From the NCBI RefSeq assembly GCF_014518425.1, contig NZ_JACVCU010000004.1, positions 496,001 through 560,000 on the forward strand: 64,000 nucleotides of DNA, given 5' to 3'. This DNA is from Terrabacter sp. MAHUQ-38 (GTDB taxonomy: Bacteria; Actinomycetota; Actinomycetes; Actinomycetales; Dermatophilaceae). Within the stretch, counting starts at the first letter, position 1; each line of letters opens with the position of its first letter. The notes below the pieces were generated by a model. That model saw only the letters and a list, made by a program, of their open reading frames with translations, was not told the DNA's origin and did not search any database. This document shows positions 1-64,000 of the stretch, one piece after another. The position numbers were made by a program, and so were the translations under genes.

Positions 1-2101
<2,101 letters not shown>

Positions 2102-2105
<4 letters not shown>

Positions 2106-3625
2106 GCTCCGACCTCCTCCTGCGTCGCGTGCTGCGTATGGAGCTTGAGCAAGGCGGTGCCCAGCATCGTGCTCCGGTAGACCGCGCTGGCTCGGTGGTC
2201 GTCGAGCGGAGTGCCCTCACGGCGCATGACCGCAGCGGCCTCGCGGACGACCTCCTTGGTCCAGGCGCGGCCCTCGAGGGCCGCCTCGGTCGCCCGCGCG
2301 CGGATCGGGGTCGCGGCGACTCCACCGAGACCGATCCGGGCCCTGCGGACGGTGCCGTCCTCGACGGTCACGGCGAAGCCCACCGCGACACTGCTGATGT
2401 CGTCGAAGCGGCGCTTGGCGATCTTGTGGAACGCCGAGATCGACGCGAGCGGCACGGGGACCCGCACCGCCCGGATGACCTCGTCGGCGGCCCGGACCGT
2501 CTGCCGGTATCCGGTGAAGTAGTCGGCCAGCGGCACCTCGCGCTCACCGCGTGGTGAGGCGAGGACGACGCCCGCCTCGAGGGCCAGGAGCGCCGGAGGC
2601 AGGTCGCCGATGGGGGAGCCGGTGCCGAGGTTGCCGCCGATCGTGGCGCCGTTGCGGATGAGGCGCGAGGCGAACTGCGGGAAGACCTGTCCGAGCAGCG
2701 GCACGCGCCCGGCCAGCCTGCTCTCGACCTCGGACAGGGTCAGGGCGGCACCGATCTCGATCGAGGCGTCGCCCACCTCCAGGCCGCGCAGCTCCTCGAC
2801 CCGGTCGATCCCGATGACCTGAGGTGCCCTCACTCCGCGGAGGTTCACCTCGACGCCCCAGTCCGTCGAGCCGGCGACCAGCACGGCCCCGGGGTGCTCG
2901 GCCATGAGCGCGAAGACGTCGGCGAGGTCGGCCGCCCGGGCGTAGCCCCCAGAAGGGCCGCTGACGCGTGTGGCGACCGCTGCCGGGGCCGGCTGCCCGC
3001 GCCGCGCCGCGAGCACGTCGGACTCGCTGGGCTCACCCAACGCGTACGCGGCGTCGCGGATCGGCCGGTAGCCGGTGCACCGGCACAGGTTGCCCGACAG
3101 GGCGTGCAGGTCGAAGCCGTTGGGTCCGTGCTCGTGCGCGGCACCGAGCTCGGACTCCGTTGCAGTGGGAGCCTCCTCGTGTCCGGCGGCCCCGCTGCAC
3201 CGGCCCGGCCGGTAGTACTCGGCCGCCATGCTGCACGCGAAGCCCGGCGTGCAGTAGCCGCACTGCGACCCGCCACGAACCGCGAGCTCTCGCTGCACGG
3301 GGTGCAGCTGCGACGGGGTGCCCAGCCCCTCGGCCGTCACCACCTCCTGGCCGTCGAGCGAGGCCGCGGGCACCAGGCACGCGTTGACGGCCGTCCAGGT
3401 CGTGCCCTCGGGCGTGCCGCCCGTGCCGCCCGTGCCGATGTCGGGACGCGCGACGAGGATCGAGCACGCGCCGCACTCGCCCTCGGCGCAGCCCTCCTTG
3501 GCACCGGTGAGGCCGCGCGACCGGATCAGGTCCAGCGCGGTCGTCCAGGCGGGCACGTCGTCGAGGCCGAAGCGCTCCCCGTTGACGGTCACCGACGGGG
3601 TCGGTGCGGTGGTCGAAGACGCCAT
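2102..3625 (-). CDS. xdhA: Xanthine dehydrogenase small subunit, 2Fe-2S plus FAD domains
   Basis: Electron-transfer subunit of xanthine dehydrogenase, passing electrons from the molybdenum site through two 2Fe-2S clusters to FAD and NAD. The N-terminal ferredoxin-like cluster has Cys46, Cys51, Cys54 and Cys83. The second cluster has Cys122, Cys125, Cys181 and Cys183 (QCGYCTPGF and LCRCTGYRP). The FAD domain shows ATIGGNLGTGSPIGDL. About 25 extra residues rich in Gly, Glu and His separate the two halves of the second cluster. The ATG at 3625 is preferred over one 21 bases upstream because GAGGAG stands about six bases before it. The result is 507 residues, the normal size for fused FeS-FAD subunits. 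It is the first gene of the xdhAB unit. Confidence 0.94.
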
Positions 3626-3794
3626 TGTCCACTCCTCATGGTGCAAGGCACCGGGGTTCGACCGGTCGAGAGGACGATCGGCCGCATGGTTGGGGGTGAA
3701 CCGAGCCGCTGGTTATCCATGCAGAACAACGGTCGGGCGCTGCATCGATGGTACGCGGGAGCCCGCGTGAAGGGAAGGTTTCGGCTCGGTATTA

Positions 3795-3830
3795 TTCCAC
3801 TATGTGGATATTGAGTTCCACTCAGAGGAA
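3795..3830. promoter_or_regulatory. Tandem 15-bp operator pair A, upstream of xdhAB
   Basis: TTCCACTATGTGGAT (3795-3809) and TTCCACTCAGAGGAA (3816-3830) are imperfect palindromes of the form TTCC-N7-GGAW, starting 21 bp apart. They lie about 170 bp upstream of xdhA, and the second overlaps the stop codon of allE. The same motif and spacing recur at 11692, 17241 and 18672, each before a purine-catabolism unit. The cognate regulator (possibly an AllR-like IclR protein) is not in the window. Confidence 0.75.
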
Positions 3831-4661
3831 GTGTCGGGAGAGCTTTGCGTGCCGGTTCACGTCCTTGTAGAGCAGGTACCTGAAGCGGCCCGGCCCGCCC
3901 GCGTAACAGGCCTGGGGGCAGAAGGCGCGCAGCCACATGAAGTCGCCGGCCTGGACCTCGACCCAGTCCTTGTTGAGCAGGTAGACGGCCTTGCCCTCGA
4001 GCACGTAGAGGCCGTGCTCCATGACGTGCGTCTCGGGGAAGGGGATCACCCCACCCGGCTCGAAGGTGACGATCGTGACGTGCATGTCGTGGCGTACGTC
4101 GAGCGGGTCGACGAAGCGCTGGGTCGACCACGCGCCGTTCGTGCCGGGCATCGGGCTGGCGTCGACGTCGCGCTCGTGCGTGACGAAGGCCTCGGGCGGG
4201 TCGATGCCGTCGACGGGCTCGTACGCCTTGCGGATCCAGTGGAACGTCGCAGGCTCCGCCGCCTCGTCGTCGACCCGCAGCGTCCAGCGCGCCCCGGCTG
4301 GAAGGTACGCGTAGCCGCCGGCCTCCATGAGGTGCTCGTCCAGACCCACCTTCAGCCGCAGCGAGCCACTGACGACGAACAGCACTCCCTCCGCGCCGGG
4401 GTCGGGCTCCGGCTTGTCACTGCCTCCACCGGGTGAGACCTCGACGACGTACTGCGAGAACGTCTCGGCGAACCCTGACAGCGGCCGCGCGATGATCCAC
4501 GTGCGCGTCTTCTCCCAGAAGGGCAGCGCACTCGTGACGATGTCGCGCATCGTCCCGCGCGGCAGAACGGCATACGCCTCCGTGAAGACGGCCCGGTCGG
4601 TCGTGAGGTCGGTCTGCGGCGGCAGCCCGCCCGACGGGGAGTAGTAGCTCGGCTCGGTCAT
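3822..4661 (-). CDS. allE: (S)-ureidoglycine aminohydrolase, bicupin
   Basis: Likely (S)-ureidoglycine aminohydrolase, a manganese-dependent double-cupin enzyme that releases ammonia from ureidoglycine to give (S)-ureidoglycolate in allantoin degradation. The 279-residue product has two cupin halves; the second contains [16 protein letters not shown], whose His and Glu residues fit the metal-binding cupin motif, and the C-terminal KLSRHFL resembles family members. The length is close to E. coli AllE. The ATG at 4661 overlaps the allB stop as ATGA. The reading frame stays open far upstream through allB, but that extension is ignored because the overlap start matches the family N-terminus. This is the last gene of the unit that begins with hyi. 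Its substrate-forming partner, allantoate amidohydrolase, is not seen here. Confidence 0.9.
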
Positions 4662-6022
4662 GCGTCTCCTCTCCACAACAGCCGCCCACGCGGCGCTGCG
4701 TCGACGTCCACGGGTGTGCCGTGCAGCCAGGTCTGGCGGACGACGCCCGTGAGCGTGCGGCCGGCGTACGCCGACACGGGGTTCTTGTGGTGCAGTGCGG
4801 CCGGTTCGACGACGAACTCGTCGTCGGGGGCGAACACGGCGAGGTCGGCGTCCATGCCGACGGCGATACGTCCCTTGGTCGTGAGGCCGACCTGAGCGGC
4901 CGGGGCCTCGGCCATCCACCGGACGACGTCGGGCAGGCCCAGGCCGCGGGCCCGGGCACCGGTCCACGTCGCGGCGAGGCCGAGCTGGAGTCCGGCGATG
5001 CCGCCCCAGGCCTTGCCGAAGTCGCCGCTGTCGAGGGCCTTGAGGTCGACGGTGCACGGCGAGTGGTCGGTGACGACGAGGTCGATGTCGCCGCGGATGA
5101 GCCCGTCCCAGAGGCGGTCCCGGTTGGTGGCCTCGCGGATCGGGGGGCAGCACTTGAACTCGGTCGCGCCGTCGGGGATCTCCTCGGCGGTGAAGGTGAG
5201 GTAGTGCGGGCAGGTCTCGACGCTGAGTGCGACGCCGTCGTCGCGGGCCGAGCGGATCATCGGGAGCGCGTCGGAGCTCGACAGGTGGAGCACGTGTGCC
5301 CGCGCGCCGGTCCAGCGAGCCAGCTCGATGACCTGGGCGACGGCGAGGTTCTCGGCGCCGCGCGGGCGCGAGTGGAGGAAGCCGGCATACGCCCTGCCGT
5401 CGGCCGGATGCGCGTGCTCTATGGCGTGCGGGTCCTCCGCGTGCACGATCATGAGCGCCCCCAGGCGGGCCGTCTCGCGCATGGCCGCCTCGAAGTCGTC
5501 GGGCGGGAGGTGAGGGAACTCGTCGACGCCGGAGTGCAGCAGGAAGCACTTGAAGCCGAACACGCCCTCGTCGTGGAGGGGGGCGAGGTCCTCGAGGTTG
5601 CCCGGCACCGCGCCGCCCCAGAAGCCGACGTCGACGAACGCCTGGCTGCGCGCGACGTCGCGCTTCGCCTCCAGCGCGCGGACGCTCGTCGTGGGAGGGA
5701 CGGAGTTGAGGGGCATGTCGACGATCGTCGTGACCCCACCGCGGGCGGCGGCACGGGTGGCGCTCGTGAAGCCCTCCCACTCGGTGCGGCCGGGCTCGTT
5801 GACGTGCACGTGAGTGTCGACCAGGCCCGGAAGGAGCACCTCGTCGGGTGCGAGGTCGACGACGGCGCGTGCCTCCAGCGTGCCCGCGGCGGGCTCGAGG
5901 TCGTCGAGCGCGTCGGCCGTGCGGACCTCGACCACGCGCTCGCCCCGCAGCCCGATGACCGCGGCCGTGACGCGTCCGTCGATGACGGCGCGGGGTGCGC
6001 GGATCAGCGTGTCGAGAGCCAT
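4658..6022 (-). CDS. allB: Allantoinase
   Basis: Allantoinase, an amidohydrolase-superfamily enzyme that opens the hydantoin ring of allantoin to allantoate. The 454 residues carry the usual binuclear metal ligands: [18 protein letters not shown] near residue 67, the lysine of [14 protein letters not shown] that is normally carboxylated, [17 protein letters not shown] and the aspartate in VTDHSPC. It starts at an ATG lying inside the 3' end of the FAH-family gene (19-bp overlap), and its stop overlaps the allE start. It therefore belongs to the continuous hyi-to-allE unit. Dihydropyrimidinase is the main alternative, but the neighbours and the N-terminal metal motif favour allantoinase. Confidence 0.93.
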
Positions 6023-6921
6023 GCGGGCGACTCCTTCCTCGTGCCTTCGTGTCCGACCGTATGCCGTGTGGCCCGGATCGGGGAGCAGTGTCGACCGAGT
6101 GGCCCGCCGTCCACCTCGACGAGGTCGCCGTCACGCAGGTACGGGCGGGGCTCGGGCGAGGCCATCGCGACGCCCGCAGGGGTGCCGGTGATGACGACGT
6201 CGCCGGGTTCGAGGGTCATCAGGGCGCTGACGTACGAGAGCGACTCGCCGACACCGAGGACGAGGTCGTCGGTCGTTCCGTCCTGGCGTCGCTCGCCGTT
6301 CACGTCGAGACGCAGACGCAGGGCACTCCCGTCCGGCGCCGGCAGCCCGTCCGGCGTGACGAGCCACGGGCCCAGGGGGCAGTATGTGTCGGCGGACTTG
6401 CCCTTCGTCCACGTGCCACCCCGCTCGAGCTGCAGGTCGCGGTCCGTCAGGTCGTTGGCGAGGGCGTAGCCCGCAACGCCGGCCACGGCCTCGGCAGGGG
6501 TGGCGCGCGTCAGCCGGCGACCCACGACGACCGCGAGCTCGACCTCGTGGTCCGTCGTGGTGGACCCGGGGAGGAGGCGGACCGCGTCGCCCGGGCCGCA
6601 CAGCGCGCTGGTCGCCTTGAGGAACACGACGGGTTCGGTCGGCACCGGTACGCCGATGGCGGCCGCGTGGTCGCGGTAGTTGAGGCCGATCCCGACGAGC
6701 TTGCCGGGCCGTGCCACGGGCGGTCCGAGACGGAGTCGGCCGTGTCGTCGCGCGGGAGCGAGGCGGCCGAGCTCGAGCGCCTCGCGTGCAGCGGGGATCC
6801 CGTCGGCAAGGAAGGCAGCATCGATGTCGGCCGTCATCGTCGAGAGGTCCAGCAGGGCTCCCTCCGGCGTGACGACGACCGGCCGCTCGGACCCCGGAGG
6901 ACCGACCCGGGCGAACCTCAT
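6004..6921 (-). CDS. Fumarylacetoacetate hydrolase-family protein, candidate ureidoglycolate lyase
   Basis: A 305-residue member of the FAH superfamily, whose members cleave or decarboxylate 2-oxo acids or related hydroxy acids using a divalent metal. [13 protein letters not shown], the acidic metal-ligand segment around [11 protein letters not shown], and [12 protein letters not shown] are typical. It is coupled on both sides: its start overlaps the glxK stop as ATGA, and its stop lies inside allB. FAH-type proteins in purine clusters are often annotated as ureidoglycolate lyase, giving glyoxylate and urea. That fits the gap between allE and gcl here, but the assignment is an inference from context. 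A generic acylpyruvate hydrolase or oxaloacetate decarboxylase-like activity remains possible. Confidence 0.82.
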
Positions 6922-8048
6922 GCCGGGGCCACCCTGAGCGACTGCGACAGGCGCCGACCGATCCGCTCCAGGGCGGGGCCGGGCGCCGCGAGGGATGCCT
7001 CGAGCGACCCGGCCTCGTCCGTCGTCGTCAGCACGTCGGCGAAGCCCGCCGCCTCCCACGTCGCACGGTCGAGGAGGCAGCGGCCGGCGACGGCGACGAC
7101 GGGCACACCTGCCGCGTGCGCGGCCGCCGCAACCGCCGCAGGCGCCTTGCCACGCAGGGTCTGCTCGTCCAGCGAGCCCTCTCCCGTGATGACGAGGTCG
7201 GCTCCGGGCAGCAGGTCGCGCAGACCGGTGAGCTCGAAGACGATCTCGGCACCCGGTCTCGCGGACGCCCCCAGCACGGCCACGAGCGCGAAGCCCACCC
7301 CACCGGCCGCCCCCGCACCCGGCACGTCGCGCAGGTCCCGGCCGGTCGAGGCGGCCACGACGTCGGCCCAGTGGCCGAGGGCCGTGTCGAGCCGCTCGAC
7401 GTCGTCGGCATCGGCGCCCTTCTGCGGTCCGTAGACCGCTGCCGCGCCGTGCGGCCCGGTGAGCGGGTTGTCCACGTCGCAGGCAACGGCGATCTCGACC
7501 TCGCCGAGCCGAGGGTGCAGGCCGGTGAGATCGAGCGTCAGCACCTCGTCGAGCGCGGCGCCGCCGTCACCGACGGGCAGGCCGTCGGCGTCCAGGGTGC
7601 GGGCCCCGAGAGCGGCCAGCAGACCGGCCCCACCGTCGGTGCTGGCGCTGCCGCCGATGCCGACGACGATGCGACGGCATCCGGCGTCGAGGGCCGCGGC
7701 GATGACCTCACCGGTGCCGCGGCTCGTCGACCTGAGCGGCGCGGGACGTCCCTCGGGAAGACGGGTCAGACCACTCACGTCGGCGAGCTCGACGACCGCG
7801 TCGTCGCCGCGTCGGGCCCACGAGGTCGCCACCGGCACTCCCGTGGGTCCACTGGCCCGGACCGGGACGCTGTCGAACCCGGCCGCGACGGCGGCGGCGA
7901 CGGTGCCGTCGCCGCCGTCCGCGATCGGGACCATGACGGCGTCGACGCCGGGGCAGCCCGCGCGGACGCCGGCCTCGACGTACGACGCGACGACGGCTGC
8001 GGTCAGCGTGCCCTTGAACTTGTCCGGGGCGATGACGACTCGGGGCAT
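6918..8048 (-). CDS. glxK: Glycerate kinase
   Basis: Glycerate kinase of the GarK/GlxK type (376 residues), phosphorylating D-glycerate so that carbon from glyoxylate enters glycolysis. The N-terminus VVIAPDKFKGTLTA, the phosphate-binding GIGGSASTDGGAG and VITGEGSLDEQT are family signatures. It starts 19 bases after gcl and overlaps the next gene by four bases. In this locus it completes the glycerate pathway (Gcl, GlxR, GlxK) for the glyoxylate released from allantoin. Confidence 0.94.
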   Translation of the reverse strand: MPRVVIAPDKFKGTLTAAVVASYVEAGVRAGCPGVDAVMVPIADGGDGTVAAAVAAGFDSVPVRASGPTGVPVATSWARRGDDAVVELADVSGLTRLPEGRPAPLRSTSRGTGEVIAAALDAGCRRIVVGIGGSASTDGGAGLLAALGARTLDADGLPVGDGGAALDEVLTLDLTGLHPRLGEVEIAVACDVDNPLTGPHGAAAVYGPQKGADADDVERLDTALGHWADVVAASTGRDLRDVPGAGAAGGVGFALVAVLGASARPGAEIVFELTGLRDLLPGADLVITGEGSLDEQTLRGKAPAAVAAAAHAAGVPVVAVAGRCLLDRATWEAAGFADVLTTTDEAGSLEASLAAPGPALERIGRRLSQSLRVAPA

Positions 8049-8067
8049 GGGAGGTCCTTGGCCGGTC

Positions 8068-9846
<1,779 letters not shown>

Positions 9847-9924
9847 GTTCGTGTCCTTGCGTGGGCCACCCCACGGCATACGGCTGCTGTGCGGGCCGGA
9901 TGCCGTCGGGCGGGGGTCTGTCGG

Positions 9925-10809
9925 TCAGGCGGGCTGTTGGCCCGAGAGGCGCTGCACACCGCGGAGCAGGCCGGAGTGGTCGAGGCCGCCGTCGCCGTTG
10001 GCGCGGGCCGCGGCCATGAGTGTCGCGACGAGGTTGCCGAGAGGGAGTACGACTCCTGCCTCGCGCGCGGCCGAGCTGACGATGCCCATGTCCTTGTGGT
10101 GCAGGTCGATCCGGAAGCCCGGGTCGAACGAGTCGGTCAGCATGTTGTCGCGCTTCTGCTCCAGCACCTTCGAGCCGGCGAGTCCGCCGCCGAGGACGGT
10201 GAGGGCCGCGTCCAGGTCGACGCCGTAGGCGCGGAGGAACACGACGGCCTCCGCGAGGGCCTGGATGTTCGCCGCCACGATGAGCTGGTTCGCGGCCTTG
10301 ACGGTCTGGCCGGCGCCGTTGCCGCCGACGTGGACGACGGTGCCGCCGACGGTGTCGAGGATCGGCTTCGCCTCGGCATAGTCCTCGGCGGAGCCGCCGA
10401 CCATGATCGACAGGGTCGCGTTGCGCGCCCCGGCCTCGCCGCCGGAGACGGGTGCGTCGAGGAGGCGGAAGCCCTTGGCGGCGGCCTCTGCCGCGAGGTC
10501 CGCTGTGACGTCGGGACGGATCGACGAGAAGTCGACGACGAGCGTGCCGGGCTCGGCGTTCGCGAACACGCCGTCGTCCCCGGTCAGGACCGCCTGGACG
10601 TCGGGGGAGTCGGGCACCATGACGGCGACGACGTCGGCGGCCTTGACCGCCTCGGCGATCGAGTCGGCGCCGCGCCCTCCGGCCTCGACGAGGGGGCCGT
10701 AGCGGTCGGGCGTCAGGTTGTAGCCGACGACGTCGTAGCCGGCCTGGGCCAGGTGCACGGACATCGGGCTGCCCATGATGCCGAGTCCGATGAAGGCGAT
10801 GGTGGTCAT
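9925..10809 (-). CDS. glxR: Tartronate semialdehyde reductase (2-hydroxy-3-oxopropionate reductase)
   Basis: NAD(P)H-dependent reductase of the 3-hydroxyisobutyrate dehydrogenase family, converting tartronate semialdehyde to D-glycerate. The 294 residues show the Rossmann motif IGLGIMGSPM at the N-terminus, the substrate-binding DAPVSGGEAGA near residue 119 and the catalytic lysine K171 in NGAGQTVKAANQL. AAGGAG stands just before the ATG at 10809. It sits 16 bases after hyi and before gcl. Related family members act on hydroxyisobutyrate or succinic semialdehyde, but the placement beside gcl and glxK makes this role very likely. Confidence 0.93.
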   Translation of the reverse strand: MTTIAFIGLGIMGSPMSVHLAQAGYDVVGYNLTPDRYGPLVEAGGRGADSIAEAVKAADVVAVMVPDSPDVQAVLTGDDGVFANAEPGTLVVDFSSIRPDVTADLAAEAAAKGFRLLDAPVSGGEAGARNATLSIMVGGSAEDYAEAKPILDTVGGTVVHVGGNGAGQTVKAANQLIVAANIQALAEAVVFLRAYGVDLDAALTVLGGGLAGSKVLEQKRDNMLTDSFDPGFRIDLHHKDMGIVSSAAREAGVVLPLGNLVATLMAAARANGDGGLDHSGLLRGVQRLSGQQPA

Positions 10810-10825
10810 GTCGATCTCCTTGGGG

Positions 10826-11683
10826 TCAGTGCGATGTCTGGGTAGCGGAGGCGGTGAGCCACGCGAGGCTCTCGACCGTCGAGGTCGTCGGCGTGTACTC
10901 GAGGCCGACCCAGCCGGTGTAGCCGTGGTCGACGAGGGCTTCGAGGTGGCGGTCGAGCTCCAGCCGCCCCGACCCCGGCTCGCCTCGGCCGGGCCAGTCG
11001 GCCACCTGCACATGGGCGACCCGGTCGGCGTATGCCGCAACCGCGCTGTCGAGGTCGTCGCCGTTGTTGGCCAGGTGGAAGAGGTCGAGCAGGAAGCCGA
11101 CGTTGGCAGCCCCAGCGGCCCGCACGTCATCGACGACCCGGACGGCGTCGGCGGCCGTGCGCAGCGGGTAGGGCTTGGGACCGCTGACGGCCTCGACGAG
11201 GACCGCCGCGCCGATGCGTTCGGCCGCGTGGGCGGCGGCGATGATGCTCTCCCGTGCCAGCGCGTCCTGCTCGGCGGGCGTGGAGTTCTCTACCCGGTTG
11301 CCGTAGAGCGCGTTGAACGCGCCGACGCCGAGGCGCTCGCCGATGCCGACGGCGACATCGATGTTGTCCCGGAACTGGCTCACCCGGGAGGGTATGGAGA
11401 GCACTCCGCAGTCGGCACCGGCCAGGTCGCCGGCGAAGAAGTTGAGCCCGGCCAAGCGCACACCGGCGTCCTCGACGGCCCGGACGAGGTCCTCGACCGC
11501 GCGGTCGCCGGGGACCGGCTGCTCGGGCCACGGCCACCAGAGCTCGATCGTGTCGAAGCCGGCGTCGCGGGCCGCCTGCGGGCGCTCGAGGAGGGGCAGC
11601 TCGGTGAAGAGCATCGAGCAGTTGGCGAGGAAGCGCAGGCCGGCGGGGGTGGTCGGGGCGCCGGGGGGCGGGTTGGTCGTCAT
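10826..11683 (-). CDS. hyi: Hydroxypyruvate isomerase
   Basis: Predicted hydroxypyruvate isomerase, interconverting hydroxypyruvate and tartronate semialdehyde. The 285-residue product is an AP-endonuclease-2-like TIM barrel. It has LANCSMLFTELPLLER at the N-terminus and conserved acidic and His residues around LVEAVSGPKPYPL and DLFHLANNGDD. The ATG at 11683 has GGAAG about seven bases upstream. That sequence belongs to operator pair B, so repressor binding would sit directly against the leader. It is the first gene of the seven-gene unit ending with allE. A related sugar-phosphate isomerase/epimerase cannot be excluded, but Gcl and GlxR are immediate neighbours. Confidence 0.88.
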   Translation of the reverse strand: MTTNPPPGAPTTPAGLRFLANCSMLFTELPLLERPQAARDAGFDTIELWWPWPEQPVPGDRAVEDLVRAVEDAGVRLAGLNFFAGDLAGADCGVLSIPSRVSQFRDNIDVAVGIGERLGVGAFNALYGNRVENSTPAEQDALARESIIAAAHAAERIGAAVLVEAVSGPKPYPLRTAADAVRVVDDVRAAGAANVGFLLDLFHLANNGDDLDSAVAAYADRVAHVQVADWPGRGEPGSGRLELDRHLEALVDHGYTGWVGLEYTPTTSTVESLAWLTASATQTSH

Positions 11684-11691
11684 TTCATCAC

Positions 11692-11727
11692 TTCCGTAAT
11701 GTGGAAACTAATTTCCGATATGCAAAA
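11692..11727. promoter_or_regulatory. Tandem 15-bp operator pair B, upstream of hyi-gcl-allB unit
   Basis: TTCCGTAATGTGGAA (11692-11706) is a near-perfect TTCC-N7-GGAA palindrome nine bases upstream of the hyi start. TTCCGATATGCAAAA (11713-11727) keeps the left arm and ATGC core but has lost the right GG. Start-to-start distance is 21 bp, as at the other three sites. The flanking sequence is AT-rich compared with the surroundings, as expected of a promoter. Confidence 0.75.
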
Positions 11728-11847
11728 CTGTACGGATGGGCCTCGAGCGCGGTCAAGCCCCCGCGGGAAGTGTCTCGCCGACTGGTCGTCGTGCCGTGCC
11801 GTCGTGACGACGCCAACGGGCATGACATCCGCCGGCGGGTCTTCAGC

Positions 11848-11868
11848 GCCGCCCGATCACCGGGCGGC
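11848..11868. terminator. Hairpin downstream of the uricase operon
   Basis: GCCGCCCG and CGGGCGGC form a perfect 8-bp stem around a 5-base loop, about 110 bp past the stop of the 8-oxoguanine deaminase gene and before the hyi promoter region on the same strand. There is no T-run, so it is a candidate GC-rich actinobacterial terminator only. Apart from this and operator pair B, I see nothing in the 292 bases between the two genes. Confidence 0.45.
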
Positions 11869-11975
11869 CTTGCGCGCCAGCCGTGTTCGTCCAGCACAGG
11901 CGAGCGGCACACGGCATGCGTCATGCGCGGGTGAGGGGTCGTCGCCATCCCTGCGACGAACCTCCTCCCGGGAGG

Positions 11976-13358
11976 TCAGACCAGGACGCCGGTCCGGGTC
12001 AGCAGGCGGGTGCTCGCGGAGCGCAGAGCGGTGCCGAGCGCTTCCTCGGACACAGTGGTCAGGCGGTCTTCGGAGACGACGGTGCGCCCGCCGACGAGCA
12101 GGAGGGCGAGCGGCGGTCGATCCCCGAGGACCAGTCCGGCGACGGGGTCGACGATGTCGCCGTGTGCGAGGCCGTCAACCCGCCACAGGGCGATGTCGGC
12201 GAGCTTGCCCGACTCGAGGGAGCCGATCTGGTCGTCCCAGCCGAGCACCCGGGCGCCTCCGATCGTCGCGAGCTCGAGGGCGTCGCGGATCCCGAGGGTC
12301 GTCGGGCCGCCGACGGCGCGGGCGAAGAGGAGGGCGTGGCGCGCCTCTTCGAGCATCGAGGACGACTCGTTGGACGCCGGCCCGTCGACGCCCAGACCCA
12401 CCGGCACCCCTGCGTCACGAAGCGCACGCGTGCGAGCGATGCCGGCACCGAGCCGGGCGTTCGACGACGGGCAGTGGGCGACACCGCTTCCCGTGCGGGC
12501 GAGAGTGTCGACCGCGGCGTCGTCGAAGTGGATGCCGTGGGCGAACCACACGTCGTCGCCGAGCCAGCCGACCGACTCCATGTACTCGACCGGCGTCATG
12601 CCGAAACGGTCGCGGCAGTAGTCGGCCTCGTCGGTCGTCTCGGCGAGGTGCGTGTGCAGCCGGACGTTCCGGCTCCGGGCCAGGGCGGCCGACTCACGGA
12701 GCAGGTCGCCCGTCACGGAGAACGGTGAGCAGGGCGCGAGCCCGACGCGCACCGTCGCATCCGGAGACGGGTCGTGGTGCCGGTCGATGGCCTCCACGCT
12801 GGCCGCGAGGATCGCGTCGAGGTCCTCGACGACGTGGTCGGGCGGTAGACCGCCCTGCGACCGGCCGAGGTCCATCGAGCCACGCGTCGCGAGGAAGCGC
12901 ACGCCGACCTCTCTCGCCGCGGCCACCTCGGCACCGAGGGGGTCGCCGCCACCGTGCGGGAAGACGTAGTGGTGGTCCATCGACGTCGTGCAGCCGGTGC
13001 GGGCGAGCCAGCCGAGACCGGCCGACGCCGCCGCATGGGTCACGTCCTCGTCGATGCCGCCCCAGACGGGGTACAGCGTCGTGAGCCACTCGAAGAGCGT
13101 CGAGTCGCACGCCAGTCCGCGCGTCGCCCACTGGTAGAGGTGGTTGTGCGTGTCGACGAGGCCAGGGGTGGCCACGCAGCCGCGGGCGTCGACGACGCGG
13201 ACCGGGCGGCCCGCGTCGTCGGGCGTGGCGGCGTACGGTCCCGACCCGACGGCAGTGATCCGCGTGCCGTCGACCACGACGTGGCCCGTGGCGTGCTCGG
13301 TGCGCGCCGGGTCCATCGTCACCACGGTGCAACCGTCGAGGACGATCCGCTCCGCCAC
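11976..13358 (-). CDS. 8-oxoguanine deaminase (amidohydrolase superfamily)
   Basis: Zinc amidohydrolase of 460 residues, most like 8-oxoguanine deaminases and the related hydroxydechloroatrazine hydrolases. His71 and His73 lie in GLVDTHNHLYQW, followed by SMDHHYVFPHGGG, RGSMDLGRSQGG, HTHLAETTDE and GLGVDGPASNES. The RGSMDLGRSQGGLPPD segment is what I associate with 8-oxoguanine deaminase. The reaction turns 8-oxoguanine into urate and ammonia, which feeds the uricase three genes upstream. The start is a GTG three bases after the hiuH stop. It is the last gene of the uricase unit. Guanine deaminase or another aminohydrolase is the alternative. Confidence 0.82.
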   Translation of the reverse strand: MAERIVLDGCTVVTMDPARTEHATGHVVVDGTRITAVGSGPYAATPDDAGRPVRVVDARGCVATPGLVDTHNHLYQWATRGLACDSTLFEWLTTLYPVWGGIDEDVTHAAASAGLGWLARTGCTTSMDHHYVFPHGGGDPLGAEVAAAREVGVRFLATRGSMDLGRSQGGLPPDHVVEDLDAILAASVEAIDRHHDPSPDATVRVGLAPCSPFSVTGDLLRESAALARSRNVRLHTHLAETTDEADYCRDRFGMTPVEYMESVGWLGDDVWFAHGIHFDDAAVDTLARTGSGVAHCPSSNARLGAGIARTRALRDAGVPVGLGVDGPASNESSSMLEEARHALLFARAVGGPTTLGIRDALELATIGGARVLGWDDQIGSLESGKLADIALWRVDGLAHGDIVDPVAGLVLGDRPPLALLLVGGRTVVSEDRLTTVSEEALGTALRSASTRLLTRTGVLV

Positions 13359-13361
13359 GGC

Positions 13362-13688
13362 TCAGCTGCCCCGGTAGGTGGAGTAGCCGAACGGGTTGAG
13401 CAGCAGGGGCACGTGGTAGTGCTCGTCGGCGTCGCCCACGGTGAAAGCGATCGTCACCTCGGGGTAGAAGCCACGGGTCCCGGTCGCCGCGAACCAGGCG
13501 CCGGTGTCGAAGCGGAGCCGGTAGTCGCCGGCGTCGAGCCGATCGGGGCCGATGGACGTGATGCGTCCGTCGGCGTCCGTGGTGCCGGTGCCCAGACCCT
13601 CCCCGGTGGCCGACTCGAGGGCGACCGTGAGCGCCTGCGCTGGCCGTCCGGTGCTCGTGTCGAGGACGTGGGTCGAGAGCGTGCCCAT
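13362..13688 (-). CDS. hiuH: 5-hydroxyisourate hydrolase (transthyretin-like)
   Basis: Second enzyme of urate breakdown, hydrolysing 5-hydroxyisourate to OHCU. The 108-residue protein has the catalytic N-terminal STHVLDTSTGRPA (His7), a DAGDYRLRFDTGAWFAATG strand region and HYHVPLLLNPFGYSTYRGS at the C-terminus. The YRGS ending distinguishes the enzyme from the thyroid-hormone carrier transthyretin. Its ATG overlaps the uraD stop, and the deaminase gene follows at once. There is no signal peptide, so it acts in the cytoplasm. Confidence 0.95.
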   Translation of the reverse strand: MGTLSTHVLDTSTGRPAQALTVALESATGEGLGTGTTDADGRITSIGPDRLDAGDYRLRFDTGAWFAATGTRGFYPEVTIAFTVGDADEHYHVPLLLNPFGYSTYRGS

Positions 13689-14236
13689 CAGAGCACCGCC
13701 TCGAGCCGCAGCAGCGCGATCTCGCGCAGCTGGTCGACCGTCTCGGCCCGCTCGGTCTCGTCCCCGTTGTCCAGGCGTCTGCGCAGCTCGGCGAGGATCT
13801 GGTGTGCGCTGCGGCCCGCGGCGCGGATGAGGAAGACGCGGTCGAAGCGCTCCTCGTACGCCGCGTTGCCCGCCGCCAGCGCCGCCCTGACCTCGGCGTC
13901 GGCCGGGTCGACACCCGCCTGCTCACGCGCCGAGAGCTCGGCGTGGTGCTGCGGGTCGCTGGCGCGTTCACCGATCCGCGGGTGCCCGGCGAGCGCCGAG
14001 GCGAGCTCGGCGTCGTCGAGGTGGCGGGCTGCTCGGTCGGCGGCCTCGAACACGGCTTCACGGGCGGCATACGGACGCCCCGCAAGCACGTCGTCGGCCC
14101 AGCGGCCGACGCCGAGGCAGGCGAGCAGGCGTGGCCGGAGCGTGGCGGCCGGCTCCTCGTTGAAGGCGTCGAGGGCCCCCGCGGGCGAGGTCGCCGCGTC
14201 GGCGGCGGACGCGCTGGTGTCGGTCCGGTTGCTCAT
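13688..14236 (-). CDS. uraD: OHCU decarboxylase (stand-alone)
   Basis: Third enzyme of urate degradation, decarboxylating OHCU to S-allantoin. The product has 182 residues with an Ala/Thr-rich leader of about 30. The fold markers are present: the catalytic histidine in LAGHPRIGERA, the glutamate exactly 20 residues later in SAREQAGVD, and NAAYEERFDRVFLIRAAGRS followed by ILAELRRRLDNGDETE. The start ATG overlaps the permease stop (ATGA). A second OHCU-like domain, lacking these two residues, is fused to that permease, so this protein is probably the working decarboxylase. Confidence 0.92.
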   Translation of the reverse strand: MSNRTDTSASAADAATSPAGALDAFNEEPAATLRPRLLACLGVGRWADDVLAGRPYAAREAVFEAADRAARHLDDAELASALAGHPRIGERASDPQHHAELSAREQAGVDPADAEVRAALAAGNAAYEERFDRVFLIRAAGRSAHQILAELRRRLDNGDETERAETVDQLREIALLRLEAVL

Positions 14237-16188
14237 GCCATCTGGTCCACGTCGACGATGGGCGTGCGCGCGCTGTGGATGGGGTTGGCGTCGGCGACGA
14301 GGTCGTCGAACCGGTAGGCGGCGATCTTCGAGATCTCGACGAGGGCCGCGGCGTGCTCCTGGCTGGGGGAGTTGTTGAGGCGTTCCCAGCCGTGACGCAG
14401 GACCTGTGCGTAGGAGTCGCGGTCTCGCACGCACGTGACGAGCGCGAAACCGAAACGCTCACGGTACTGGCGCGTCAGCTCGGCGAGCTCGACGTGGTCC
14501 TTCTCGTCGAGCCGTGTCAGGCCCAGGCTCGCCTGGTCGCGCAGCGAGTCCTCGCCCTCGTCGCCGCCCGCCACGCTCTCCGCGCCGAGGTCCGGGTACG
14601 AGTCGATGAGCGCCAGCTGCTCTTCGGTCGTGGCGGAGAAGAGGGCCTCCTGGAACGCCTGGCGCAGGTCCTTCGTGTCGGCGAACGGGCGCTGGTCGTA
14701 GGCGCGCTCGACGACCCAGGTCGGCCCCTGGAACAGGCTGCCGAAGGTGTCGACGAACTGCTCGCGCGTCATCTCGTTGACCTCGCTGAGCCGGATCAGG
14801 GAGCCGGGCGTGCCTGCCACCGCGGGGCCGCGCCTCGAGCCGACGTGGTGGAAGACGATGTTGAGCACGATCGCCGTGATGCTTCCCAGCGTGATGCCCG
14901 AGCCGAGGATGATCTGCGCCCAGTCGGGCACGGCCTTCGCGACATCCGGCTGCGCGGTGACGTACATCGCGAGCCCGACGCTCGTACCGACGATGACGAC
15001 GTTGCGGTGGTCGTGGAAGTCGACGCGCGACAGGGTCTGGAACCCGACGACGGCGACGGTGGCGAACATCGCGAGCGCGGCGCCGCCGAGCACGGCGTGC
15101 GGGATGCCGGCGACGAGCGCCCCGGCCTTGGGGATCAGGCCGATGACGATCATGATCGCGCCGGCCATCGCCACGACGTAGCGGCTCTTGACCCGGGTCA
15201 GTCGCACGAGCCCGACGTTCTCGGCGAAGCACGTGTACGGGAAGGAGTTGAAGACGCCGCCGATCGTCGTGGCCAGGCCGTCGGCCCGCAGTGCACGCGC
15301 GATGTCCTCGCGCTCGATGCGCTTCTCGACGATCTCGCCGGTGGCGAAGACGTCCCCGGTCGTCTCGACCGCGGTGATCAGCATGACCACGACCATCGAG
15401 ATGATGGCCGCGACCGAGAACTTCGGCCAGCCGAAGTAGAACGGCGTGGTCACCCCGAACCAGCCCGAGGTCGAGACGTCGGAGAAGTGCGCGTCACCGA
15501 GCAGCCACGCGACGAGGGTGCCCGCGACGAGGCCGACGAGCACGGCGACCGTGGCCATGAAACCCTTGAAGACGCGCTGGATCACGACGATGAGCGCGAG
15601 GGTCCCGAGGGCGTACGCCATGTTGCGCCCGCTCGTCGGGTCGAGGGTGGGCCCCGCGCCGCCGACGGCATCGGCCGCGGCGACGGGCAGCAGCGCGATG
15701 CCGATGATGGTGATGACTGAGCCGGTGACGACCGGCGGGAAGAAGCGGATCAGACGGCTGAAGTACGGGGCGACGAAGAAGGTGAACAGGCCCGCGACGA
15801 TGACGGCGCCGTAGATGACGAGCAGCCCCTCGGTGCCGCCGCCTGCGGCGAGGCCGATGGCGATCATGGGGGACACGGCCGTGAACGTCACGCCCTGCAG
15901 GAGCGGGAGGCGGACGCCGATCTTCCAGAAGCCGACCGACTGGATGATCGAGGCGATGCCGCACGTGAAGAGGTCGGCGTTGATGAGGTGGATGAGCTCC
16001 TGGGTCGACAGGTCGATCGCGCTCGCGAGCAGGATGGGCACGATCACGGCGCCGGCGTAGAAGGCCAGGACGTGTTGGAAGCCGTAGACGAAGAGCTTCG
16101 GCGCGGGCAGGACCTCGTCGACGGGGTGACGGGACCTGCGGGGACGCGGGGACGGGGCCTGCGCGGCTCCGGTGGCAGTGGTGGTCAT
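14233..16188 (-). CDS. NCS2 urate/xanthine permease fused to a degenerate OHCU decarboxylase domain
   Basis: Fusion of 651 residues. Residues about 25-460 form a nucleobase-cation symporter-2 (NCS2) transporter with many membrane segments. Its signatures are QSVGFWKIGVRLPLLQG and NSFPYTCFAENVGLVRLTR, the latter typical of urate and xanthine carriers. From about residue 466 the chain is an OHCU-decarboxylase-like domain (LSEVNEMTREQFVDTFG, RERFGFALVTCVRDRD, WERLNNSPSQEHAAAL). Where active enzymes have His and, 20 residues later, Glu, this domain has Tyr531 (SYPDLG) and Asp551 (RDQAS). It follows uricase by 21 bases and overlaps uraD. The permease probably brings urate in; the tail may be a scaffold or pseudoenzyme. 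The fusion type is known in actinobacteria, but I cannot tell how widespread the substitutions are. Confidence 0.9.
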   Translation of the reverse strand: MTTTATGAAQAPSPRPRRSRHPVDEVLPAPKLFVYGFQHVLAFYAGAVIVPILLASAIDLSTQELIHLINADLFTCGIASIIQSVGFWKIGVRLPLLQGVTFTAVSPMIAIGLAAGGGTEGLLVIYGAVIVAGLFTFFVAPYFSRLIRFFPPVVTGSVITIIGIALLPVAAADAVGGAGPTLDPTSGRNMAYALGTLALIVVIQRVFKGFMATVAVLVGLVAGTLVAWLLGDAHFSDVSTSGWFGVTTPFYFGWPKFSVAAIISMVVVMLITAVETTGDVFATGEIVEKRIEREDIARALRADGLATTIGGVFNSFPYTCFAENVGLVRLTRVKSRYVVAMAGAIMIVIGLIPKAGALVAGIPHAVLGGAALAMFATVAVVGFQTLSRVDFHDHRNVVIVGTSVGLAMYVTAQPDVAKAVPDWAQIILGSGITLGSITAIVLNIVFHHVGSRRGPAVAGTPGSLIRLSEVNEMTREQFVDTFGSLFQGPTWVVERAYDQRPFADTKDLRQAFQEALFSATTEEQLALIDSYPDLGAESVAGGDEGEDSLRDQASLGLTRLDEKDHVELAELTRQYRERFGFALVTCVRDRDSYAQVLRHGWERLNNSPSQEHAAALVEISKIAAYRFDDLVADANPIHSARTPIVDVDQMA

Positions 16189-16209
16189 GGTGTCGATGCC
16201 CTTTCGGGG

Positions 16210-17130
16210 TCAGCAGAAGCCGGGGGTTGCGAGCCAGGCCTCGGGAGCGGCCGGCACGTCGTCGCGCAGCACGGTCGCCTCGATGAGGCCGTAGGGGCGG
16301 TCGGCGGCGATGAAGACCTCGCCGTTGTTCTCGACGTCCGGGAAGGCGGAGAAGTCGACGAGGAAGTGGTGCTTGTTGGGAGCGGAGAACCGGATCTCGG
16401 CGATGTCGGGATGCCGCTCCAGCACGGCTTGGCCCATGGCGTGCAGGGTCTCCTGCAGGGCGCGGCTGTACGTCGTCGCGAAGACCTCGAGCAGCGTCTC
16501 GCGGACGCTCTCGAACGACTTGTTCCAGTCGGTGTCGGTGCCCACGTGGCGCCACCGAGCGACGAGCGACGTGGCGAGGATGCGGTCGTCGGTCTCGGCG
16601 AGGGTCGTGTACTCGTCCTTGAGGTAGCCCTTGAACTCCGAGCCCGTCGACTTGAGGACGACCAGGTCCGTGAGGCCGGAGACGACGTGCGTCGCCCGCT
16701 CGCCGGTCGCCTCGTCGCCCGAGCGCTCGACCGTGACGACCGTGGTGCGCGTGTCGCCGCCCCGGCGCACGAAGGCGTGGTCATGGCCGGTGTCGCCGAC
16801 CGGGATGCGATCCCACAGGTACTGCTCGACCTCGATCCGTGCGCCGGTGGCCGCGGGTGCGGCGTCGAGGAAGCGGCCGGCGAGGGCGAGCGCGTAGTCC
16901 TCGAGGGAACTGACGCCGTGCTTCTTGGCGTAGACGAAGGCGGTGTTCTTCTGCGTGTCCGTGGGGAGGATCTTCGACTGGTCGCCCGTGACGTGCGCGT
17001 CGTCGAAGTCACCGCGGAGCGACGTCGACACGTTGAGGTCGACGATCTCGTGGCGGGCGGTGTCGCGCGTGATGCGCACCACCCGGTTCTCAGCCTTGCC
17101 GTACTGGTTCGGACCCAGAACGATGCTCAT
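16210..17130 (-). CDS. uox: Urate oxidase (uricase)
   Basis: Cofactor-free uricase converting urate and O2 to 5-hydroxyisourate and H2O2. The 306-residue product has two T-fold halves, with active-site LPTDTQKNT (Thr57, Asp58), an N-terminal lysine at residue 12 (QYGKAENRV) and NKHHFLVDFSAF in the second half. It ends in GFC rather than a peroxisomal signal, as expected for a bacterium. GGAG lies seven bases before the ATG at 17130. It leads the unit uox-permease-uraD-hiuH-deaminase and has operator pair C about 110 bp upstream. Confidence 0.96.
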   Translation of the reverse strand: MSIVLGPNQYGKAENRVVRITRDTARHEIVDLNVSTSLRGDFDDAHVTGDQSKILPTDTQKNTAFVYAKKHGVSSLEDYALALAGRFLDAAPAATGARIEVEQYLWDRIPVGDTGHDHAFVRRGGDTRTTVVTVERSGDEATGERATHVVSGLTDLVVLKSTGSEFKGYLKDEYTTLAETDDRILATSLVARWRHVGTDTDWNKSFESVRETLLEVFATTYSRALQETLHAMGQAVLERHPDIAEIRFSAPNKHHFLVDFSAFPDVENNGEVFIAADRPYGLIEATVLRDDVPAAPEAWLATPGFC

Positions 17131-17240
17131 GTTTCAACTCCGTTGTCGATGGCTGGCGGTTCTGTTCGCGACGGTGCTTCCCATCAGGGTGCCGTGGTTG
17201 TGGTCGCGGTGGAGTGGTGTTGCGACTCCAGTGTCTAGGA

Positions 17241-17276
17241 TTCCATGATGCGGAATTAATTTATCGAATAACGGAA
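17241..17276. promoter_or_regulatory. Tandem 15-bp operator pair C, upstream of uricase unit
   Basis: TTCCATGATGCGGAA (17241-17255) is a clear palindrome. The sequence 21 bp on, TATCGAATAACGGAA (17262-17276), keeps the CGGAA right arm and a weak left arm. The pair sits in an AT-rich stretch about 110 bp upstream of uox. Confidence 0.72.
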
Positions 17277-17339
17277 GAATAGGCGGGGTCCACCGACGGC
17301 GTCAACGCTGCCGGCGAGCCGTCTCGCGTGCCGGGCGCC

Positions 17340-18653
17340 TCAGGCGCGGCGGGCGAGCCGGGCCAGGCCGGAGCGGGCGAGGCCGCACCTCCGGACCGCG
17401 TCGTCCTCGTCGAGGGCGCCGCAGTCGAGTCCACGCAGGACGAAGTCGGCGAGGGCGCGCGCAGTGGCCGGCTCATCCATGAACGCGGACTCACGCTGGG
17501 CGACGTAGTCGTGGAGGCGCGTCGCGGCGCTCTCGAAACCCTTGCGGTAGAAGGAGAACGCGGCGGCATACCGGGTCGGAAGCTGCGCCGGGTGCAGGTC
17601 CCACCCCTGGTAGTAGCCGCGCGCGAGGGAGCGGCCGACGAGCCGGTGGTGCAGGGCCCAGGCCGCGGCGACCGACTCGGGTCCGCCGACGGGGATGACG
17701 TTCGTCGACCCGTCGGAGAGCCGGACGCCCGTCTCGGCCGCGGCCACCTGCATGACGGACTTGGCGTGGTCGGCAGCGGGGTGGTCCATGGCCTGGAACT
17801 CGGCCGCGATGCCGAGGGACGCCGAGTAGTCGTAGGTGCCGTAGTGCAGCCCGGTGCAGCGACCGGCGGCCGCGTGGACCATCCGGGCGACGAGCGCCGT
17901 ACCGTCGGGACCGAGGATCGACTGCGGCGTCTCGACCTGGATCTCGAAGCCGAGCGGCGACGTCAGTCCGACACCGGCCTCGATCCGCTCGGCGGCCAGC
18001 ACCATCGCCTCGACCTGGTCGACGCTCGTCACCTTCGGCAGCGTGACCACGAATCCCGTTGGGAGGGAACCCTCCTCGCAGATCTGCTCGAGGAAACGGA
18101 CCAGGGTGCGAAGGCCGCGCCGCCGCGTCGGCACCTCGAACGACTTGAAGCGGATGCCCGTGAAGGGAGGGGCCGTGCCCTGCTCCATGGACGAGCGCAG
18201 CTCTCGGGCTGCCCGGTCGACGGCCGTGTCCTCCTCTGCGTCCGGGCGGGCGCCGTACCCGTCCTCGAAGTCGATCCTGAGGTCCTCGACCGGCTCGGTC
18301 GCGAGCTTGCGGCGGACCACCTCCTCCAGGGCTGCGTCCCCGACGATGCGGGCGAACTCGTCGTGGTGCAGGTCGATGGCGGCGGTCGCCTCGGAACCCC
18401 AGGCCGCTGTGAGGCCGGCGTCGTAGCGGTCGGCCGGGACATAGACGGTGTGCACGGGCTGGCGACCTGCCCGGGGCCCGGGGAAGCGACGGGTCAGGTC
18501 CGCGTCCGCGTCACGCAAGCGCTCGTCCAGCGCATCGGCGAGCGCAGCCACGTCGACTCCCGTCTCCTCGAGTGCGGTGGACGGGTTGGGCGCCTGGCGG
18601 TCGGTGTCGGGCGCTGCCCCGTGGGCTCGGCGGTCGGTGGGCTGGGTCGGCAT
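17340..18653 (-). CDS. CitE-like aldolase, DUF6986 type, in purine regulon
   Basis: Protein of 437 residues resembling the HpcH/HpaI aldolase-citrate lyase (CitE) superfamily and the actinobacterial DUF6986 group. Support comes from a TIM-barrel-like pattern with LRIDFEDGYG (likely acidic metal ligands), GFVVTLPKVTSVDQVEAM, GFEIQVETPQSILG and GLHYGTYDYSASLG. Superfamily members make or break C-C bonds next to a carboxylate using Mg2+, often with glyoxylate, pyruvate or acyl-CoA. The ATG at 18653 has GAGGAG about seven bases upstream and operator pair D 19 bases upstream. Sharing the purine operator suggests that it uses glyoxylate or another allantoin-derived acid, but the reaction is unknown. 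The Pro/Arg/Ala-rich first 25 residues look disordered. Confidence 0.72.
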   Translation of the reverse strand: MPTQPTDRRAHGAAPDTDRQAPNPSTALEETGVDVAALADALDERLRDADADLTRRFPGPRAGRQPVHTVYVPADRYDAGLTAAWGSEATAAIDLHHDEFARIVGDAALEEVVRRKLATEPVEDLRIDFEDGYGARPDAEEDTAVDRAARELRSSMEQGTAPPFTGIRFKSFEVPTRRRGLRTLVRFLEQICEEGSLPTGFVVTLPKVTSVDQVEAMVLAAERIEAGVGLTSPLGFEIQVETPQSILGPDGTALVARMVHAAAGRCTGLHYGTYDYSASLGIAAEFQAMDHPAADHAKSVMQVAAAETGVRLSDGSTNVIPVGGPESVAAAWALHHRLVGRSLARGYYQGWDLHPAQLPTRYAAAFSFYRKGFESAATRLHDYVAQRESAFMDEPATARALADFVLRGLDCGALDEDDAVRRCGLARSGLARLARRA

Positions 18654-18671
18654 GGCTCAACTCCTCAAAGA

Positions 18672-18707
18672 TTCTGTCGTGCGGATAATAACTTCTGCGA
18701 TGTGGAA
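18672..18707. promoter_or_regulatory. Tandem 15-bp operator pair D, upstream of the CitE-like aldolase
   Basis: TTCTGTCGTGCGGAT (18672-18686) and TTCTGCGATGTGGAA (18693-18707) start 21 bp apart. They stand between the divergent aldolase gene (start 18653) and universal stress protein gene (start 18811). The closeness to 18653 points to control of the aldolase. Confidence 0.75.
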
Positions 18708-18810
18708 GTCAACGGAACCGCGAGGAGGAAGCGGCGCTACCAGCCCGGGGTGGAGAGACGATGGAGGTGGCCGGTGGATCGGCCCCGGCCTCATGCGAGG
18801 AGGGACCACC

Positions 18811-19731
18811 ATGAACGACCGAGCTCGGAGCAGGCACGGCATCGTCATCGGCTACGACGGTTCGGCAGGATCACGGCTCGCCCTGATGTGGGCTGCGGAG
18901 ACGGCCCGACGACGCGGAACACGTCTCACGCTGGTGCACGGCGTAGACGTGACCACGGTTCCCGCGCGCCCGGCGATGGACCAGTCGCCGGTGGAGCCCT
19001 CGTTCGAGAGCGCGGCGAAGGCCCTCGTCGACGAGGGCGCGGCCCGCATCGATGGCGTGCTCGACGCCTCGCAGGTCGAGACGCAGTACTGGCTGGGCAG
19101 CGCGGCCGCCCAGCTCGTCGAGGTGTCCAGGGACGCCGACCTCGTCGTCGTCGGCAGCAGGGCCCGGGGCCGTCTGCTCGCGGGCCTCCTCGGCTCGACG
19201 TCGTATGCCGTCGCCGCGCACGCACACTGCCCCGTGGTCGTCATCCGCGGACCGGCGGGGGACGACGACGAGGTGCCCGCGCCCCCACGCCCCGGCCCGC
19301 AGCGCGACGTCGTCGTCGGAGTGGACGACTCCGACGCCGCGGCGCGCGCTGTCGACGCGGCGGCCGTGGTGGCCGAGCAGGAGGGGGCGGGCCTGCACGT
19401 CGTCCACGTCGCCCACGCGCCCTCGATGGAGGCCTGGGCGTACGCCGAGACGGCCAAGGGCGGCACCGAGCAGACGCGCGCGATCCGCGACCAGGCCGAG
19501 CAGGTGGTGACGCGCGCCGCGGACCGCGTGCGTGCACACCACCCCGACGTCGCGGTGACCACCGAGGTGCTCTACGGCGACCCGGGCCAGTCCCTCGCCG
19601 ACCTCGGCGCGACGGCCGGGCTCATCGTCGTCGGCTCGCGGGGGCATGGTGGGTTCACGGGGATGCTGCTCGGCTCGGTCAGCCACCGCGTCATCCACGA
19701 CGCGGCCTGCCCGGTGATGGTGGTGCGGTGA
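18811..19731 (+). CDS. Universal stress protein, two UspA domains
   Basis: Tandem UspA-domain protein of 306 residues. Each half has the ATP-binding pattern: GIVIGYDGSAGSR with VVVGSRARGRLLAGLLGSTS in the first, and VVVGVDDSDAAARA with IVVGSRGHGGFTGMLLGSVS in the second. The G-2x-G-9x-G(S/T) signature suggests nucleotide binding. Such proteins support stress or dormancy physiology without a defined reaction. AGGAGG just upstream supports the ATG at 18811. Transcribed away from the aldolase gene, it probably has its own promoter. Confidence 0.92.
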   Translation: MNDRARSRHGIVIGYDGSAGSRLALMWAAETARRRGTRLTLVHGVDVTTVPARPAMDQSPVEPSFESAAKALVDEGAARIDGVLDASQVETQYWLGSAAAQLVEVSRDADLVVVGSRARGRLLAGLLGSTSYAVAAHAHCPVVVIRGPAGDDDEVPAPPRPGPQRDVVVGVDDSDAAARAVDAAAVVAEQEGAGLHVVHVAHAPSMEAWAYAETAKGGTEQTRAIRDQAEQVVTRAADRVRAHHPDVAVTTEVLYGDPGQSLADLGATAGLIVVGSRGHGGFTGMLLGSVSHRVIHDAACPVMVVR

Positions 19732-19746
19732 CGAGCGCTCGGCGTG

Positions 19747-20181
19747 TCAGGCGTCGAGGCTCTGCGCGAACCGGCCGAGGGCGTCGTCCCAGCGGGACTT
19801 GTCGCCGGCGCCGTCCTCGGCGATGCCCTGGCCCTCGTGGTACAGGTCGACGCGCGTGCCGTCACCGTCCGGCTTGAGCTGCAGGTCGACGATGCTGAGC
19901 GGCCCGTCCTCGTGCGGGTGCCACGAGACGCGAATCTGCTCCAGCGGGTGGTAGCTGCGCACCACGCCGTGGGGTCCTTCGGCGCTGTGCCAGGACTCGC
20001 CCTTGCTGCCGAGCGTGACGCCCGGCCCGAGCAGGGCCTCGGTGCCGCGTGCGCTGATCAGGTGCTGCCACACCTGCGGGACCGGCGCACCGAGCGTGAC
20101 GCTCGAGTGCACGCCCGCAGGAGATCCCTCGAAGTCTGCGTCCTCGGCATACTCGGGGATCGACTGGGTTGAACTGCTCAT
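19747..20181 (-). CDS. SRPBCC-family protein
   Basis: Protein of 144 residues with the pattern of SRPBCC/AHSA1-like hydrophobic-pocket proteins: SSVTLGAPVPQVWQHLISA at the first strand and helix, RVSWHPHEDGPLSIVDLQL in the sheet, and RWDDALGRFAQSLDA as the final helix. The ligand is unknown. GGAGG precedes the ATG at 20181. It converges with the universal stress protein gene, leaving only about 15 bases between the two stops. Confidence 0.8.
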   Translation of the reverse strand: MSSSTQSIPEYAEDADFEGSPAGVHSSVTLGAPVPQVWQHLISARGTEALLGPGVTLGSKGESWHSAEGPHGVVRSYHPLEQIRVSWHPHEDGPLSIVDLQLKPDGDGTRVDLYHEGQGIAEDGAGDKSRWDDALGRFAQSLDA

Positions 20182-20310
20182 GGGCACCTCCGTGTCGCTC
20201 GGACCGGCCCCTGATGGGCCCGACCCACCACAGACAGTCGACCAAAGACTGGCGCGGATGACAATGGTCTGGGCTGTGGGATGTCGGGCGTCGGACCCTA
20301 GCCTTCGGTC

Positions 20311-20691
20311 ATGATCGATCACTTCGGCATCAACTGCTCCGACTTCCTCGCGAGCGCCCGCTTCTACGACGAGGTGCTCGGCGTGCTCGGGTACAGCCGG
20401 CAGATGGACGTGGAGGTCGCCCTCGGCTACGGCCGCGACGGCAGCCCCGACTTCTGGATCGCGGCGTGGCAGGGCAGCGAGCCGAACCGTGAGGTGCACT
20501 GCGCGTTCCGGGCGGACAGCGTCGAGGCGGTGCAGGCATTCCACGCCAAGGCGCTCGAGCTCGGTGCCGAGTCCCTCCACGAGCCGCGACTGTGGCGGGA
20601 GTACCACCCCGGCTACTACGGCGCGTTCGTGCGTGACCCCGACGGCAACAACGTCGAGGCCGTCTTCCACGGGGCCGCTCCGGACGCCTGA
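20311..20691 (+). CDS. VOC-family (glyoxalase/bleomycin-resistance-like) protein
   Basis: Single-domain vicinal-oxygen-chelate protein of 126 residues. HFGINCSDFLASARFYDEVLG supplies the first metal-binding His, and YYGAFVRDPDGNNVEAVFHG supplies the C-terminal Glu of a VOC metal site. Members include glyoxalases, dioxygenases and resistance proteins; no substrate can be inferred. It is monocistronic and convergent with tex. Confidence 0.85.
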   Translation: MIDHFGINCSDFLASARFYDEVLGVLGYSRQMDVEVALGYGRDGSPDFWIAAWQGSEPNREVHCAFRADSVEAVQAFHAKALELGAESLHEPRLWREYHPGYYGAFVRDPDGNNVEAVFHGAAPDA

Positions 20692-20700
20692 GCGGTGCCG

Positions 20701-23079
20701 TCAGCCGGTGAAGCCGGCGCGTCGGAGCGCCTCGGCCATCGCACTGTCGACGGGCGCGTCGTCGCGGCGCGGTCGGCCGCCCTGTCCACCCTGCCGCTGA
20801 CCCCGTCCAGCCTGTCGCTGGCCCTGACCGCCCCGACCACGCTGGCCACCACCGGGCCCGCGCTTGCCGCCCTGCGCCGCGCCGCCGCCGGGCGTGACCT
20901 CGTCGTCGAGACGCAACGTCAGCGAGATCCGCTTCCGCGGCACGTCGACGTCGAGCACCTTGACCATGACGACGTCGCCGGGCTTGACGACCTCGCGGGG
21001 GTCACGGACGAAGCTCTTCGACAGTGCGGAGACGTGGGCGAGCCCGTCCTGGTGCACGCCGACGTCGATGAACGCGCCGAAGGCCGCGACGTTCGTGACG
21101 ACGCCCTCGAGCGTCATGCCCGGCTTCAGGTGTTTGAGCTCCTCGACGCCCTCCTTGAAGGTGGCCGTCCTGAACGTGGGGCGCGGGTCGCGGCCGGGCT
21201 TGTCCAGCTCGCTCAGGATGTCGGTGACGGTCGGGAGGCCGAAGGTGTCGTCGACGAAGTCGGCGGGCCGAATCGCCTGCAGTGCAGGCGTGTTGCCGAT
21301 CAGTGATGTGAGCTTCTGGCCCGTGGACTCGAGCATCCGGCGTACGACCGGGTAGGCCTCGGGGTGCACGGCCGACGCGTCGAGCGGGTCGTCGCCCCCG
21401 GGGATGCGCAGGAAGCCGGCGGCCTGCTCGAACGCCTTCGGCCCGAGGCGCGGCACGTCCTTGAGGGCCTTCCGGGTGCGGAAGGGCCCGGTCGCGTCGC
21501 GATGCGCCACGATGCTGTCGGCGAGGCCCGGAGTGATGCCTGAGACGCGGGTCAGCAGGGGAGCCGACGCGGTGTTGACGTCGACGCCGACGGCGTTGAC
21601 GCAGTCCTCGACGACCGCGTCGAGCGACCGCGACAACGCGGTCTGGCTCAGGTCGTGCTGGTACTGGCCGACACCGATCGACTTGGGGTCGATCTTGACG
21701 AGCTCGGCCAAGGGGTCCTGCAGGCGCCGCGCGATCGACACGGCGCCGCGGAGGGAGACGTCCATGCCGGGCAGCTCCTGCGACGCGAAGGCCGACGCGG
21801 AGTAGACGGACGCGCCGGCCTCGGAGACGACCGCCGTCGTCAGCCCGAGCTCCGGATGGTGCTTGACGAGGTCTGCCGCGAGCCGGTCGGTCTCGCGCGA
21901 GGCCGTGCCGTTGCCGATGGCGACGAGCTCGACGGAGTGCTCCTTGGCCAGCCGGGCCAGGGTCGCGAGTGATCGGTCCCACTGGTTCTGCGGCACGTGC
22001 GGGTAGATGACGTCGGTGGCGATGACGCGACCGGTCCCGTCGACGACGGCGACCTTGACGCCAGTGCGGAACCCCGGGTCGAGGCCCATCGTGGCGCGCG
22101 CACCGGCGGGGGCCGCGAGCAACAGGTCGCGCAGGTTGGCGGCGAACACGCGTACGGCCTCCTCCTCGGCGGCCCGGCGCAGCTGCATACGGGCGTCGAT
22201 GCCCAGGTGGACGAGGATCTTCGTGCGCCAGGCCCACCGCACCGTGTCGGCGAGCCACTGGTCTGCCGGGCGGCCGGCGTTCTCGAGGCCGAAGCGTCGC
22301 GCGATGGCCCGTTCGTATGCCGTGGGGCCGGGCTGCTGCTCGGCGGCGGGGTCCTCCGGGTGGATCTCGAGCGAGAGGATGTCCTCCTTCTCGCCGCGGA
22401 AGAGGGCGAGGATGCGGTGTGACGGGAGCTTCGACAGCGGCTCGGCGAACTCGAAGTAGTCGGAGAACTTCGCCCCCTCCTCCTCCTTGCCGGAGCGGAC
22501 GCGCGATCCGAGGTGGCCCTGCGTCCAGACGCGCTCGCGCAGGTCTCCGATGAGGTCGGCGTCCTCGGCGAAGCGCTCGACGAGGATCGCGCGGGCGCCT
22601 TCGAGCGCGGCGGCGGCGTCTGCGACGGCGCGGTCCGGGTCCACGAACCCGGCTGCGGCCGTGGCGGGTTCGGTGTCAGGGGAGCCGATCAGCAGGTCGG
22701 CGAGCGGCTCGAGGCCGGCCTCTCGGGCGATCTGGGCCTTGGTGCGACGCTTGGGCTTGAACGGCAGGTAGATGTCCTCGAGGCGTGCCTTGGTCTCGGC
22801 GGCGAGGATCTGCGCGCGGAGGGTGTCGTCGAGCTTGCCCTGCTCCTGCACCGAGGCGAGCACGGCCGTGCGGCGCTCCTCGAGCTCGCGGAGGTAGCCG
22901 AGACGCTCCTCGAGGGTGCGCAGCTGCGCGTCGTCGAGGCCGCCCGTGGCTTCCTTGCGGTAGCGCGCGACGAACGGGACGGTCGAGCCCTCGTCGAGCA
23001 GGCCGACGGCTGCGGTCACCTGGCCGTCACGAACTCCGAGCTCTTCGGCGATGCGACGCTCGATCGACTGCACACCCAC
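20701..23079 (-). CDS. tex: Tex-family RNA-binding transcription accessory protein
   Basis: Tex/Spt6-like protein of 792 residues that binds nucleic acid and is thought to assist RNA polymerase. The layout is a Tex N-terminal helical domain (IERRIAEELGVRDGQV), a YqgF/RNase H-like domain (TMGLDPGFRTGVKVAVVDG), helix-hairpin-helix segments (VGVDVNTASAPLLTRVSGI) and an S1 domain (GMTLEGVVTNVAAFGAFIDVGV). A Gly/Arg/Gln-rich tail of about 60 residues follows and may add RNA affinity. No ATG fits, so GTG at 23079 is preferred, ten bases after AAGGAG. Another GTG six bases downstream is possible. Confidence 0.92.
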   Translation of the reverse strand: MGVQSIERRIAEELGVRDGQVTAAVGLLDEGSTVPFVARYRKEATGGLDDAQLRTLEERLGYLRELEERRTAVLASVQEQGKLDDTLRAQILAAETKARLEDIYLPFKPKRRTKAQIAREAGLEPLADLLIGSPDTEPATAAAGFVDPDRAVADAAAALEGARAILVERFAEDADLIGDLRERVWTQGHLGSRVRSGKEEEGAKFSDYFEFAEPLSKLPSHRILALFRGEKEDILSLEIHPEDPAAEQQPGPTAYERAIARRFGLENAGRPADQWLADTVRWAWRTKILVHLGIDARMQLRRAAEEEAVRVFAANLRDLLLAAPAGARATMGLDPGFRTGVKVAVVDGTGRVIATDVIYPHVPQNQWDRSLATLARLAKEHSVELVAIGNGTASRETDRLAADLVKHHPELGLTTAVVSEAGASVYSASAFASQELPGMDVSLRGAVSIARRLQDPLAELVKIDPKSIGVGQYQHDLSQTALSRSLDAVVEDCVNAVGVDVNTASAPLLTRVSGITPGLADSIVAHRDATGPFRTRKALKDVPRLGPKAFEQAAGFLRIPGGDDPLDASAVHPEAYPVVRRMLESTGQKLTSLIGNTPALQAIRPADFVDDTFGLPTVTDILSELDKPGRDPRPTFRTATFKEGVEELKHLKPGMTLEGVVTNVAAFGAFIDVGVHQDGLAHVSALSKSFVRDPREVVKPGDVVMVKVLDVDVPRKRISLTLRLDDEVTPGGGAAQGGKRGPGGGQRGRGGQGQRQAGRGQRQGGQGGRPRRDDAPVDSAMAEALRRAGFTG

Positions 23080-23312
23080 AGAAACCCCACTCCTTGTCAC
23101 CGACACCTGAGGACGCATTCTGCCGGGCCGGGGACCACGCCCGGACGGCGACCCGCAGAGCGGTGCGATGCTCCGACGCAGGGCCCGGGCTCGCGAGGCG
23201 GCCGGGCGCTCGAAGACGGGGAGGCATTGCGGCCGGGAGCACACGGGCGGACGCTGGGAGCCGGGCCGTCACGAGGTCCGCAGGTCGTTGCCGACGAGGG
23301 AGGGAGGCCGCC

Positions 23313-23804
23313 ATGAGCGAGCCGGCGATCGTCACGGTACCCGTAGAGGTTCCGGAGGGACTCAACGTCATCCTCGGACAGTCCCATTTCATCAAGACCG
23401 TCGAGGACCTCCACGAGGCACTCGTCGGCAGCTCGCCGCACCTGCGCTTCGGCATCGCGTTCTGCGAGGCCTCCGGCCCACGCCTCGTTCGCCGGTCGGG
23501 CAACGACGACGAGCTCGTCGGCCTGGCCGTCGACGCAGCCGTCGCCGTGGCAGCCGGGCACTCGTTCGTCGTGTTCCTGCGTGACGGCTTCCCGGTCAAC
23601 GTCCTGAACCAGGTCAAGGCGGTTCCCGAGGTGTGCCACGTCTTCGCGGCGACAGCCAACCCGCTCGAGGTCGTCGTCGTGCAGACGGACCAGGGCCGCG
23701 GCATCCTCGCGGTCGTCGACGGTGCCTCACCGCTCGGCGTGGAGACCGAGGAGGACGAACGCGCCCGCCACGCCCTCCTGCGCACCATCGGGTACAAGCT
23801 CTGA
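23313..23804 (+). CDS. Adenosine-specific kinase family protein
   Basis: Protein of 163 residues matching the small adenosine-specific kinase family first described from archaea. Conserved stretches are GQSHFIKTVEDLHEAL, FGIAFCEASGPRLVRRSGND, HSFVVFLRDGFPVNVLN and VCHVFAATANPLEVVV. The proposed role is adenosine binding and phosphorylation, so purine salvage is possible, though biochemical support for the family is thin. It has GGGAGG before the ATG and no signal peptide. It converges with the GntR gene, ten bases apart. Confidence 0.85.
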   Translation: MSEPAIVTVPVEVPEGLNVILGQSHFIKTVEDLHEALVGSSPHLRFGIAFCEASGPRLVRRSGNDDELVGLAVDAAVAVAAGHSFVVFLRDGFPVNVLNQVKAVPEVCHVFAATANPLEVVVVQTDQGRGILAVVDGASPLGVETEEDERARHALLRTIGYKL

Positions 23805-23814
23805 CGGTGCGCGG

Positions 23815-24585
23815 TCAGTTCGCGAGCAGGGCCTTGAGCGTCGCGCGCTCGGAGGGGGGCACGTAGCTGGCGTAGTAGTCGTAGAGGCTGTGGAGGGACG
23901 CGTGCGCCGCCGCCGGGCCGTCGCCTTCACGGATGGCGGTGAGCACCTGCTCGTGGTGGGTCAGCGATCGCTTCATGAGCGCCTTCGAGTTGCGTGCGTG
24001 GGCGATCTTGTCGGAGATGAGCGACAGGACGGTGTCGCGCACGACGGCGTTGCTCACCTGGATGAGCGTGTTGCCGCTCGCGCGGGCGATGGCCTCGTGG
24101 AAGGCGAAGTCGGCCTCGCTGAACGACGTGTAGCCGCCGTTGACCGCCTCGCGCATCCGCTCGATGGCGGTCTCCATCTCGGCGAGCTGCTCGTCGGTGC
24201 GCAGGATGGCCGCGAGCCGGTTCGCCGTCGAGTCGAGCATCATCCGCGACACGAGCAGCTGCGCGAGGGTCAGGTGCTCGGCACGGGCGAGGCGGCGCAT
24301 CTGCTTCGTCAGCCCGCCGGCCGTGACAGGCAGTATCTCGGGGCCGTTGGGGTCGCCGGGTCGGGAGCGCACCACGCCGTTGCTGGACAGCACCCGCAAC
24401 GCCTCACGCACCGTGGCCCGGCTCGTTCCGAACTGCACGACGAGCTCGCGCTCGCTCGGCAGTCGCTGCCCCGGCCGCAGCTCGCCCTTGGCGATCGCCT
24501 CCTCGACCTGCTCGACGATGCGCTCGTAGAGCCGCACCGGCCGCACCTGCTCGAACCCCCGCGACTCGCCGGCCGCCTCAGTCAT
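23815..24585 (-). CDS. GntR-family regulator, FadR subfamily
   Basis: Transcription factor of 256 residues. A winged helix occupies about residues 18-85 (RLYERIVEQVEEAIAKGELR, LPSERELVVQFGTSRATVRE), followed by an all-helical FCD effector domain containing FHEAIARASGN and HHEQVLTAI with likely metal-binding His and Asp residues. FCD regulators commonly sense small carboxylic acids. It overlaps the amidase stop by eight bases, so the two are co-expressed. The perfect ACTGGTCAGACCAGT palindrome in the divergent gap has the TGGT-N-ACCA type typical of FadR-subfamily operators, so the protein probably represses both its own unit and the transporter operon. Confidence 0.9.
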   Translation of the reverse strand: MTEAAGESRGFEQVRPVRLYERIVEQVEEAIAKGELRPGQRLPSERELVVQFGTSRATVREALRVLSSNGVVRSRPGDPNGPEILPVTAGGLTKQMRRLARAEHLTLAQLLVSRMMLDSTANRLAAILRTDEQLAEMETAIERMREAVNGGYTSFSEADFAFHEAIARASGNTLIQVSNAVVRDTVLSLISDKIAHARNSKALMKRSLTHHEQVLTAIREGDGPAAAHASLHSLYDYYASYVPPSERATLKALLAN

Positions 24586-26008
24586 CCGACGCACCCGCCT
24601 CGGGGATGGGCCAGACGGGCGTCGCCTCGGCCCCTCGGTGCTGCTCGTACCAGTCGACCGCGCGCAGCACACCCGCGTCGTCGAAGCGCCGGCCCGAAAC
24701 CTGCAGCCCGATCGTGCGCCCGTCGGACGTGAACCCGCAGTTCACACTGGCCGCCGGCTGGCCCGACATGTTGTACGGGGCCGTGAAGCCGATGTGTGCC
24801 ATGCCCTCGTCGGTCTCGCCCCACGGCATCGGCCACTCGGCCGGGAACGCGGCCACCGGCGCCACCGGGGAGAGCACGAGGTCGAAGGCTTCGGTCACCG
24901 TCACCGTGGCTCGCTGGAGGTTCATGATGCTCGCGTAGTCCCGCATCACCGACCGGCCGTCGACGTCAGCCACGGCCAGAACCCACCGCTGGATGAAGGG
25001 CAGCACGCGCTCGCGCGCCTCCTGCTCCAACGCCTCGAAGTCGACGAGCGAACGCACGCGCCAGAACTGGTCGAGGTCGGCGAGCATCCGCTCCGTCATG
25101 AACGGAGGCACCTCTTCGACCTGTGCGCCCGCCGCCGCGAACACCTCCGCGGCGCGCTCGACGGCGGTCCGCACCTCCGGGTCGAGCGGCATGCCGCATC
25201 CGGCGTCGAGATGCAGGCCGATGCGCAACCGGGCGATGTCGAACGCCGCCGCATCGAGGGCCAGGTCGAGCTCGGCGGGAGGCAGACTCGTCCAGTCGCG
25301 GGGGTCGGGGCGGCTGATCACCGACATCAGGAGCGCCGCGTCCGCCGCCGAGCGCGTCATCGGGCCTGCCGCGCGGCCGAGGTAGGGCGCGTCGAGCGGC
25401 ACTCGGCCCGCGCTCGGTTTGAGAGTGGTGAGCCCGAGCCACGTGCCGGGCAGACGGATGGAGCCACCGATGTCGGTGCCGACGTGGAGGGGCCCGTAGC
25501 CGGCGGCGGCGGCCGCTCCGGCGCCCGAGCTCGACCCTCCCGTGGTGAGGGCAGGGTTCCAGGGGGATCGGGTGATGCCGTGCAGGCTGGACACGCCGGA
25601 GCTGAGCATCCCCCAGTCGGGCATCACCGTGGAGCCGAGGATGACGCCCCCGGACTCCTCGATGCGCTCCACGACCGGGCTGCTGCGTTCGGGCCGCACC
25701 GGTGTCTGGCCCGCGTTTCCGGCGGGCATGGGAACGCCCGCTCGGGCCAGATTCTCCTTGACGGTCAAGGGAACTCCGTCGACGGGACCGATCGGCTCGC
25801 CACTGCGCCAGCGCTTCTCGCTGCGCGTAGCGGCGTCCTCTGCACCCTCGAGGTCGAGCTGCCAGAACGCGTTGAGCTGCGGCTCGCGCGCCTCGATCAC
25901 CGACGCGACGTCGCGCAGCACGTCGACGGGGGAGAGATCGCCGGCTCGGTAGGTCGCGACGAGCTCGGTGGCGGTGAGGTTCGCCGGTCGCGAAGCGGAG
26001 TTCGTCAT
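24578..26008 (-). CDS. Amidase signature-family hydrolase
   Basis: Amidase of 476 residues with the Ser-cisSer-Lys arrangement: Lys84 in PLTVKENLARAG, the Gly/Ser-rich TTGGSSSGAGAAAA around residues 156-168, and the probable nucleophile Ser181 in GTDIGGSIRLPG. The family hydrolyses diverse amides, and the GatA subunit of Glu-tRNA amidotransferase is a relative; no gatB or gatC is nearby, so a catabolic role is more likely. It heads a two-gene unit with the GntR gene and diverges from the ABC-transporter operon. It may release an acid from an imported amide. Confidence 0.88.
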   Translation of the reverse strand: MTNSASRPANLTATELVATYRAGDLSPVDVLRDVASVIEAREPQLNAFWQLDLEGAEDAATRSEKRWRSGEPIGPVDGVPLTVKENLARAGVPMPAGNAGQTPVRPERSSPVVERIEESGGVILGSTVMPDWGMLSSGVSSLHGITRSPWNPALTTGGSSSGAGAAAAAGYGPLHVGTDIGGSIRLPGTWLGLTTLKPSAGRVPLDAPYLGRAAGPMTRSAADAALLMSVISRPDPRDWTSLPPAELDLALDAAAFDIARLRIGLHLDAGCGMPLDPEVRTAVERAAEVFAAAGAQVEEVPPFMTERMLADLDQFWRVRSLVDFEALEQEARERVLPFIQRWVLAVADVDGRSVMRDYASIMNLQRATVTVTEAFDLVLSPVAPVAAFPAEWPMPWGETDEGMAHIGFTAPYNMSGQPAASVNCGFTSDGRTIGLQVSGRRFDDAGVLRAVDWYEQHRGAEATPVWPIPEAGASDD

Positions 26009-26114
26009 CGATGCCCTTCCCTCATGGACGGCCGCCGGGCCGTCTGGCGGACCGGACGGACCCTTGACATCCGTCCTGATGAGAGCAACCGTACCTGTCT
26101 ATAGAGAAAAGTCT

Positions 26115-26129
26115 ACTGGTCAGACCAGT
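26115..26129. promoter_or_regulatory. Predicted GntR/FadR-type operator
   Basis: ACTGGTCAGACCAGT is a perfect inverted repeat with 7-bp arms around a central A. It lies in the 166-bp gap between the divergent amidase-gntR and dehydrogenase-transporter units and carries the TGGT...ACCA pattern common to FadR-subfamily sites. It is 46 bp upstream of the dehydrogenase start, positioned to block transcription. Confidence 0.7.
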
Positions 26130-26174
26130 GGCAGATTCGGGTCGAGGGCGACCCACCGGGACGGACGGAGAACC

Positions 26175-27230
26175 ATGACGGTGCGACTGGCAGTGATCCC
26201 CGGCGACGGTGTCGGGCCCGAGGTCGTCGCGGCCACCGTGCCGGTGCTGCGCGCGGCCCTCGAGCAGCAAGGGGATCGGCTCGAGACCACCGAGCTCGAC
26301 TGGGGCGGTGAGCGGTTCCTCCGCGAGGGTGCCGCGATGCCCGCCGACGGTGCGAGCACCATCCGGGCCCACGACGCGGCGCTCTTCGGGGCGGTGGGAC
26401 GTCCCGACGTGCCCGACCACGAGCTGGTCTGGGGCCTGATCATCGGGCTGCGCCAGCAGCTCGACCTCGCCGTCAACATCCGCCCCGTACGCGCGTTTCC
26501 CGGCGTGCCGAGCAAGGTGCGCGACGTCGAGGGCGTCGACCTGGTGATCGTGCGTGAGAACACCGAGGGCGAGTACGTCGGCGCAGGTGGGCTCGCTCAC
26601 GCGGGCACCGGGCACGACCTCGGCATCGAGGTGGCCGTCCATTCACGCCGCGCCATCGAGCGGGCCGCCGAGCACGCGTTCAGCCTCGCCGAGCAGCGCA
26701 CCGGACGCCTCGCGCTCGTCACGAAGTCGAACGCGATGAAGCACGGCTACCCGCTCTGGGACGCCGTCGTGCGCGAGGTGGGGGAGCGCCATCCCGACGT
26801 CGAGCTCGAGGTCGTCCTCGTCGACGCCATGGCGGCGCGGATGGTGCAGCAGCCCCGCTCGCTCGACGTGCTGCTCGCCGGCAACCTCTTCGGCGACATC
26901 CTCAGCGACCTCGCCGCCGTGCTCGCCGGCGGGATGGGAATGGCGCCCAGCGCCAACATCCTGCCCGGCGGTGACGTGCCCGGCGTCTACGAACCGGTGC
27001 ACGGCTCCGCCCCCGACATCGCGGGACGCGGCATCGCCAACCCCTCGGCCTGCATCCTCTCCGGAGCGATGCTCCTCGACGACCTCGGCCACGAGGCCGC
27101 GGCCAAGGCAGTCCGGGAGGCCCTGGCTGCAACTCTGACCACACCGGTCAACCACACCCCAGACCTCGGTGGCTCGGCGAGCACGTCCCAGCTCGGCGCC
27201 GCGGTCCTGCACGAGATGGAGACACGATGA
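26175..27230 (+). CDS. Isopropylmalate/tartrate dehydrogenase-like oxidative decarboxylase
   Basis: Member (351 residues) of the isocitrate/isopropylmalate dehydrogenase family, which oxidises a 2-hydroxy acid and usually decarboxylates the beta-carboxyl group with NAD and a divalent metal. Seen are VIPGDGVGPEVV, the substrate loop LAVNIRPVRAFPG, the phosphorylation-site-like IVRENTEGEYVG, TKSNAMKHG, the metal-binding NLFGDILSDLAA and EPVHGSAPDIAG. Position at the head of a catabolic transporter operon, away from any leucine genes, argues for a tartrate- or D-malate-dehydrogenase-like role rather than LeuB. A GGAG site precedes the ATG, and the stop overlaps the next start. Confidence 0.87.
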   Translation: MTVRLAVIPGDGVGPEVVAATVPVLRAALEQQGDRLETTELDWGGERFLREGAAMPADGASTIRAHDAALFGAVGRPDVPDHELVWGLIIGLRQQLDLAVNIRPVRAFPGVPSKVRDVEGVDLVIVRENTEGEYVGAGGLAHAGTGHDLGIEVAVHSRRAIERAAEHAFSLAEQRTGRLALVTKSNAMKHGYPLWDAVVREVGERHPDVELEVVLVDAMAARMVQQPRSLDVLLAGNLFGDILSDLAAVLAGGMGMAPSANILPGGDVPGVYEPVHGSAPDIAGRGIANPSACILSGAMLLDDLGHEAAAKAVREALAATLTTPVNHTPDLGGSASTSQLGAAVLHEMETR

Positions 27231-28756
27231 AGCACATCCGCATCGGCACGGCAGCGGCCAGCGTGCTGTTCCTCGCCCTCACCGCCGCCTGCTCCGCGGG
27301 GTCGGGCACGTCGACGTCCGGCGGCACCGGTGGCAACGGCGGAGCAGGCGCCGACAAGAACCTCACGGTCGGCCTCGTCGCCGAGCCCGCCAGCCTGGAC
27401 TTCACGACGAAGGACGGCGCCGCGATCCCGCAGGCCCTCCTCGACAACGTCTACGAGACGCTCGTCAAGGTCGACCAGGACGGCCAGATCAAGCCGGCCC
27501 TCGCCAAGGCGTGGAAGGTCAGCGACGACGGCAAGACCTACACCTTCGACCTCGTCGACAACGCGAAGTTCAGCGACGGGCAGGCCTTCACGGCCAAGGA
27601 CGCCGCCTTCTCGATCGACCGGGTCAAGAAGGACTGGACGGTCTCGCTCAAGGCGTCGATGGATGTCGTGCAGGACGCCAAGGCGGTCAGCGACACGCAG
27701 CTGCAGGTGACGCTGAACAAGCCGAGCAACAACTGGCTCTACAAGATGTCGACGCGCGTCGGCGCCATGATGACCGAGAAGGGCGTGGCCGACCTCGCCA
27801 CGAAGCCCGTCGGCACCGGCCCGTACGTCTTCCAGACGTGGAAGCGGGGCGACTCCATCAGCCTCAAGGCGAACCCGAGCTACTGGGGCACGAAGCCGTA
27901 CTTCCAGCAGGTGACGCTCAAGTACTTCAAGGACCCGACGGCCCTCAACAACGCCCTGCTGACCGGCACGATCAACGTCATCGGCACGGTGCAGGCGCCC
28001 GAGTCCCTCGCCCAGTTCGAGGGCAACGACAAGTACGAGATCATCGAGGGCACGACGAACGGCGAGGTGCTGCTGTCGTTCAACAACGGCAAGGCGCCGT
28101 TCAATGACCTCAAGGTGCGCCAGGCCGCGCGCTACGCCATCGACCACAAGGCCCTGCTCGACACGTGCTGGGCGGGCCGAGGCACGCTCATCGGCAGCAT
28201 GGTGCCGCCGACCGACCCGTGGTACGAGGACCTCACCGGTCTGTACCCGCACGACCTCGCGAAGGCCAAGGCCCTCGTCGCCGAGACGAACGCGGCTGCC
28301 ACGCCGGTGCGACTGCGCATCCCGTCGCTGCCCTACGCCGTCTCGTGTGGTCAGGTCGTCAAGAGCCAGCTCGAGCAGGCCGGCTTCAAGGTGACCCTCG
28401 ACCAGCTCGAGTTCCCGGCCGTGTGGCTGACGACCGTGTTCACCGACGCCGACTACGACATGTCGATCGTCGCGCACGTCGAGCCGCGCGACCTGCCCGC
28501 CGTGTTCGGTGACCCGAAGTACTACACGCGCTACGACAACAAGCAGCTCCAGGCCGACCTCGCCGCGGCCGACGCGGGCACGCCGGAGGAGCAGGTCACG
28601 CTCATGAAGAAGGCGGCCAAGGAGCTGTCGCAGGATGCCGCGGGCGACTTCCTCTTCCTGCTGCCGAACCTCATCGTCGCCGAGAAGGGCATCACCGGAC
28701 TGCCGAAGAACGCCATCACCGAGTCGTTCGACCTGACCGGTCTCGCCCGCTCCTGA
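27227..28756 (+). CDS. ABC transporter solute-binding lipoprotein, family 5 (dipeptide type)
   Basis: Extracellular lipoprotein of 509 residues delivering a ligand to the permease encoded next. The signal peptide ends in a lipobox (FLALTAACS, Cys23), followed by a Gly/Ser/Thr linker. The mature part has the family-5 pattern: LVAEPASLDFTTKDGAAIPQ, LAKAWKVSDDGKTYTFDL, GTGPYVFQTWKRGDSISLK and QAARYAIDHKALL. Family members carry peptides, nickel, opines or oligosaccharides, so the ligand is not determined by sequence. It overlaps the dehydrogenase gene by four bases; a 129-base gap containing GC-rich inverted sequence separates it from the first permease. Confidence 0.92.
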   Translation: MKHIRIGTAAASVLFLALTAACSAGSGTSTSGGTGGNGGAGADKNLTVGLVAEPASLDFTTKDGAAIPQALLDNVYETLVKVDQDGQIKPALAKAWKVSDDGKTYTFDLVDNAKFSDGQAFTAKDAAFSIDRVKKDWTVSLKASMDVVQDAKAVSDTQLQVTLNKPSNNWLYKMSTRVGAMMTEKGVADLATKPVGTGPYVFQTWKRGDSISLKANPSYWGTKPYFQQVTLKYFKDPTALNNALLTGTINVIGTVQAPESLAQFEGNDKYEIIEGTTNGEVLLSFNNGKAPFNDLKVRQAARYAIDHKALLDTCWAGRGTLIGSMVPPTDPWYEDLTGLYPHDLAKAKALVAETNAAATPVRLRIPSLPYAVSCGQVVKSQLEQAGFKVTLDQLEFPAVWLTTVFTDADYDMSIVAHVEPRDLPAVFGDPKYYTRYDNKQLQADLAAADAGTPEEQVTLMKKAAKELSQDAAGDFLFLLPNLIVAEKGITGLPKNAITESFDLTGLARS

Positions 28757-28885
28757 CGCGTGACGCCCCGGCCGGGTCGCCGGCCGGGGCACCGCCGCTC
28801 AGCACCCCAACCGACTCGGGCCGACTCGGGCCGACCCGACCACGTCACCCGCCCCCCGACAACGACAGGACACGACAGGGACACC

Positions 28886-29836
28886 ATGCTGCTCCAGATC
28901 GTCAGACGCACCGCGATCCTGCTCGCCAGCCTCGTCGTCAGCTCCGTGCTCGTGTTCGCCTTCATGGTGCTGCTGCCGGGCGACCCCGCCCGCGTCGCCC
29001 TCGGCGTCAACGCGTCGGAGTCGGCGGTCACCCAGCTGCGCCAGGAGTTCGGACTCGACCGGCCGCTCGTGGCCCAGTACCTCTCCTGGGTCAGTGGGCT
29101 CGTGCGGTTCGACCTCGGCACGAGCTACGTGTCCAGGGCCGAGATCGCCCCGCAGATCGTCGACCGGCTCCAGGTGACCATGTGGCTCGTCGTCTGCGCG
29201 ATGCTGCTCGCCGTCGTCATCGCCGTGCCGTTCGGCACGCTCATGGCGCTGCGCCACCGCCGACCCAGCGGCCTCGCCCTCTCGGCCCTCTCGCAGGTCG
29301 GGGTCGCCGTGCCCGCGTTCCTCGCCGGCATCCTGCTCATCACCGTGTTCGCCGTGAAGCTGCAGTGGCTGCCGGCCAACGGTTGGACCCCGCCGAACGA
29401 GAACCCCACCCAGTTCCTGCGCCAGCTCGTGCTGCCCGTGCTGTCCCTCGGCCTCGTGCAGGGGGCGGTGCTGACGCGCTACGTGCGCAGCGCAATCCTC
29501 GACGTGCAGCGCGAGGACTACATCCGCACTGCGCGGGCCAAGGGTCTCGGTCGGGCGCGGGCCCTGCGGCGGCACGGCTTCCGGAACGCCGCCATCCCGG
29601 TCGTCACGGTCCTGGCCCTGCAGCTGGCCACCCTGCTCATCGGGGCGGTCGTCGTCGAGCGCGTGTTCGTCATCCCGGGCCTCGGCAGCCTGCTCCTCGA
29701 CCAGGTGAGCAACCGCGACCTCATCTTCGTCCAGGACGTCGTCATGCTCCTCGTCTTCGCCGTGCTGGTCGTCAACTTCGTCGTCGACCTGCTCTACCTC
29801 GTCATCGACCCGAGACTGAAGGTGGGTGCCCGATGA
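28886..29836 (+). CDS. ABC transporter permease, DppB type
   Basis: Inner-membrane permease of 316 residues with an N-terminal anchor segment (RRTAILLASLVVSSVLVFAF) and about five further helices. The DppB-type N-terminal signature FMVLLPGDPARVALG and the cytoplasmic coupling loop DYIRTARAKGLGRARALRRH are clear. The start at 28886 gives the usual N-terminus; upstream sequence in frame is Pro/Arg-rich and unlike the family. It overlaps the next permease as ATGA. Confidence 0.92.
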   Translation: MLLQIVRRTAILLASLVVSSVLVFAFMVLLPGDPARVALGVNASESAVTQLRQEFGLDRPLVAQYLSWVSGLVRFDLGTSYVSRAEIAPQIVDRLQVTMWLVVCAMLLAVVIAVPFGTLMALRHRRPSGLALSALSQVGVAVPAFLAGILLITVFAVKLQWLPANGWTPPNENPTQFLRQLVLPVLSLGLVQGAVLTRYVRSAILDVQREDYIRTARAKGLGRARALRRHGFRNAAIPVVTVLALQLATLLIGAVVVERVFVIPGLGSLLLDQVSNRDLIFVQDVVMLLVFAVLVVNFVVDLLYLVIDPRLKVGAR

Positions 29837-30747
29837 GCTCCGAACCGATCCGACCGACAGGGCCGCTCGACGCGCCCGTCTCGGCCGCACCCGTCGTGGA
29901 TGTCGCCGTCGCCGGCTCGGCTGTGCGCCGCCGGCCGGGTGCCAGCTTCTTCGTCGGAGCCGCGATCGTCGTCCTCGTCGCGCTCATGGCGGTCGTCTCG
30001 TTCGTGTGGACGCCGTACGACCCGACGTTCGTCGACGCGGCCGTCCGGCTGCGTGGGGTGGGCGACCCCGGGCACCTGCTCGGCACCGACAAGCTCGGCC
30101 GTGACGTGCTCAGCCAGATCCTCGTGGGGGCCCGCACCACGCTCTTCGTCGGCATCGTCGCGGTCGGGGTCGCCGGGGTCATCGGCGTGCCGCTCGGCGT
30201 CGTCGCCGCGATGGCGCCGCGGTGGCTCGGCGAGACGTTGATGCGCGGTATCGACCTGCTGCTCGCCTTCCCCGCCCTGCTCCTCGCGATCATGTTCAGC
30301 GCCGTCTACGGCGGCAGCACCCTCGTCGCGATGGTCGCCATCGGCATCGCGTCGGTGCCGAGCTTCGTGCGTCTGGTGCGCAGTGGTGCGATGCAGGTGC
30401 TCAGCACCGAGTACGTCCTGGCGGCCCGGGCGGCCGGGCGCGGGCCGTGGGCGATCGGGCTGCGCCACGTCCTGCCCAACGTCAGCGGGCTCGTCATCGT
30501 GCAGGCCTCCGTGTCGTTCGCCATCGCCGTGCTCGCCGAGGCTGCCCTGTCGTTCCTCGGCTATGGAACGCCGCCACCGACGCCGAGCTGGGGCCGGATG
30601 CTCCAGGAGAGCCAGGAGCTGCTCTTCTCCGCGCCGCGCCTCGCCATCATCCCGGGCATCGCCATCGCCCTCGCCGTGCTCGGCTTCAACCTCCTCGGTG
30701 ACGGCCTGCGCGACCACTACGACCCGCGACTGGAGGATCGACGATGA
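29833..30747 (+). CDS. ABC transporter permease, DppC type
   Basis: Second permease of the dipeptide-type importer, 304 residues, with a roughly 35-residue variable N-terminus followed by about six membrane helices. HLLGTDKLGRDVLSQILVGAR is the DppC signature, and [20 protein letters not shown] is the loop that docks on the ATPase. It is coupled to both neighbours by four-base overlaps and would form the channel heterodimer with the DppB-type protein. Confidence 0.92.
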   Translation: MSSEPIRPTGPLDAPVSAAPVVDVAVAGSAVRRRPGASFFVGAAIVVLVALMAVVSFVWTPYDPTFVDAAVRLRGVGDPGHLLGTDKLGRDVLSQILVGARTTLFVGIVAVGVAGVIGVPLGVVAAMAPRWLGETLMRGIDLLLAFPALLLAIMFSAVYGGSTLVAMVAIGIASVPSFVRLVRSGAMQVLSTEYVLAARAAGRGPWAIGLRHVLPNVSGLVIVQASVSFAIAVLAEAALSFLGYGTPPPTPSWGRMLQESQELLFSAPRLAIIPGIAIALAVLGFNLLGDGLRDHYDPRLEDRR

Positions 30748-31784
30748 GCGCCCTTGCAGCGCAAGAGAGCCCAACGGCATCCGGAACGTCGAGAGTCCTC
30801 GACGTGCAGGGCCTCGACGTGCGGCTCGGGCGGTTCCACCTGCTGCACGACGTCAGCTTCACCATCGACCGCGGGGAGCGCGTCGGGCTCATCGGGGAGT
30901 CCGGGTCGGGCAAGTCGCTGACGAGCCTCGCCCTGCTCGGGCTGCTGCCCGAGGACGCCCGGATCGGCGGCTCGGTGCGCCTCGCCGGCGTGGGATACGA
31001 CCTCGTCGGTGCGCGGGAGCGTGACCTCGCGCAGGTCCGCGGCCGCGACGTGGCGATGGTGTTCCAGGAGCCGATGACCGCGCTCAACCCGACGATGCGG
31101 GTGGGCGATCAGGTCGCGGAGGCGATCACCATCCACGCAGGCCGGTCCTCGCGAGACGGCGGGGCGCGCACCGACCGTGCAGCGGTGCGCACCCGGACGG
31201 TCGAGCTGCTCGACCAGGTGGGCCTGCCGAACCCGGCTGACTGCGCCCGCGCCTATCCGCACCAGCTCTCGGGGGGCCAGCGCCAGCGCGTCGTGCTCGC
31301 CATCGCGCTCGCCAACGACCCGGCCCTGCTCGTCTGCGACGAGCCGACGACGGCTCTCGACGTGACCGTGCAGGCGCGTGTGCTCGACCTCATCGTCCGC
31401 GGGGTCGCGGCCCGCGATGCGGCCATGCTCTTCATCACGCACGACCTGTCGGTCGTCGCGACGGTGTGCGAGCGGGTGCTCGTCATGTACGGCGGCCGGG
31501 TCGTCGAGGCCGGGCCGGTCGAGGAGGTCTTCCGCCGCCCGCGGCACCGGTACACCCAGGGCCTGCTCGCGGCATCGGACCTCGACACCGCGGAGCCCGG
31601 CGGCCGGCTGCCCACCATCCGCGGGTCGGTGCCACCGGCCGGGGCGTTCCCGGACGGCTGCGTGTTCCGCAGCCGGTGCGACTACGCCACGAGCGAGTGC
31701 GCCGTGCTCCCGCCGTGGACCGGCACCGACCCCGGCCACGGCTTCGCCTGCATCCACCCTGCCGGAGAGGAGGCCGCGCGATGA
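30744..31784 (+). CDS. ABC transporter ATP-binding protein, DppD type
   Basis: Nucleotide-binding subunit of 346 residues. Walker A is GESGSGKS, followed by a Q-loop at VFQEPMTALNP, the ABC signature LSGGQRQR and Walker B LLVCDEPTTALD. The C-terminal oligopeptide-transporter extension with its Cys-containing FRSRCDYATSEC segment, typical of DppD/OppD proteins, is present. It overlaps the permease before and the second ATPase after by four bases each. Confidence 0.93.
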   Translation: MSALAAQESPTASGTSRVLDVQGLDVRLGRFHLLHDVSFTIDRGERVGLIGESGSGKSLTSLALLGLLPEDARIGGSVRLAGVGYDLVGARERDLAQVRGRDVAMVFQEPMTALNPTMRVGDQVAEAITIHAGRSSRDGGARTDRAAVRTRTVELLDQVGLPNPADCARAYPHQLSGGQRQRVVLAIALANDPALLVCDEPTTALDVTVQARVLDLIVRGVAARDAAMLFITHDLSVVATVCERVLVMYGGRVVEAGPVEEVFRRPRHRYTQGLLAASDLDTAEPGGRLPTIRGSVPPAGAFPDGCVFRSRCDYATSECAVLPPWTGTDPGHGFACIHPAGEEAAR

Positions 31785-32608
31785 CCGCCGCGATCAGCGT
31801 GCGCGACGTGCGTCGTTCGTACCACCGGCCCAGAACCTCCTTGCGGCAGAAGGGTCCTGTCGTCGAGGCGCTGAAGGGCGTGTCGTTCGACGTGGAGCGC
31901 GGTGAGCGTTTCGGGATCGTGGGGGAGTCCGGGTGCGGCAAGTCGACGCTGATGCGGTTGATCGCGGCCCTCGACCGGCCCACCAGCGGCGAGATCTTCG
32001 TCGAGGGTATGGAGGTCACCGGTCGGCGCGAGACCGACCTCGGCTTCCTCCGGTCGAGCCTCCAGCTCGTGTTCCAGGACCCGATGGGCTCGCTCGACCC
32101 GCGCATGCGAGTGCGCGACATCATCGCCGAGCCGCTGGTCGCGCAAAGACTTCCGCGTCAGGCAGAGCGGGTGGCAGAGCTGCTCGATGCCGTCGGGTTG
32201 CCGGCCGAGGCGGCTGACCGCTTCCCACACCAGTTCTCCGGCGGCCAGCGCCAACGCATCTCCATCGCGCGCGCGCTCGCCCCGTCTCCGTCGATCCTGC
32301 TCGCCGACGAGCCGGTCAGCGCCCTCGACGTGTCGGTGCGCGCGCAGGTGCTCAACCTCATCATCGACCTCGTGGGCGACCTGGGCCTCACCTTGGTCTT
32401 CGTCTCGCACGACCTCTCGGTGGTGCGACACGTCTGCGACCGGGTGGCCGTCATGAGCGACGGCGAGATCGTCGAGACGGGGACGACGGAGCAGATCTTC
32501 GACGACCCGCAGCACCCCTACACCCAGCGCCTCCTCCGGGCGGCGCCCAGCATGCGCCGTGCCCTCGAGGGTGCCGGCGCCTCGGATCTCCTGGGAGACG
32601 GACGGTGA
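31781..32608 (+). CDS. ABC transporter ATP-binding protein, DppF type
   Basis: Partner ATPase of 275 residues with GESGCGKST (Walker A), VFQDPMGSLDPR, FSGGQRQRISIARAL and ILLADEPVSALD. It stops shortly after HPYTQRLLRAAP, slightly shorter than many DppF proteins because the long C-terminal extension is reduced. The ATG at 31781 overlaps the DppD stop. The reading frame is open further upstream, but the overlap start gives the family N-terminus. It heterodimerises with the preceding ATPase. Confidence 0.92.
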   Translation: MTAAISVRDVRRSYHRPRTSLRQKGPVVEALKGVSFDVERGERFGIVGESGCGKSTLMRLIAALDRPTSGEIFVEGMEVTGRRETDLGFLRSSLQLVFQDPMGSLDPRMRVRDIIAEPLVAQRLPRQAERVAELLDAVGLPAEAADRFPHQFSGGQRQRISIARALAPSPSILLADEPVSALDVSVRAQVLNLIIDLVGDLGLTLVFVSHDLSVVRHVCDRVAVMSDGEIVETGTTEQIFDDPQHPYTQRLLRAAPSMRRALEGAGASDLLGDGR

Positions 32609-34119
32609 CCACCATCCACACGCCAGAACACCCCTCCGGACTGCCCGTCGGTGACTCGTGGGTCGACGTCGGACATACGGAGCCCGTGACGTTCCCCTTC
32701 ACGGGGGAGGTCGTCGCAGCCGCACCGGTCGGCACGAGCCAGCTTGCTTCGGAGGCGATCTCGTACGCCTGTGCGGTGCGCGAGCGTGTGGGTGCGCTGC
32801 CGTCGCACGTCCGCCGGACGGCCCTGGCCGAGGCCCATCGAGTCGTGACGGAGCGGCGTGGCGACTTCGAGCGGCTGCTGGTGCTCGAGACCGGCAAGCC
32901 GCTCGTCGACTGCCGGGTCGAGGTCGAGCGCACGCTGCTCACGCTGGCGACCGCCGCCGAGGAGGTCGCCAGGCTGCACGGGGAGACCGTGCCGCTCGAC
33001 CTCCTGCCGAGCGGCGAGGGGCTGATCGGCTTCTGGGTGCGCAAGCCGATCGGCGTGGTCGTGGGCATCGCCGGCTACAACTACCCGCTGCTGCTCGCGA
33101 CGCACAAGCTCGCGCCGGCGCTTGCGGCCGGGTGCCCGGTGGTCATCAAGCCGGCGCCGCAGACCCCACTCGCGACGCTGTGGCTCGTGCACATCGTGCG
33201 CGAGGCGCTGGCCGCGGCGGGTGCGCCGCGCGGCACCGTGCAGCTCGTCACCGGCGGGGTCGACGTCGGGGTTGCCCTGACGACCGACCGGCGGGTCGGC
33301 GCCGTGTCGTTCACCGGGTCCGCCGCGGTCGGCCACAGAATTGCCCGTGACGCCGCGCCGACGAAGGTGCTGCTCGAGCTTGGGTCGAACTCTGCCCTCG
33401 TCGTCGCGGCTGACGCGGATGTCGAGGCGGCCGCGGACGCCGTCGTGCGTGGCGGCTACTACGCCTCCGGCCAGGCATGCATCAGCGTGCAGCGGGTGGT
33501 CGTCGTCGAGGAGGCGAGGGCTGCCTTCCTGAAGTCGCTGTCCGCGCGCATGGCGGAGGTCGTCGTCGGTGACCCGCGCGACGAGACGACGCGGGTCTCG
33601 GCGCTCATCGACACACGGTCGACCGAGCGCGTCACGGCCTGGGTCGAGGCGGCACGCGGCGCCGGAGCCACGGTGGTGCACGGTGGCTCGGTGCGCGACG
33701 GAGTCATCGAGCCCACGGTGCTGCTCGACGTGCCTGACGGTGAGCTCGCGTGGGACGAGGAGGTCTTCGGCCCTGTCGTCGTGGTGCGGTCGGTGCCCGA
33801 CCTCGACGCCGCGATCGCGGTGGTCAACAGGTCGCGGTACGGCCTGCACGCGAGCGTCTTCACCGAGGGGCTCGGCAGCGCCTTCGCCGCGATCGACCGC
33901 ATAGAGACGGGCGGGGTGGTCGTCAACGAGGTGCCGGGGTTCCGCTCCGACGTCATGCCGTACGGCGGCGTCAAGGACAGCGGCATCGGACGGGAAGGTC
34001 CGCGCTTCGCCATCGAGGAGCTGACCGTGACGCGGATGGCGATCATCCGGCCGTCCGCGTCGACGAGGGGGACGCCGACGGCGACGCCGGCCTCTGCCGG
34101 AGAGGGGGCGGCACCGTGA
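32605..34119 (+). CDS. NAD(P)-dependent aldehyde dehydrogenase
   Basis: Aldehyde dehydrogenase of 504 residues. The catalytic cysteine is C292 in YYASGQACISVQR, the general base E258 in LLELGSNSA, and the cofactor region shows GIAGYNYPLLL and VSFTGSAAVGH. Oxyanion-hole and lysine residues in KPAPQTPL also fit. The start is a GTG overlapping the transporter ATPase stop as GTGA. Its place in the operon suggests oxidation of an aldehyde derived from the imported compound. The closest functional class (lactaldehyde, phosphonoacetaldehyde or semialdehyde type) cannot be fixed by reading alone. Confidence 0.9.
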   Translation: MTTIHTPEHPSGLPVGDSWVDVGHTEPVTFPFTGEVVAAAPVGTSQLASEAISYACAVRERVGALPSHVRRTALAEAHRVVTERRGDFERLLVLETGKPLVDCRVEVERTLLTLATAAEEVARLHGETVPLDLLPSGEGLIGFWVRKPIGVVVGIAGYNYPLLLATHKLAPALAAGCPVVIKPAPQTPLATLWLVHIVREALAAAGAPRGTVQLVTGGVDVGVALTTDRRVGAVSFTGSAAVGHRIARDAAPTKVLLELGSNSALVVAADADVEAAADAVVRGGYYASGQACISVQRVVVVEEARAAFLKSLSARMAEVVVGDPRDETTRVSALIDTRSTERVTAWVEAARGAGATVVHGGSVRDGVIEPTVLLDVPDGELAWDEEVFGPVVVVRSVPDLDAAIAVVNRSRYGLHASVFTEGLGSAFAAIDRIETGGVVVNEVPGFRSDVMPYGGVKDSGIGREGPRFAIEELTVTRMAIIRPSASTRGTPTATPASAGEGAAP

Positions 34120-34895
34120 GTGAGCGACCCGACTACACCCGGCTCTTCCGGCTCGACGGGCGCCGTGCGGTCGTCGTCGGCGCCGGAAGCGGCATCGGAC
34201 GCGAGAGTGCCCTGGCCCTCGCGGCGCACGGCGCCGAGGTCGTCTGCGTGGACCGCGACCTGCCTGCCGCGGAGGAGACGGCGGCTCTGGGAGCGGGCTC
34301 CGCGGCATACGAGCTCGACGTGCTGGACGCGGACGCCGTGGCGCGGGCGGCGTCCGACCTCGGCGACGTCGACATCCTCGTCTTCACCGCCGCGACGAAC
34401 GTGCGCAAGCGTGTGCTGGACTACACCGCGGAGGAGTTCGACCGCGTCGTCGGGCTCAACCTGCGCGCGTCGTTCGACCTGGTACGGGCGTTCGGGGCCG
34501 GGATGGCGCAGCGCGGGCGGGGCAGCATCATCGGCTTCAGCTCCATCCGGGCGGTGACGGTGGAGCCCGGCCAGGGCGTCTACGCGGCGACGAAGGCAGG
34601 GCTCGTGCAGCTGCTCCGCACGGCTGCTGTCGAGCTGGGGCAGCAGGGCGTGCGGGTGAACGCCATCGCGCCAGGCATCGTCGACACGCCTCTGACGGCG
34701 CAGATCCGGGCCGTGCCCGAGTGGTCGGAGGCGTACGCGAGCAAGAGCGCCCTGGGCCGGTGGTCGCGGCCGGACGAGCTGGTCGGGGCCGTGGTGTACC
34801 TTGCCTCCGACGCGTCGTCGTTCGTCACTGGCAGCCAGCTCTTCGTGGACGGCGGCTGGACCGTGATCGACGGGCGGTACACGCCGCCCATGTGA
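34116..34895 (+). CDS. Short-chain dehydrogenase/reductase
   Basis: Classical SDR of 259 residues with the cofactor motif GAGSGIG (residues 22-28), catalytic Ser142/143 in GFSSIRAV, and Tyr156 and Lys160 in YAATK. Asp46 in VVCVDRD, after the second strand, suggests NAD preference. The C-terminal LFVDGGWTVIDG is typical. A GTG start overlaps the aldehyde dehydrogenase stop. It is the last gene of the operon; together with the dehydrogenases before it, it implies oxidation of a polyol, sugar or hydroxy acid. Confidence 0.9.
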   Translation: MSERPDYTRLFRLDGRRAVVVGAGSGIGRESALALAAHGAEVVCVDRDLPAAEETAALGAGSAAYELDVLDADAVARAASDLGDVDILVFTAATNVRKRVLDYTAEEFDRVVGLNLRASFDLVRAFGAGMAQRGRGSIIGFSSIRAVTVEPGQGVYAATKAGLVQLLRTAAVELGQQGVRVNAIAPGIVDTPLTAQIRAVPEWSEAYASKSALGRWSRPDELVGAVVYLASDASSFVTGSQLFVDGGWTVIDGRYTPPM

Positions 34896-34900
34896 CGGGG

Positions 34901-34920
34901 CGGCCCAGGGCCCCGGGCCG
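34901..34920. terminator. Hairpin after the transporter/dehydrogenase operon
   Basis: CGGCCC (34901-34906) pairs with GGGCCG (34915-34920) around an 8-base loop, six bases past the SDR stop. There is no T-run. It is a possible GC-rich terminator at the natural end of the operon. Confidence 0.35.
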
Positions 34921-34974
34921 GGAGGCTGTGGACGATGCGCACCGGCTGTCACCGGTGGCAGCCATCCTCGACGC

Positions 34975-35409
34975 ATGCGCTTCGACGAACTTCCCAGGGA
35001 CTGGGCCCAGCGACCGATCACCGACCCGGACGTCTTCGAGGGGGTCGTGGACCTCATCGCGACGGAGCAGTCGAGGTCCGAGGGGGCCACGTACCTGCTG
35101 CTCTGCCACCCGAACGGCAGGCTGCTCCAGCCCATCTGTCTGCCCGACGAGCCGCGCCGCGTCGACGTGGCGCAGGTGCTCGAGGGAGTGACCCTCCTGC
35201 TGTCCGAGGTGGCGCGCCACGACGTGCACGACGTCGTCATGGTCATCGCGCGGCCGGGTGGGGTCACGCCGACTCCGCGCGACCGCGATATGCGCGCAGC
35301 GTTCGAAGGGGCCTGCCGCACTGCGGGGTTCACGCTGCAGGCCGTGGCGATCGCGGCACCGGAGGCAGTGGCCGTCCTTCCGGCTGAGGGGGACAGCGCA
35401 GCAGCGTGA
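34975..35409 (+). CDS. Hypothetical protein, 144 residues
   Basis: Not recognised. The product begins MRFDELPRDWAQRPITDPDV and reads as a small alpha/beta cytoplasmic protein. A predicted strand (TYLLLCHPNGRLLQPICL) and a helix (VAQVLEGVTLLLSEVARHD) are followed by a second strand (VVMVIARPGG) and TPTPRDRDMRAAFEGACRTAG. No signal peptide or membrane segment is seen. Codon use matches the neighbours, so it is probably real. It follows the SDR gene by about 80 bases and may have its own promoter. The layout of strands resembles proteins annotated as conserved hypotheticals in actinobacteria. Confidence 0.72.
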   Translation: MRFDELPRDWAQRPITDPDVFEGVVDLIATEQSRSEGATYLLLCHPNGRLLQPICLPDEPRRVDVAQVLEGVTLLLSEVARHDVHDVVMVIARPGGVTPTPRDRDMRAAFEGACRTAGFTLQAVAIAAPEAVAVLPAEGDSAAA

Positions 35410-35534
35410 GCCGGGTCGCGACGGGACGTCAGGGTCAGGAAACGGCCGTGACGTCCCCTCGCCCGCATGCGGGTACGGGGGTAGCGTCAAGGCGGTCGCT
35501 GTCGCGGCCGTGACGCTCGACCCCTGGAGGAGCG

Positions 35535-35780
35535 ATGGGCCTGAACGCGCACACGAGCAGGGTGGCCACCACTCGGCCGCGTGAGCGAGTCGAGCTCGGC
35601 GTTGTGTGGTGGGCGGCGCTCGTCGTGGTCAGCACCGCCCTGGGTCTGGTCGGACTGAGCGACCGTGGCTTCCTGAGCGTCTTCCTGTGGAGCGTCGTGG
35701 GTTTCGTCGTCGGGTCCCTCATCGCGATCGCGGTCCGTGGTCGGGTCACGCGGGACGGGTCGAAGGAGGTACTGCGATGA
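35535..35780 (+). CDS. Small membrane protein, 81 residues
   Basis: Not recognised. It has two predicted membrane helices, LGVVWWAALVVVSTALGLVG and FLSVFLWSVVGFVVGSLIAI, with a basic N-terminus and a charged C-terminus (RGRVTRDGSKEVLR). GGAGG lies just before the ATG at 35535. The stop overlaps the start of the next gene as ATGA, so the two are translated together, which supports both being real. Confidence 0.72.
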   Translation: MGLNAHTSRVATTRPRERVELGVVWWAALVVVSTALGLVGLSDRGFLSVFLWSVVGFVVGSLIAIAVRGRVTRDGSKEVLR

Positions 35781-36217
35781 GGTGGGTGCTCGTGGCGGCC
35801 GCCGCCGTCCTCGGCGCCGCGGTCACGTGGGTCCTGACCGCGCGCGGTGACGCCGATCGACCCGACAGCGTGGATCACCTCGACCAGGCCGACGAGGGCG
35901 CCGACTCCAGCGCGTTCGGCGGCACCCCGACCCCACCGTCTGCGGTGACCGGGCCCGCCGAGGGCTGGATGCCCGACGCCCAGGACGAGGACGCCCTGCT
36001 GGCCCGTAGCGAGGCGCTGGACGCCCCGGCCGACGGCAAGGGCCCGGACGTCGGCGTCGGCGCCACGATGAACATCCCACCAGTCCCTTCGGCCACGGCG
36101 AGCGGCGACGTTGCCGGCGTCGGAAAGCCGGAAACGGTGGCCGCGGTGGAGGCCGAGTCCGAAGCCAAGGCTCCGACGCCTGCCGACGAAGCGGCCGAGG
36201 ACCCACATCACGAGTGA
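35777..36217 (+). CDS. Membrane-anchored or secreted acidic hypothetical protein
   Basis: Not recognised. The 146-residue product starts MRWVLVAAAAVLGAAVTWVL, an uncleaved anchor or signal segment. About 120 acidic, Pro/Ala-rich residues with little predicted structure follow (repeated Asp/Glu/Ala, ending EDPHHE). It is coupled to the small membrane protein before it by ATGA and has AAGGAGG immediately upstream inside that gene. It is probably on the outer face of the cell membrane. Confidence 0.65.
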   Translation: MRWVLVAAAAVLGAAVTWVLTARGDADRPDSVDHLDQADEGADSSAFGGTPTPPSAVTGPAEGWMPDAQDEDALLARSEALDAPADGKGPDVGVGATMNIPPVPSATASGDVAGVGKPETVAAVEAESEAKAPTPADEAAEDPHHE

Positions 36218-36282
36218 AGGGCGCGACTTGGGCGAGCGGCACTGCTGGCTCTTCGGGCCCTTGGGTGGACCTCGCCAAGCCC

Positions 36283-36376
36283 CTGTGCACTGAGTCACCA
36301 GATGACTCGGCCGAGGCCCGACACCGCCCGCGGGCTCGCCGGGGCTGCTTGAGTCACCCGAAGACCCAGTGCACAG
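36283..36376. repeat. Long-range inverted repeat between convergent genes
   Basis: CTGTGCACTG at 36283-36292 is perfectly complementary to CAGTGCACAG at 36367-36376. Extended arms (36285-36308 and 36351-36374) match at about 18 of 24 positions. The left arm also holds its own small hairpin, GAGTCA-N5-TGACTC. It fills much of the 209-base gap between two convergent genes. Function unknown: a bidirectional terminator or a small intergenic repeat. Confidence 0.5.
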
Positions 36377-36426
36377 CGGGTGCCCGACCTGCCTGCGCTC
36401 CGCGGGCACCGGCCGCCACGGAGCGG

Positions 36427-37362
36427 TCAGCGATTGACGAGGACGCTCTTGGCCTCTCGGACGGTGACAGTGGTGCTGGGTCCGGCCACGGTCACGGTCG
36501 ACGGGATCTCGTCCCACGTCGACCCGTCCAGGCTGAACTCAGCGCCGAAGGTCGTGTCGACGCGCACCGGGTAGGTGCCCTTCGACCGGTAGACGTGGGT
36601 GATGTCGCCGCCCGGGTAGACGCCGCCGGTCGACGTCGTCGGGCCCACAGCCGACCCGTCGCCGAAGACGTAGGTGAAGCCAACCAGCTTCGGACGGATC
36701 TGGACGGGGATCCCGCGGAGGACGGAACGGTCCACCTCGCCGGGCTCAAAGCCATTCGGGGTCCAGTTGACCTTGTAGAACGTGCGCAGGTTCACGAGCG
36801 TCGTATTGCCCGCGGGCTGGCTGGAGATCTGCGGCCTCGACCACGGGGTTCGCATGAATTCTGCTTTCAGGTCGGCCATCGTCAGCGTCGGCCGTGCCCC
36901 CGGCGCCACATCCGAGGCACACGTCAAACCGCTGACACTCCACGGTTGCGTTACCCGATTCCCCACAAGAGTCCTTCGCCAAATCCTGAGAAGCGGCCCA
37001 ACTTCGCCCGGCGGGCAATCGCGAAGGGCATGGCTGCACGAGACCTGTTCCGTAGCTGTCTCCGGTCGCGCTTGGGCGCAGTCGTTCAGAGAGAGATAGC
37101 CATATCTGGGCGCGATGGCGGGCTGCGGTACTTCGACGGGGCCACCCTTGTCCTTCGGGTGTCGGGGAAGCGCTAGGACTTCCTCTCGCGACAGCAGACC
37201 AAAGGTCGCTTGCGTGGGATCTGTGTCACACGTCGTATAGAGGCCGCATGGCGGAACGGGCACGTCGTCCGCAGTGGCAAAAGCTTGACCGCTCGCCGAC
37301 GCAGGTGGACTGGCAAGCATCAGCATTAACGTCGTGAGCGCCAAGACGCGGGCGGATCGCAT
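36427..37362 (-). CDS. Secreted protein with PKD-like C-terminal domain
   Basis: Secreted protein of 311 residues with a signal peptide (VLALTTLMLMLASPPASASG). An unrecognised middle region follows, holding about six Cys residues that could pair outside the cell. A C-terminal PKD/Ig-like fold is suggested by VGFTYVFGDGSAVGPTTS with THVYRSKGTYPVRVDTTF. The ATG at 37362 lies two bases past the stop of the lipoprotein gene, so the pair is one unit. The 5' two-thirds of the gene is visibly poorer in G+C than the 3' part. No enzymatic motif was seen; a surface or wall-associated role is likely. Confidence 0.75.
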   Translation of the reverse strand: MRSARVLALTTLMLMLASPPASASGQAFATADDVPVPPCGLYTTCDTDPTQATFGLLSREEVLALPRHPKDKGGPVEVPQPAIAPRYGYLSLNDCAQARPETATEQVSCSHALRDCPPGEVGPLLRIWRRTLVGNRVTQPWSVSGLTCASDVAPGARPTLTMADLKAEFMRTPWSRPQISSQPAGNTTLVNLRTFYKVNWTPNGFEPGEVDRSVLRGIPVQIRPKLVGFTYVFGDGSAVGPTTSTGGVYPGGDITHVYRSKGTYPVRVDTTFGAEFSLDGSTWDEIPSTVTVAGPSTTVTVREAKSVLVNR

Positions 37363-37363
37363 G

Positions 37364-37996
37364 CTAGTCCTTGGCCTTCTGTATGCGAGTGACAGTCCAA
37401 TGCGCCGAAAACTTGAGGGAAACCACGAAGGATGCTTTGCCGGTGGGTGTCAGCCCAACGCGCTTTCCCTTGGTATCGAGGATTGGAACTTGTTGCTGTG
37501 AAAGGTCGATGAGGACGCGCACGTTGGGGGTGAAGTCCAATGTTGACGAGTATTCGACCTGCGCGAGATCAGCTCCATATCGCTGTCCCTTCACTTTGAG
37601 GGCTTTGATGGCAGAGGCGAAAGCTTGACATGTAACGCAGCTCGCGACTGAAAGTCCCTCGACAGCTCTCGGATCGCCGGTCTGGAAGCCGTTGTTGATC
37701 TGGCCGAAGTAGTACTTGGCGAACTCGGCGGCCCCGGCCTCAGTGTCGGGTCGCGCGGCAGTGGGGATTTTGGCGATGACAGGGTCCAGCGACGACGTTG
37801 TGGTTGCTGAGGTGATGGCTGGGGGCGCTGAGGTGGTCGTCGACATCGACGTGGGGCTGACCGGTGGCGTCGTCGCCGTCGGACCCGGGTCGCCGCCCGA
37901 GCACGCCGTCACGGTGAGCAGCGCAGCCAGCGCGGCGGCATACGGAAGCAGGGTGCGGTGTCGGCGCAGTCGGTGCGCGCGTGCGGCTGCGGTCAT
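37364..37996 (-). CDS. DUF6318-like lipoprotein
   Basis: Predicted lipoprotein of 210 residues. The ATG at 37996 gives a basic n-region (ARAHRLRRHRT), a hydrophobic core and the lipobox LLTVTACSG. ATGs at 38023 and 38068 are also in frame, but only the 37996 start gives a normal-length signal peptide. A Thr/Ser/Pro-rich linker precedes a conserved domain starting near IPTAARPDTEAGAAEFAKYY that contains ASCVTCQAFASAIKAL. This resembles actinobacterial DUF6318 lipoproteins, whose function is unknown. Blocks 37381-37560 have only 31, 34 and 32 G+C per 60 bases, well below the surroundings. Confidence 0.78.
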   Translation of the reverse strand: MTAAARAHRLRRHRTLLPYAAALAALLTVTACSGGDPGPTATTPPVSPTSMSTTTSAPPAITSATTTSSLDPVIAKIPTAARPDTEAGAAEFAKYYFGQINNGFQTGDPRAVEGLSVASCVTCQAFASAIKALKVKGQRYGADLAQVEYSSTLDFTPNVRVLIDLSQQQVPILDTKGKRVGLTPTGKASFVVSLKFSAHWTVTRIQKAKD

Positions 37997-38346
37997 CGGC
38001 GTCCCCTGTCGATCGTCGATCATCGTGCGGTTGCGTCGGGTGGGGTGCGTTTCGCACCCTTCGTCCACCTCGGCAACCTCTCACGATCCTGCCCGACCCG
38101 CACGTCGTGCGCGGCGCCTCGTCCACAGGCACCCCCGGGTGAGAAGTGCCGACGAGGAGGGGCGAGAATGGTGGCGCTTCGCTGCCGTCAGGGGCCGTTC
38201 GACGCTGCGACCGCGGGGGTCATGGGCGACACACCCGCGAGTTTCGGAGCACGGGCGACTGGCAGGTAACCTTTTCGCGGTCCTGTGCGCACCTCCACGC
38301 GCGCAGTAGCTATTTCGCCCTGGAAGTGGGCGTGCAAGGGAGCCCC
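37997..38346. other. 350-base divergent intergenic region before mcrB
   Basis: This gap separates the lipoprotein gene (minus) from mcrB (plus), so promoters for both should lie here. It contains a perfect hairpin GGGTGCG-TTT-CGCACCC at 38043-38059 and a short reading frame with a strong ribosome site at 38168. No sigma-70-like boxes stand out clearly. Confidence 0.6.
38168..38269 (+). CDS. Possible 33-residue leader ORF upstream of mcrB
   Basis: ATG at 38168 is preceded by GAGGAGGGG at good spacing, stronger than the site of most genes here. It opens a 33-codon frame (MVALRCRQGPFDAATAG...), ending 77 bases before mcrB. No homology is recognised. It could be a leader peptide, a small protein or chance. 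Listed because of the ribosome-binding site. Confidence 0.3.
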   Translation: MVALRCRQGPFDAATAGVMGDTPASFGARATGR

Positions 38347-41163
38347 ATGTCTCGCACCGACAGCGTCGACGTCAAGCGTTGGCGCGCGAAGTACGCGCTC
38401 ATCGAGCGAGCTGCCGAGGCCGACAAGGACGCCCAGGCCCTCTTCGCCGAGCTCGACTCGGAGCGCGCCGCCCGCAACGGCGAGCTGCGCGAGATCCTCG
38501 CCGACCTCGTGGCCAGCAGCGACCTCGTCGCCTTCAAGGAGGCGATGAACCAGTGGGCCCGCAAGGACGGCCCCTACGTCGGGTTCGGCGCCCTGGGAGG
38601 GCCCTGGCTCGCCTCGCTCGTCCGCCGCGCGGAAGAGGAATACGCCGAGGTCGTCGACCTCCTCAAGCTGACCCTGCAGACCCCTGCCTCCCCGCTGGAC
38701 GCCGCCGACAAGCTCCAGGCCATGGAGGCGTTCCTCGCCCGCGGCGGCGCCCGCGGTCAGCGCGCCCCCGGACCCGCGCACACGGCATACGTCCTCTCGC
38801 TCTTCTGGTCGACCGACGACGGCGGCGAGTGGCCGCTCATGTGGGAGAACGCCCCCCACATGCTCCAGCGGCTCGGCTGGCTCGAGCGCGGCCTGAGCCA
38901 CGCGGAGCGTTACGTCGCGTTCGCCGACCTGTGCGCCGCCCTGCGTCCCGAGGACCCGAGGTATGCCGCGCGAATCCTCTGGTACCTCAAGGAGACCGAG
39001 GCGTTCGTCGGCGTCGCGCCGAAGGCCCTCGACGTGTGCGTCGAGGCGGCCGAGATCGCGGCGGACTTCCGCCCGGCGACCGGCTACTCGAGCGGCAAGC
39101 GCGAGGAACGTGCAGCCGACCTCGCCCGCCAGCTGCGCGGCGAGGCCGACCACCTCTCCGACAGCCTCATCGAGCGGCTCTCCAGCGAGACCGGTCTCTA
39201 CCTAGAGGCCCCCACCCTCGCGCTGCAGCACCACCCCGGAGAGGACGCCGCCTACCGCTCCGACCTGTATGCCGCGTGGATCCTCGTGGGCGGTGCCGGC
39301 GCTCCCGGCTTCCGCCTCTGGGTCACCCCCTCGGGTGTCGCGTTCGGTCTGCACGGTGGCTGGGAGGGCGAGTCAGACCAGCAGCACCGCGAGGTCGGCA
39401 CGATCGTGCAGGAGCACCTGCCCCGCGGCCTGACCTTCATCCGCGTCCACGACGACGGGCGCCCCGACCGCCTCGAGCCGATGGGCCGCGAGTACCCGTC
39501 GGGCGAGACGTTCGTCGGCCGATGGTGGAAGGGCGAGGAGGCGCTCGGCCGCGCCGACTTCGCCGACGACATCATCGCGACGGCCCGCACGCTGACGCCG
39601 CTGCTGCGGTTCATGACCTCGAGCCAGCGGGGACCGCTGGACGACCCGAGCCTCGAGCTGGCCGCCATGGTCGACCTCGAGAGCGAGGTCGAGATCTTCA
39701 GGACCGAGCGGCCCTACCCGAGCGAGCGCGACGCCTGGCACCAGGAGCAGCGGAGGGTGTTCGCCGCCTGCCTGTCGCGAGAGGGGCTCGAGGACTTCGA
39801 CCTGCCCACCTTCAAGCGCATCGTGTCGACCCGGGGTTACGGCGACATCGGTGCTCAGTCCGTCCTCATCAGCAGCATCAACGCCCTCGACGCGGCAGGG
39901 ATCGACGAGCTGCGCGTCATGGTGCGCGACCTGCTCTGGGGCGAGGGTCGCGACGAGGAACGGATCAACCGCGTCCTGGGCTCCGACGACGTCCCGGTGC
40001 AGGGCTTCGGCGAGAGCGTCGTGCTCAAGCTCTTCGCCATCGCGCACCCGGAGCACTGGCTGCCGCTGTTCACCCTCGGCGGCGACTCCGGCAAGATCGC
40101 GATGCTCGGCCGGCTCGGCGGGCCGGCGCGATGGACCGAGGGCAAGTCCCGGGGCCGCACGCACGTCGAGACCAACGCCCTGCTCAAGCAGACCCTCGAC
40201 CCGCTCCTGCCGGACGACCCCTGGGGCCAGGCACAGCTCGCGTACTGGCTCATGCGCCGTTCCGACAAGGCGCTCATGCCCGACCACGACGCCCTCGGCG
40301 AGGCCGCGCAGGAGCTGCTCATCGAGGAGGACTTCCTCCGTGAGATCCGGGCCCTGCTCGAGGAGAAGAAGCAGGTCATCTTCTACGGCCCGCCCGGCAC
40401 CGGCAAGACCTACCTCGCGCAGCGGTTCGCTCAGGCCCTGCAGCCCGACCCGGCCAAGCGCGACATCGTGCAGTTCCACCCGAGCAGCAGCTACGAGGAC
40501 TTCTTCGAGGGCTTCCGCCCGCAGATCGACCACCAGGGCCAGATGGTGTACGAGCTGCGCAAGGGCCCGCTCGCGCTCCTCGCGGAGGCGGCCGAGGCCG
40601 ACCCGCTGACGCCGCACATCATGATCATCGACGAGATCAACCGGGCGAACCTGCCGCGCGTCTTCGGCGAGCTGCTCTTCCTGCTCGAGTACCGGTCGCA
40701 CTCCGTCAAGACCAGCTACCGCCCCGACGAGGGCTTCGAGCTGCCGCCGAACCTCTACTTCATCGGCACGATGAACACCGCCGACCGGTCGATCGCGCTC
40801 GTCGACGCGGCCCTGCGTCGGCGCTTCGACTTCGTGCCGTTCATGCCCCACGACGGGCCCATGGAGGGGCTGCTCCGCCGGTGGCTCGAGGTCCACGACG
40901 GCCCCGTCTGGGTCGCCGAGCTCGTCGACCGGGTCAACGAGGACCTGCGGCGGGCGCTGCGCGGTCCGCACCTGCAGATCGGCCACAGCTACTTCATGCG
41001 CCCGGGCCTCGACGGCGACGAGGCGACGCTGCGCCGCATCTGGGACTACAACGTCTACCCCTTCATCGAGGACCAGCTCTACGGCCGCGAGCACGAGCTG
41101 GCCCAGTTCCGTTGGGAGAACGTCAAGGCCCGCTACGGCCAGTTCGACCTGACGAGATCCTGA
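38347..41163 (+). CDS. mcrB: McrB-type AAA+ GTPase with long unrecognised N-terminal region
   Basis: Motor subunit of a type IV (modification-dependent) restriction system. The 938 residues end in an AAA+ domain with Walker A GPPGTGKT (681-688), Walker B around IMIIDEINRANL (about 757-768) and the McrB-specific MNTADRS motif (809-815) that marks the GTP-using branch. Residues 1 to about 650 show no DNA-binding domain I recognise. They include a charged helical N-terminus, a strand-rich part near FRLWVTPSGVAFGLHGGW, and a helical part near FGESVVLKLFAIAHPEHWLP. E. coli McrB has only a short N-terminal methyl-DNA reader. AAGGGAG precedes the ATG. mcrC follows after eight bases. Confidence 0.9.
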   Translation: MSRTDSVDVKRWRAKYALIERAAEADKDAQALFAELDSERAARNGELREILADLVASSDLVAFKEAMNQWARKDGPYVGFGALGGPWLASLVRRAEEEYAEVVDLLKLTLQTPASPLDAADKLQAMEAFLARGGARGQRAPGPAHTAYVLSLFWSTDDGGEWPLMWENAPHMLQRLGWLERGLSHAERYVAFADLCAALRPEDPRYAARILWYLKETEAFVGVAPKALDVCVEAAEIAADFRPATGYSSGKREERAADLARQLRGEADHLSDSLIERLSSETGLYLEAPTLALQHHPGEDAAYRSDLYAAWILVGGAGAPGFRLWVTPSGVAFGLHGGWEGESDQQHREVGTIVQEHLPRGLTFIRVHDDGRPDRLEPMGREYPSGETFVGRWWKGEEALGRADFADDIIATARTLTPLLRFMTSSQRGPLDDPSLELAAMVDLESEVEIFRTERPYPSERDAWHQEQRRVFAACLSREGLEDFDLPTFKRIVSTRGYGDIGAQSVLISSINALDAAGIDELRVMVRDLLWGEGRDEERINRVLGSDDVPVQGFGESVVLKLFAIAHPEHWLPLFTLGGDSGKIAMLGRLGGPARWTEGKSRGRTHVETNALLKQTLDPLLPDDPWGQAQLAYWLMRRSDKALMPDHDALGEAAQELLIEEDFLREIRALLEEKKQVIFYGPPGTGKTYLAQRFAQALQPDPAKRDIVQFHPSSSYEDFFEGFRPQIDHQGQMVYELRKGPLALLAEAAEADPLTPHIMIIDEINRANLPRVFGELLFLLEYRSHSVKTSYRPDEGFELPPNLYFIGTMNTADRSIALVDAALRRRFDFVPFMPHDGPMEGLLRRWLEVHDGPVWVAELVDRVNEDLRRALRGPHLQIGHSYFMRPGLDGDEATLRRIWDYNVYPFIEDQLYGREHELAQFRWENVKARYGQFDLTRS

Positions 41164-41171
41164 GCCGCCGC

Positions 41172-42404
41172 ATGACGATCGAGCTGCCCCCGATCCCCGA
41201 GCACGGACGCTCGGGGCCGGTCCGGCTGTCCCGCGAGACCCGCGCGGCGCTCGTGGCGGCCGCGGGGGAGCGGCTCGTCATCCATGCGACGGCCGACCCC
41301 GACGTCGTCACGATCGGTGCGACGAGCTGGGTCGGCGCGCTGGCCGTCCCGGGGCTCGTCGTGCGCGTCATGCCGAAGGTCTCGGTCACGAACTTCTTCG
41401 CCATGCTCGGCGCGGGCGTCTCGCCCGACGCGTTCGACCACGAGCACGTGACGTGGAGCGACACGGACGAGCTCATCGACGGGGTCGCCTACTTCGCGAT
41501 CCGGCTCATCGACTCGGCGACGATGCGCGGCCTCGTCCACGGCTACGTGCCGCGCGAGGAGCGGATGCGCACGATCCGCGGGCGGCTGCTCGTCGAGGAG
41601 TTCGCGCGCCGCCCGTGGAGCGCGGCCGAGCCGCAGTGCCGCTTCGACGACTTCACCGCCGACATCGTCGAGAACCAGCTGTTCCGCTGCACCCTCCAGG
41701 CGATGCTCAGCTGGCCGCAGCTCGCGCCGCACGTGCGACGCGAGGCCCTGCGGGTGCTCGGCCGCTTCGACGGCGTCGCCGACACTCCCGCGACGAAGCA
41801 CGCCGCCCCGCTGCCGATCACGCGTCTCAACGAGCACTACGAGGACGCGATGCGCCTCAGCCGGCTCGTCCTGCAGGCGATGTCGCTGAGCCACGAGGCC
41901 GGTGACCAGCAGGCCAACAGCCTCATGGTCGACATGGATGACCTGTTCCGGCGCTGGATCGCCCAGGAGCTCGACCTGCGACTGTCACCCGAGATGCGCA
42001 TCGTGAGCGACGAGGACGTGTGGCTCGACGAGGGCCGTGCCGTCACGATGGCGCCCGACCTCGTCGTCCGCCGCGGCGCCGACGTCGTCCTCGTGGGTGA
42101 CGCGAAGTACTCGATGGGTGCCGACGGCTACATGGCCTCTCGTGACTACCTCGAGCTCGTCGCCTACACGACCGCCATGGGGCTGCCCACCGGCCTGCTC
42201 GTGCACTGCAACAGCGACCGGGCACCCGAGTCGGAGATCGTGATCCGCAACGCCGGCACGCGCATCCTCTGCCGTCCCATCCGCCTCGACGGGTCGTATG
42301 CCGCCGTGTGCCGTTCACTCGACGCGCTCGCCGACCTGGTGCGCGAGCTCGCCGACGCCCCAGGGGAGTTCGAGGTGCCGACCCTCGTCCGCTCGCGCCG
42401 CTGA
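41172..42404 (+). CDS. mcrC: McrC-type nuclease subunit
   Basis: Nuclease partner of McrB, 410 residues. The C-terminal PD-(D/E)xK core is intact: Pro295-Asp296 in TMAPDLVV and Asp310-Ala-Lys312 in VLVGDAKYS, with YLELVAYTTAMG as the following helix. The N-terminal half contains LAVPGLVVRVMPKVSVTNFFAML and RLLVEEFARRP, the type of region that binds McrB and stimulates its GTPase. It begins eight bases after mcrB, so subunit synthesis is coupled. With McrB it should translocate along and cut DNA carrying the modified base recognised by the McrB N-terminus, defending against modified phage or foreign methylated DNA. Confidence 0.9.
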   Translation: MTIELPPIPEHGRSGPVRLSRETRAALVAAAGERLVIHATADPDVVTIGATSWVGALAVPGLVVRVMPKVSVTNFFAMLGAGVSPDAFDHEHVTWSDTDELIDGVAYFAIRLIDSATMRGLVHGYVPREERMRTIRGRLLVEEFARRPWSAAEPQCRFDDFTADIVENQLFRCTLQAMLSWPQLAPHVRREALRVLGRFDGVADTPATKHAAPLPITRLNEHYEDAMRLSRLVLQAMSLSHEAGDQQANSLMVDMDDLFRRWIAQELDLRLSPEMRIVSDEDVWLDEGRAVTMAPDLVVRRGADVVLVGDAKYSMGADGYMASRDYLELVAYTTAMGLPTGLLVHCNSDRAPESEIVIRNAGTRILCRPIRLDGSYAAVCRSLDALADLVRELADAPGEFEVPTLVRSRR

Positions 42405-42433
42405 CGTTGTCTCCGACGTCACACTGCTACGCG

Positions 42434-42475
42434 TTGTAGTAGTAACTCTAGAACTACTACAATCGGTAGTACCGA
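42434..42475 (+). promoter_or_regulatory. Palindromic promoter-operator of the doxX-like gene
   Basis: TTGTAGTAGT (42434-42443) and ACTACTACAA (42453-42462) form a perfect 10-bp inverted repeat with a 9-base spacer. A second near-palindrome, TCGGTAGTACCGA, follows at 42463-42475. A core promoter fits within it: -35 TTGTAG (42434-42439), 18-base spacer, -10 TACAAT (42458-42463). A dimeric repressor bound here would cover the whole promoter. The regulator is not adjacent. Confidence 0.7.
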
Positions 42476-42520
42476 CAGAGAAGCTGCCGGAACACACACC
42501 GAGTTCTGGAGTTGAGATCA

Positions 42521-43102
42521 ATGGCCACCATCCACCGCGACACACACGACACCGCGACGTCGCCCGCCCACGACCCGACGAAGGGCGTCGTGACGTTCCA
42601 GGAGGAGGTGGTCCGTTCGGTCGTGGCCCGTCGTCTGCTCGCCGGTCTGCGCATCGTCCTCGGGTTCACCTTCATCTGGCCCTTCTTCGACAAGCTCTTC
42701 GGGCTGGGCTACCGCACCGCAGCCGACAAGGGATGGCTCGACGGCGGCACCCCCGCGCAGGGCTTCATGAAGGGCGCCGAAGGCCCCTTCGGCGACTTCT
42801 TCAAGAACATCGCCGGCCCGTGGGCCGACTGGCTGTTCATGGCCGGTCTGCTGGGCATCGGTGTTGCCCTCCTCGCTGGCGCAGGCCTCAAGATTGCGGC
42901 CTACAGCGCAGCGCTCCTCCTCGCGCTGATGTACCTCGCCGAGTTCCCCCTCGGCACCACCGGCGCCTACACGAACCCGCTCATCGACAGCCACTGGATC
43001 GAGGCCTTCGGCATCGCGGTTCTCGCCGCGACGCTCGCCGGGGACACCTGGGGCCTTGGCAAGTGGTGGGGCCGCCACGTCGGTAACGGCATCCTGCGGT
43101 GA
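42521..43102 (+). CDS. DoxX-family membrane protein
   Basis: Integral membrane protein of 193 residues with about four helices: RLLAGLRIVLGFTFIWPFFD, WLFMAGLLGIGVALLAGAG, IAAYSAALLLALMYLAEF and WIEAFGIAVLAATLAG. It is of the DoxX/thiosulfate:quinone oxidoreductase large-subunit type. The family is linked to quinone reduction or redox stress, but the substrate here is unknown. The ATG at 42521 is used; one nine bases upstream is possible. Its promoter is the palindromic element at 42434, so expression is probably inducible. It is monocistronic and followed by two hairpins. Confidence 0.83.
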   Translation: MATIHRDTHDTATSPAHDPTKGVVTFQEEVVRSVVARRLLAGLRIVLGFTFIWPFFDKLFGLGYRTAADKGWLDGGTPAQGFMKGAEGPFGDFFKNIAGPWADWLFMAGLLGIGVALLAGAGLKIAAYSAALLLALMYLAEFPLGTTGAYTNPLIDSHWIEAFGIAVLAATLAGDTWGLGKWWGRHVGNGILR

Positions 43103-43177
43103 ACGGGCCCGGCGGCCGGGCTCCCTGACCCGGTCGCCAGCCCGGGGCCGCGTCGCCCACGACAGCGGCCGGGCTGC

Positions 43178-43214
43178 AGCAGGGCGGTCCTCCTCGGAGG
43201 GCCGCCTTCCTGCT
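43178..43214. terminator. Hairpin downstream of the doxX-like gene
   Basis: AGCAG-GGCGG-CCTC pairs with GAGG-CCGCC-CTGCT, with small bulges, across 43178-43214, about 75 bases past the stop. It forms a long GC-rich stem in the convergent gap before the subtilase gene. Confidence 0.5.
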
Positions 43215-43249
43215 GCGCCCGGCCGCGGTGCGCGAGGAGGTCCGGGCAG

Positions 43250-43288
43250 ACGTATGCCGTCCGGCCGGCTCAGCCGAACGGCATACGT
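43250..43288. terminator. 11-bp inverted repeat in convergent gap
   Basis: ACGTATGCCGT (43250-43260) and ACGGCATACGT (43278-43288) are perfect complements around a 17-base GC-rich loop. It sits 25 bases past the subtilase stop and beyond the doxX-side hairpin, so it could end the subtilase transcript. Both arms contain the GGCATAC word that is unusually frequent in this window. Confidence 0.45.
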
Positions 43289-43312
43289 CGCCCTGATGGT
43301 GCGGCTGCTACC

Positions 43313-46300
43313 TCAGCTCACGCGGAGGGTCACCGCCGTGGAGGCCGACGGGTTGTAACCCCTCGACCCGTTGTAGGTCGCCTTCACGGAGTGCGTGCCG
43401 CGCGCGAGGGCCGGCGCCCACAGCGTGGCCTTGCCCTTCGAGACGGTCGACGTGCCGAGGACACGCATGCCGTCGCGGAAGGTGACCGTGCCGTTCGCCG
43501 CCGTCGGCGAGACGACGGCCGTCAGCACCGGGCGCCCGCCGTAGCGGTAGCTCGTGTGGTTCGAGCTCAGTGTCGTCCTGCTCGCCAGGCCCTTGACGGT
43601 GACCTTCACCGTCGCCGAGCTGCTCGCGAGCGTCTGGGTGTCGCCCGAGTAGCGCGCCGTGAACGACTGCGTGCCCCGCGGCAGGCCCGTGACGGGCAGG
43701 ACCGCCTTGCCGCCCGAGACCGCGACGGTGCGCAGCGCCTTGCCGTTCCAGCCGAACGTCACGGTGCCCGTGGCGCTCGACGGGGAGACGTTCGCGGTCA
43801 GCGTCGTCCTGCCGCCGTACGTGAAGCTCGTCGGGCTGGCCGCGAGCTTCGTCGCCGAGGCCGTGCGCACCGAGACCACCTTGGCGCGCGAGCCGTTGCC
43901 GTTGAGGTGGTGCAGCAGGAGCAGGCCCTGCGGCTTGTCGAGCTTCGCCGACGCCTCGTCGCGACGGACCTCGAGCTGCTCGCCCGGAAGGTCCGTGCTC
44001 AGCAGCGTGCCGAAGTCGCCGTAGGCCGACAGGCCCGGGGAGGCCAGGCTGATCGTCATCGGCTTCGCGGCCGAGCCGATCGAGTCGACGGCGCCGCTCT
44101 GGCTGAACGAGCCGACCCAGTAGCGCAGCTTCGGCGCCGAGCCGGACACGAGCCCCGTCTCCTGCAGCACACCCACCGAGACGGGCAGCACCAGCGCGTC
44201 GCTGTTGAACACGTTGGTGTCGAACGAGCCGTCGATGCCGTTGACGAGCTGGTCGTCGAGCACCTCCCCGAAACCCTCACCGGGGCGCAGGTCGACGAGC
44301 TCGGTCAGGAAGTAGTCGTAGTCGTCGGTCGCCGTCGCGTATCTGGTGTTGTAGACGACGGCGTCGGCGGTGCCGTCGGCGTCGGTGTCGAGGAAGACGT
44401 CGAACTCGGTCGACGACGCCGGCGTACGCCACGGCCCGTGCGTGCTGACGCCGAACGTGAGCCACGCCTTGCCGAGGTCGTCCACAGCAGGCGCATCGGA
44501 GGCGGCGCCGACGTAGCGCAGGTCAGCCCCACGGTCGTCGGCCGTCTCGATGCAGTCCACCACCCGGGTCGGCGAGCAGCCCGCGATACGTGGGCTGGTG
44601 CCCTGCAGCTGGAACGTCGAGACCGTCGAGGTGTAGCCCGTCGTACCGCTGCCCTGGTCGATGCCGGTCCCCGTGAGCGGAAGCATCGAGGTGGCGATGC
44701 CGGCCGGCAGGCCCGGCTTCTTCGTCACGGTCGTGCTCGAGGGCGACCCCATCGTCGAAGCCGCCCGCGGCGCCGACCAGACCGGCACGCGCAGCTCGCC
44801 CCCCGGCGTGCCCCGCACCGGCTCGAGGACCATGCGGCCGCTCGCGTCGGCGCGGTAGCTGCGCTGGATGCCGGCGTCGAGCGGGTCGGCCTCGGTCGTC
44901 GGGTCGGCAACCGCGCGCAGCGCCGACCGCATGAAGGTCGCGGTGACCTCGACGTCGACCGAGCCGCCGGCCGGCACGCGCACCTGGGACGGGGTGAACG
45001 CGTACGTGACGCCGGGGGCCTCGTGCGCCGGGGCGTACGACAGGACGTAGGACGCCGACGTGACGGGCCGCTTGTTGACGATGCGGACCGTCTTGGTCAG
45101 CGTCTGGGTCGGGGCGGTGACGGCGACCGGGCCGAACGAGACGCTCACGGCGCCCTTGTCGTCGGTGACGTAGGCGAGGGTTCCGGTGCCGACGGCCGCG
45201 TCGGCGCGGACCCGTCCTGCGCCGACCCGCTCCGGGCCGTAGACCTCACCCGTGTGGTCCGGCCCCACGAAGACGTCCTGGGTCGCGGTGTTCATGATCG
45301 CGGCCTTGACCTCCTCGACCGACCACGAGGGGTGCGATCCGCGCACGAGCGCAGCCTCGCCTGCGACGTGGGGCGCGGCCATCGAGGTGCCGCTCTCGGC
45401 GATGCCCTCGTTACCGGTGCCGACCGCCACCGAGAAGGTCGTCACGCCCGGAGCGGCGACGTCGGGCTTGATGCCACCCGCAGCACCGATGCCGCGCGAC
45501 GAGAACCCCGCGACCTGGTCGACGGCCTTCGGGTTGCGGACCGACACGGAGTTGCGCAGGGCGTTCGTCATTGTGACGCGGACCTCGTGGGAGGAGTCGA
45601 GCTGCGCCTTGATGGCCTTGGTGGCCTGGTTGACGGTGAGCATCGCGGGGATGTCGGCGTCGCCGCTGACTCCGGCCGAGAAGGCGTCGACGTCACTGCC
45701 GTAGACGACTCCGACCGCGCCGGCGTCCTCGGCGAGCTGGGCGCGCGCGGCTGAACCGCACCGGCGGTCGTTGCCGTCGAGCCACATCTGTAGGACGACC
45801 TTGCCCGTGATCTTGGCCTTGTCGGCGTCGGAGTAGCCGTCTTCGGTGCATCCGTCGGTGTTGTTGGTGTCGCTGGGGTCCTGCGACCAGTCGCCCACCG
45901 CCACGACGGGGACGTCGGTCACGCCCGCCTTCGTCGTCCAGTCGTAGTTGACCGACTTGAGCGCGGCGAACACGTTGTCCTGCTCGCCGTCGATGGTGTC
46001 GGCCGGCTCGATGCCGGCGGGGGAGTCGACCTTCAGGCCGTCGACGACGTCGTTGCCGTCGTCGGTGGCCGCGACTGCGAGCACGCGGGGGGCGTTGCCG
46101 GGCGAGCCTCCGACCTCGTAGACGTCGCCCGAGTTGCCGATGGAGGCGACGACGACCGTGCCGAGTGCGGCGAGGTTGTCGGCGGCGACAGCGTCGGGGT
46201 CCTGCGGGGATCCGTAGGAGCTGCCGAGCGACATGTTGACGACGTCGAGGTGGTCGGTGAGGTCACCGTCGCCGTTGGGGTCGGCCGCCCAGTCCAGTGC

Positions 46301-47320
46301 CTGGCCGACGACGTTCGTCGACCCGTCGCAGCCGAACACCTTGAGCGCGTAGAGGCTCGCCTCGGGCGCGACGCCGGGGCCGATGTCGAGCGCCGCCGGG
46401 TCGATGTCGGAGGAGTAGCCGCCGGTCCACGTCGTGCCGTCGGCGGCGACGCCGAGGCCCGCCGTCGTGCCGGCGACGTGCGAGCCGTGCCCGTTGCAGT
46501 CGAGCGGGTTGGCGTCGGGGTCAGGGACCGACGTCGGGTCGTCGCCGTCGTAGGCGTCGCCGGCGAAGTCGTACCCGCCGACGACCTTGGCCGTGGGTGT
46601 GAAGGCGTCGGACGCCTTCGCCTCGTCGAAGGCGGCGGTGGTCCCGGGGCCGCCGAGGTCGGCGTGCGTGTAGTCGATGCCGGTGTCGATGATCCCGACG
46701 CGGACGCCCTTGCCCGTCTGTGCCTTGGCCTGCCACACGGCGGGCGCCCCGATGAGCGGCACCGACGAGCTGTTGGTCGGCTCCTTCGGGGTCAGCCGGT
46801 GGATCGACTTGACGCCCGGGATCGCGGCCAGCGCCGTGAGGCGGCTCGCGTCGGTGCGCACGGCGATGCCGGAGTATGCCGCGTGCGCCTTGTACAGCGT
46901 GCGGGCGCGCGTGGCGGCGGAGCCGAAGCGCGACTCGACCTGCGCCTGCGCGGCTCTGACTGCCGAGGTCTGGCTCCGCGCGGCGCTCTTCGCTGCGGAG
47001 AGGCCACGTCCACGGGCCTGGCCGAAGGCCGTCGCGGCGGGGGCGGCGTCGAGCTCGATCATGACGTCGACGCTGCCGGCCGCCTTCCGGAGCGTCGGGT
47101 CGACCGTGTCACCGGCGACGCGCTTCGTCCCGAGGCCGAACGAGCCGGCGCCCTTCACGTCGTCCGGCACCGAGGCGTCGCTGCGATGCTTCACGGACGG
47201 GTCAGGGCTCGCCGACACCGGCGCAGCCCCCAGAGTCGCGGCGACGAGGGCCGTCACGGCACCTGCGCTCACCGAGCCGAGCAGTCCGCGACGCCAGCGC
47301 CGCGGTCCCCGAGAGTTCAT
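43313..47320 (-). CDS. Secreted subtilisin-like (S8) serine protease with PA and Ig-like domains
   Basis: Large exported protease of 1335 residues. A twin-arginine-like basic start (RRWRRGLLGSVSAGAVTAL) and signal peptide lead into an inhibitor-type propeptide. The subtilase domain has catalytic Asp212 (IIDTGIDYTH), His278 (GHGSHVAG) and Ser646 (SGTSMAAPH). A protease-associated insert of about 120 residues lies between His and Ser (DGYSDADKAKITGKVVL, AGAVGVVYGSD). Fibronectin-like and bacterial Ig-like repeats (two Big_3-type units with TLTANVSPSSATGTVTF and VLTAVVSPTAANGTVTF) fill the C-terminus. No LPXTG anchor is seen. AGGAGG lies about 12 bases before the ATG at 47320. Probably an extracellular nutrient protease. 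Confidence 0.93.
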   Translation of the reverse strand: MNSRGPRRWRRGLLGSVSAGAVTALVAATLGAAPVSASPDPSVKHRSDASVPDDVKGAGSFGLGTKRVAGDTVDPTLRKAAGSVDVMIELDAAPAATAFGQARGRGLSAAKSAARSQTSAVRAAQAQVESRFGSAATRARTLYKAHAAYSGIAVRTDASRLTALAAIPGVKSIHRLTPKEPTNSSSVPLIGAPAVWQAKAQTGKGVRVGIIDTGIDYTHADLGGPGTTAAFDEAKASDAFTPTAKVVGGYDFAGDAYDGDDPTSVPDPDANPLDCNGHGSHVAGTTAGLGVAADGTTWTGGYSSDIDPAALDIGPGVAPEASLYALKVFGCDGSTNVVGQALDWAADPNGDGDLTDHLDVVNMSLGSSYGSPQDPDAVAADNLAALGTVVVASIGNSGDVYEVGGSPGNAPRVLAVAATDDGNDVVDGLKVDSPAGIEPADTIDGEQDNVFAALKSVNYDWTTKAGVTDVPVVAVGDWSQDPSDTNNTDGCTEDGYSDADKAKITGKVVLQMWLDGNDRRCGSAARAQLAEDAGAVGVVYGSDVDAFSAGVSGDADIPAMLTVNQATKAIKAQLDSSHEVRVTMTNALRNSVSVRNPKAVDQVAGFSSRGIGAAGGIKPDVAAPGVTTFSVAVGTGNEGIAESGTSMAAPHVAGEAALVRGSHPSWSVEEVKAAIMNTATQDVFVGPDHTGEVYGPERVGAGRVRADAAVGTGTLAYVTDDKGAVSVSFGPVAVTAPTQTLTKTVRIVNKRPVTSASYVLSYAPAHEAPGVTYAFTPSQVRVPAGGSVDVEVTATFMRSALRAVADPTTEADPLDAGIQRSYRADASGRMVLEPVRGTPGGELRVPVWSAPRAASTMGSPSSTTVTKKPGLPAGIATSMLPLTGTGIDQGSGTTGYTSTVSTFQLQGTSPRIAGCSPTRVVDCIETADDRGADLRYVGAASDAPAVDDLGKAWLTFGVSTHGPWRTPASSTEFDVFLDTDADGTADAVVYNTRYATATDDYDYFLTELVDLRPGEGFGEVLDDQLVNGIDGSFDTNVFNSDALVLPVSVGVLQETGLVSGSAPKLRYWVGSFSQSGAVDSIGSAAKPMTISLASPGLSAYGDFGTLLSTDLPGEQLEVRRDEASAKLDKPQGLLLLHHLNGNGSRAKVVSVRTASATKLAASPTSFTYGGRTTLTANVSPSSATGTVTFGWNGKALRTVAVSGGKAVLPVTGLPRGTQSFTARYSGDTQTLASSSATVKVTVKGLASRTTLSSNHTSYRYGGRPVLTAVVSPTAANGTVTFRDGMRVLGTSTVSKGKATLWAPALARGTHSVKATYNGSRGYNPSASTAVTLRVS

Positions 47321-47504
47321 GGACAAGTCATCCTCCTGGCGCGGCTCCGTTCGCGCGCGACGCATCACTGCATCGCGTGCGCAGGGACGCTCGCCCCCGA
47401 ACTTGCCTGCCACGCCGGGTGCAACGTATCCCGGTTCCCCGCACGTCGCGCGGCGAGACGCGGCGCCCTCCGGGGTGTCGGAGGTGGACGGCATACTCGG
47501 CTCC

Positions 47505-50500
47505 ATGCAGCGCATCGACGGGCACCTGGTCCTCAGCCCCACGGACCTGACGAAGCACGTCGCCTGCGCACACATCACGACGCTCGACCTCGAGGCCCTC
47601 GACGCCCCGTTCGTCGGGAGTGCCCGCCCCAGCGGTGCCGACGACTCGCTCAACCTCGTCTTCGCCAAGGGGCTCGACCACGAGCGGGCCTACCTCGAGA
47701 GCCTGCTCTCGGCCGGGTGCGTCGTCGAGGACATCGCGGCGCTCGGCCTGCGCGGCGCGGCCGCCGAGGGCGCGACGCTCGAGGCCATGCGGCGCGGGGT
47801 CGACGTCGTCTACCAGGCGACGTTCTACGACGGCCACTGGGTCGGCCTCGCCGACTTCCTGCTCCGTGTCGACCTGGCCGAGGGAGATCGCAGCGACCTC
47901 GGCACGTGGCGCTACGACATCGCGGACACCAAGCTCGCCCGCCGGCTCAAGGTGCCGGCGCTGCTCCAGATGGCTACGTATGCCGCCCGCCTCGAGACGC
48001 TCCAGGGAGTGCCCCCGCAGTGGCTGACGGTTGTCACCGGCGACACCGAGGCGCACCCGTGGCGGCTCGTGGACGTCGCGCCCTACGCGCGCCGCCGCCG
48101 GGCGGAGCTCCTCGACGCGATCGCCAACCCGCGAGAGACGGAGTCAGCGCGCGTGCAGCACTGCGGCCAGTGCCGGTGGAAGGAGCGCTGCGCCCAGGAG
48201 TGGCTGGGCCGCGACGACCTCATCCAGGTCGCGGGCATGCGATCCGACCATCGTGCGGCGCTCATCGACCTCGGCATCCCGACCATGCGGGCGCTTGCCG
48301 AGTCGACCGAGGAGCAGCTCGCCGAGGGGCTCTCGGTGTCCACGCGGCGCCGGCTGCTCCAGCAGGCGCGGCTGCAGGTCGCCGAGCGTGAGACGGGGCA
48401 GGCGCAGTACGAGCTGCTCGAGCCCGAGCCGGCCCGGGGTCTGCAGATGCTGCCCGAGCCTGACGAGGGCGACGTCTACCTCGACTTCGAGGGCGACCCC
48501 TGGGCCGAGGGCGGTGCCGGCCGCGAGTACCTCGCCGGCATCTGGACGCGGCAGGGCGAGTTCGTCGCGTTCTGGGCGCACGACTTCGCCGAGGAGGGGC
48601 GCCTCACGACCGAGCTCGTCGACTGGCTGACCGAGCGCTGGCAGCGCTACCCCGACTTCCACGTCTACCACTACGCGCCCTATGAGACGACGGCGCTCAA
48701 GCGCCTCGTCGGCCAGCACGCGACACGCGAGGCCGAGCTCGACCAGCTCCTGCGCCACGAGGTCTTCGTCGACCTCTACGCCGTGGTCCGTCAGGGGGTG
48801 CGCATCAGCAAGGGCTCCTACTCGATCAAGAAGCTCGAGGAGTTCTACTGGGGGCACACCCGCACGGCGGAGGGCGACGGTGTCGCCGACGGTCTGTCGT
48901 CGGTCGTCGAGTACGAACGCTGGCTGGCAGGTCGTGACGAGGGCCACCCCGACCAGACGATCCTCGACGACATCCGGCGCTACAACGAGGAGGACGTCCG
49001 CTCGACGCTCGCCCTGCACGCCTGGCTGGAGGAGCGTCGTCGCGAGCTCGAGCTGGCCGGCCACGTGCTCGGCCGTCCGGTGCCCGAGCAGCTCCGTGAG
49101 ATCAGCGACGAGGAGCGCGCCGAGATCGACCTCGCCGAACGGCTCGCCGAGTCCGGACTGCCCGGCGGGCTCATGCTCGCCGGTCTCGTGGGCTGGCACC
49201 GGCGCGAGAAGCGCCCCGAGTGGTGGGACTTCTTCCGCTACAAGGAGCTCGAGACGGCCGAGCTCGTCGAGGACGCCACGGCGATCGGTGACCTCGGAGG
49301 GCCCGAGCCGATGCGTGTGGTCAAGCTCTCGAAGGTCTGGCGCTACCCGTTCCCGCCGCAGGACTGCAAGGTCTCGGTCGGCAGGTACGTGCCCGACGTC
49401 GACACGCACGCGCCTGTCGGCAAGGTCGTCGACCTCGACCCCGTCGAGGGCTGGATCGAGCTGTCGATGAAGAAGTCGCTCGAGCCGCCCCGCCCACGCG
49501 GGCTCGGCGGCCCCAGCCCGGTCATGGACCAGGTGCTCCGGGCGAGCATCGCCCGCACCGGTCGGCTCGCCCTCGAGGGCGGCAGCAACCTGGCCACGCG
49601 CCTCATCGGCCGCGTCGTCCCCCCAGCCGAGGCACTGGCCACGCGTGACGGTGAGACGCCGAAGGACGTCGTCGTGCGTGTTGGGCGGGCGCTCGAGGGC
49701 GAGGTGCTCGCCGTGCAGGGTCCGCCCGGCACCGGCAAGACGTATGCCGGGTCCGCGCTGATCCGCGAGCTGCTCGACGCAGGGCTGCGGGTCGGTGTGA
49801 CGGCGCAGTCGCACGCGGTCGTGCTCAACCTCCTCGACGGGGTGGCACGCCCGGCGTGGCACAAGGACGGCACGAACGCGGAGGAGGGCGTCGAGCCCGA
49901 CGACCCCAACGCCCTGATCCGGCACACATCCGACAACGCCGAGATCGCAGCCGCGCTCGCGAGCGGCGAGGCGAGGCTCGTCGGTGGCACGGCGTGGCTG
50001 TGGTCGCGTGAGGACATGGTCGAGGCGGTCGACGTGCTCGTCATCGACGAGGCCGGCCAGTTCTCACTCGCCAACGCGGTCGCCGTAGCCCCGTCAGCCA
50101 GGTCCCTCGTGCTGCTCGGCGACCCGCAGCAGCTGACCCAGCCGACCAAGGCCGTGCACCCGTACGGCTCGGGCGTGTCCGCACTCGACCACCTGCGCAC
50201 GGGCGATGACGGCGTCCACGACGTCATCCCGGGCGACCGTGGCGTGTTCCTGGACCGCACCCACCGGATGCACCCCACGTTGACGGCCTTTGTGTCCGAG
50301 CTCGCCTACGAGGGCAGGCTCGAGTCGGCGCCGGGGCGCGAACGGCTCTCCATCGACGCGCCCGGTGCGCTGTCCGGCGACGGGCTGCGCTGGGTGCCGG
50401 TGGAGCACGAACGGCTCTGCGACCAGTCCAGCCCCCAGGAGGCCGCGGTCGTGCGCGACCTGCTCGCCGACCTCCTGCGCGGCACGTGGACCACGGCCGA

Positions 50501-50861
50501 GGGCGAGACGAAGCCGGTCGAGCTCGACGACGTGCTCGTCGTCGCCCCCTACAACGCGCATGTGGCAACCCTCGCCGCGGCGCTGCCCGAGGGCGCACGC
50601 GTCGGCACGGTCGACAAGTTCCAGGGACAGCAGGGCGCTGTGGTCATCTACTCGATGGCGAGCACGACGGCGGCCCTCGCGCCGCGCGGGGTCTCGTTCC
50701 TGTACGACCTGCACCGGCTCAACGTCGCCATCTCGCGGGCCCGGGCCATGGCCGTCGTCGTCGGCAGCCCGATGCTCACCGACGCCGCGGTGCACACCCC
50801 CGAGGAGCTGCGCGCCGTCAACGCCCTGTGCCGCTACGTCGACGAGGCCAAGACCGTCTGA
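47505..50861 (+). CDS. TM0106-type RecB-like nuclease fused to SF1 helicase
   Basis: Fusion of 1118 residues. Residues about 1-240 resemble Cas4/RecB-type nucleases: VGLADFLLRV and RYDIADTKLARR for the active site, and a cysteine group C220, C223, C229 (CGQCRWKERC) that may bind a 4Fe-4S cluster with a further Cys. Residues about 320-520 match an RNase H-like exonuclease (VYLDFEGDPW, YHYAPYETTALKRL, YNEEDVRSTLALH). From about 730 there is a UPF1/Dna2-like SF1 helicase with GPPGTGKTYAG, VLVIDEAGQFS, LLGDPQQLTQP, VDKFQGQQGAVVIYS and LNVAISRARAM. Suggested role: resection or repair of nucleic-acid ends, or defence. Such fusions recur in actinobacteria; the function is not established. ATG 47505 matches the conserved start LVLSPTDLTKHVACAH. 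Confidence 0.88.
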   Translation: MQRIDGHLVLSPTDLTKHVACAHITTLDLEALDAPFVGSARPSGADDSLNLVFAKGLDHERAYLESLLSAGCVVEDIAALGLRGAAAEGATLEAMRRGVDVVYQATFYDGHWVGLADFLLRVDLAEGDRSDLGTWRYDIADTKLARRLKVPALLQMATYAARLETLQGVPPQWLTVVTGDTEAHPWRLVDVAPYARRRRAELLDAIANPRETESARVQHCGQCRWKERCAQEWLGRDDLIQVAGMRSDHRAALIDLGIPTMRALAESTEEQLAEGLSVSTRRRLLQQARLQVAERETGQAQYELLEPEPARGLQMLPEPDEGDVYLDFEGDPWAEGGAGREYLAGIWTRQGEFVAFWAHDFAEEGRLTTELVDWLTERWQRYPDFHVYHYAPYETTALKRLVGQHATREAELDQLLRHEVFVDLYAVVRQGVRISKGSYSIKKLEEFYWGHTRTAEGDGVADGLSSVVEYERWLAGRDEGHPDQTILDDIRRYNEEDVRSTLALHAWLEERRRELELAGHVLGRPVPEQLREISDEERAEIDLAERLAESGLPGGLMLAGLVGWHRREKRPEWWDFFRYKELETAELVEDATAIGDLGGPEPMRVVKLSKVWRYPFPPQDCKVSVGRYVPDVDTHAPVGKVVDLDPVEGWIELSMKKSLEPPRPRGLGGPSPVMDQVLRASIARTGRLALEGGSNLATRLIGRVVPPAEALATRDGETPKDVVVRVGRALEGEVLAVQGPPGTGKTYAGSALIRELLDAGLRVGVTAQSHAVVLNLLDGVARPAWHKDGTNAEEGVEPDDPNALIRHTSDNAEIAAALASGEARLVGGTAWLWSREDMVEAVDVLVIDEAGQFSLANAVAVAPSARSLVLLGDPQQLTQPTKAVHPYGSGVSALDHLRTGDDGVHDVIPGDRGVFLDRTHRMHPTLTAFVSELAYEGRLESAPGRERLSIDAPGALSGDGLRWVPVEHERLCDQSSPQEAAVVRDLLADLLRGTWTTAEGETKPVELDDVLVVAPYNAHVATLAAALPEGARVGTVDKFQGQQGAVVIYSMASTTAALAPRGVSFLYDLHRLNVAISRARAMAVVVGSPMLTDAAVHTPEELRAVNALCRYVDEAKTV

Positions 50862-50887
50862 CGACGTGTGTCCGTGCGAGCGCGCCG

Positions 50888-52333
50888 TCAGGCCCCGTGC
50901 GCCGCCACGTGCCAGAGCCGGCCCTCACCGCGGATGTCCGGCAGGGCGCCGCGGATGGAGCGCTCCGCGAGCTCGGGAGCCACACCCAGGTCGACGGCAT
51001 ACCGCAACGCCACCGCAGGAGTCCGCTGCGTGCCACGCCCGCAGTGGACGAGCACCCGCTTGCCCTCGGCGCGGAACTGTCGCAGGGCCGACGAGGCGTC
51101 ATCGAGGACGAAGTCCAGGTGCGGGTTCGACTCCTCCTCGTCCTCGTCGTTGATCCAGAACTCGATGTGGTCGCGCGCCGTCATGCCATCCGCCGGGATG
51201 TCCTGCAGCCCCAGGGGGCACAGCGACACGATGGCCTGCACGTCGAGCTCACGGACGCGGCCGAGGTCGCTGACCGTGCCGAGCACGATGTCGGGGTCGA
51301 TGGGGTGCGGGATGCCGAGGACGGGAACCTTCGGGTCGCGCATCGACCCGACCGACGGCCACTCGCCGACGCGGCGACCACCCACCGAGGTCGACACGGC
51401 GAGCTCGACGAGATCGTGGGCGCGCAGGCCCGGCCAGCCGTGCACCATGCGGCGCCACTGGGTGGGCACCGACGACGCGCCGTAGCGGGCACCGAGCAGT
51501 GAGCCTGCGATGGCGGCGACCGTGTCGGTGTCGTGACCGGCCCGGACCGCGGCCTGCAGACCCCGCTGCAGATGCATGGCCGAGCCGTCGCCGCGGTCGG
51601 TCGTCGTGATCGCGGCCCAGGCATCCTGCAGGGCCGTCACGGCGTAGCCGTTGTCGCCGAACCGGCCCGGTTCGGCGGCGGTCGCGGCCTCGATCCAGTC
51701 GCCCCAGCGTCCGACGTTCGCCTGGGTGACGAGGTCGAGGCCGGCGGCGAGGTCGAGCCTGCCCTCGGTGACGGCGAAGCGAATCGCCTCGGACCACAGC
51801 ACCGCCGCGTCGCCGGCGAGCGGGTCAGCGTGGGTGAGCTGGGCGATCGCACGCGCCGCGCGAGCCGTCGCCCGGCGGTCGTCGAGGGCCGACAGCCCGA
51901 CGATGGGGGTGCGCATCAGGGCGCCGTTGCCGGCCGTGAGACCCGTGCGCGCGTGCAGTGCCTCGCTCGCCCGGGTCAGACGCTCGTGCGGTGGGCCGGA
52001 GAGCTGCTTCGCCTCGGTCAGCACCGAGCGCGTCTGCACCCCGACATCGGTTGCGCCGCCGTCGAGCCAGGCCGTGAACGCCTCGGCGACGGCGTCGAGT
52101 CCCTCGGGGGAGGCCAGGTCGACGCCCTGTGCCGAGATCCGTGCGACGCACAACGTCATCTGCGTGTCGTCGCTCCACTCACCCGGCTCGTACGGTCCGA
52201 GGCCACCGCCCTTCATGACGGCTTCGCCGACGGGTGGGGCAGCCATCTCGTAGGGCACACCGAGCGCGTCACCGCAGGCCTCGCCGAGCAGCACCCCGGC
52301 GGCGCGGTCGACGGCGATCGGGCGGATCGACAC
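50888..52333 (-). CDS. ADP-ribosylglycohydrolase fused to dual-specificity-phosphatase-like domain
   Basis: Two-domain protein of 481 residues. The N-terminal part is an ADP-ribosylglycohydrolase of the DraG/ARH type with LLGEACGDALGVPYE, metal-binding EWSDDTQMT (Asp55, Asp56) and AGHDTDTVAAIAGSLLG (Asp268, Asp270), so it looks active. From about residue 340 a second domain ends in the CX5R phosphatase loop VHCGRGTQRTPAV (Cys431, Arg437), with preceding strands VQAIVSLCPLG and KRVLVHC as in dual-specificity phosphatases. Removal of ADP-ribose from protein, nucleic acid or small molecules, coupled to phosphate removal, is conceivable but unproven. The start is GTG 52333 with GGAG five bases upstream. 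It converges with the nuclease-helicase gene, 26 bases apart. Confidence 0.86.
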   Translation of the reverse strand: MSIRPIAVDRAAGVLLGEACGDALGVPYEMAAPPVGEAVMKGGGLGPYEPGEWSDDTQMTLCVARISAQGVDLASPEGLDAVAEAFTAWLDGGATDVGVQTRSVLTEAKQLSGPPHERLTRASEALHARTGLTAGNGALMRTPIVGLSALDDRRATARAARAIAQLTHADPLAGDAAVLWSEAIRFAVTEGRLDLAAGLDLVTQANVGRWGDWIEAATAAEPGRFGDNGYAVTALQDAWAAITTTDRGDGSAMHLQRGLQAAVRAGHDTDTVAAIAGSLLGARYGASSVPTQWRRMVHGWPGLRAHDLVELAVSTSVGGRRVGEWPSVGSMRDPKVPVLGIPHPIDPDIVLGTVSDLGRVRELDVQAIVSLCPLGLQDIPADGMTARDHIEFWINDEDEEESNPHLDFVLDDASSALRQFRAEGKRVLVHCGRGTQRTPAVALRYAVDLGVAPELAERSIRGALPDIRGEGRLWHVAAHGA

Positions 52334-52456
52334 GAGTGCTCCTCGGGGTGGGACCGGTCGGGCCGGCTGCGGGGGTTCGTCGGGACGAAAACTACCCTCC
52401 GCCCCACCGCGTACCGGACGTCGGTCTGCCCCATCGTGACCCCGTAGGCTTCTCGC

Positions 52457-52819
52457 GTGCTCCAACCCCTGACCGTCGTGCTCCTCGTCGCGACCGGGGT
52501 GGTCTGCCTGCTGGCCGTCCACCACCTCTGGCGTCGCCGCCTCGTCGACGACCCGCTCGTCCTCGTCGCCGCGGCCACCGAGCTCGGCCTGGTGGGCCAG
52601 CTCGTCGTCGGTCTCACGAAGGCGTCGGCCATCGGTGACGGCGCGGAGCGGGCGACGTTCATCGCGTACCTCTTCACCGTGCTGCTCGTGCTGCCCGCCG
52701 CTGTCGTCATCGCCATCAAGGAGAAGACGCAGTGGGCGATGGCGGTGGTGCTCGGAGCAGCCGTCGTCGTGGCCATCCTCCTGGCACGCCTGCAGCAGGT
52801 CTGGACACTCAATGCCTGA
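52457..52819 (+). CDS. Small integral membrane protein, 120 residues
   Basis: Not recognised by name. It has about four hydrophobic helices (VVLLVATGVVCLLAVHHLW, PLVLVAAATELGLVGQLVVG, FIAYLFTVLLVLPAAVVIAI and MAVVLGAAVVVAILLARL) separated by short charged loops. The start is a GTG. It overlaps the next membrane-protein gene by eight bases, so the two are coupled and may form a complex. Similar pairs of unknown function occur in actinobacteria. Confidence 0.75.
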   Translation: MLQPLTVVLLVATGVVCLLAVHHLWRRRLVDDPLVLVAAATELGLVGQLVVGLTKASAIGDGAERATFIAYLFTVLLVLPAAVVIAIKEKTQWAMAVVLGAAVVVAILLARLQQVWTLNA

Positions 52820-53303
52820 CAACGCATCCCACCACGACAGTGTCCCTGCGGACTTCCGGCAGGAGCGTCCGCACACCGGTCACGGCTTCGGTCGCCTGCT
52901 CGTCGCCGTCTACGGCCTGCTGGCTCTCGCGGCGACGGGCCGGTCGATCCTGCAGATCAGCGAGTACTTCGACCGCGCGCCGGTGTCGTACGTCCTCTCG
53001 GCGCTCGCGGCCGTCATCTACGTGGTCGCCACCGTGGGCCTCGCCCGCGGCGACCGCGCGTCGGTCCGCCTCGCAACGATCGCCCTCACCGTCGAGCTGC
53101 TCGGCGTGCTCGTCGTAGGAGCCATCTCGTATGCTGTCCCGTCGGCCTTTCCGGACAAGACGGTGTGGTCCCACTTCGGCTCTGGCTACGGCTACGTCCC
53201 CCTCCTGCTACCACTGCTCGGCCTGTGGTGGATCCGGCGCACGGCCCGCGCCTCGGCGGCATCCGGCATGGGCGGCGGGGAGCCTGCGCGGTCAACGGAC
53301 TGA
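52812..53303 (+). CDS. Integral membrane protein, 163 residues
   Basis: Not recognised by name. A hydrophilic N-terminus of about 25 residues is followed by roughly four membrane helices (LLVAVYGLLALAATGRSIL, VLSALAAVIYVVATVGLA, LATIALTVELLGVLVVGAIS and YVPLLLPLLGLWWIRR) and a short charged tail. The ATG at 52812 lies within the end of the preceding gene. femX starts 24 bases after its stop, so it may be the middle of a three-gene unit. Confidence 0.75.
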   Translation: MPDNASHHDSVPADFRQERPHTGHGFGRLLVAVYGLLALAATGRSILQISEYFDRAPVSYVLSALAAVIYVVATVGLARGDRASVRLATIALTVELLGVLVVGAISYAVPSAFPDKTVWSHFGSGYGYVPLLLPLLGLWWIRRTARASAASGMGGGEPARSTD

Positions 53304-53327
53304 CGCGGCGCCGATAGGGTTGCCGCC

Positions 53328-54569
53328 ATGACCGAGCAGACCCCTGCCACTGCGCCGACCCCTGCCCCCGTGCCGGAGCCGACTCCTGTCACCGGTCCGC
53401 TGACCGTTCGCGAGATCGCTGCCGAGGAGGCCGTCGAGACCCTGCTCGAGGTCGGTGGCAGCTTCCTGCAGACGCCGGCCTGGGGCCGAGCGAAGGCCGG
53501 GTGGAGCCGCACCCATCTCGGCTGGTTCGACGCCGCCGGCCGACGTGTCGGGGCGGGGACGGTCCTCTCGCGGACCATCCCGCGGCTGTCCCGCTCGTAC
53601 GCCTACCTCCCGGAGGGCCCGGGCCTGCCGTGGGACGTCGTCGCCGGAGACCCTGCCGCGTGGATCGACCCGCTCGTGATGTGGGCCAAGGGCACGAAGG
53701 CGTTCGCCCTGCGGCTCGGCTTCCCTGTCGTGTCGCGCATCTGGGACCGCGACCCCGTCAAGAAGCAGGTGCTCGAGGGCGGCCTGCTCAGCTTCACGAG
53801 CCTGCCCACCGCAGTCGACAACCCGACTGCGCACAGCCTCGAGGCCTGGCTCGACGCCAACGACTGGCTGCCGCTCGGCGCCGACGGCGTCGCCGTGGGC
53901 CAGCCGCGACTGCTGTGCATCGTCGACCTGCGCGGCCGCTCCGAGGCCGACCTGCTCAAGGGCATGAACCAGCAGTGGCGCCGCAACGTCAAGAAGGCCG
54001 AGAAGGCCGGCGTCGAGGTGCGCTCGGTCGGACCCGAGGGGCTCGACACGTTCCACGCCCTCTACGTCGAGTCGGCGCAGCGTGACAACTTCCTGCCCCG
54101 GCCCAAGGCCTATTTCGAGGTCATGGCGCGCTCGTTCGCGTCCGACGACGGTCCGGTCTCGGCGCGCTTCTATGAGGCCCACGTCGACGGCGACGTCCTC
54201 GCATCGGCACTCATGATCCGCTTCGGCCGCACGTTCTCCTACCTGTACGGCGGCTCGACCGAGCGCAACCGCGAGGCGCGCGCCTCGAACGCCCTGCAGT
54301 GGCGCGCCATCCGTGACGCGGCCGCCTCCGGCTGCGACGCCTACGACCTCCGCGGCTTCAACACCTCGCTCGGGGCCACTAGCCCGCTCACGGGCCTGCT
54401 GCTCTTCAAGCTCGGGGCCGGCGCCGACGTCGTCGAGATGGTGGGCGAGCGCGAGCTCGTCATCAGCCGCTTCTGGCACGTCGCCTTCCAGAAGGCCATG
54501 GCGGCGCGGATCGCGATCAACAAGCGCCGCAAGGCCGCTCGTGCTTCGGCCGACGACGCCGACGTCTGA
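53328..54569 (+). CDS. FemX-type lipid II aminoacyltransferase (FemABX family)
   Basis: FemABX-family protein of 413 residues, built from two GNAT-like folds that use aminoacyl-tRNA to add the first bridge residue to lipid II during peptidoglycan synthesis. Family stretches are SFLQTPAWGRAKAGWSRT, KGMNQQWRRNVKKAEKAGV, ALYVESAQRDNFLPRPKAYF, YLYGGSTERNREARASNALQ and YDLRGFNTSLG. The first 25 residues are Pro/Thr-rich and probably disordered. No long coiled-coil insert as in staphylococcal FemA is apparent. Presence fits actinobacteria whose peptidoglycan has an interpeptide bridge. Confidence 0.9.
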   Translation: MTEQTPATAPTPAPVPEPTPVTGPLTVREIAAEEAVETLLEVGGSFLQTPAWGRAKAGWSRTHLGWFDAAGRRVGAGTVLSRTIPRLSRSYAYLPEGPGLPWDVVAGDPAAWIDPLVMWAKGTKAFALRLGFPVVSRIWDRDPVKKQVLEGGLLSFTSLPTAVDNPTAHSLEAWLDANDWLPLGADGVAVGQPRLLCIVDLRGRSEADLLKGMNQQWRRNVKKAEKAGVEVRSVGPEGLDTFHALYVESAQRDNFLPRPKAYFEVMARSFASDDGPVSARFYEAHVDGDVLASALMIRFGRTFSYLYGGSTERNREARASNALQWRAIRDAAASGCDAYDLRGFNTSLGATSPLTGLLLFKLGAGADVVEMVGERELVISRFWHVAFQKAMAARIAINKRRKAARASADDADV

Positions 54570-54581
54570 GCGGCGACCCGC

Positions 54582-55547
54582 TCAGGAACGCCTGATCTCG
54601 TAGTACGGCATGATGTGGCACGTCGCGGAGCCCCGGCCCTGCTGGGTCCTCACGACGATGCCGTCGACCAGGACACGGCACGAGACCGAGCCACGCGCAC
54701 CCGAGCCGGCCGGGTCGTGGATGCGCACCCGCATGCTGACGTAGTCGTTGCTCGAGACGTTCGCGTCGACCGTCACCTCGAATGCCAGGGGTGACGTCTG
54801 CACGGGGTACTCGTACGGCTGGTACCCGGCGTCCGACAGTGACACCTCGATCTGCGCGCCCTTCTCCGCGTACGCCTCGAAGCGGACCGTCGTGGCATCC
54901 GTCGGCACCGGCGTGACGGGGAGGGCCGGGACAGGGATGACAGGGGGAGGGGCGGTCATGACCGACCGTGTGGTCGGCGTCGTCTGGGGTACCGCGACCG
55001 ACGCACCGGGCGTCCGCGTCGACTTCGGCTGCGCCGGCACCAGCGTGATCGACGGGGCCGGGAACGTGGGGCTGACGACGGGCCGGTAGCGGGTCACGGC
55101 GACCGCTGGCCTGTCTGTCGGGCCGAGGTCGCTCCCGAGGCTCGACGCGAGAACGAACCCGACCGGGATGAGCAGACCGGCGGCGGCCGCGACGACGTGC
55201 CACGGCTGGACCCGCCCACCGAGGGCGCGGCCAAGAGTCGAGCCGAGGCTGATGGTGCGGGGGAGTGTCGGCGCGGAAACGGTCCACGGTCCGGTCGCGC
55301 CGGTGGCCGACTCGCGTGCGGTGGCCTTCGGCGGCACCCAGCTCGGCTGCGGCGGCGCCTGCACCCCGAAGTCGATGCCGTATGCGGGCACCCCGTGCGC
55401 GGCTCCAGCGCCGGCCGGCAGGTCAGCGGGCTCCGCCGGCTCGGCGTCGAGAGCGGAGGCCACGCCCACGGCACCGTGCGTCGGATCGACGAACGGCTCG
55501 GCGTGGTCGCCGGGAGCGTCCGGCGGGCGCGATGGATTCTCTGACAC
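54582..55547 (-). CDS. Membrane-anchored protein with extracytoplasmic beta domain (paralogue 1)
   Basis: Not recognised. The 321-residue product has a Pro/Ala-rich cytoplasmic part (about 1-145), one membrane helix (WHVVAAAAGLLIPVGFVLAS) and a Pro/Thr-rich linker. A C-terminal beta-rich domain of about 100 residues contains TVRFEAYAEKGAQIEVSLS, FEVTVDANVSSNDYVSMRVR and two Cys that may pair (SVSCRVLVDG, SATCHIMPYY). This layout recalls MmpS-like and similar accessory proteins. The GTG at 55547 is chosen because an upstream ATG would add residues overlapping the end of the neighbouring gene. The next gene upstream has the same architecture. Confidence 0.68.
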   Translation of the reverse strand: MSENPSRPPDAPGDHAEPFVDPTHGAVGVASALDAEPAEPADLPAGAGAAHGVPAYGIDFGVQAPPQPSWVPPKATARESATGATGPWTVSAPTLPRTISLGSTLGRALGGRVQPWHVVAAAAGLLIPVGFVLASSLGSDLGPTDRPAVAVTRYRPVVSPTFPAPSITLVPAQPKSTRTPGASVAVPQTTPTTRSVMTAPPPVIPVPALPVTPVPTDATTVRFEAYAEKGAQIEVSLSDAGYQPYEYPVQTSPLAFEVTVDANVSSNDYVSMRVRIHDPAGSGARGSVSCRVLVDGIVVRTQQGRGSATCHIMPYYEIRRS

Positions 55548-55582
55548 GTCGTCGTCCCCTGTCTCGTGTGCTTCCCGTCCCG

Positions 55583-56296
55583 TCACCACGACGCCGAGCA
55601 CGAGACGCTCGAGGTGGAGGTGCTCAGGGCGACCAGTACAGGCCCGGCGTAGATCCGGCACTGGAGCTCAGCCGTGCCGGACGAGCTCGTGGCGAGGACG
55701 TCGATCGACGCCGACTGGGCCCCGCTGTGCGACGCGATGCGACCGAAGGGCAGCGTCTCTTCGTAGGAGTTCTCGTAGGCGCCATCCGAGCCGATGAGCT
55801 CAACCTGTGCGGTGTCCTTACCAGCGGTGACGACCTCGACCCTCAGCTGGGTCGTCGCGGGCGGGACGGCATGGACCTGCGTGTCGCGCGGGAGCGGTCC
55901 TGCAATGGATGAGGAGTCCGCGATCGGCAGGACGACGACACCGCCCAGTTCGACGGAGTACGCACCGTCGTCTGCGGACCCCGAGCCGCTCGCCCCACCG
56001 TTCACGATGCCGAAGAAGAGCGGCACGACGACCAGGGGCACGATCAGTCCGGCCCCGCGGTTCCTCGACCTGCGCCGGACCCCCGGCCGCCGCGCAGGCA
56101 CGGCGACAGACGCCGGGACGCTGGGCCGGCCCAGGCTCGGGGTCGTGGTTGGAGGCACGGACGGGCGCGGCGCCCACGCCTCGGGAGGCAGCGAACCCAC
56201 CGGCGAACGGTCGTCGGGCGCGTCGTCCGGGAAGGAGGCGTGCCGGTCGTGCTGCGGGTCCGGGAGGTGCGGACGCGGAGTGCCGTGGTCGGTCAA
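55583..56296 (-). CDS. Membrane-anchored protein with extracytoplasmic beta domain (paralogue 2)
   Basis: Not recognised. It has the same plan as the neighbouring gene: a Pro-rich cytoplasmic half, a basic stretch and one helix (RSRNRGAGLIVPLVVVPLFF), a short Gly/Ser linker and a C-terminal beta domain (TTQLRVEVVTAGKDTAQVEL, GTAELQCRIYAGPVL) with two Cys. The probable start is TTG at 56296, five bases after GAGG; an ATG at 56389 without a ribosome site is the alternative. It lies 35 bases before paralogue 1, so the two probably form an operon that arose by duplication. Confidence 0.65.
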   Translation of the reverse strand: MTDHGTPRPHLPDPQHDRHASFPDDAPDDRSPVGSLPPEAWAPRPSVPPTTTPSLGRPSVPASVAVPARRPGVRRRSRNRGAGLIVPLVVVPLFFGIVNGGASGSGSADDGAYSVELGGVVVLPIADSSSIAGPLPRDTQVHAVPPATTQLRVEVVTAGKDTAQVELIGSDGAYENSYEETLPFGRIASHSGAQSASIDVLATSSSGTAELQCRIYAGPVLVALSTSTSSVSCSASW

Positions 56297-56469
56297 GGCT
56301 GCCTCGCTTCGACGGGTGGGACCACGGTAGGTCCTCGGGTGCCCGCGTCGTCGCAAGTCAGACAACCCGAGCGGTCGAGGCGTTCCCATCGAGCGTCGCG
56401 CACCGCCGGGCGGCCGGGCCGGGGTTATCCGTTCGGAGCCACCGCACCGTCCCGCCTATCCTGTCGGTC

Positions 56470-59400
56470 ATGCCCGACGAGCCCGCGACCGCCCCCGCGC
56501 GCTCTCGGCCACCTCGCCGCCGCGGGCGTCGCCGGCCGGCGCCAGGGGAGCCGGGCCGTCAGCCGGACGAGTCGGGCAGAGCGCGAGGCGATGCGCGTGC
56601 GGACCAGCCCCGGGCCGGGGGGGACCGTGACAACCGCAGGTCCGGGGGCCGGGGGCTGACCCCCGAGCAGCTCGAGGCACGTCGAGCTGCTCGTGCCGCG
56701 ACGGTTCCTCCGATCACCTATCCCGAGCACCTGCCGGTCGTCGACCGGCGCGACGACATCGCAGCCGCGATCCGTGACCACCAGGTCGTCGTCATCGCCG
56801 GCGAGACCGGGTCGGGCAAGACGACCCAGATCCCCAAGATCTGCCTCGAGCTCGGCCGTGGCCTCGACGGCCTGATCGGCCACACGCAGCCCCGGCGGAT
56901 CGCCGCGCGGGCCGTCGCCGAGCGCCTCTCGGACGAGCTCGGCGTCGAGCTCGGAACGGCCGTCGGCTACCAGGTCCGGTTCACCGACCAGAGCAGCCGA
57001 GACACCCTCGTCAAGGTCATGACCGACGGCATCCTGCTCGCCGAGATGCAGCGCGACCGCGAGCTGCGCCGCTACGACACGATCATCATCGACGAGGCCC
57101 ACGAGCGCAGCCTCAACATCGACTTCATCCTCGGCTACCTCAAGCAGCTGCTGCCGCGCCGGCCCGACCTGAAGGTCGTCATCACGTCGGCGACGATCGA
57201 CCCGGAGAAGTTCGCGCAGCACTTCGCCGACCCGGCGTCGGGAGATCCCGCCCCCATCATCGAGGTGTCGGGCCGCACCTTCCCCGTCGAGATCCGCTAC
57301 CGCCCACTCGTCGACCCCGACCGGCCCGACGACGACGAGCGCGACATGGTCACCGGGGTGTGCGAGGCCGTCGAGGAGCTCTGGACCGAGCGGCACTCCG
57401 GCACGAGCAGCGACATCCTGGTCTTCTTCTCGGGCGAGCGTGAGATCCGCGACGCCGCCGATGCGCTGGGCGGCATGAAGCTGCCGGTCACCGAGGTCGT
57501 GCCGCTCTACGGCCGGCTGTCGGCCGCCGAGCAGCACCGGGTCTTCTCGCCCCACACCGGTCGGCGGATCGTGCTGGCCACCAACGTCGCCGAGACCTCG
57601 CTGACGGTTCCTGGCATCCGCTACGTCATCGACACCGGCACCGCGCGCATCAGCCGCTACAGCCAGCGCACCAAGGTCCAGCGCCTCCCGATCGAGCCGA
57701 TCAGCCGGGCGTCGGCCAACCAGCGCTCGGGCCGCTGCGGCCGCGTCTCCGACGGCATCGCGATCCGCCTGTACTCCGAGGACGACTTCGACAGCCGCCC
57801 CGAGTTCACCGACCCGGAGATCCTGCGCACGAACCTCGCCTCCGTCATCCTCCAGATGACGAGCCTCGGGCTCGGCGACATCGCCCGGTTCCCGTTCGTC
57901 GACCCGCCGGACTCGCGCCAGATCACCGACGGCGTGCGACTGCTCGAGGAGCTCCAGGCGTTCGCCCCAGAGGACGACGCCCAGCCCGCCGGGCGGGGGC
58001 GCCGGCGTCCGGGACGCCGCCTCACGGCATACGGCCGCACCATCGCGATGCTGCCCATCGACCCGAGACATGCCCGCATGGTGCTCGAGGCGGACAGGAG
58101 GGGCGTGCTGCGCGAGGTCCTCGTCATCGTCGCGGCGCTGTCGATCCAGGACCCCCGCGAGCGACCGCAGGAGAAGCAGGAGCTCGCGAACGCCGCGCAC
58201 AAGCGCTTCGCCGACGAGACGAGCGACTTCCTCGGCTGGCTCAGCCTCTGGAGCTACCTCATGGAACAGCAGAAAGCCTTGAGCTCCAGCGCGTTCCGCC
58301 GCATGTGCAAGAACGAGTTCCTCCACTACCTGCGCGTCCGCGAGTGGCAGGACCTCCACACCCAGGTCAAGCAGGCGGCCAAGCAGGCCGGCCTCGACGT
58401 CAGCCGCGGCAGCGTGCACGGCGAGGTCGACAGCGACGCCGTCCACCAGTCGCTCCTCGCCGGCCTCCTCTCGCACGTCGGCGTGCGCGACGAGCAGAAG
58501 CGGGAGTATGCCGGCGCGCGGGGTGCGCGCTTCGGCATCAGTCCCGGCTCGTCGCTCTTCCGCAAGCAGCCACAGTTCGTCATGGCCGAGGAGCTCGTCG
58601 AGACGACTCGGCTGTGGGCCCGGATGAACGCCCGCATCGACCCCGTCTGGGCGGAACAGCTCGGCGAGCACCTGGTGAAGCGCCAGTACTCCGAGCCGCG
58701 CTGGTCAGGACGCCGAGGCTCGGCGGTCGCGACCGAGCGGGTCACGCTCTACGGCGTGCCGCTCGTCGTCGGGCGGGTGGTCGGCCTCGGGAGCGTCGAC
58801 TCCGAGCTCGCCCGGGACCTCTTCATCCGGCACGCGCTCGTCGAAGGCGACTGGAACACCGAGCACGCCTTCCTCCGGGCCAACGCGGCACTCGTGGAGC
58901 GGCTCGGGGAGCTCGAGGCGCGGACCCGTCGGCGCGACATCGTCGTCGACGACAGCACGCTGGTCGCCTTCTACGACAAGCGCATCCCCGCCGACGTGGT
59001 GTCGGGCCGACACTTCGACACGTGGTGGAAGAAGGCCCGTCGTGAGACTCCCGACCTGTTGACGTTCACCGAGGAGCTGCTGCTCCGCGAGAGCGCCGGC
59101 AGCCTCGCGGACGACGACCACCCCACGACGTGGACGCAGGGTGAGAACGTCCTGCCCGTCACGTACCAGTTCGAGCCAGGCTCGGCCCAGGACGGGGTCA
59201 CGGTGCACATCCCGGTCGAGCGCCTGAACCAGGTGACGCCGGCTGGCTTCGACTGGCAGGTGCCGGGCTTCCGCGAGGAGCTCGTCACCGCACTGATCCG
59301 CAGTCTCCCCAAGGGGATTCGCCGCCACCTCGTGCCCGCACCCGACCACGCGCGGGCGGCGCTGCCAGAGCTCGACCCGGCGACCGGCCCCCTGCTCCCG

Positions 59401-60489
59401 GCCCTCGCCACCGTGCTGCGCCGCCGGGCCGGTGTCGTGGTCACCCCCGACGACTTCGACGTCGAGCGCGTCCCCCCGCACCTCACCGTCACCTTCCAGG
59501 TGAACGGCCCCGACGGGCGACCCGTCGCGACCGGCAAGGACCTGGAGGCGGTCCGCGACGCGGCCACCCCGCAGCTGCGGCGCCAGGTGAGCCGTGCCGG
59601 GTCCGGCATCGAGCGCACCGGCCTGACGGCGTTCCCCGACGAGGGCGTGCCCGAGTCCTTCGAGAGCGACAGCGGCGTGCAGGGCTACCCGGCCCTCGTC
59701 GACACCGGTTCGGCCGTCGACCTGCGCGTCCTGCCGACCCGGGCCGAGGCCGACGCCGAGCATCGTCTCGGGGCGCGCCGACTCCTCCTGCTCGGCATCA
59801 CACCACCCTGGAAGCAGATCCTCGCCCGCCTGAGCAACACCCAGAAGCTCGCCCTCGGCCACAACCCGCACGGCAGCGTGCCCGCCCTGCTCGACGACTG
59901 CCTGGCCGCCGCGATCGACGCCATCCGCGACGACGCCGTGACCGACAGAGCCGACCACACCGTGCGCACACGCGAGGACTTCGAGTGGGCTCTGTCGGCC
60001 GTGCGCACCCACACCACCGGCAAGGTCGTGCAGGTCGTCGGTCTCGTCGAGCCGATCCTGGCCAAACACCTCGCCCTGACGAACCGACTCGCTGAGCTCG
60101 ACCGGTCGAGCAGCCCAGCCATCCGACCGATGCTCGCAGACGTGCGGGCGCAGCTGCGCGAGCTCGTCCGGCCCGGCTTCGTCGCCGACACCGGCCTGCG
60201 GCGGCTGCCCGACCTCGACCGCTACCTGCGCGCCATCGCGCACCGCCTCGACAAGGCACCCGCCAACCTCGCTCGCGATGCGCAGGCGCTCGAGCAGGTC
60301 GACCTCGTCGAGGGCCGCTACGCAGACCTGCTCGACCGGCTCCGCCCCGCGCAGCGCGGCGGAGCCGACGTCGTCGACATCGGCTGGATGATCGAGGAGC
60401 TGCGTGTGTCGCTCTTCGCGCAGACGATCGGCACGGCCCACAGCGTCTCGCCCCAGCGCATCCTCAAGGCCATCGCCAGGATCGGCTGA
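56470..60489 (+). CDS. hrpA: ATP-dependent RNA helicase HrpA (DEAH box)
   Basis: DEAH-box RNA helicase of 1339 residues, matching the roughly 1300-residue HrpA family. An Arg/Pro/Gly-rich N-terminal extension of about 75 residues precedes motif I AGETGSGKTTQ (Lys117), motif Ia HTQPRRIAARAVAER, motif II DEAH (208-211), motif III TSAT, then ATNVAETSLTVPG and QRSGRCGRVSDG (motif VI). The long C-terminal half has the winged-helix and HrpA-specific domain (PVTYQFEPGSAQDGVTVHIP). E. coli HrpA has been linked to resolving stalled ribosomes and RNA processing; the role here is inferred. The ATG at 56470 is preceded by the divergent membrane-protein operon. Confidence 0.94.
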   Translation: MPDEPATAPARSRPPRRRGRRRPAPGEPGRQPDESGRARGDARADQPRAGGDRDNRRSGGRGLTPEQLEARRAARAATVPPITYPEHLPVVDRRDDIAAAIRDHQVVVIAGETGSGKTTQIPKICLELGRGLDGLIGHTQPRRIAARAVAERLSDELGVELGTAVGYQVRFTDQSSRDTLVKVMTDGILLAEMQRDRELRRYDTIIIDEAHERSLNIDFILGYLKQLLPRRPDLKVVITSATIDPEKFAQHFADPASGDPAPIIEVSGRTFPVEIRYRPLVDPDRPDDDERDMVTGVCEAVEELWTERHSGTSSDILVFFSGEREIRDAADALGGMKLPVTEVVPLYGRLSAAEQHRVFSPHTGRRIVLATNVAETSLTVPGIRYVIDTGTARISRYSQRTKVQRLPIEPISRASANQRSGRCGRVSDGIAIRLYSEDDFDSRPEFTDPEILRTNLASVILQMTSLGLGDIARFPFVDPPDSRQITDGVRLLEELQAFAPEDDAQPAGRGRRRPGRRLTAYGRTIAMLPIDPRHARMVLEADRRGVLREVLVIVAALSIQDPRERPQEKQELANAAHKRFADETSDFLGWLSLWSYLMEQQKALSSSAFRRMCKNEFLHYLRVREWQDLHTQVKQAAKQAGLDVSRGSVHGEVDSDAVHQSLLAGLLSHVGVRDEQKREYAGARGARFGISPGSSLFRKQPQFVMAEELVETTRLWARMNARIDPVWAEQLGEHLVKRQYSEPRWSGRRGSAVATERVTLYGVPLVVGRVVGLGSVDSELARDLFIRHALVEGDWNTEHAFLRANAALVERLGELEARTRRRDIVVDDSTLVAFYDKRIPADVVSGRHFDTWWKKARRETPDLLTFTEELLLRESAGSLADDDHPTTWTQGENVLPVTYQFEPGSAQDGVTVHIPVERLNQVTPAGFDWQVPGFREELVTALIRSLPKGIRRHLVPAPDHARAALPELDPATGPLLPALATVLRRRAGVVVTPDDFDVERVPPHLTVTFQVNGPDGRPVATGKDLEAVRDAATPQLRRQVSRAGSGIERTGLTAFPDEGVPESFESDSGVQGYPALVDTGSAVDLRVLPTRAEADAEHRLGARRLLLLGITPPWKQILARLSNTQKLALGHNPHGSVPALLDDCLAAAIDAIRDDAVTDRADHTVRTREDFEWALSAVRTHTTGKVVQVVGLVEPILAKHLALTNRLAELDRSSSPAIRPMLADVRAQLRELVRPGFVADTGLRRLPDLDRYLRAIAHRLDKAPANLARDAQALEQVDLVEGRYADLLDRLRPAQRGGADVVDIGWMIEELRVSLFAQTIGTAHSVSPQRILKAIARIG

Positions 60490-60578
60490 CTCGGTAGTCC
60501 TTGCGGATCTTTTGCGGGAATCATGGTGTGCAGCGGGACGTTGGACCCTTCGACCGCGTACGACGAAAGGCCAGACCC

Positions 60579-61502
60579 GTGCAGGACCCGACCGATCTCT
60601 TCCAGTTCGAGAGCGACACCTCACCGAGCATCCTCCAGGAGCTGCAGGCCTCGGTGCTCGTCGTCGCCCTCGGCGGATTCATCGACGCCGGCCACACGCA
60701 GCGACTCATGGCCGACCACCTCCTCGAGCACCACGAGTCCCGAGTCATCGCCTCCTTCGACGTCGACCAGCTGCTCGACTACCGCGGGCGCCGGCCCGTC
60801 ATGGTGTTCGACCGCGACCACTGGGCCAGCTACGACGACCCGAGCCTGCTGCTGCACCGCGTCGTCGACAAGGAGGGGACCCCGTTCCTGCTGCTCGTCG
60901 GCCCCGAGCCCGACTACCAGTGGAACCGCATGGTCGAGGCGACGACCTCCCTCATCCGTGAGTTCGGAGTCGGCCTGACGGTGAGCGTCCATGGCATCCC
61001 CATGGCCGTCCCGCACACGCGTCCGCTCGGGGTCACCGCCCACGGCACCAACCCGAGCCTCGTCCCCGGCAACGACCCGGCGTTCGGCACGGTCCAGGTG
61101 CCGGCGAGCTTCTCGTCGCTGCTCGAGTTCCGGCTCGGCGAGGCGGGCCTCGACGCGATCGGCTTCGCCGTCCACGTGCCGCACTACCTCGGGCAGACCG
61201 AGTTCGCCGACGCTGCGGTGCTCGGCCTCGAGCGCGTGCGCGCCGCGACCGGCCTCGACCTCGACCTGCGCGAGCTGGCCGCGACCGCAGGGCTCAACCG
61301 CGCCGAGATCACGCGCCAGATGGAGGAGTCCGACGAGATCACCGCCGTCGTGCGGGCCCTCGAGCAGCAGTACGACACGTTCCTGGAGGGACGCAAGCAG
61401 CGCAGCCTGCTCGCGACCGACCTCTCCGAGCTGCCCACGGCCGACGAGATCGGCGCGGAGTTCGAGGCCTTCCTCAAGGACGTCACCGAGGACGACCAGT
61501 AA
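60579..61502 (+). CDS. PAC2-family protein
   Basis: PAC2-family protein of 307 residues, related to proteasome-assembly chaperones and widespread in actinobacteria, where its function is not settled. Seen are VVALGGFIDAGHTQRLMADHLL, DVDQLLDYRGRRPVMVFDRDHW, FLLLVGPEPDYQW and GLTVSVHGIPMAVPHTRP. The C-terminus is charged and helical. The start is a GTG at 60579 with AAAGG eight bases before it; an upstream TTG in frame has no ribosome site. It follows hrpA by 89 bases and converges with the polymerase gene. Confidence 0.9.
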   Translation: MQDPTDLFQFESDTSPSILQELQASVLVVALGGFIDAGHTQRLMADHLLEHHESRVIASFDVDQLLDYRGRRPVMVFDRDHWASYDDPSLLLHRVVDKEGTPFLLLVGPEPDYQWNRMVEATTSLIREFGVGLTVSVHGIPMAVPHTRPLGVTAHGTNPSLVPGNDPAFGTVQVPASFSSLLEFRLGEAGLDAIGFAVHVPHYLGQTEFADAAVLGLERVRAATGLDLDLRELAATAGLNRAEITRQMEESDEITAVVRALEQQYDTFLEGRKQRSLLATDLSELPTADEIGAEFEAFLKDVTEDDQ

Positions 61503-61514
61503 CCGTCGAGGGCG

Positions 61515-63296
61515 TCAGTCCTTCGCCTCGCTCCACCGGCGCACGACGGACGTGTCGGCGACGAACCGCACCTCGTCGGTGCCCGCCCACGCGCGGGCGG
61601 CGCTCGTGAGCGTCTGCTCCACGGCGGCCGCGGCCGCCTCGGCCTGTCGCTCGGGGACTTGGACGAGCAGCTCGTCGTGCAGGCAGAGCACGATCTGGCC
61701 CCCCAGCGGGCGCACCGCGTGGCGCACCGTCGCCGCCCAGGCCTTGAAGAGCTCGGCCGCCGAGCCCTGGATGATCGCATTGCGGGCATAGCGACCACGC
61801 GCGCCGTCCGCCCCGCTCGTCGAGGGCTCGCCGGGGCCTGGAGCGGCTGTGCGGGGAGCCGTCGTGTCGAGAGAGGCTGTGTCCGGGCCGGGCGGGGTGC
61901 CGACCGGCACGCCGCCGAAGCGGATCAACCGGCCTCCCCACGTGCGGACCGGACGGCGCGCGACCCCGTCGGCGTAGGCCCGGTCGAGCAGGCCCATCGC
62001 GACCGGGTACGCGCGCTCGAGGTCCTTGAGCGCCTCACCGGCGGCACCGGAGCGCTGGCCGTACATCGCGGCGAGCACGGCGACCTTCGCCTTGGGGCGG
62101 TCGGCCCCCAGCTTGGCGGCGACGGGCGCGTAGAGGTCGTCGGCGCGGGTCGCCTCGGCGAAGGCACGGTCGGCGCTCACGACGGCGAGCACCCGGGGCT
62201 CGATCTGCCCGAGGTCGGCGCGCACGAAGACATGACCGGGGGCCGCGCAGACCGCGGGTCGCAGGGGAGCGGGGAGGTTGTGCAAGCCGTTCTGCGCCGT
62301 CATACGCCCGGCGGCCCCGTCACAGGCCGTCCAGCCTCCCCGGAGCCGATCGTCGGGACCGACGTGGTCGTCGAGCCACCGGTAGCCGTACGTCGTCGCG
62401 ATGCGCTCGTCCTTGCGCCACCGCAGGAGCGCGTCGACGAGAGGGTGGGTGTGCCGGTAGGGCTCCAGCACCCACGCGCGGGTGTTCGGCACGTCGACGC
62501 CGACCGACAGGAGCAGCTCGCGCACCTGTCCGGGGTTGCGCAGGTCGGTGCGCTCACGTCCGGGGGCGTGTCGCAGCACGACCGCGTCGCGCTCGGCACG
62601 GATCGAGGCGGCGTGCGCGTCGTCCTGCGGCCGTGGGCCGGCGGACGAGGCGATGAGGTCCTCGGCGGCCGGACGGTCGACGGGCAGGCCGTCACGCTCG
62701 AGCTCGAGGCAGAGCACCGCGGCCGCGGACTCCGACCACACCGTGCGCTCCAGCCGGGCAGCGTGCGACCCGCCGATGCGCTCGAGCGCCTCTCGCTGTG
62801 CCGCCCGGCACTCGAGGGCCAGGTCGGCGAGCTGACGCAGCCGGCTCTCGTCGGAGGCCCACGACAGGGCGTCCGCGCGCAGGTGGCCGTCACCCGTCAG
62901 CAGCGCGGTGTCCTCACCCGCGGCGACGTCGAAGAGGTCACCGTCGAAGCCGGTCAACCGTGGCGACCGCGGTGCTGGCACGCTCGCCTCGTCGAGACCG
63001 CGACAGCCAGCGAGGACGTGCCCCGGGCTCGCCCACCAGCCGCCGTGGACGAGTCGGTGAGCCTCCGCAAGGTCCCACGTGCGGGTGACGTCGACCCCGG
63101 CGGCGACGACACCGCGCAGGGACGAGGCCGCAGACCAGACGACCCACCGGGGGGCCAGGCGGCGCGTCGCCTCGACGAATCGACCCGGCACCTCCGGCAG
63201 GGCCCATGGCTCGTCCATTCCCGGACCGAGGGCGTATCCGCCACGCGGCCCGACAACCAGCGCCACGAGCGGAGGGCGGGACGCGTTGTCAGCCAA
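61515..63296 (-). CDS. PolA-like DNA polymerase (family A) with degenerate exonuclease region
   Basis: Family A DNA polymerase-like protein of about 593 residues, often annotated bifunctional 3'-5' exonuclease/DNA polymerase in actinobacteria. Polymerase motif A is VRADLGQIEPRVLAV (catalytic Asp kept, though the usual DYSQIELR is altered). Motif B is RPKAKVAVLAAMYGQRSG and motif C LCLHDELLVQVPE. The N-terminal third sits where the exonuclease domain should be, but I do not see its DEDD residues. A short insert rich in Pro, Thr and Ser (about TPPGPDTASLDT) interrupts the region before motif C. The start is uncertain: TTG at 63296 overlaps the upstream stop by eight bases, and GTG at 63266 is possible. 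Confidence 0.85.
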   Translation of the reverse strand: MADNASRPPLVALVVGPRGGYALGPGMDEPWALPEVPGRFVEATRRLAPRWVVWSAASSLRGVVAAGVDVTRTWDLAEAHRLVHGGWWASPGHVLAGCRGLDEASVPAPRSPRLTGFDGDLFDVAAGEDTALLTGDGHLRADALSWASDESRLRQLADLALECRAAQREALERIGGSHAARLERTVWSESAAAVLCLELERDGLPVDRPAAEDLIASSAGPRPQDDAHAASIRAERDAVVLRHAPGRERTDLRNPGQVRELLLSVGVDVPNTRAWVLEPYRHTHPLVDALLRWRKDERIATTYGYRWLDDHVGPDDRLRGGWTACDGAAGRMTAQNGLHNLPAPLRPAVCAAPGHVFVRADLGQIEPRVLAVVSADRAFAEATRADDLYAPVAAKLGADRPKAKVAVLAAMYGQRSGAAGEALKDLERAYPVAMGLLDRAYADGVARRPVRTWGGRLIRFGGVPVGTPPGPDTASLDTTAPRTAAPGPGEPSTSGADGARGRYARNAIIQGSAAELFKAWAATVRHAVRPLGGQIVLCLHDELLVQVPERQAEAAAAAVEQTLTSAARAWAGTDEVRFVADTSVVRRWSEAKD

Positions 63297-64000
63297 GGGA
63301 GCTCGCGATGCGGCCGACGGCCTCGCGCAGGACGTCGGGCGACGTGCCGTAGTTGAGCCGGGCGTGGTCCTGCCCGACCGCGCCGAAGATGGTGCCGGGG
63401 GAGAGAGCCACGCGCGCGCGGCGCAACAGCTCACCCGTCGGGTCGTCGCCGAGGCCGAGTCCCTCGAGGTCGAGCCACGCGAGGAAGGTCGCCTCGGGGA
63501 GGACGAGCCGCACCCCGGGGAGGTGCTCCGCGACGAGGTCGGCGAGGAGGCGCCGGTTGGTGTCGAGCTCGACGACGAGGCGGCGCACCCAGTCGCGGCC
63601 GTCGCGGTAGGCGGCGGTCTGGGCGATGACGCCCAGGTGGCTGGCGCCGAACGTCACGAAGGGGTGGAGGCGCCGGAGGTCGTCGACGGCCTCCGGCCCC
63701 GGCACGATGATCGCCGCCTTGAGACCGGCGAGGTTCCACGCCTTGCTCGCCGACGTGACCACGACGCCCCGCCCGGAGCCCGTAACCGTGAGGTAGGGCG
63801 TGAAGGTGCTCGTCGGCATGACGAGCGGAGCGTGGATCTCGTCGGAGACGACCCTGACGCCGTGCTCGTCGGCGAGCGCGGCCAGGGCCTCGAGCTCGGC
63901 GGGCGTGTGGACCGTGCCCGTGGGGTTGTGCGGGTTGGACAGCAGGTACACCGCCCGATCGCCGCGGGCGGTGACGCTGGCGAAAACCTTTGCCAGACGG
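63289..64000 (-). CDS. Pyridoxal-phosphate aminotransferase, MalY/PatB type (partial, N-terminus outside window)
   Basis: C-terminal 236 residues of a fold-type I PLP enzyme; the rest lies beyond base 64000. LLSNPHNPTGTVHT and VVSDEIHAPLV are the cofactor-binding segments (Asn and Asp), and the Schiff-base lysine is in TSASKAWNLAGLKAA. ARLNYGTSPDVL carries the carboxylate-binding region near the end. The DEIHAPL and SKAWN.AGL pattern points to the MalY/PatB cystathionine beta-lyase-like group, which removes sulfur from cysteine conjugates, rather than an amino-acid transaminase. Its stop overlaps the polymerase start, so the two may be co-transcribed. Confidence 0.88.
   Translation of the reverse strand, partial: RLAKVFASVTARGDRAVYLLSNPHNPTGTVHTPAELEALAALADEHGVRVVSDEIHAPLVMPTSTFTPYLTVTGSGRGVVVTSASKAWNLAGLKAAIIVPGPEAVDDLRRLHPFVTFGASHLGVIAQTAAYRDGRDWVRRLVVELDTNRRLLADLVAEHLPGVRLVLPEATFLAWLDLEGLGLGDDPTGELLRRARVALSPGTIFGAVGQDHARLNYGTSPDVLREAVGRIASSLG

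What the first reader, a model, noticed from the sequence alone, without database searches (positions are those of the whole stretch)
3795..18707. Four tandem operator pairs with exact 21-bp spacing define a purine regulon
At 3795/3816, 11692/11713, 17241/17262 and 18672/18693 there are paired 15-mers fitting TTCYRYNATGYGGAW (TTCC-N7-GGAA palindromes, with one weaker partner in pairs B and C). Every pair has start points exactly 21 bp apart, two DNA turns, which suggests cooperative binding by two dimers or a tetramer on one face. Each pair precedes a different transcription unit: xdhAB, hyi-gcl-allB-allE, uox-permease-uraD-hiuH-deaminase, and the CitE-like aldolase. One regulator, perhaps an AllR-like IclR protein responding to allantoate, urate or glyoxylate, should control all four. 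No candidate gene is in the window.
Basis: partly seen in the sequence, partly recalled or inferred. Interest (0 to 1): 0.75.

Follow-up and report, generated by a model that had tools for sequence, protein, structure and literature searches.

The report
Purine-to-glyoxylate regulon with paired IclR/AllR operators
Four evenly spaced pairs of DNA sites mark a soil actinobacterium's purine-degradation genes as one co-regulated set, most likely under an AllR-type repressor whose gene lies just outside the window and which probably senses the end product glyoxylate; this kind of control is known, but its reach over the whole pathway and over one enzyme of unknown function is useful to learn.

Summary
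Four pairs of 15-bp palindromes lie at exactly 21-bp spacing at the stated places, far above chance. The missing regulator is probably an IclR-family gene about 4.4 kb left of the window start, divergent from malate synthase and next to guaD-xdhC-xdhB-xdhA, with one more good site in the shared intergenic region. A weight matrix made only from the window's eight sites finds 21-bp pairs beside iclR, hyi, uraD/uox and aceB in other Actinomycetes. In 389 kb of relatives, 26 site pairs lie at 21 bp and none at any other distance below 37 bp. A pair lies within 1.5 kb of uricase in 18 of 21 relatives that have the IclR gene, and in 0 of 8 that lack it. A Streptomyces orthologue (57% identical) sits among allantoinase, an allantoin-type permease, a racemase and malate synthase, also with 21-bp pairs, so this is very probably the Streptomyces AllR lineage. 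Motif type and tandem spacing are published IclR-family traits: a new member of a known kind. What is added: the regulon spans guanine/xanthine to malate, the spacing is rigid, and it takes in DUF6986, found almost only with uricase. Glyoxylate as effector and repression are inferred.

The parts
3795..3830 (.). Operator pair A: TTCCACTATGTGGAT-N6-TTCCACTCAGAGGAA, upstream of xdhA (minus strand), overlapping the 3' end of allE
11692..11727 (.). Operator pair B: TTCCGTAATGTGGAA-N6-TTCCGATATGCAAAA, 8 bp before the hyi start codon; sigma-A-like -35 TTGACC-N18-TACAGT on the minus strand, the last T of the -10 being the first base of the operator
17241..17276 (.). Operator pair C: TTCCATGATGCGGAA-N6-TATCGAATAACGGAA, 110 bp before uox; TTGACG-N18-TATTCT ends on its first base on the minus strand
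18672..18707 (.). Operator pair D: TTCTGTCGTGCGGAT-N6-TTCTGCGATGTGGAA, 18 bp before DUF6986; TTGACT-N16-TATTAT overlaps it on the minus strand
2102..3625 (-). xdhA, xanthine dehydrogenase small subunit; xdhB, xdhC and guaD follow to the left across and beyond the window edge. The IclR regulator gene lies further left at about -5243 to -4371 and malate synthase aceB, divergent from it, at about -4183 to -2561 (L018:10757-11629 minus; L018:11817-13439 plus)
   Evidence: (TIGR02963 407 bits, below its 467 cut-off)
3822..4661 (-). allE, (S)-ureidoglycine aminohydrolase
   Evidence: NF008373 496 bits, cut-off 445; NF040771 483, cut-off 350; start
4658..6022 (-). allB, allantoinase
   Evidence: TIGR03178 557 bits, cut-off 358
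6004..6921 (-). FAH-family hydrolase/lyase
   Evidence: PF01557; start
6918..8048 (-). glxK, glycerate kinase
8068..9879 (-). gcl, glyoxylate carboligase
   Evidence: TIGR01504 1162 bits
9925..10809 (-). glxR, tartronate semialdehyde reductase
   Evidence: TIGR01505; start
10826..11683 (-). hyi, hydroxypyruvate isomerase-like, first gene of unit B
   Evidence: TIGR03234 250 bits, below its 353 cut-off
11976..13358 (-). 8-oxoguanine deaminase-like amidohydrolase, last gene of unit C
   Evidence: NF006055 644 bits, cut-off 532
13362..13688 (-). hiuH, hydroxyisourate hydrolase
   Evidence: TIGR02962
13688..14236 (-). uraD, OHCU decarboxylase
   Evidence: start
14233..16188 (-). NCS2 purine permease fused to an OHCU decarboxylase domain
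16210..17130 (-). uox, urate oxidase, first gene of unit C
   Evidence: TIGR03383
17340..18653 (-). DUF6986 protein, a distant relative of malyl-CoA lyase and malate synthase, unit D

Best explanation
The four pairs are operators of one IclR-family regulator, the actinobacterial AllR lineage, whose gene lies about 4.4 kb left of the window start. Each pair binds two dimers, or one tetramer, on one face of the helix (21 bp, two turns) over the -10 element and start region of a sigma-A promoter. Without inducer the protein blocks these promoters. When purine breakdown releases glyoxylate, glyoxylate binds the C-terminal domain, weakens the tetramer and frees the promoters. The route then runs: guanine/xanthine (guaD, xdhABC), urate (uox, hiuH, uraD, permease), allantoin (allB, allE), glyoxylate disposal (hyi, glxR, gcl, glxK, aceB) and DUF6986. 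Shown by computation: the sites, their rigid spacing, their conservation beside orthologous genes, and their link to this IclR gene. Inferred: binding itself, repression rather than activation, tetramer formation, and glyoxylate as effector.
For: Sites and spacing. Regulator gene beside the regulon, with a good site (17.7 bits) in the iclR-aceB intergenic region. The window-trained matrix finds 21-bp pairs of 22 bits or more in 17 of 29 relative loci around the IclR orthologue. 61 distinct pairs were collected from relatives; 52 of 61 lie near a regulon gene, mostly iclR, uraD, hyi, uox, aceB. Rigid spacing: 29 loci, 389 kb, 99 sites, 26 pairs at 21 bp and none at any other distance below 37; 50 column-permuted matrices give 0.02 such pairs on average. 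Uricase loci: a pair within 1.5 kb in 18 of 21 relatives with the IclR gene and 0 of 8 without, p=4e-5; in 17 of these 18 it lies upstream of uox itself or of uraD heading uraD-hiuH-uox. Co-occurrence of IclR and uox: 29 genomes share both, 38 have each, of 117, p=4e-12. The motif equals the published IclR subgroup WTTYCRYW3RYGRAAW, and tandem sites 18-22 nt apart are an IclR trait tied to tetramers. The -10 ends on the first operator base at hyi and uox. Asp212, Ser239 and Ser241 of E. coli IclR, which hold glyoxylate, are conserved by my reading of the printed alignment. Glyoxylate lowers DNA binding of E. coli IclR, AllR and of BhcR (passages of PMC11323563).
Against: 12 of 29 IclR-orthologue loci (+-1.5 kb) and 5 of 16 named loci (up to +-10 kb) show no pair at 22 bits; a cut of 22 was set after seeing the scores. 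3 of 21 uox loci with the regulator have no pair, and in one more the pairs belong to hyi. The own iclR/aceB site has only a degraded partner (-3.2 bits). The Tsukamurella locus has one single site and no pair of 20 bits; the Mycolicibacterium locus has none. The Asp/Ser/Ser triad also occurs in KdgR and Thermotoga IclR, so it does not prove glyoxylate; the equivalents of Gly160 and Ala161 are Ala and Val. BhcR, the best-scoring named family, acts as an activator in vivo. A promoter was recognised in 24 of 52 oriented operators against 12 of 52 in the reverse direction, and none at xdhA. No binding data exist for this protein.
Confidence: 0.85

Rival explanations
1. Same IclR regulator and sites, but it works as an activator or dual regulator (as BhcR does in vivo), with binding increased or re-shaped by the inducer.
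For: Best named family by score is BhcR (179 bits, cut-off 350), for which activation of the bhc genes is reported. In pair D the operator lies between and over -35 and -10.
Against: At hyi and uox the operator starts at the last base of the -10; over the 24 operators with a recognised promoter this is the commonest placement, 9 of 24 including those two, which favours blocking. E. coli AllR and IclR are described as repressors.
Confidence: 0.15
2. Same regulator, but the inducer is allantoate, allantoin or urate rather than glyoxylate.
For: In Streptomyces sp. BHT-5-2 the orthologue sits among allantoin genes; allantoate acting on S. coelicolor AllR is recalled, not read here.
Against: 9 of 38 genomes with the IclR orthologue lack uox. 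The Mycolicibacterium arabiense orthologue neighbours malate synthase G and an FAD-linked oxidase, and the only purine-related gene annotated within 10 kb is a nucleoside hydrolase (the annotation table may be incomplete). Several relatives carry the pair at aceB. The shared theme is glyoxylate.
Confidence: 0.25
3. The sites belong to a different regulator, for example the GntR/FCD protein at window 23815-24672 or an unknown factor.
For: A GntR/FCD gene is in the window.
Against: No gntR or amidase relative (tblastn E 1e-15) is listed in the relatives' regions; 0 of 8 uox loci without the IclR gene carry pairs; the motif is of the IclR group-1 type. Of six other IclR loci of this genome, five score at most 1.6 bits and one 21.8.
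Confidence: 0.04
4. Chance palindromes in AT-rich promoter islands of a GC-rich genome.
For: The operators are AT-rich patches in a 71% GC window.
Against: Leave-one-out and shuffle tests, the spacing spectrum and the contrast with and without the regulator exclude it.
Confidence: 0.005

Closest known systems
AllR of Streptomyces coelicolor (Navone et al. 2015, AEM 81:6649; seen only as a title in a reference list and one citing sentence; paper not held)
   Same: An IclR-family repressor of allantoin genes (citing sentence). The Streptomyces sp. BHT-5-2 orthologue of our protein is 57% identical over 245 residues, sits by allantoin genes and malate synthase, and has 21-bp pairs between the allantoin unit and iclR and upstream of aceB.
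   Different: Here the regulon also covers guaD-xdh, uox-hiuH-uraD-permease and DUF6986. The S. coelicolor sequence, operator and effectors could not be compared here; what I know of them is recalled.
E. coli AllR
   Same: IclR fold; gcl and allantoin control; glyoxylate lowers DNA binding.
   Different: Our protein scores 90 bits against a cut-off of 406 for the AllR equivalog; E. coli AllR's listed motif is KTTGGAAWAWTWTTCCAAC.
BhcR of Paracoccus denitrificans
   Same: Best named NCBIfam match (179 bits); glyoxylate responsive.
   Different: Below the cut-off of 350; controls the beta-hydroxyaspartate cycle, partly as an activator.
IclR-family group 1 operators, type WTT-11-AAW, in tandem at 18-22 nt (Suvorova and Gelfand 2021, PMC8222616; sections 13 and 15 and passages read)
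   Same: Same consensus and tandem arrangement.
   Different: The spacing in this lineage is fixed at 21. The two sections read do not name a purine regulon; supplements were not read.

Membership tests
IclR family of transcription factors | N-terminal IclR winged helix plus C-terminal IclR effector domain | tested here: met
   PF09339 64.5 bits (cut-off 22) and PF01614 134 bits (cut-off 24)
IclR family of transcription factors | Palindromic operator of group 1 (TTYCRY-N3-RYGRAA core) | tested here: met
   Base frequencies over 61 relative pairs agree with the published consensus; genome scan
IclR family of transcription factors | Tandem operators 18-22 nt apart (94 orthologous groups) | tested here: met
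   21 nt; literature
IclR family of transcription factors | Dimer or tetramer binds the DNA | not testable with these tools
   needs a binding assay or structure
E. coli-type AllR (NF007548 equivalog) | Whole-protein score above the curated cut-off of 406 bits | tested here: not met
   89.7 bits, (query lacked the first 47 residues, which precede the domains)
BhcR (NF045644 equivalog) | Whole-protein score above the curated cut-off of 350 bits | tested here: not met
   179.2 bits, (same query)
Streptomyces AllR lineage | Orthologous IclR gene beside allantoin genes and malate synthase | tested here: met
   Streptomyces sp. BHT-5-2 plasmid p1, locus L130: allB, permease, racemase, iclR, aceB; 57% identity
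Streptomyces AllR lineage | Same operator type and spacing in Streptomyces | tested here: met
   Pairs at L130:11713 (28 bits) and 14833 (26 bits)
Streptomyces AllR lineage | Direct identity with S. coelicolor AllR (SCO6246, recalled locus tag) | not tested
   paper not held; the sequence was not obtained
Streptomyces AllR lineage | Released by glyoxylate and/or allantoate | not testable with these tools
   only pocket residues compared

The most novel reading that the evidence does not exclude
The regulon points to a missing enzyme: DUF6986 is a dedicated, uncharacterised glyoxylate- or ureidoglycolate-handling enzyme of bacterial purine breakdown. It has its own operator pair; it has a strong match (E below 1e-100) in 31 of 117 genomes, of which 30 have uricase; it looks like a distant member of the malyl-CoA lyase/malate synthase superfamily; and the known ureidoglycolate lyase family PF04115 is found in none of the 117 genomes. 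It could be the ureidoglycolate lyase of these bacteria or a new glyoxylate-condensing enzyme.
Probability: 0.45. Interest if true: 0.6.

Novelty: new member of a known kind. Interest (0 to 1): 0.38.

Why it matters
It joins, in one testable circuit, the route from guanine and xanthine to malate and glycerate in Actinomycetes, under a regulator probably induced by the end product of the pathway. The fixed 21-bp spacing, with almost no pairs at neighbouring distances, makes this lineage a clean system for asking whether IclR tetramers need exact helical phase. The regulon gives DUF6986, a family with no paper in the searched library, a pathway and a list of substrates to try.

Tried and rejected
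Tried and led nowhere or was dropped. (2) AlphaFold2 of DUF6986 from three sequences gave mean pLDDT 59. The Foldseek list is headed by malyl-CoA lyases and malate synthases, but with rmsd of 10-22 Angstrom; it agrees with the sequence match (malyl-CoA lyase, E=0.0034) and proves nothing alone. (3) AllC at G000:C1:1342665 (NF006770 551 bits) has no site within 1.5 kb, so one pathway step lies outside the detected regulon. (4) PF04115 matched none of 117 genomes, so it could not separate genomes with and without DUF6986. (5) The GntR/FCD gene in the window was considered as regulator and rejected. (6) An E. coli-type AllR label was rejected on score. (7) In one search my aceB query was out of frame; it was corrected, and aceB hits are not used as counts. 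(8) A literature search for IclR, uricase, glyoxylate, operon and xanthine dehydrogenase together returned no paper; no title or abstract start in the other listings describes this regulon. The library lacks most subscription papers, so this is not proof of absence in print.
Full report
WHAT IS THERE. A palindromic weight matrix from the eight sites ranks these four as the best 21-bp pairs of the window (31.5-41.0 bits, the next 11.7). Because that is circular, I left each pair out in turn: the matrix from the other three ranks the omitted pair first in 4 of 4 cases, with runner-ups at 11.5 bits or less. In 200 dinucleotide shuffles the best pair reached 16.0 bits at most. The stated consensus fits only 4 of 8 sites exactly, and each pair has one partner that departs from it.

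GENES. All four units run on the minus strand: xdhA (xdhB-xdhC-guaD continue beyond the window edge); hyi-glxR-gcl-glxK-FAH-allB-allE; uox-permease-uraD-hiuH-8-oxoguanine deaminase; and a DUF6986 protein. Operon limits are inferred from packing. Operators end 8 (hyi), 18 (DUF6986), 110 (uox) and 169 bp (xdhA) before the start codon.

THE REGULATOR. The window is G000:C13:496001-560000 of a 5.16-Mb genome. A search for the IclR C-terminal domain lists 8 matches; one lies at C13:490781-491281, minus strand. The gene (L018:10757-11629 minus, 290 aa, HTH_IclR plus IclR_C) is about 4.4 kb left of the window start, divergent from malate synthase A (L018:11817-13439, TIGR01344 750 bits), beyond which lie guanine deaminase, xdhC, xdhB and xdhA. 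The shared intergenic region holds one strong site, TTCCGTATGATGAAA (17.7 bits), with a degraded partner (-3.2 bits).

TEST IN RELATIVES. Of 117 genomes, 38 (own included) have a match above 170 bits; the next matches score below 130, so I set the cut there (several genomes have two such genes, so the group may hold co-paralogues). The window-trained matrix finds 21-bp pairs of at least 22 bits in 17 of 29 relative loci around the IclR orthologue (+-1.5 kb) and in 11 of 16 named genome loci (up to +-10 kb). The 11 come from Humibacillus, Intrasporangium, Nocardioides, Nocardia, Pseudonocardia, Mycobacteriaceae and others. The 5 of 16 misses are L110, L113, L115, L118 (contig cut at the gene) and L124 (39% identity, alphaproteobacterial). 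At least two named loci are the same contigs as unnamed ones (L110/L060, L112/L059), so these sets overlap. 61 distinct pairs were collected, 52 of 61 within -60 to +600 bp of a recognised gene: iclR 15, uraD 15, hiuH 11, hyi 9, uox 8, aceB 5, and glxK 2, DUF6986 2, xdhA 1, permease 1 (one pair can count for more than one gene).

SPACING. In 29 non-overlapping relative loci (389,005 bases), 99 sites of 12 bits or more give 26 pairs at exactly 21 bp and none at any other distance below 37; 50 column-permuted matrices give 12.7 sites and 0.02 pairs at 21 on average. In a larger, partly overlapping set of 64 loci the count is 53 at 21, 0 at 19, 20, 22, 23 and 24, and 1 each at 18, 25 and 26.

WITH AND WITHOUT THE REGULATOR. 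38 of 117 genomes have uricase; loci were returned for the best 30 of 38. With an IclR orthologue, 18 of 21 relatives have a pair of 22 bits or more within 1.5 kb of uox; without, 0 of 8 (p=4e-5). The cut was set after seeing the scores, but no locus falls between 5.8 and 22.6 bits. In 17 of the 18 the pair lies upstream of uox or of uraD heading uraD-hiuH-uox; in the other (L102) the pairs lie at hyi. Misses with the regulator: L088, L103, L104. Co-occurrence over 117 genomes: IclR with uox 29 shared, 9 and 9 alone, p=4e-12; IclR with DUF6986 28 shared, 10 and 3 alone, p=2e-15; uox with DUF6986 30 shared, 8 uox only, 1 DUF6986 only, p=2e-19. DUF6986 here means a match with E below 1e-100 (31 genomes); 40 of 117 match at E 0.001, the other 9 by partial, weak matches. 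Genomes are related, so these are not independent trials.

HOW IT LIKELY WORKS. The motif is the published IclR group-1 subtype WTTYCRYW3RYGRAAW (section read). Tandem palindromes with centres 18-22 nt apart occur in 94 orthologous groups and are attributed to tetramers with dimers on one face of the DNA (passages). At hyi and uox a sigma-A-like promoter (TTGACC-N18-TACAGT, TTGACG-N18-TATTCT) ends its -10 on the first operator base; at DUF6986 TTGACT-N16-TATTAT lies over the pair; at xdhA none met the rule. Over 52 oriented operators a promoter was found in 24, with the -10 ending on operator base 1 in 9 of 24 (the commonest placement, hyi and uox of the window included), against 12 of 52 in the reverse direction. 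This position suggests blocking of transcription. In E. coli IclR glyoxylate favours dimers and release from DNA; AllR and BhcR binding also falls with glyoxylate (passages of PMC11323563). Reading the alignment with E. coli IclR against the residue table by eye, Asp212, Ser239 and Ser241 are conserved, Gly160 and Ala161 are Ala and Val; since other IclR proteins share the triad, this is weak support. Gene content points to glyoxylate: in Mycolicibacterium arabiense the orthologue sits by malate synthase G and an FAD-linked oxidase (no site found there), and 9 of 38 genomes with the regulator lack uox.

RELATION TO KNOWN SYSTEMS. A Streptomyces orthologue (57% over 245 aa) lies among allB, an allantoin-type permease, a racemase and malate synthase, with 21-bp pairs next to iclR and upstream of aceB. 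This is very probably the lineage of S. coelicolor AllR; that paper was seen only as a reference title and through one citing sentence and is not held; further details are recalled. The protein fails the curated cut-offs for E. coli AllR (89.7 of 406) and for BhcR (179.2 of 350). So: a new, extended member of a known kind.

DUF6986. Its Pfam family has no function; phmmer gives malyl-CoA lyase at E=0.0034; conserved stretches such as TLPKV, FEIQVETPQ, LHYGTYDYSA and GWDLHPAQLP (window protein) resemble, from memory, the metal and substrate motifs of that superfamily. Tsukamurella tyrosinosolvens has it next to allE, guaD and xdh, with the IclR orthologue nearby and one single site but no pair. 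It is the most open part of this regulon.

Noticed in passing
L066:13436, L070:3943, L080:1262, L081:1362, L086:2256, L116:6079, L119:9154, L120:9217, L061:1290, L062:1493, L113:1837, L115:2021: A second conserved palindrome, TCAACANNNTGTTGA, overlaps the -35 (TTGAC) upstream of uraD/uox operons and lies upstream of xdhA in relatives: 14 of 125 loci, some overlapping. It is absent from the window at up to 1 mismatch. Probably a second, unidentified purine regulator.
   Followed up: partly
window 14233-16188 and 13688-14236: An NCS2 purine permease is fused to an OHCU decarboxylase domain (TIGR03164 above its cut-off), next to a separate UraD of the other subtype (TIGR03180); two decarboxylase domains in one operon.
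   Followed up: no
window 17340-18653; 117 relatives: DUF6986 has strong matches (E below 1e-100) in 31 of 117 genomes, 30 of them with uricase; no paper in the library names the family.
   Followed up: partly
G000 against G001-G008 (same genus): None of eight same-genus genomes has uox or DUF6986 and only G001 (74% complete) has the IclR orthologue: the block is patchy within the genus, by loss or transfer.
   Followed up: no
L026:3092-3127 (G000:C1, near 109,600): Another IclR gene of this genome has its own imperfect 21-bp pair (21.8 bits) nearby, a similar arrangement for a paralogue.
   Followed up: no
window 3795-3830 and 3822: Operator pair A overlaps the last codons of allE.
   Followed up: no
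G000:C1:1342665-1343846: The allantoate amidohydrolase gene is unlinked and has no site within 1.5 kb; PF04115 ureidoglycolate lyase matched none of the 117 genomes searched, so the step from ureidoglycolate to glyoxylate has no assigned enzyme here.
   Followed up: partly
window 23815-26008: A GntR/FCD regulator next to an amidase; neither is listed in the relatives' regions (for the families).
   Followed up: partly
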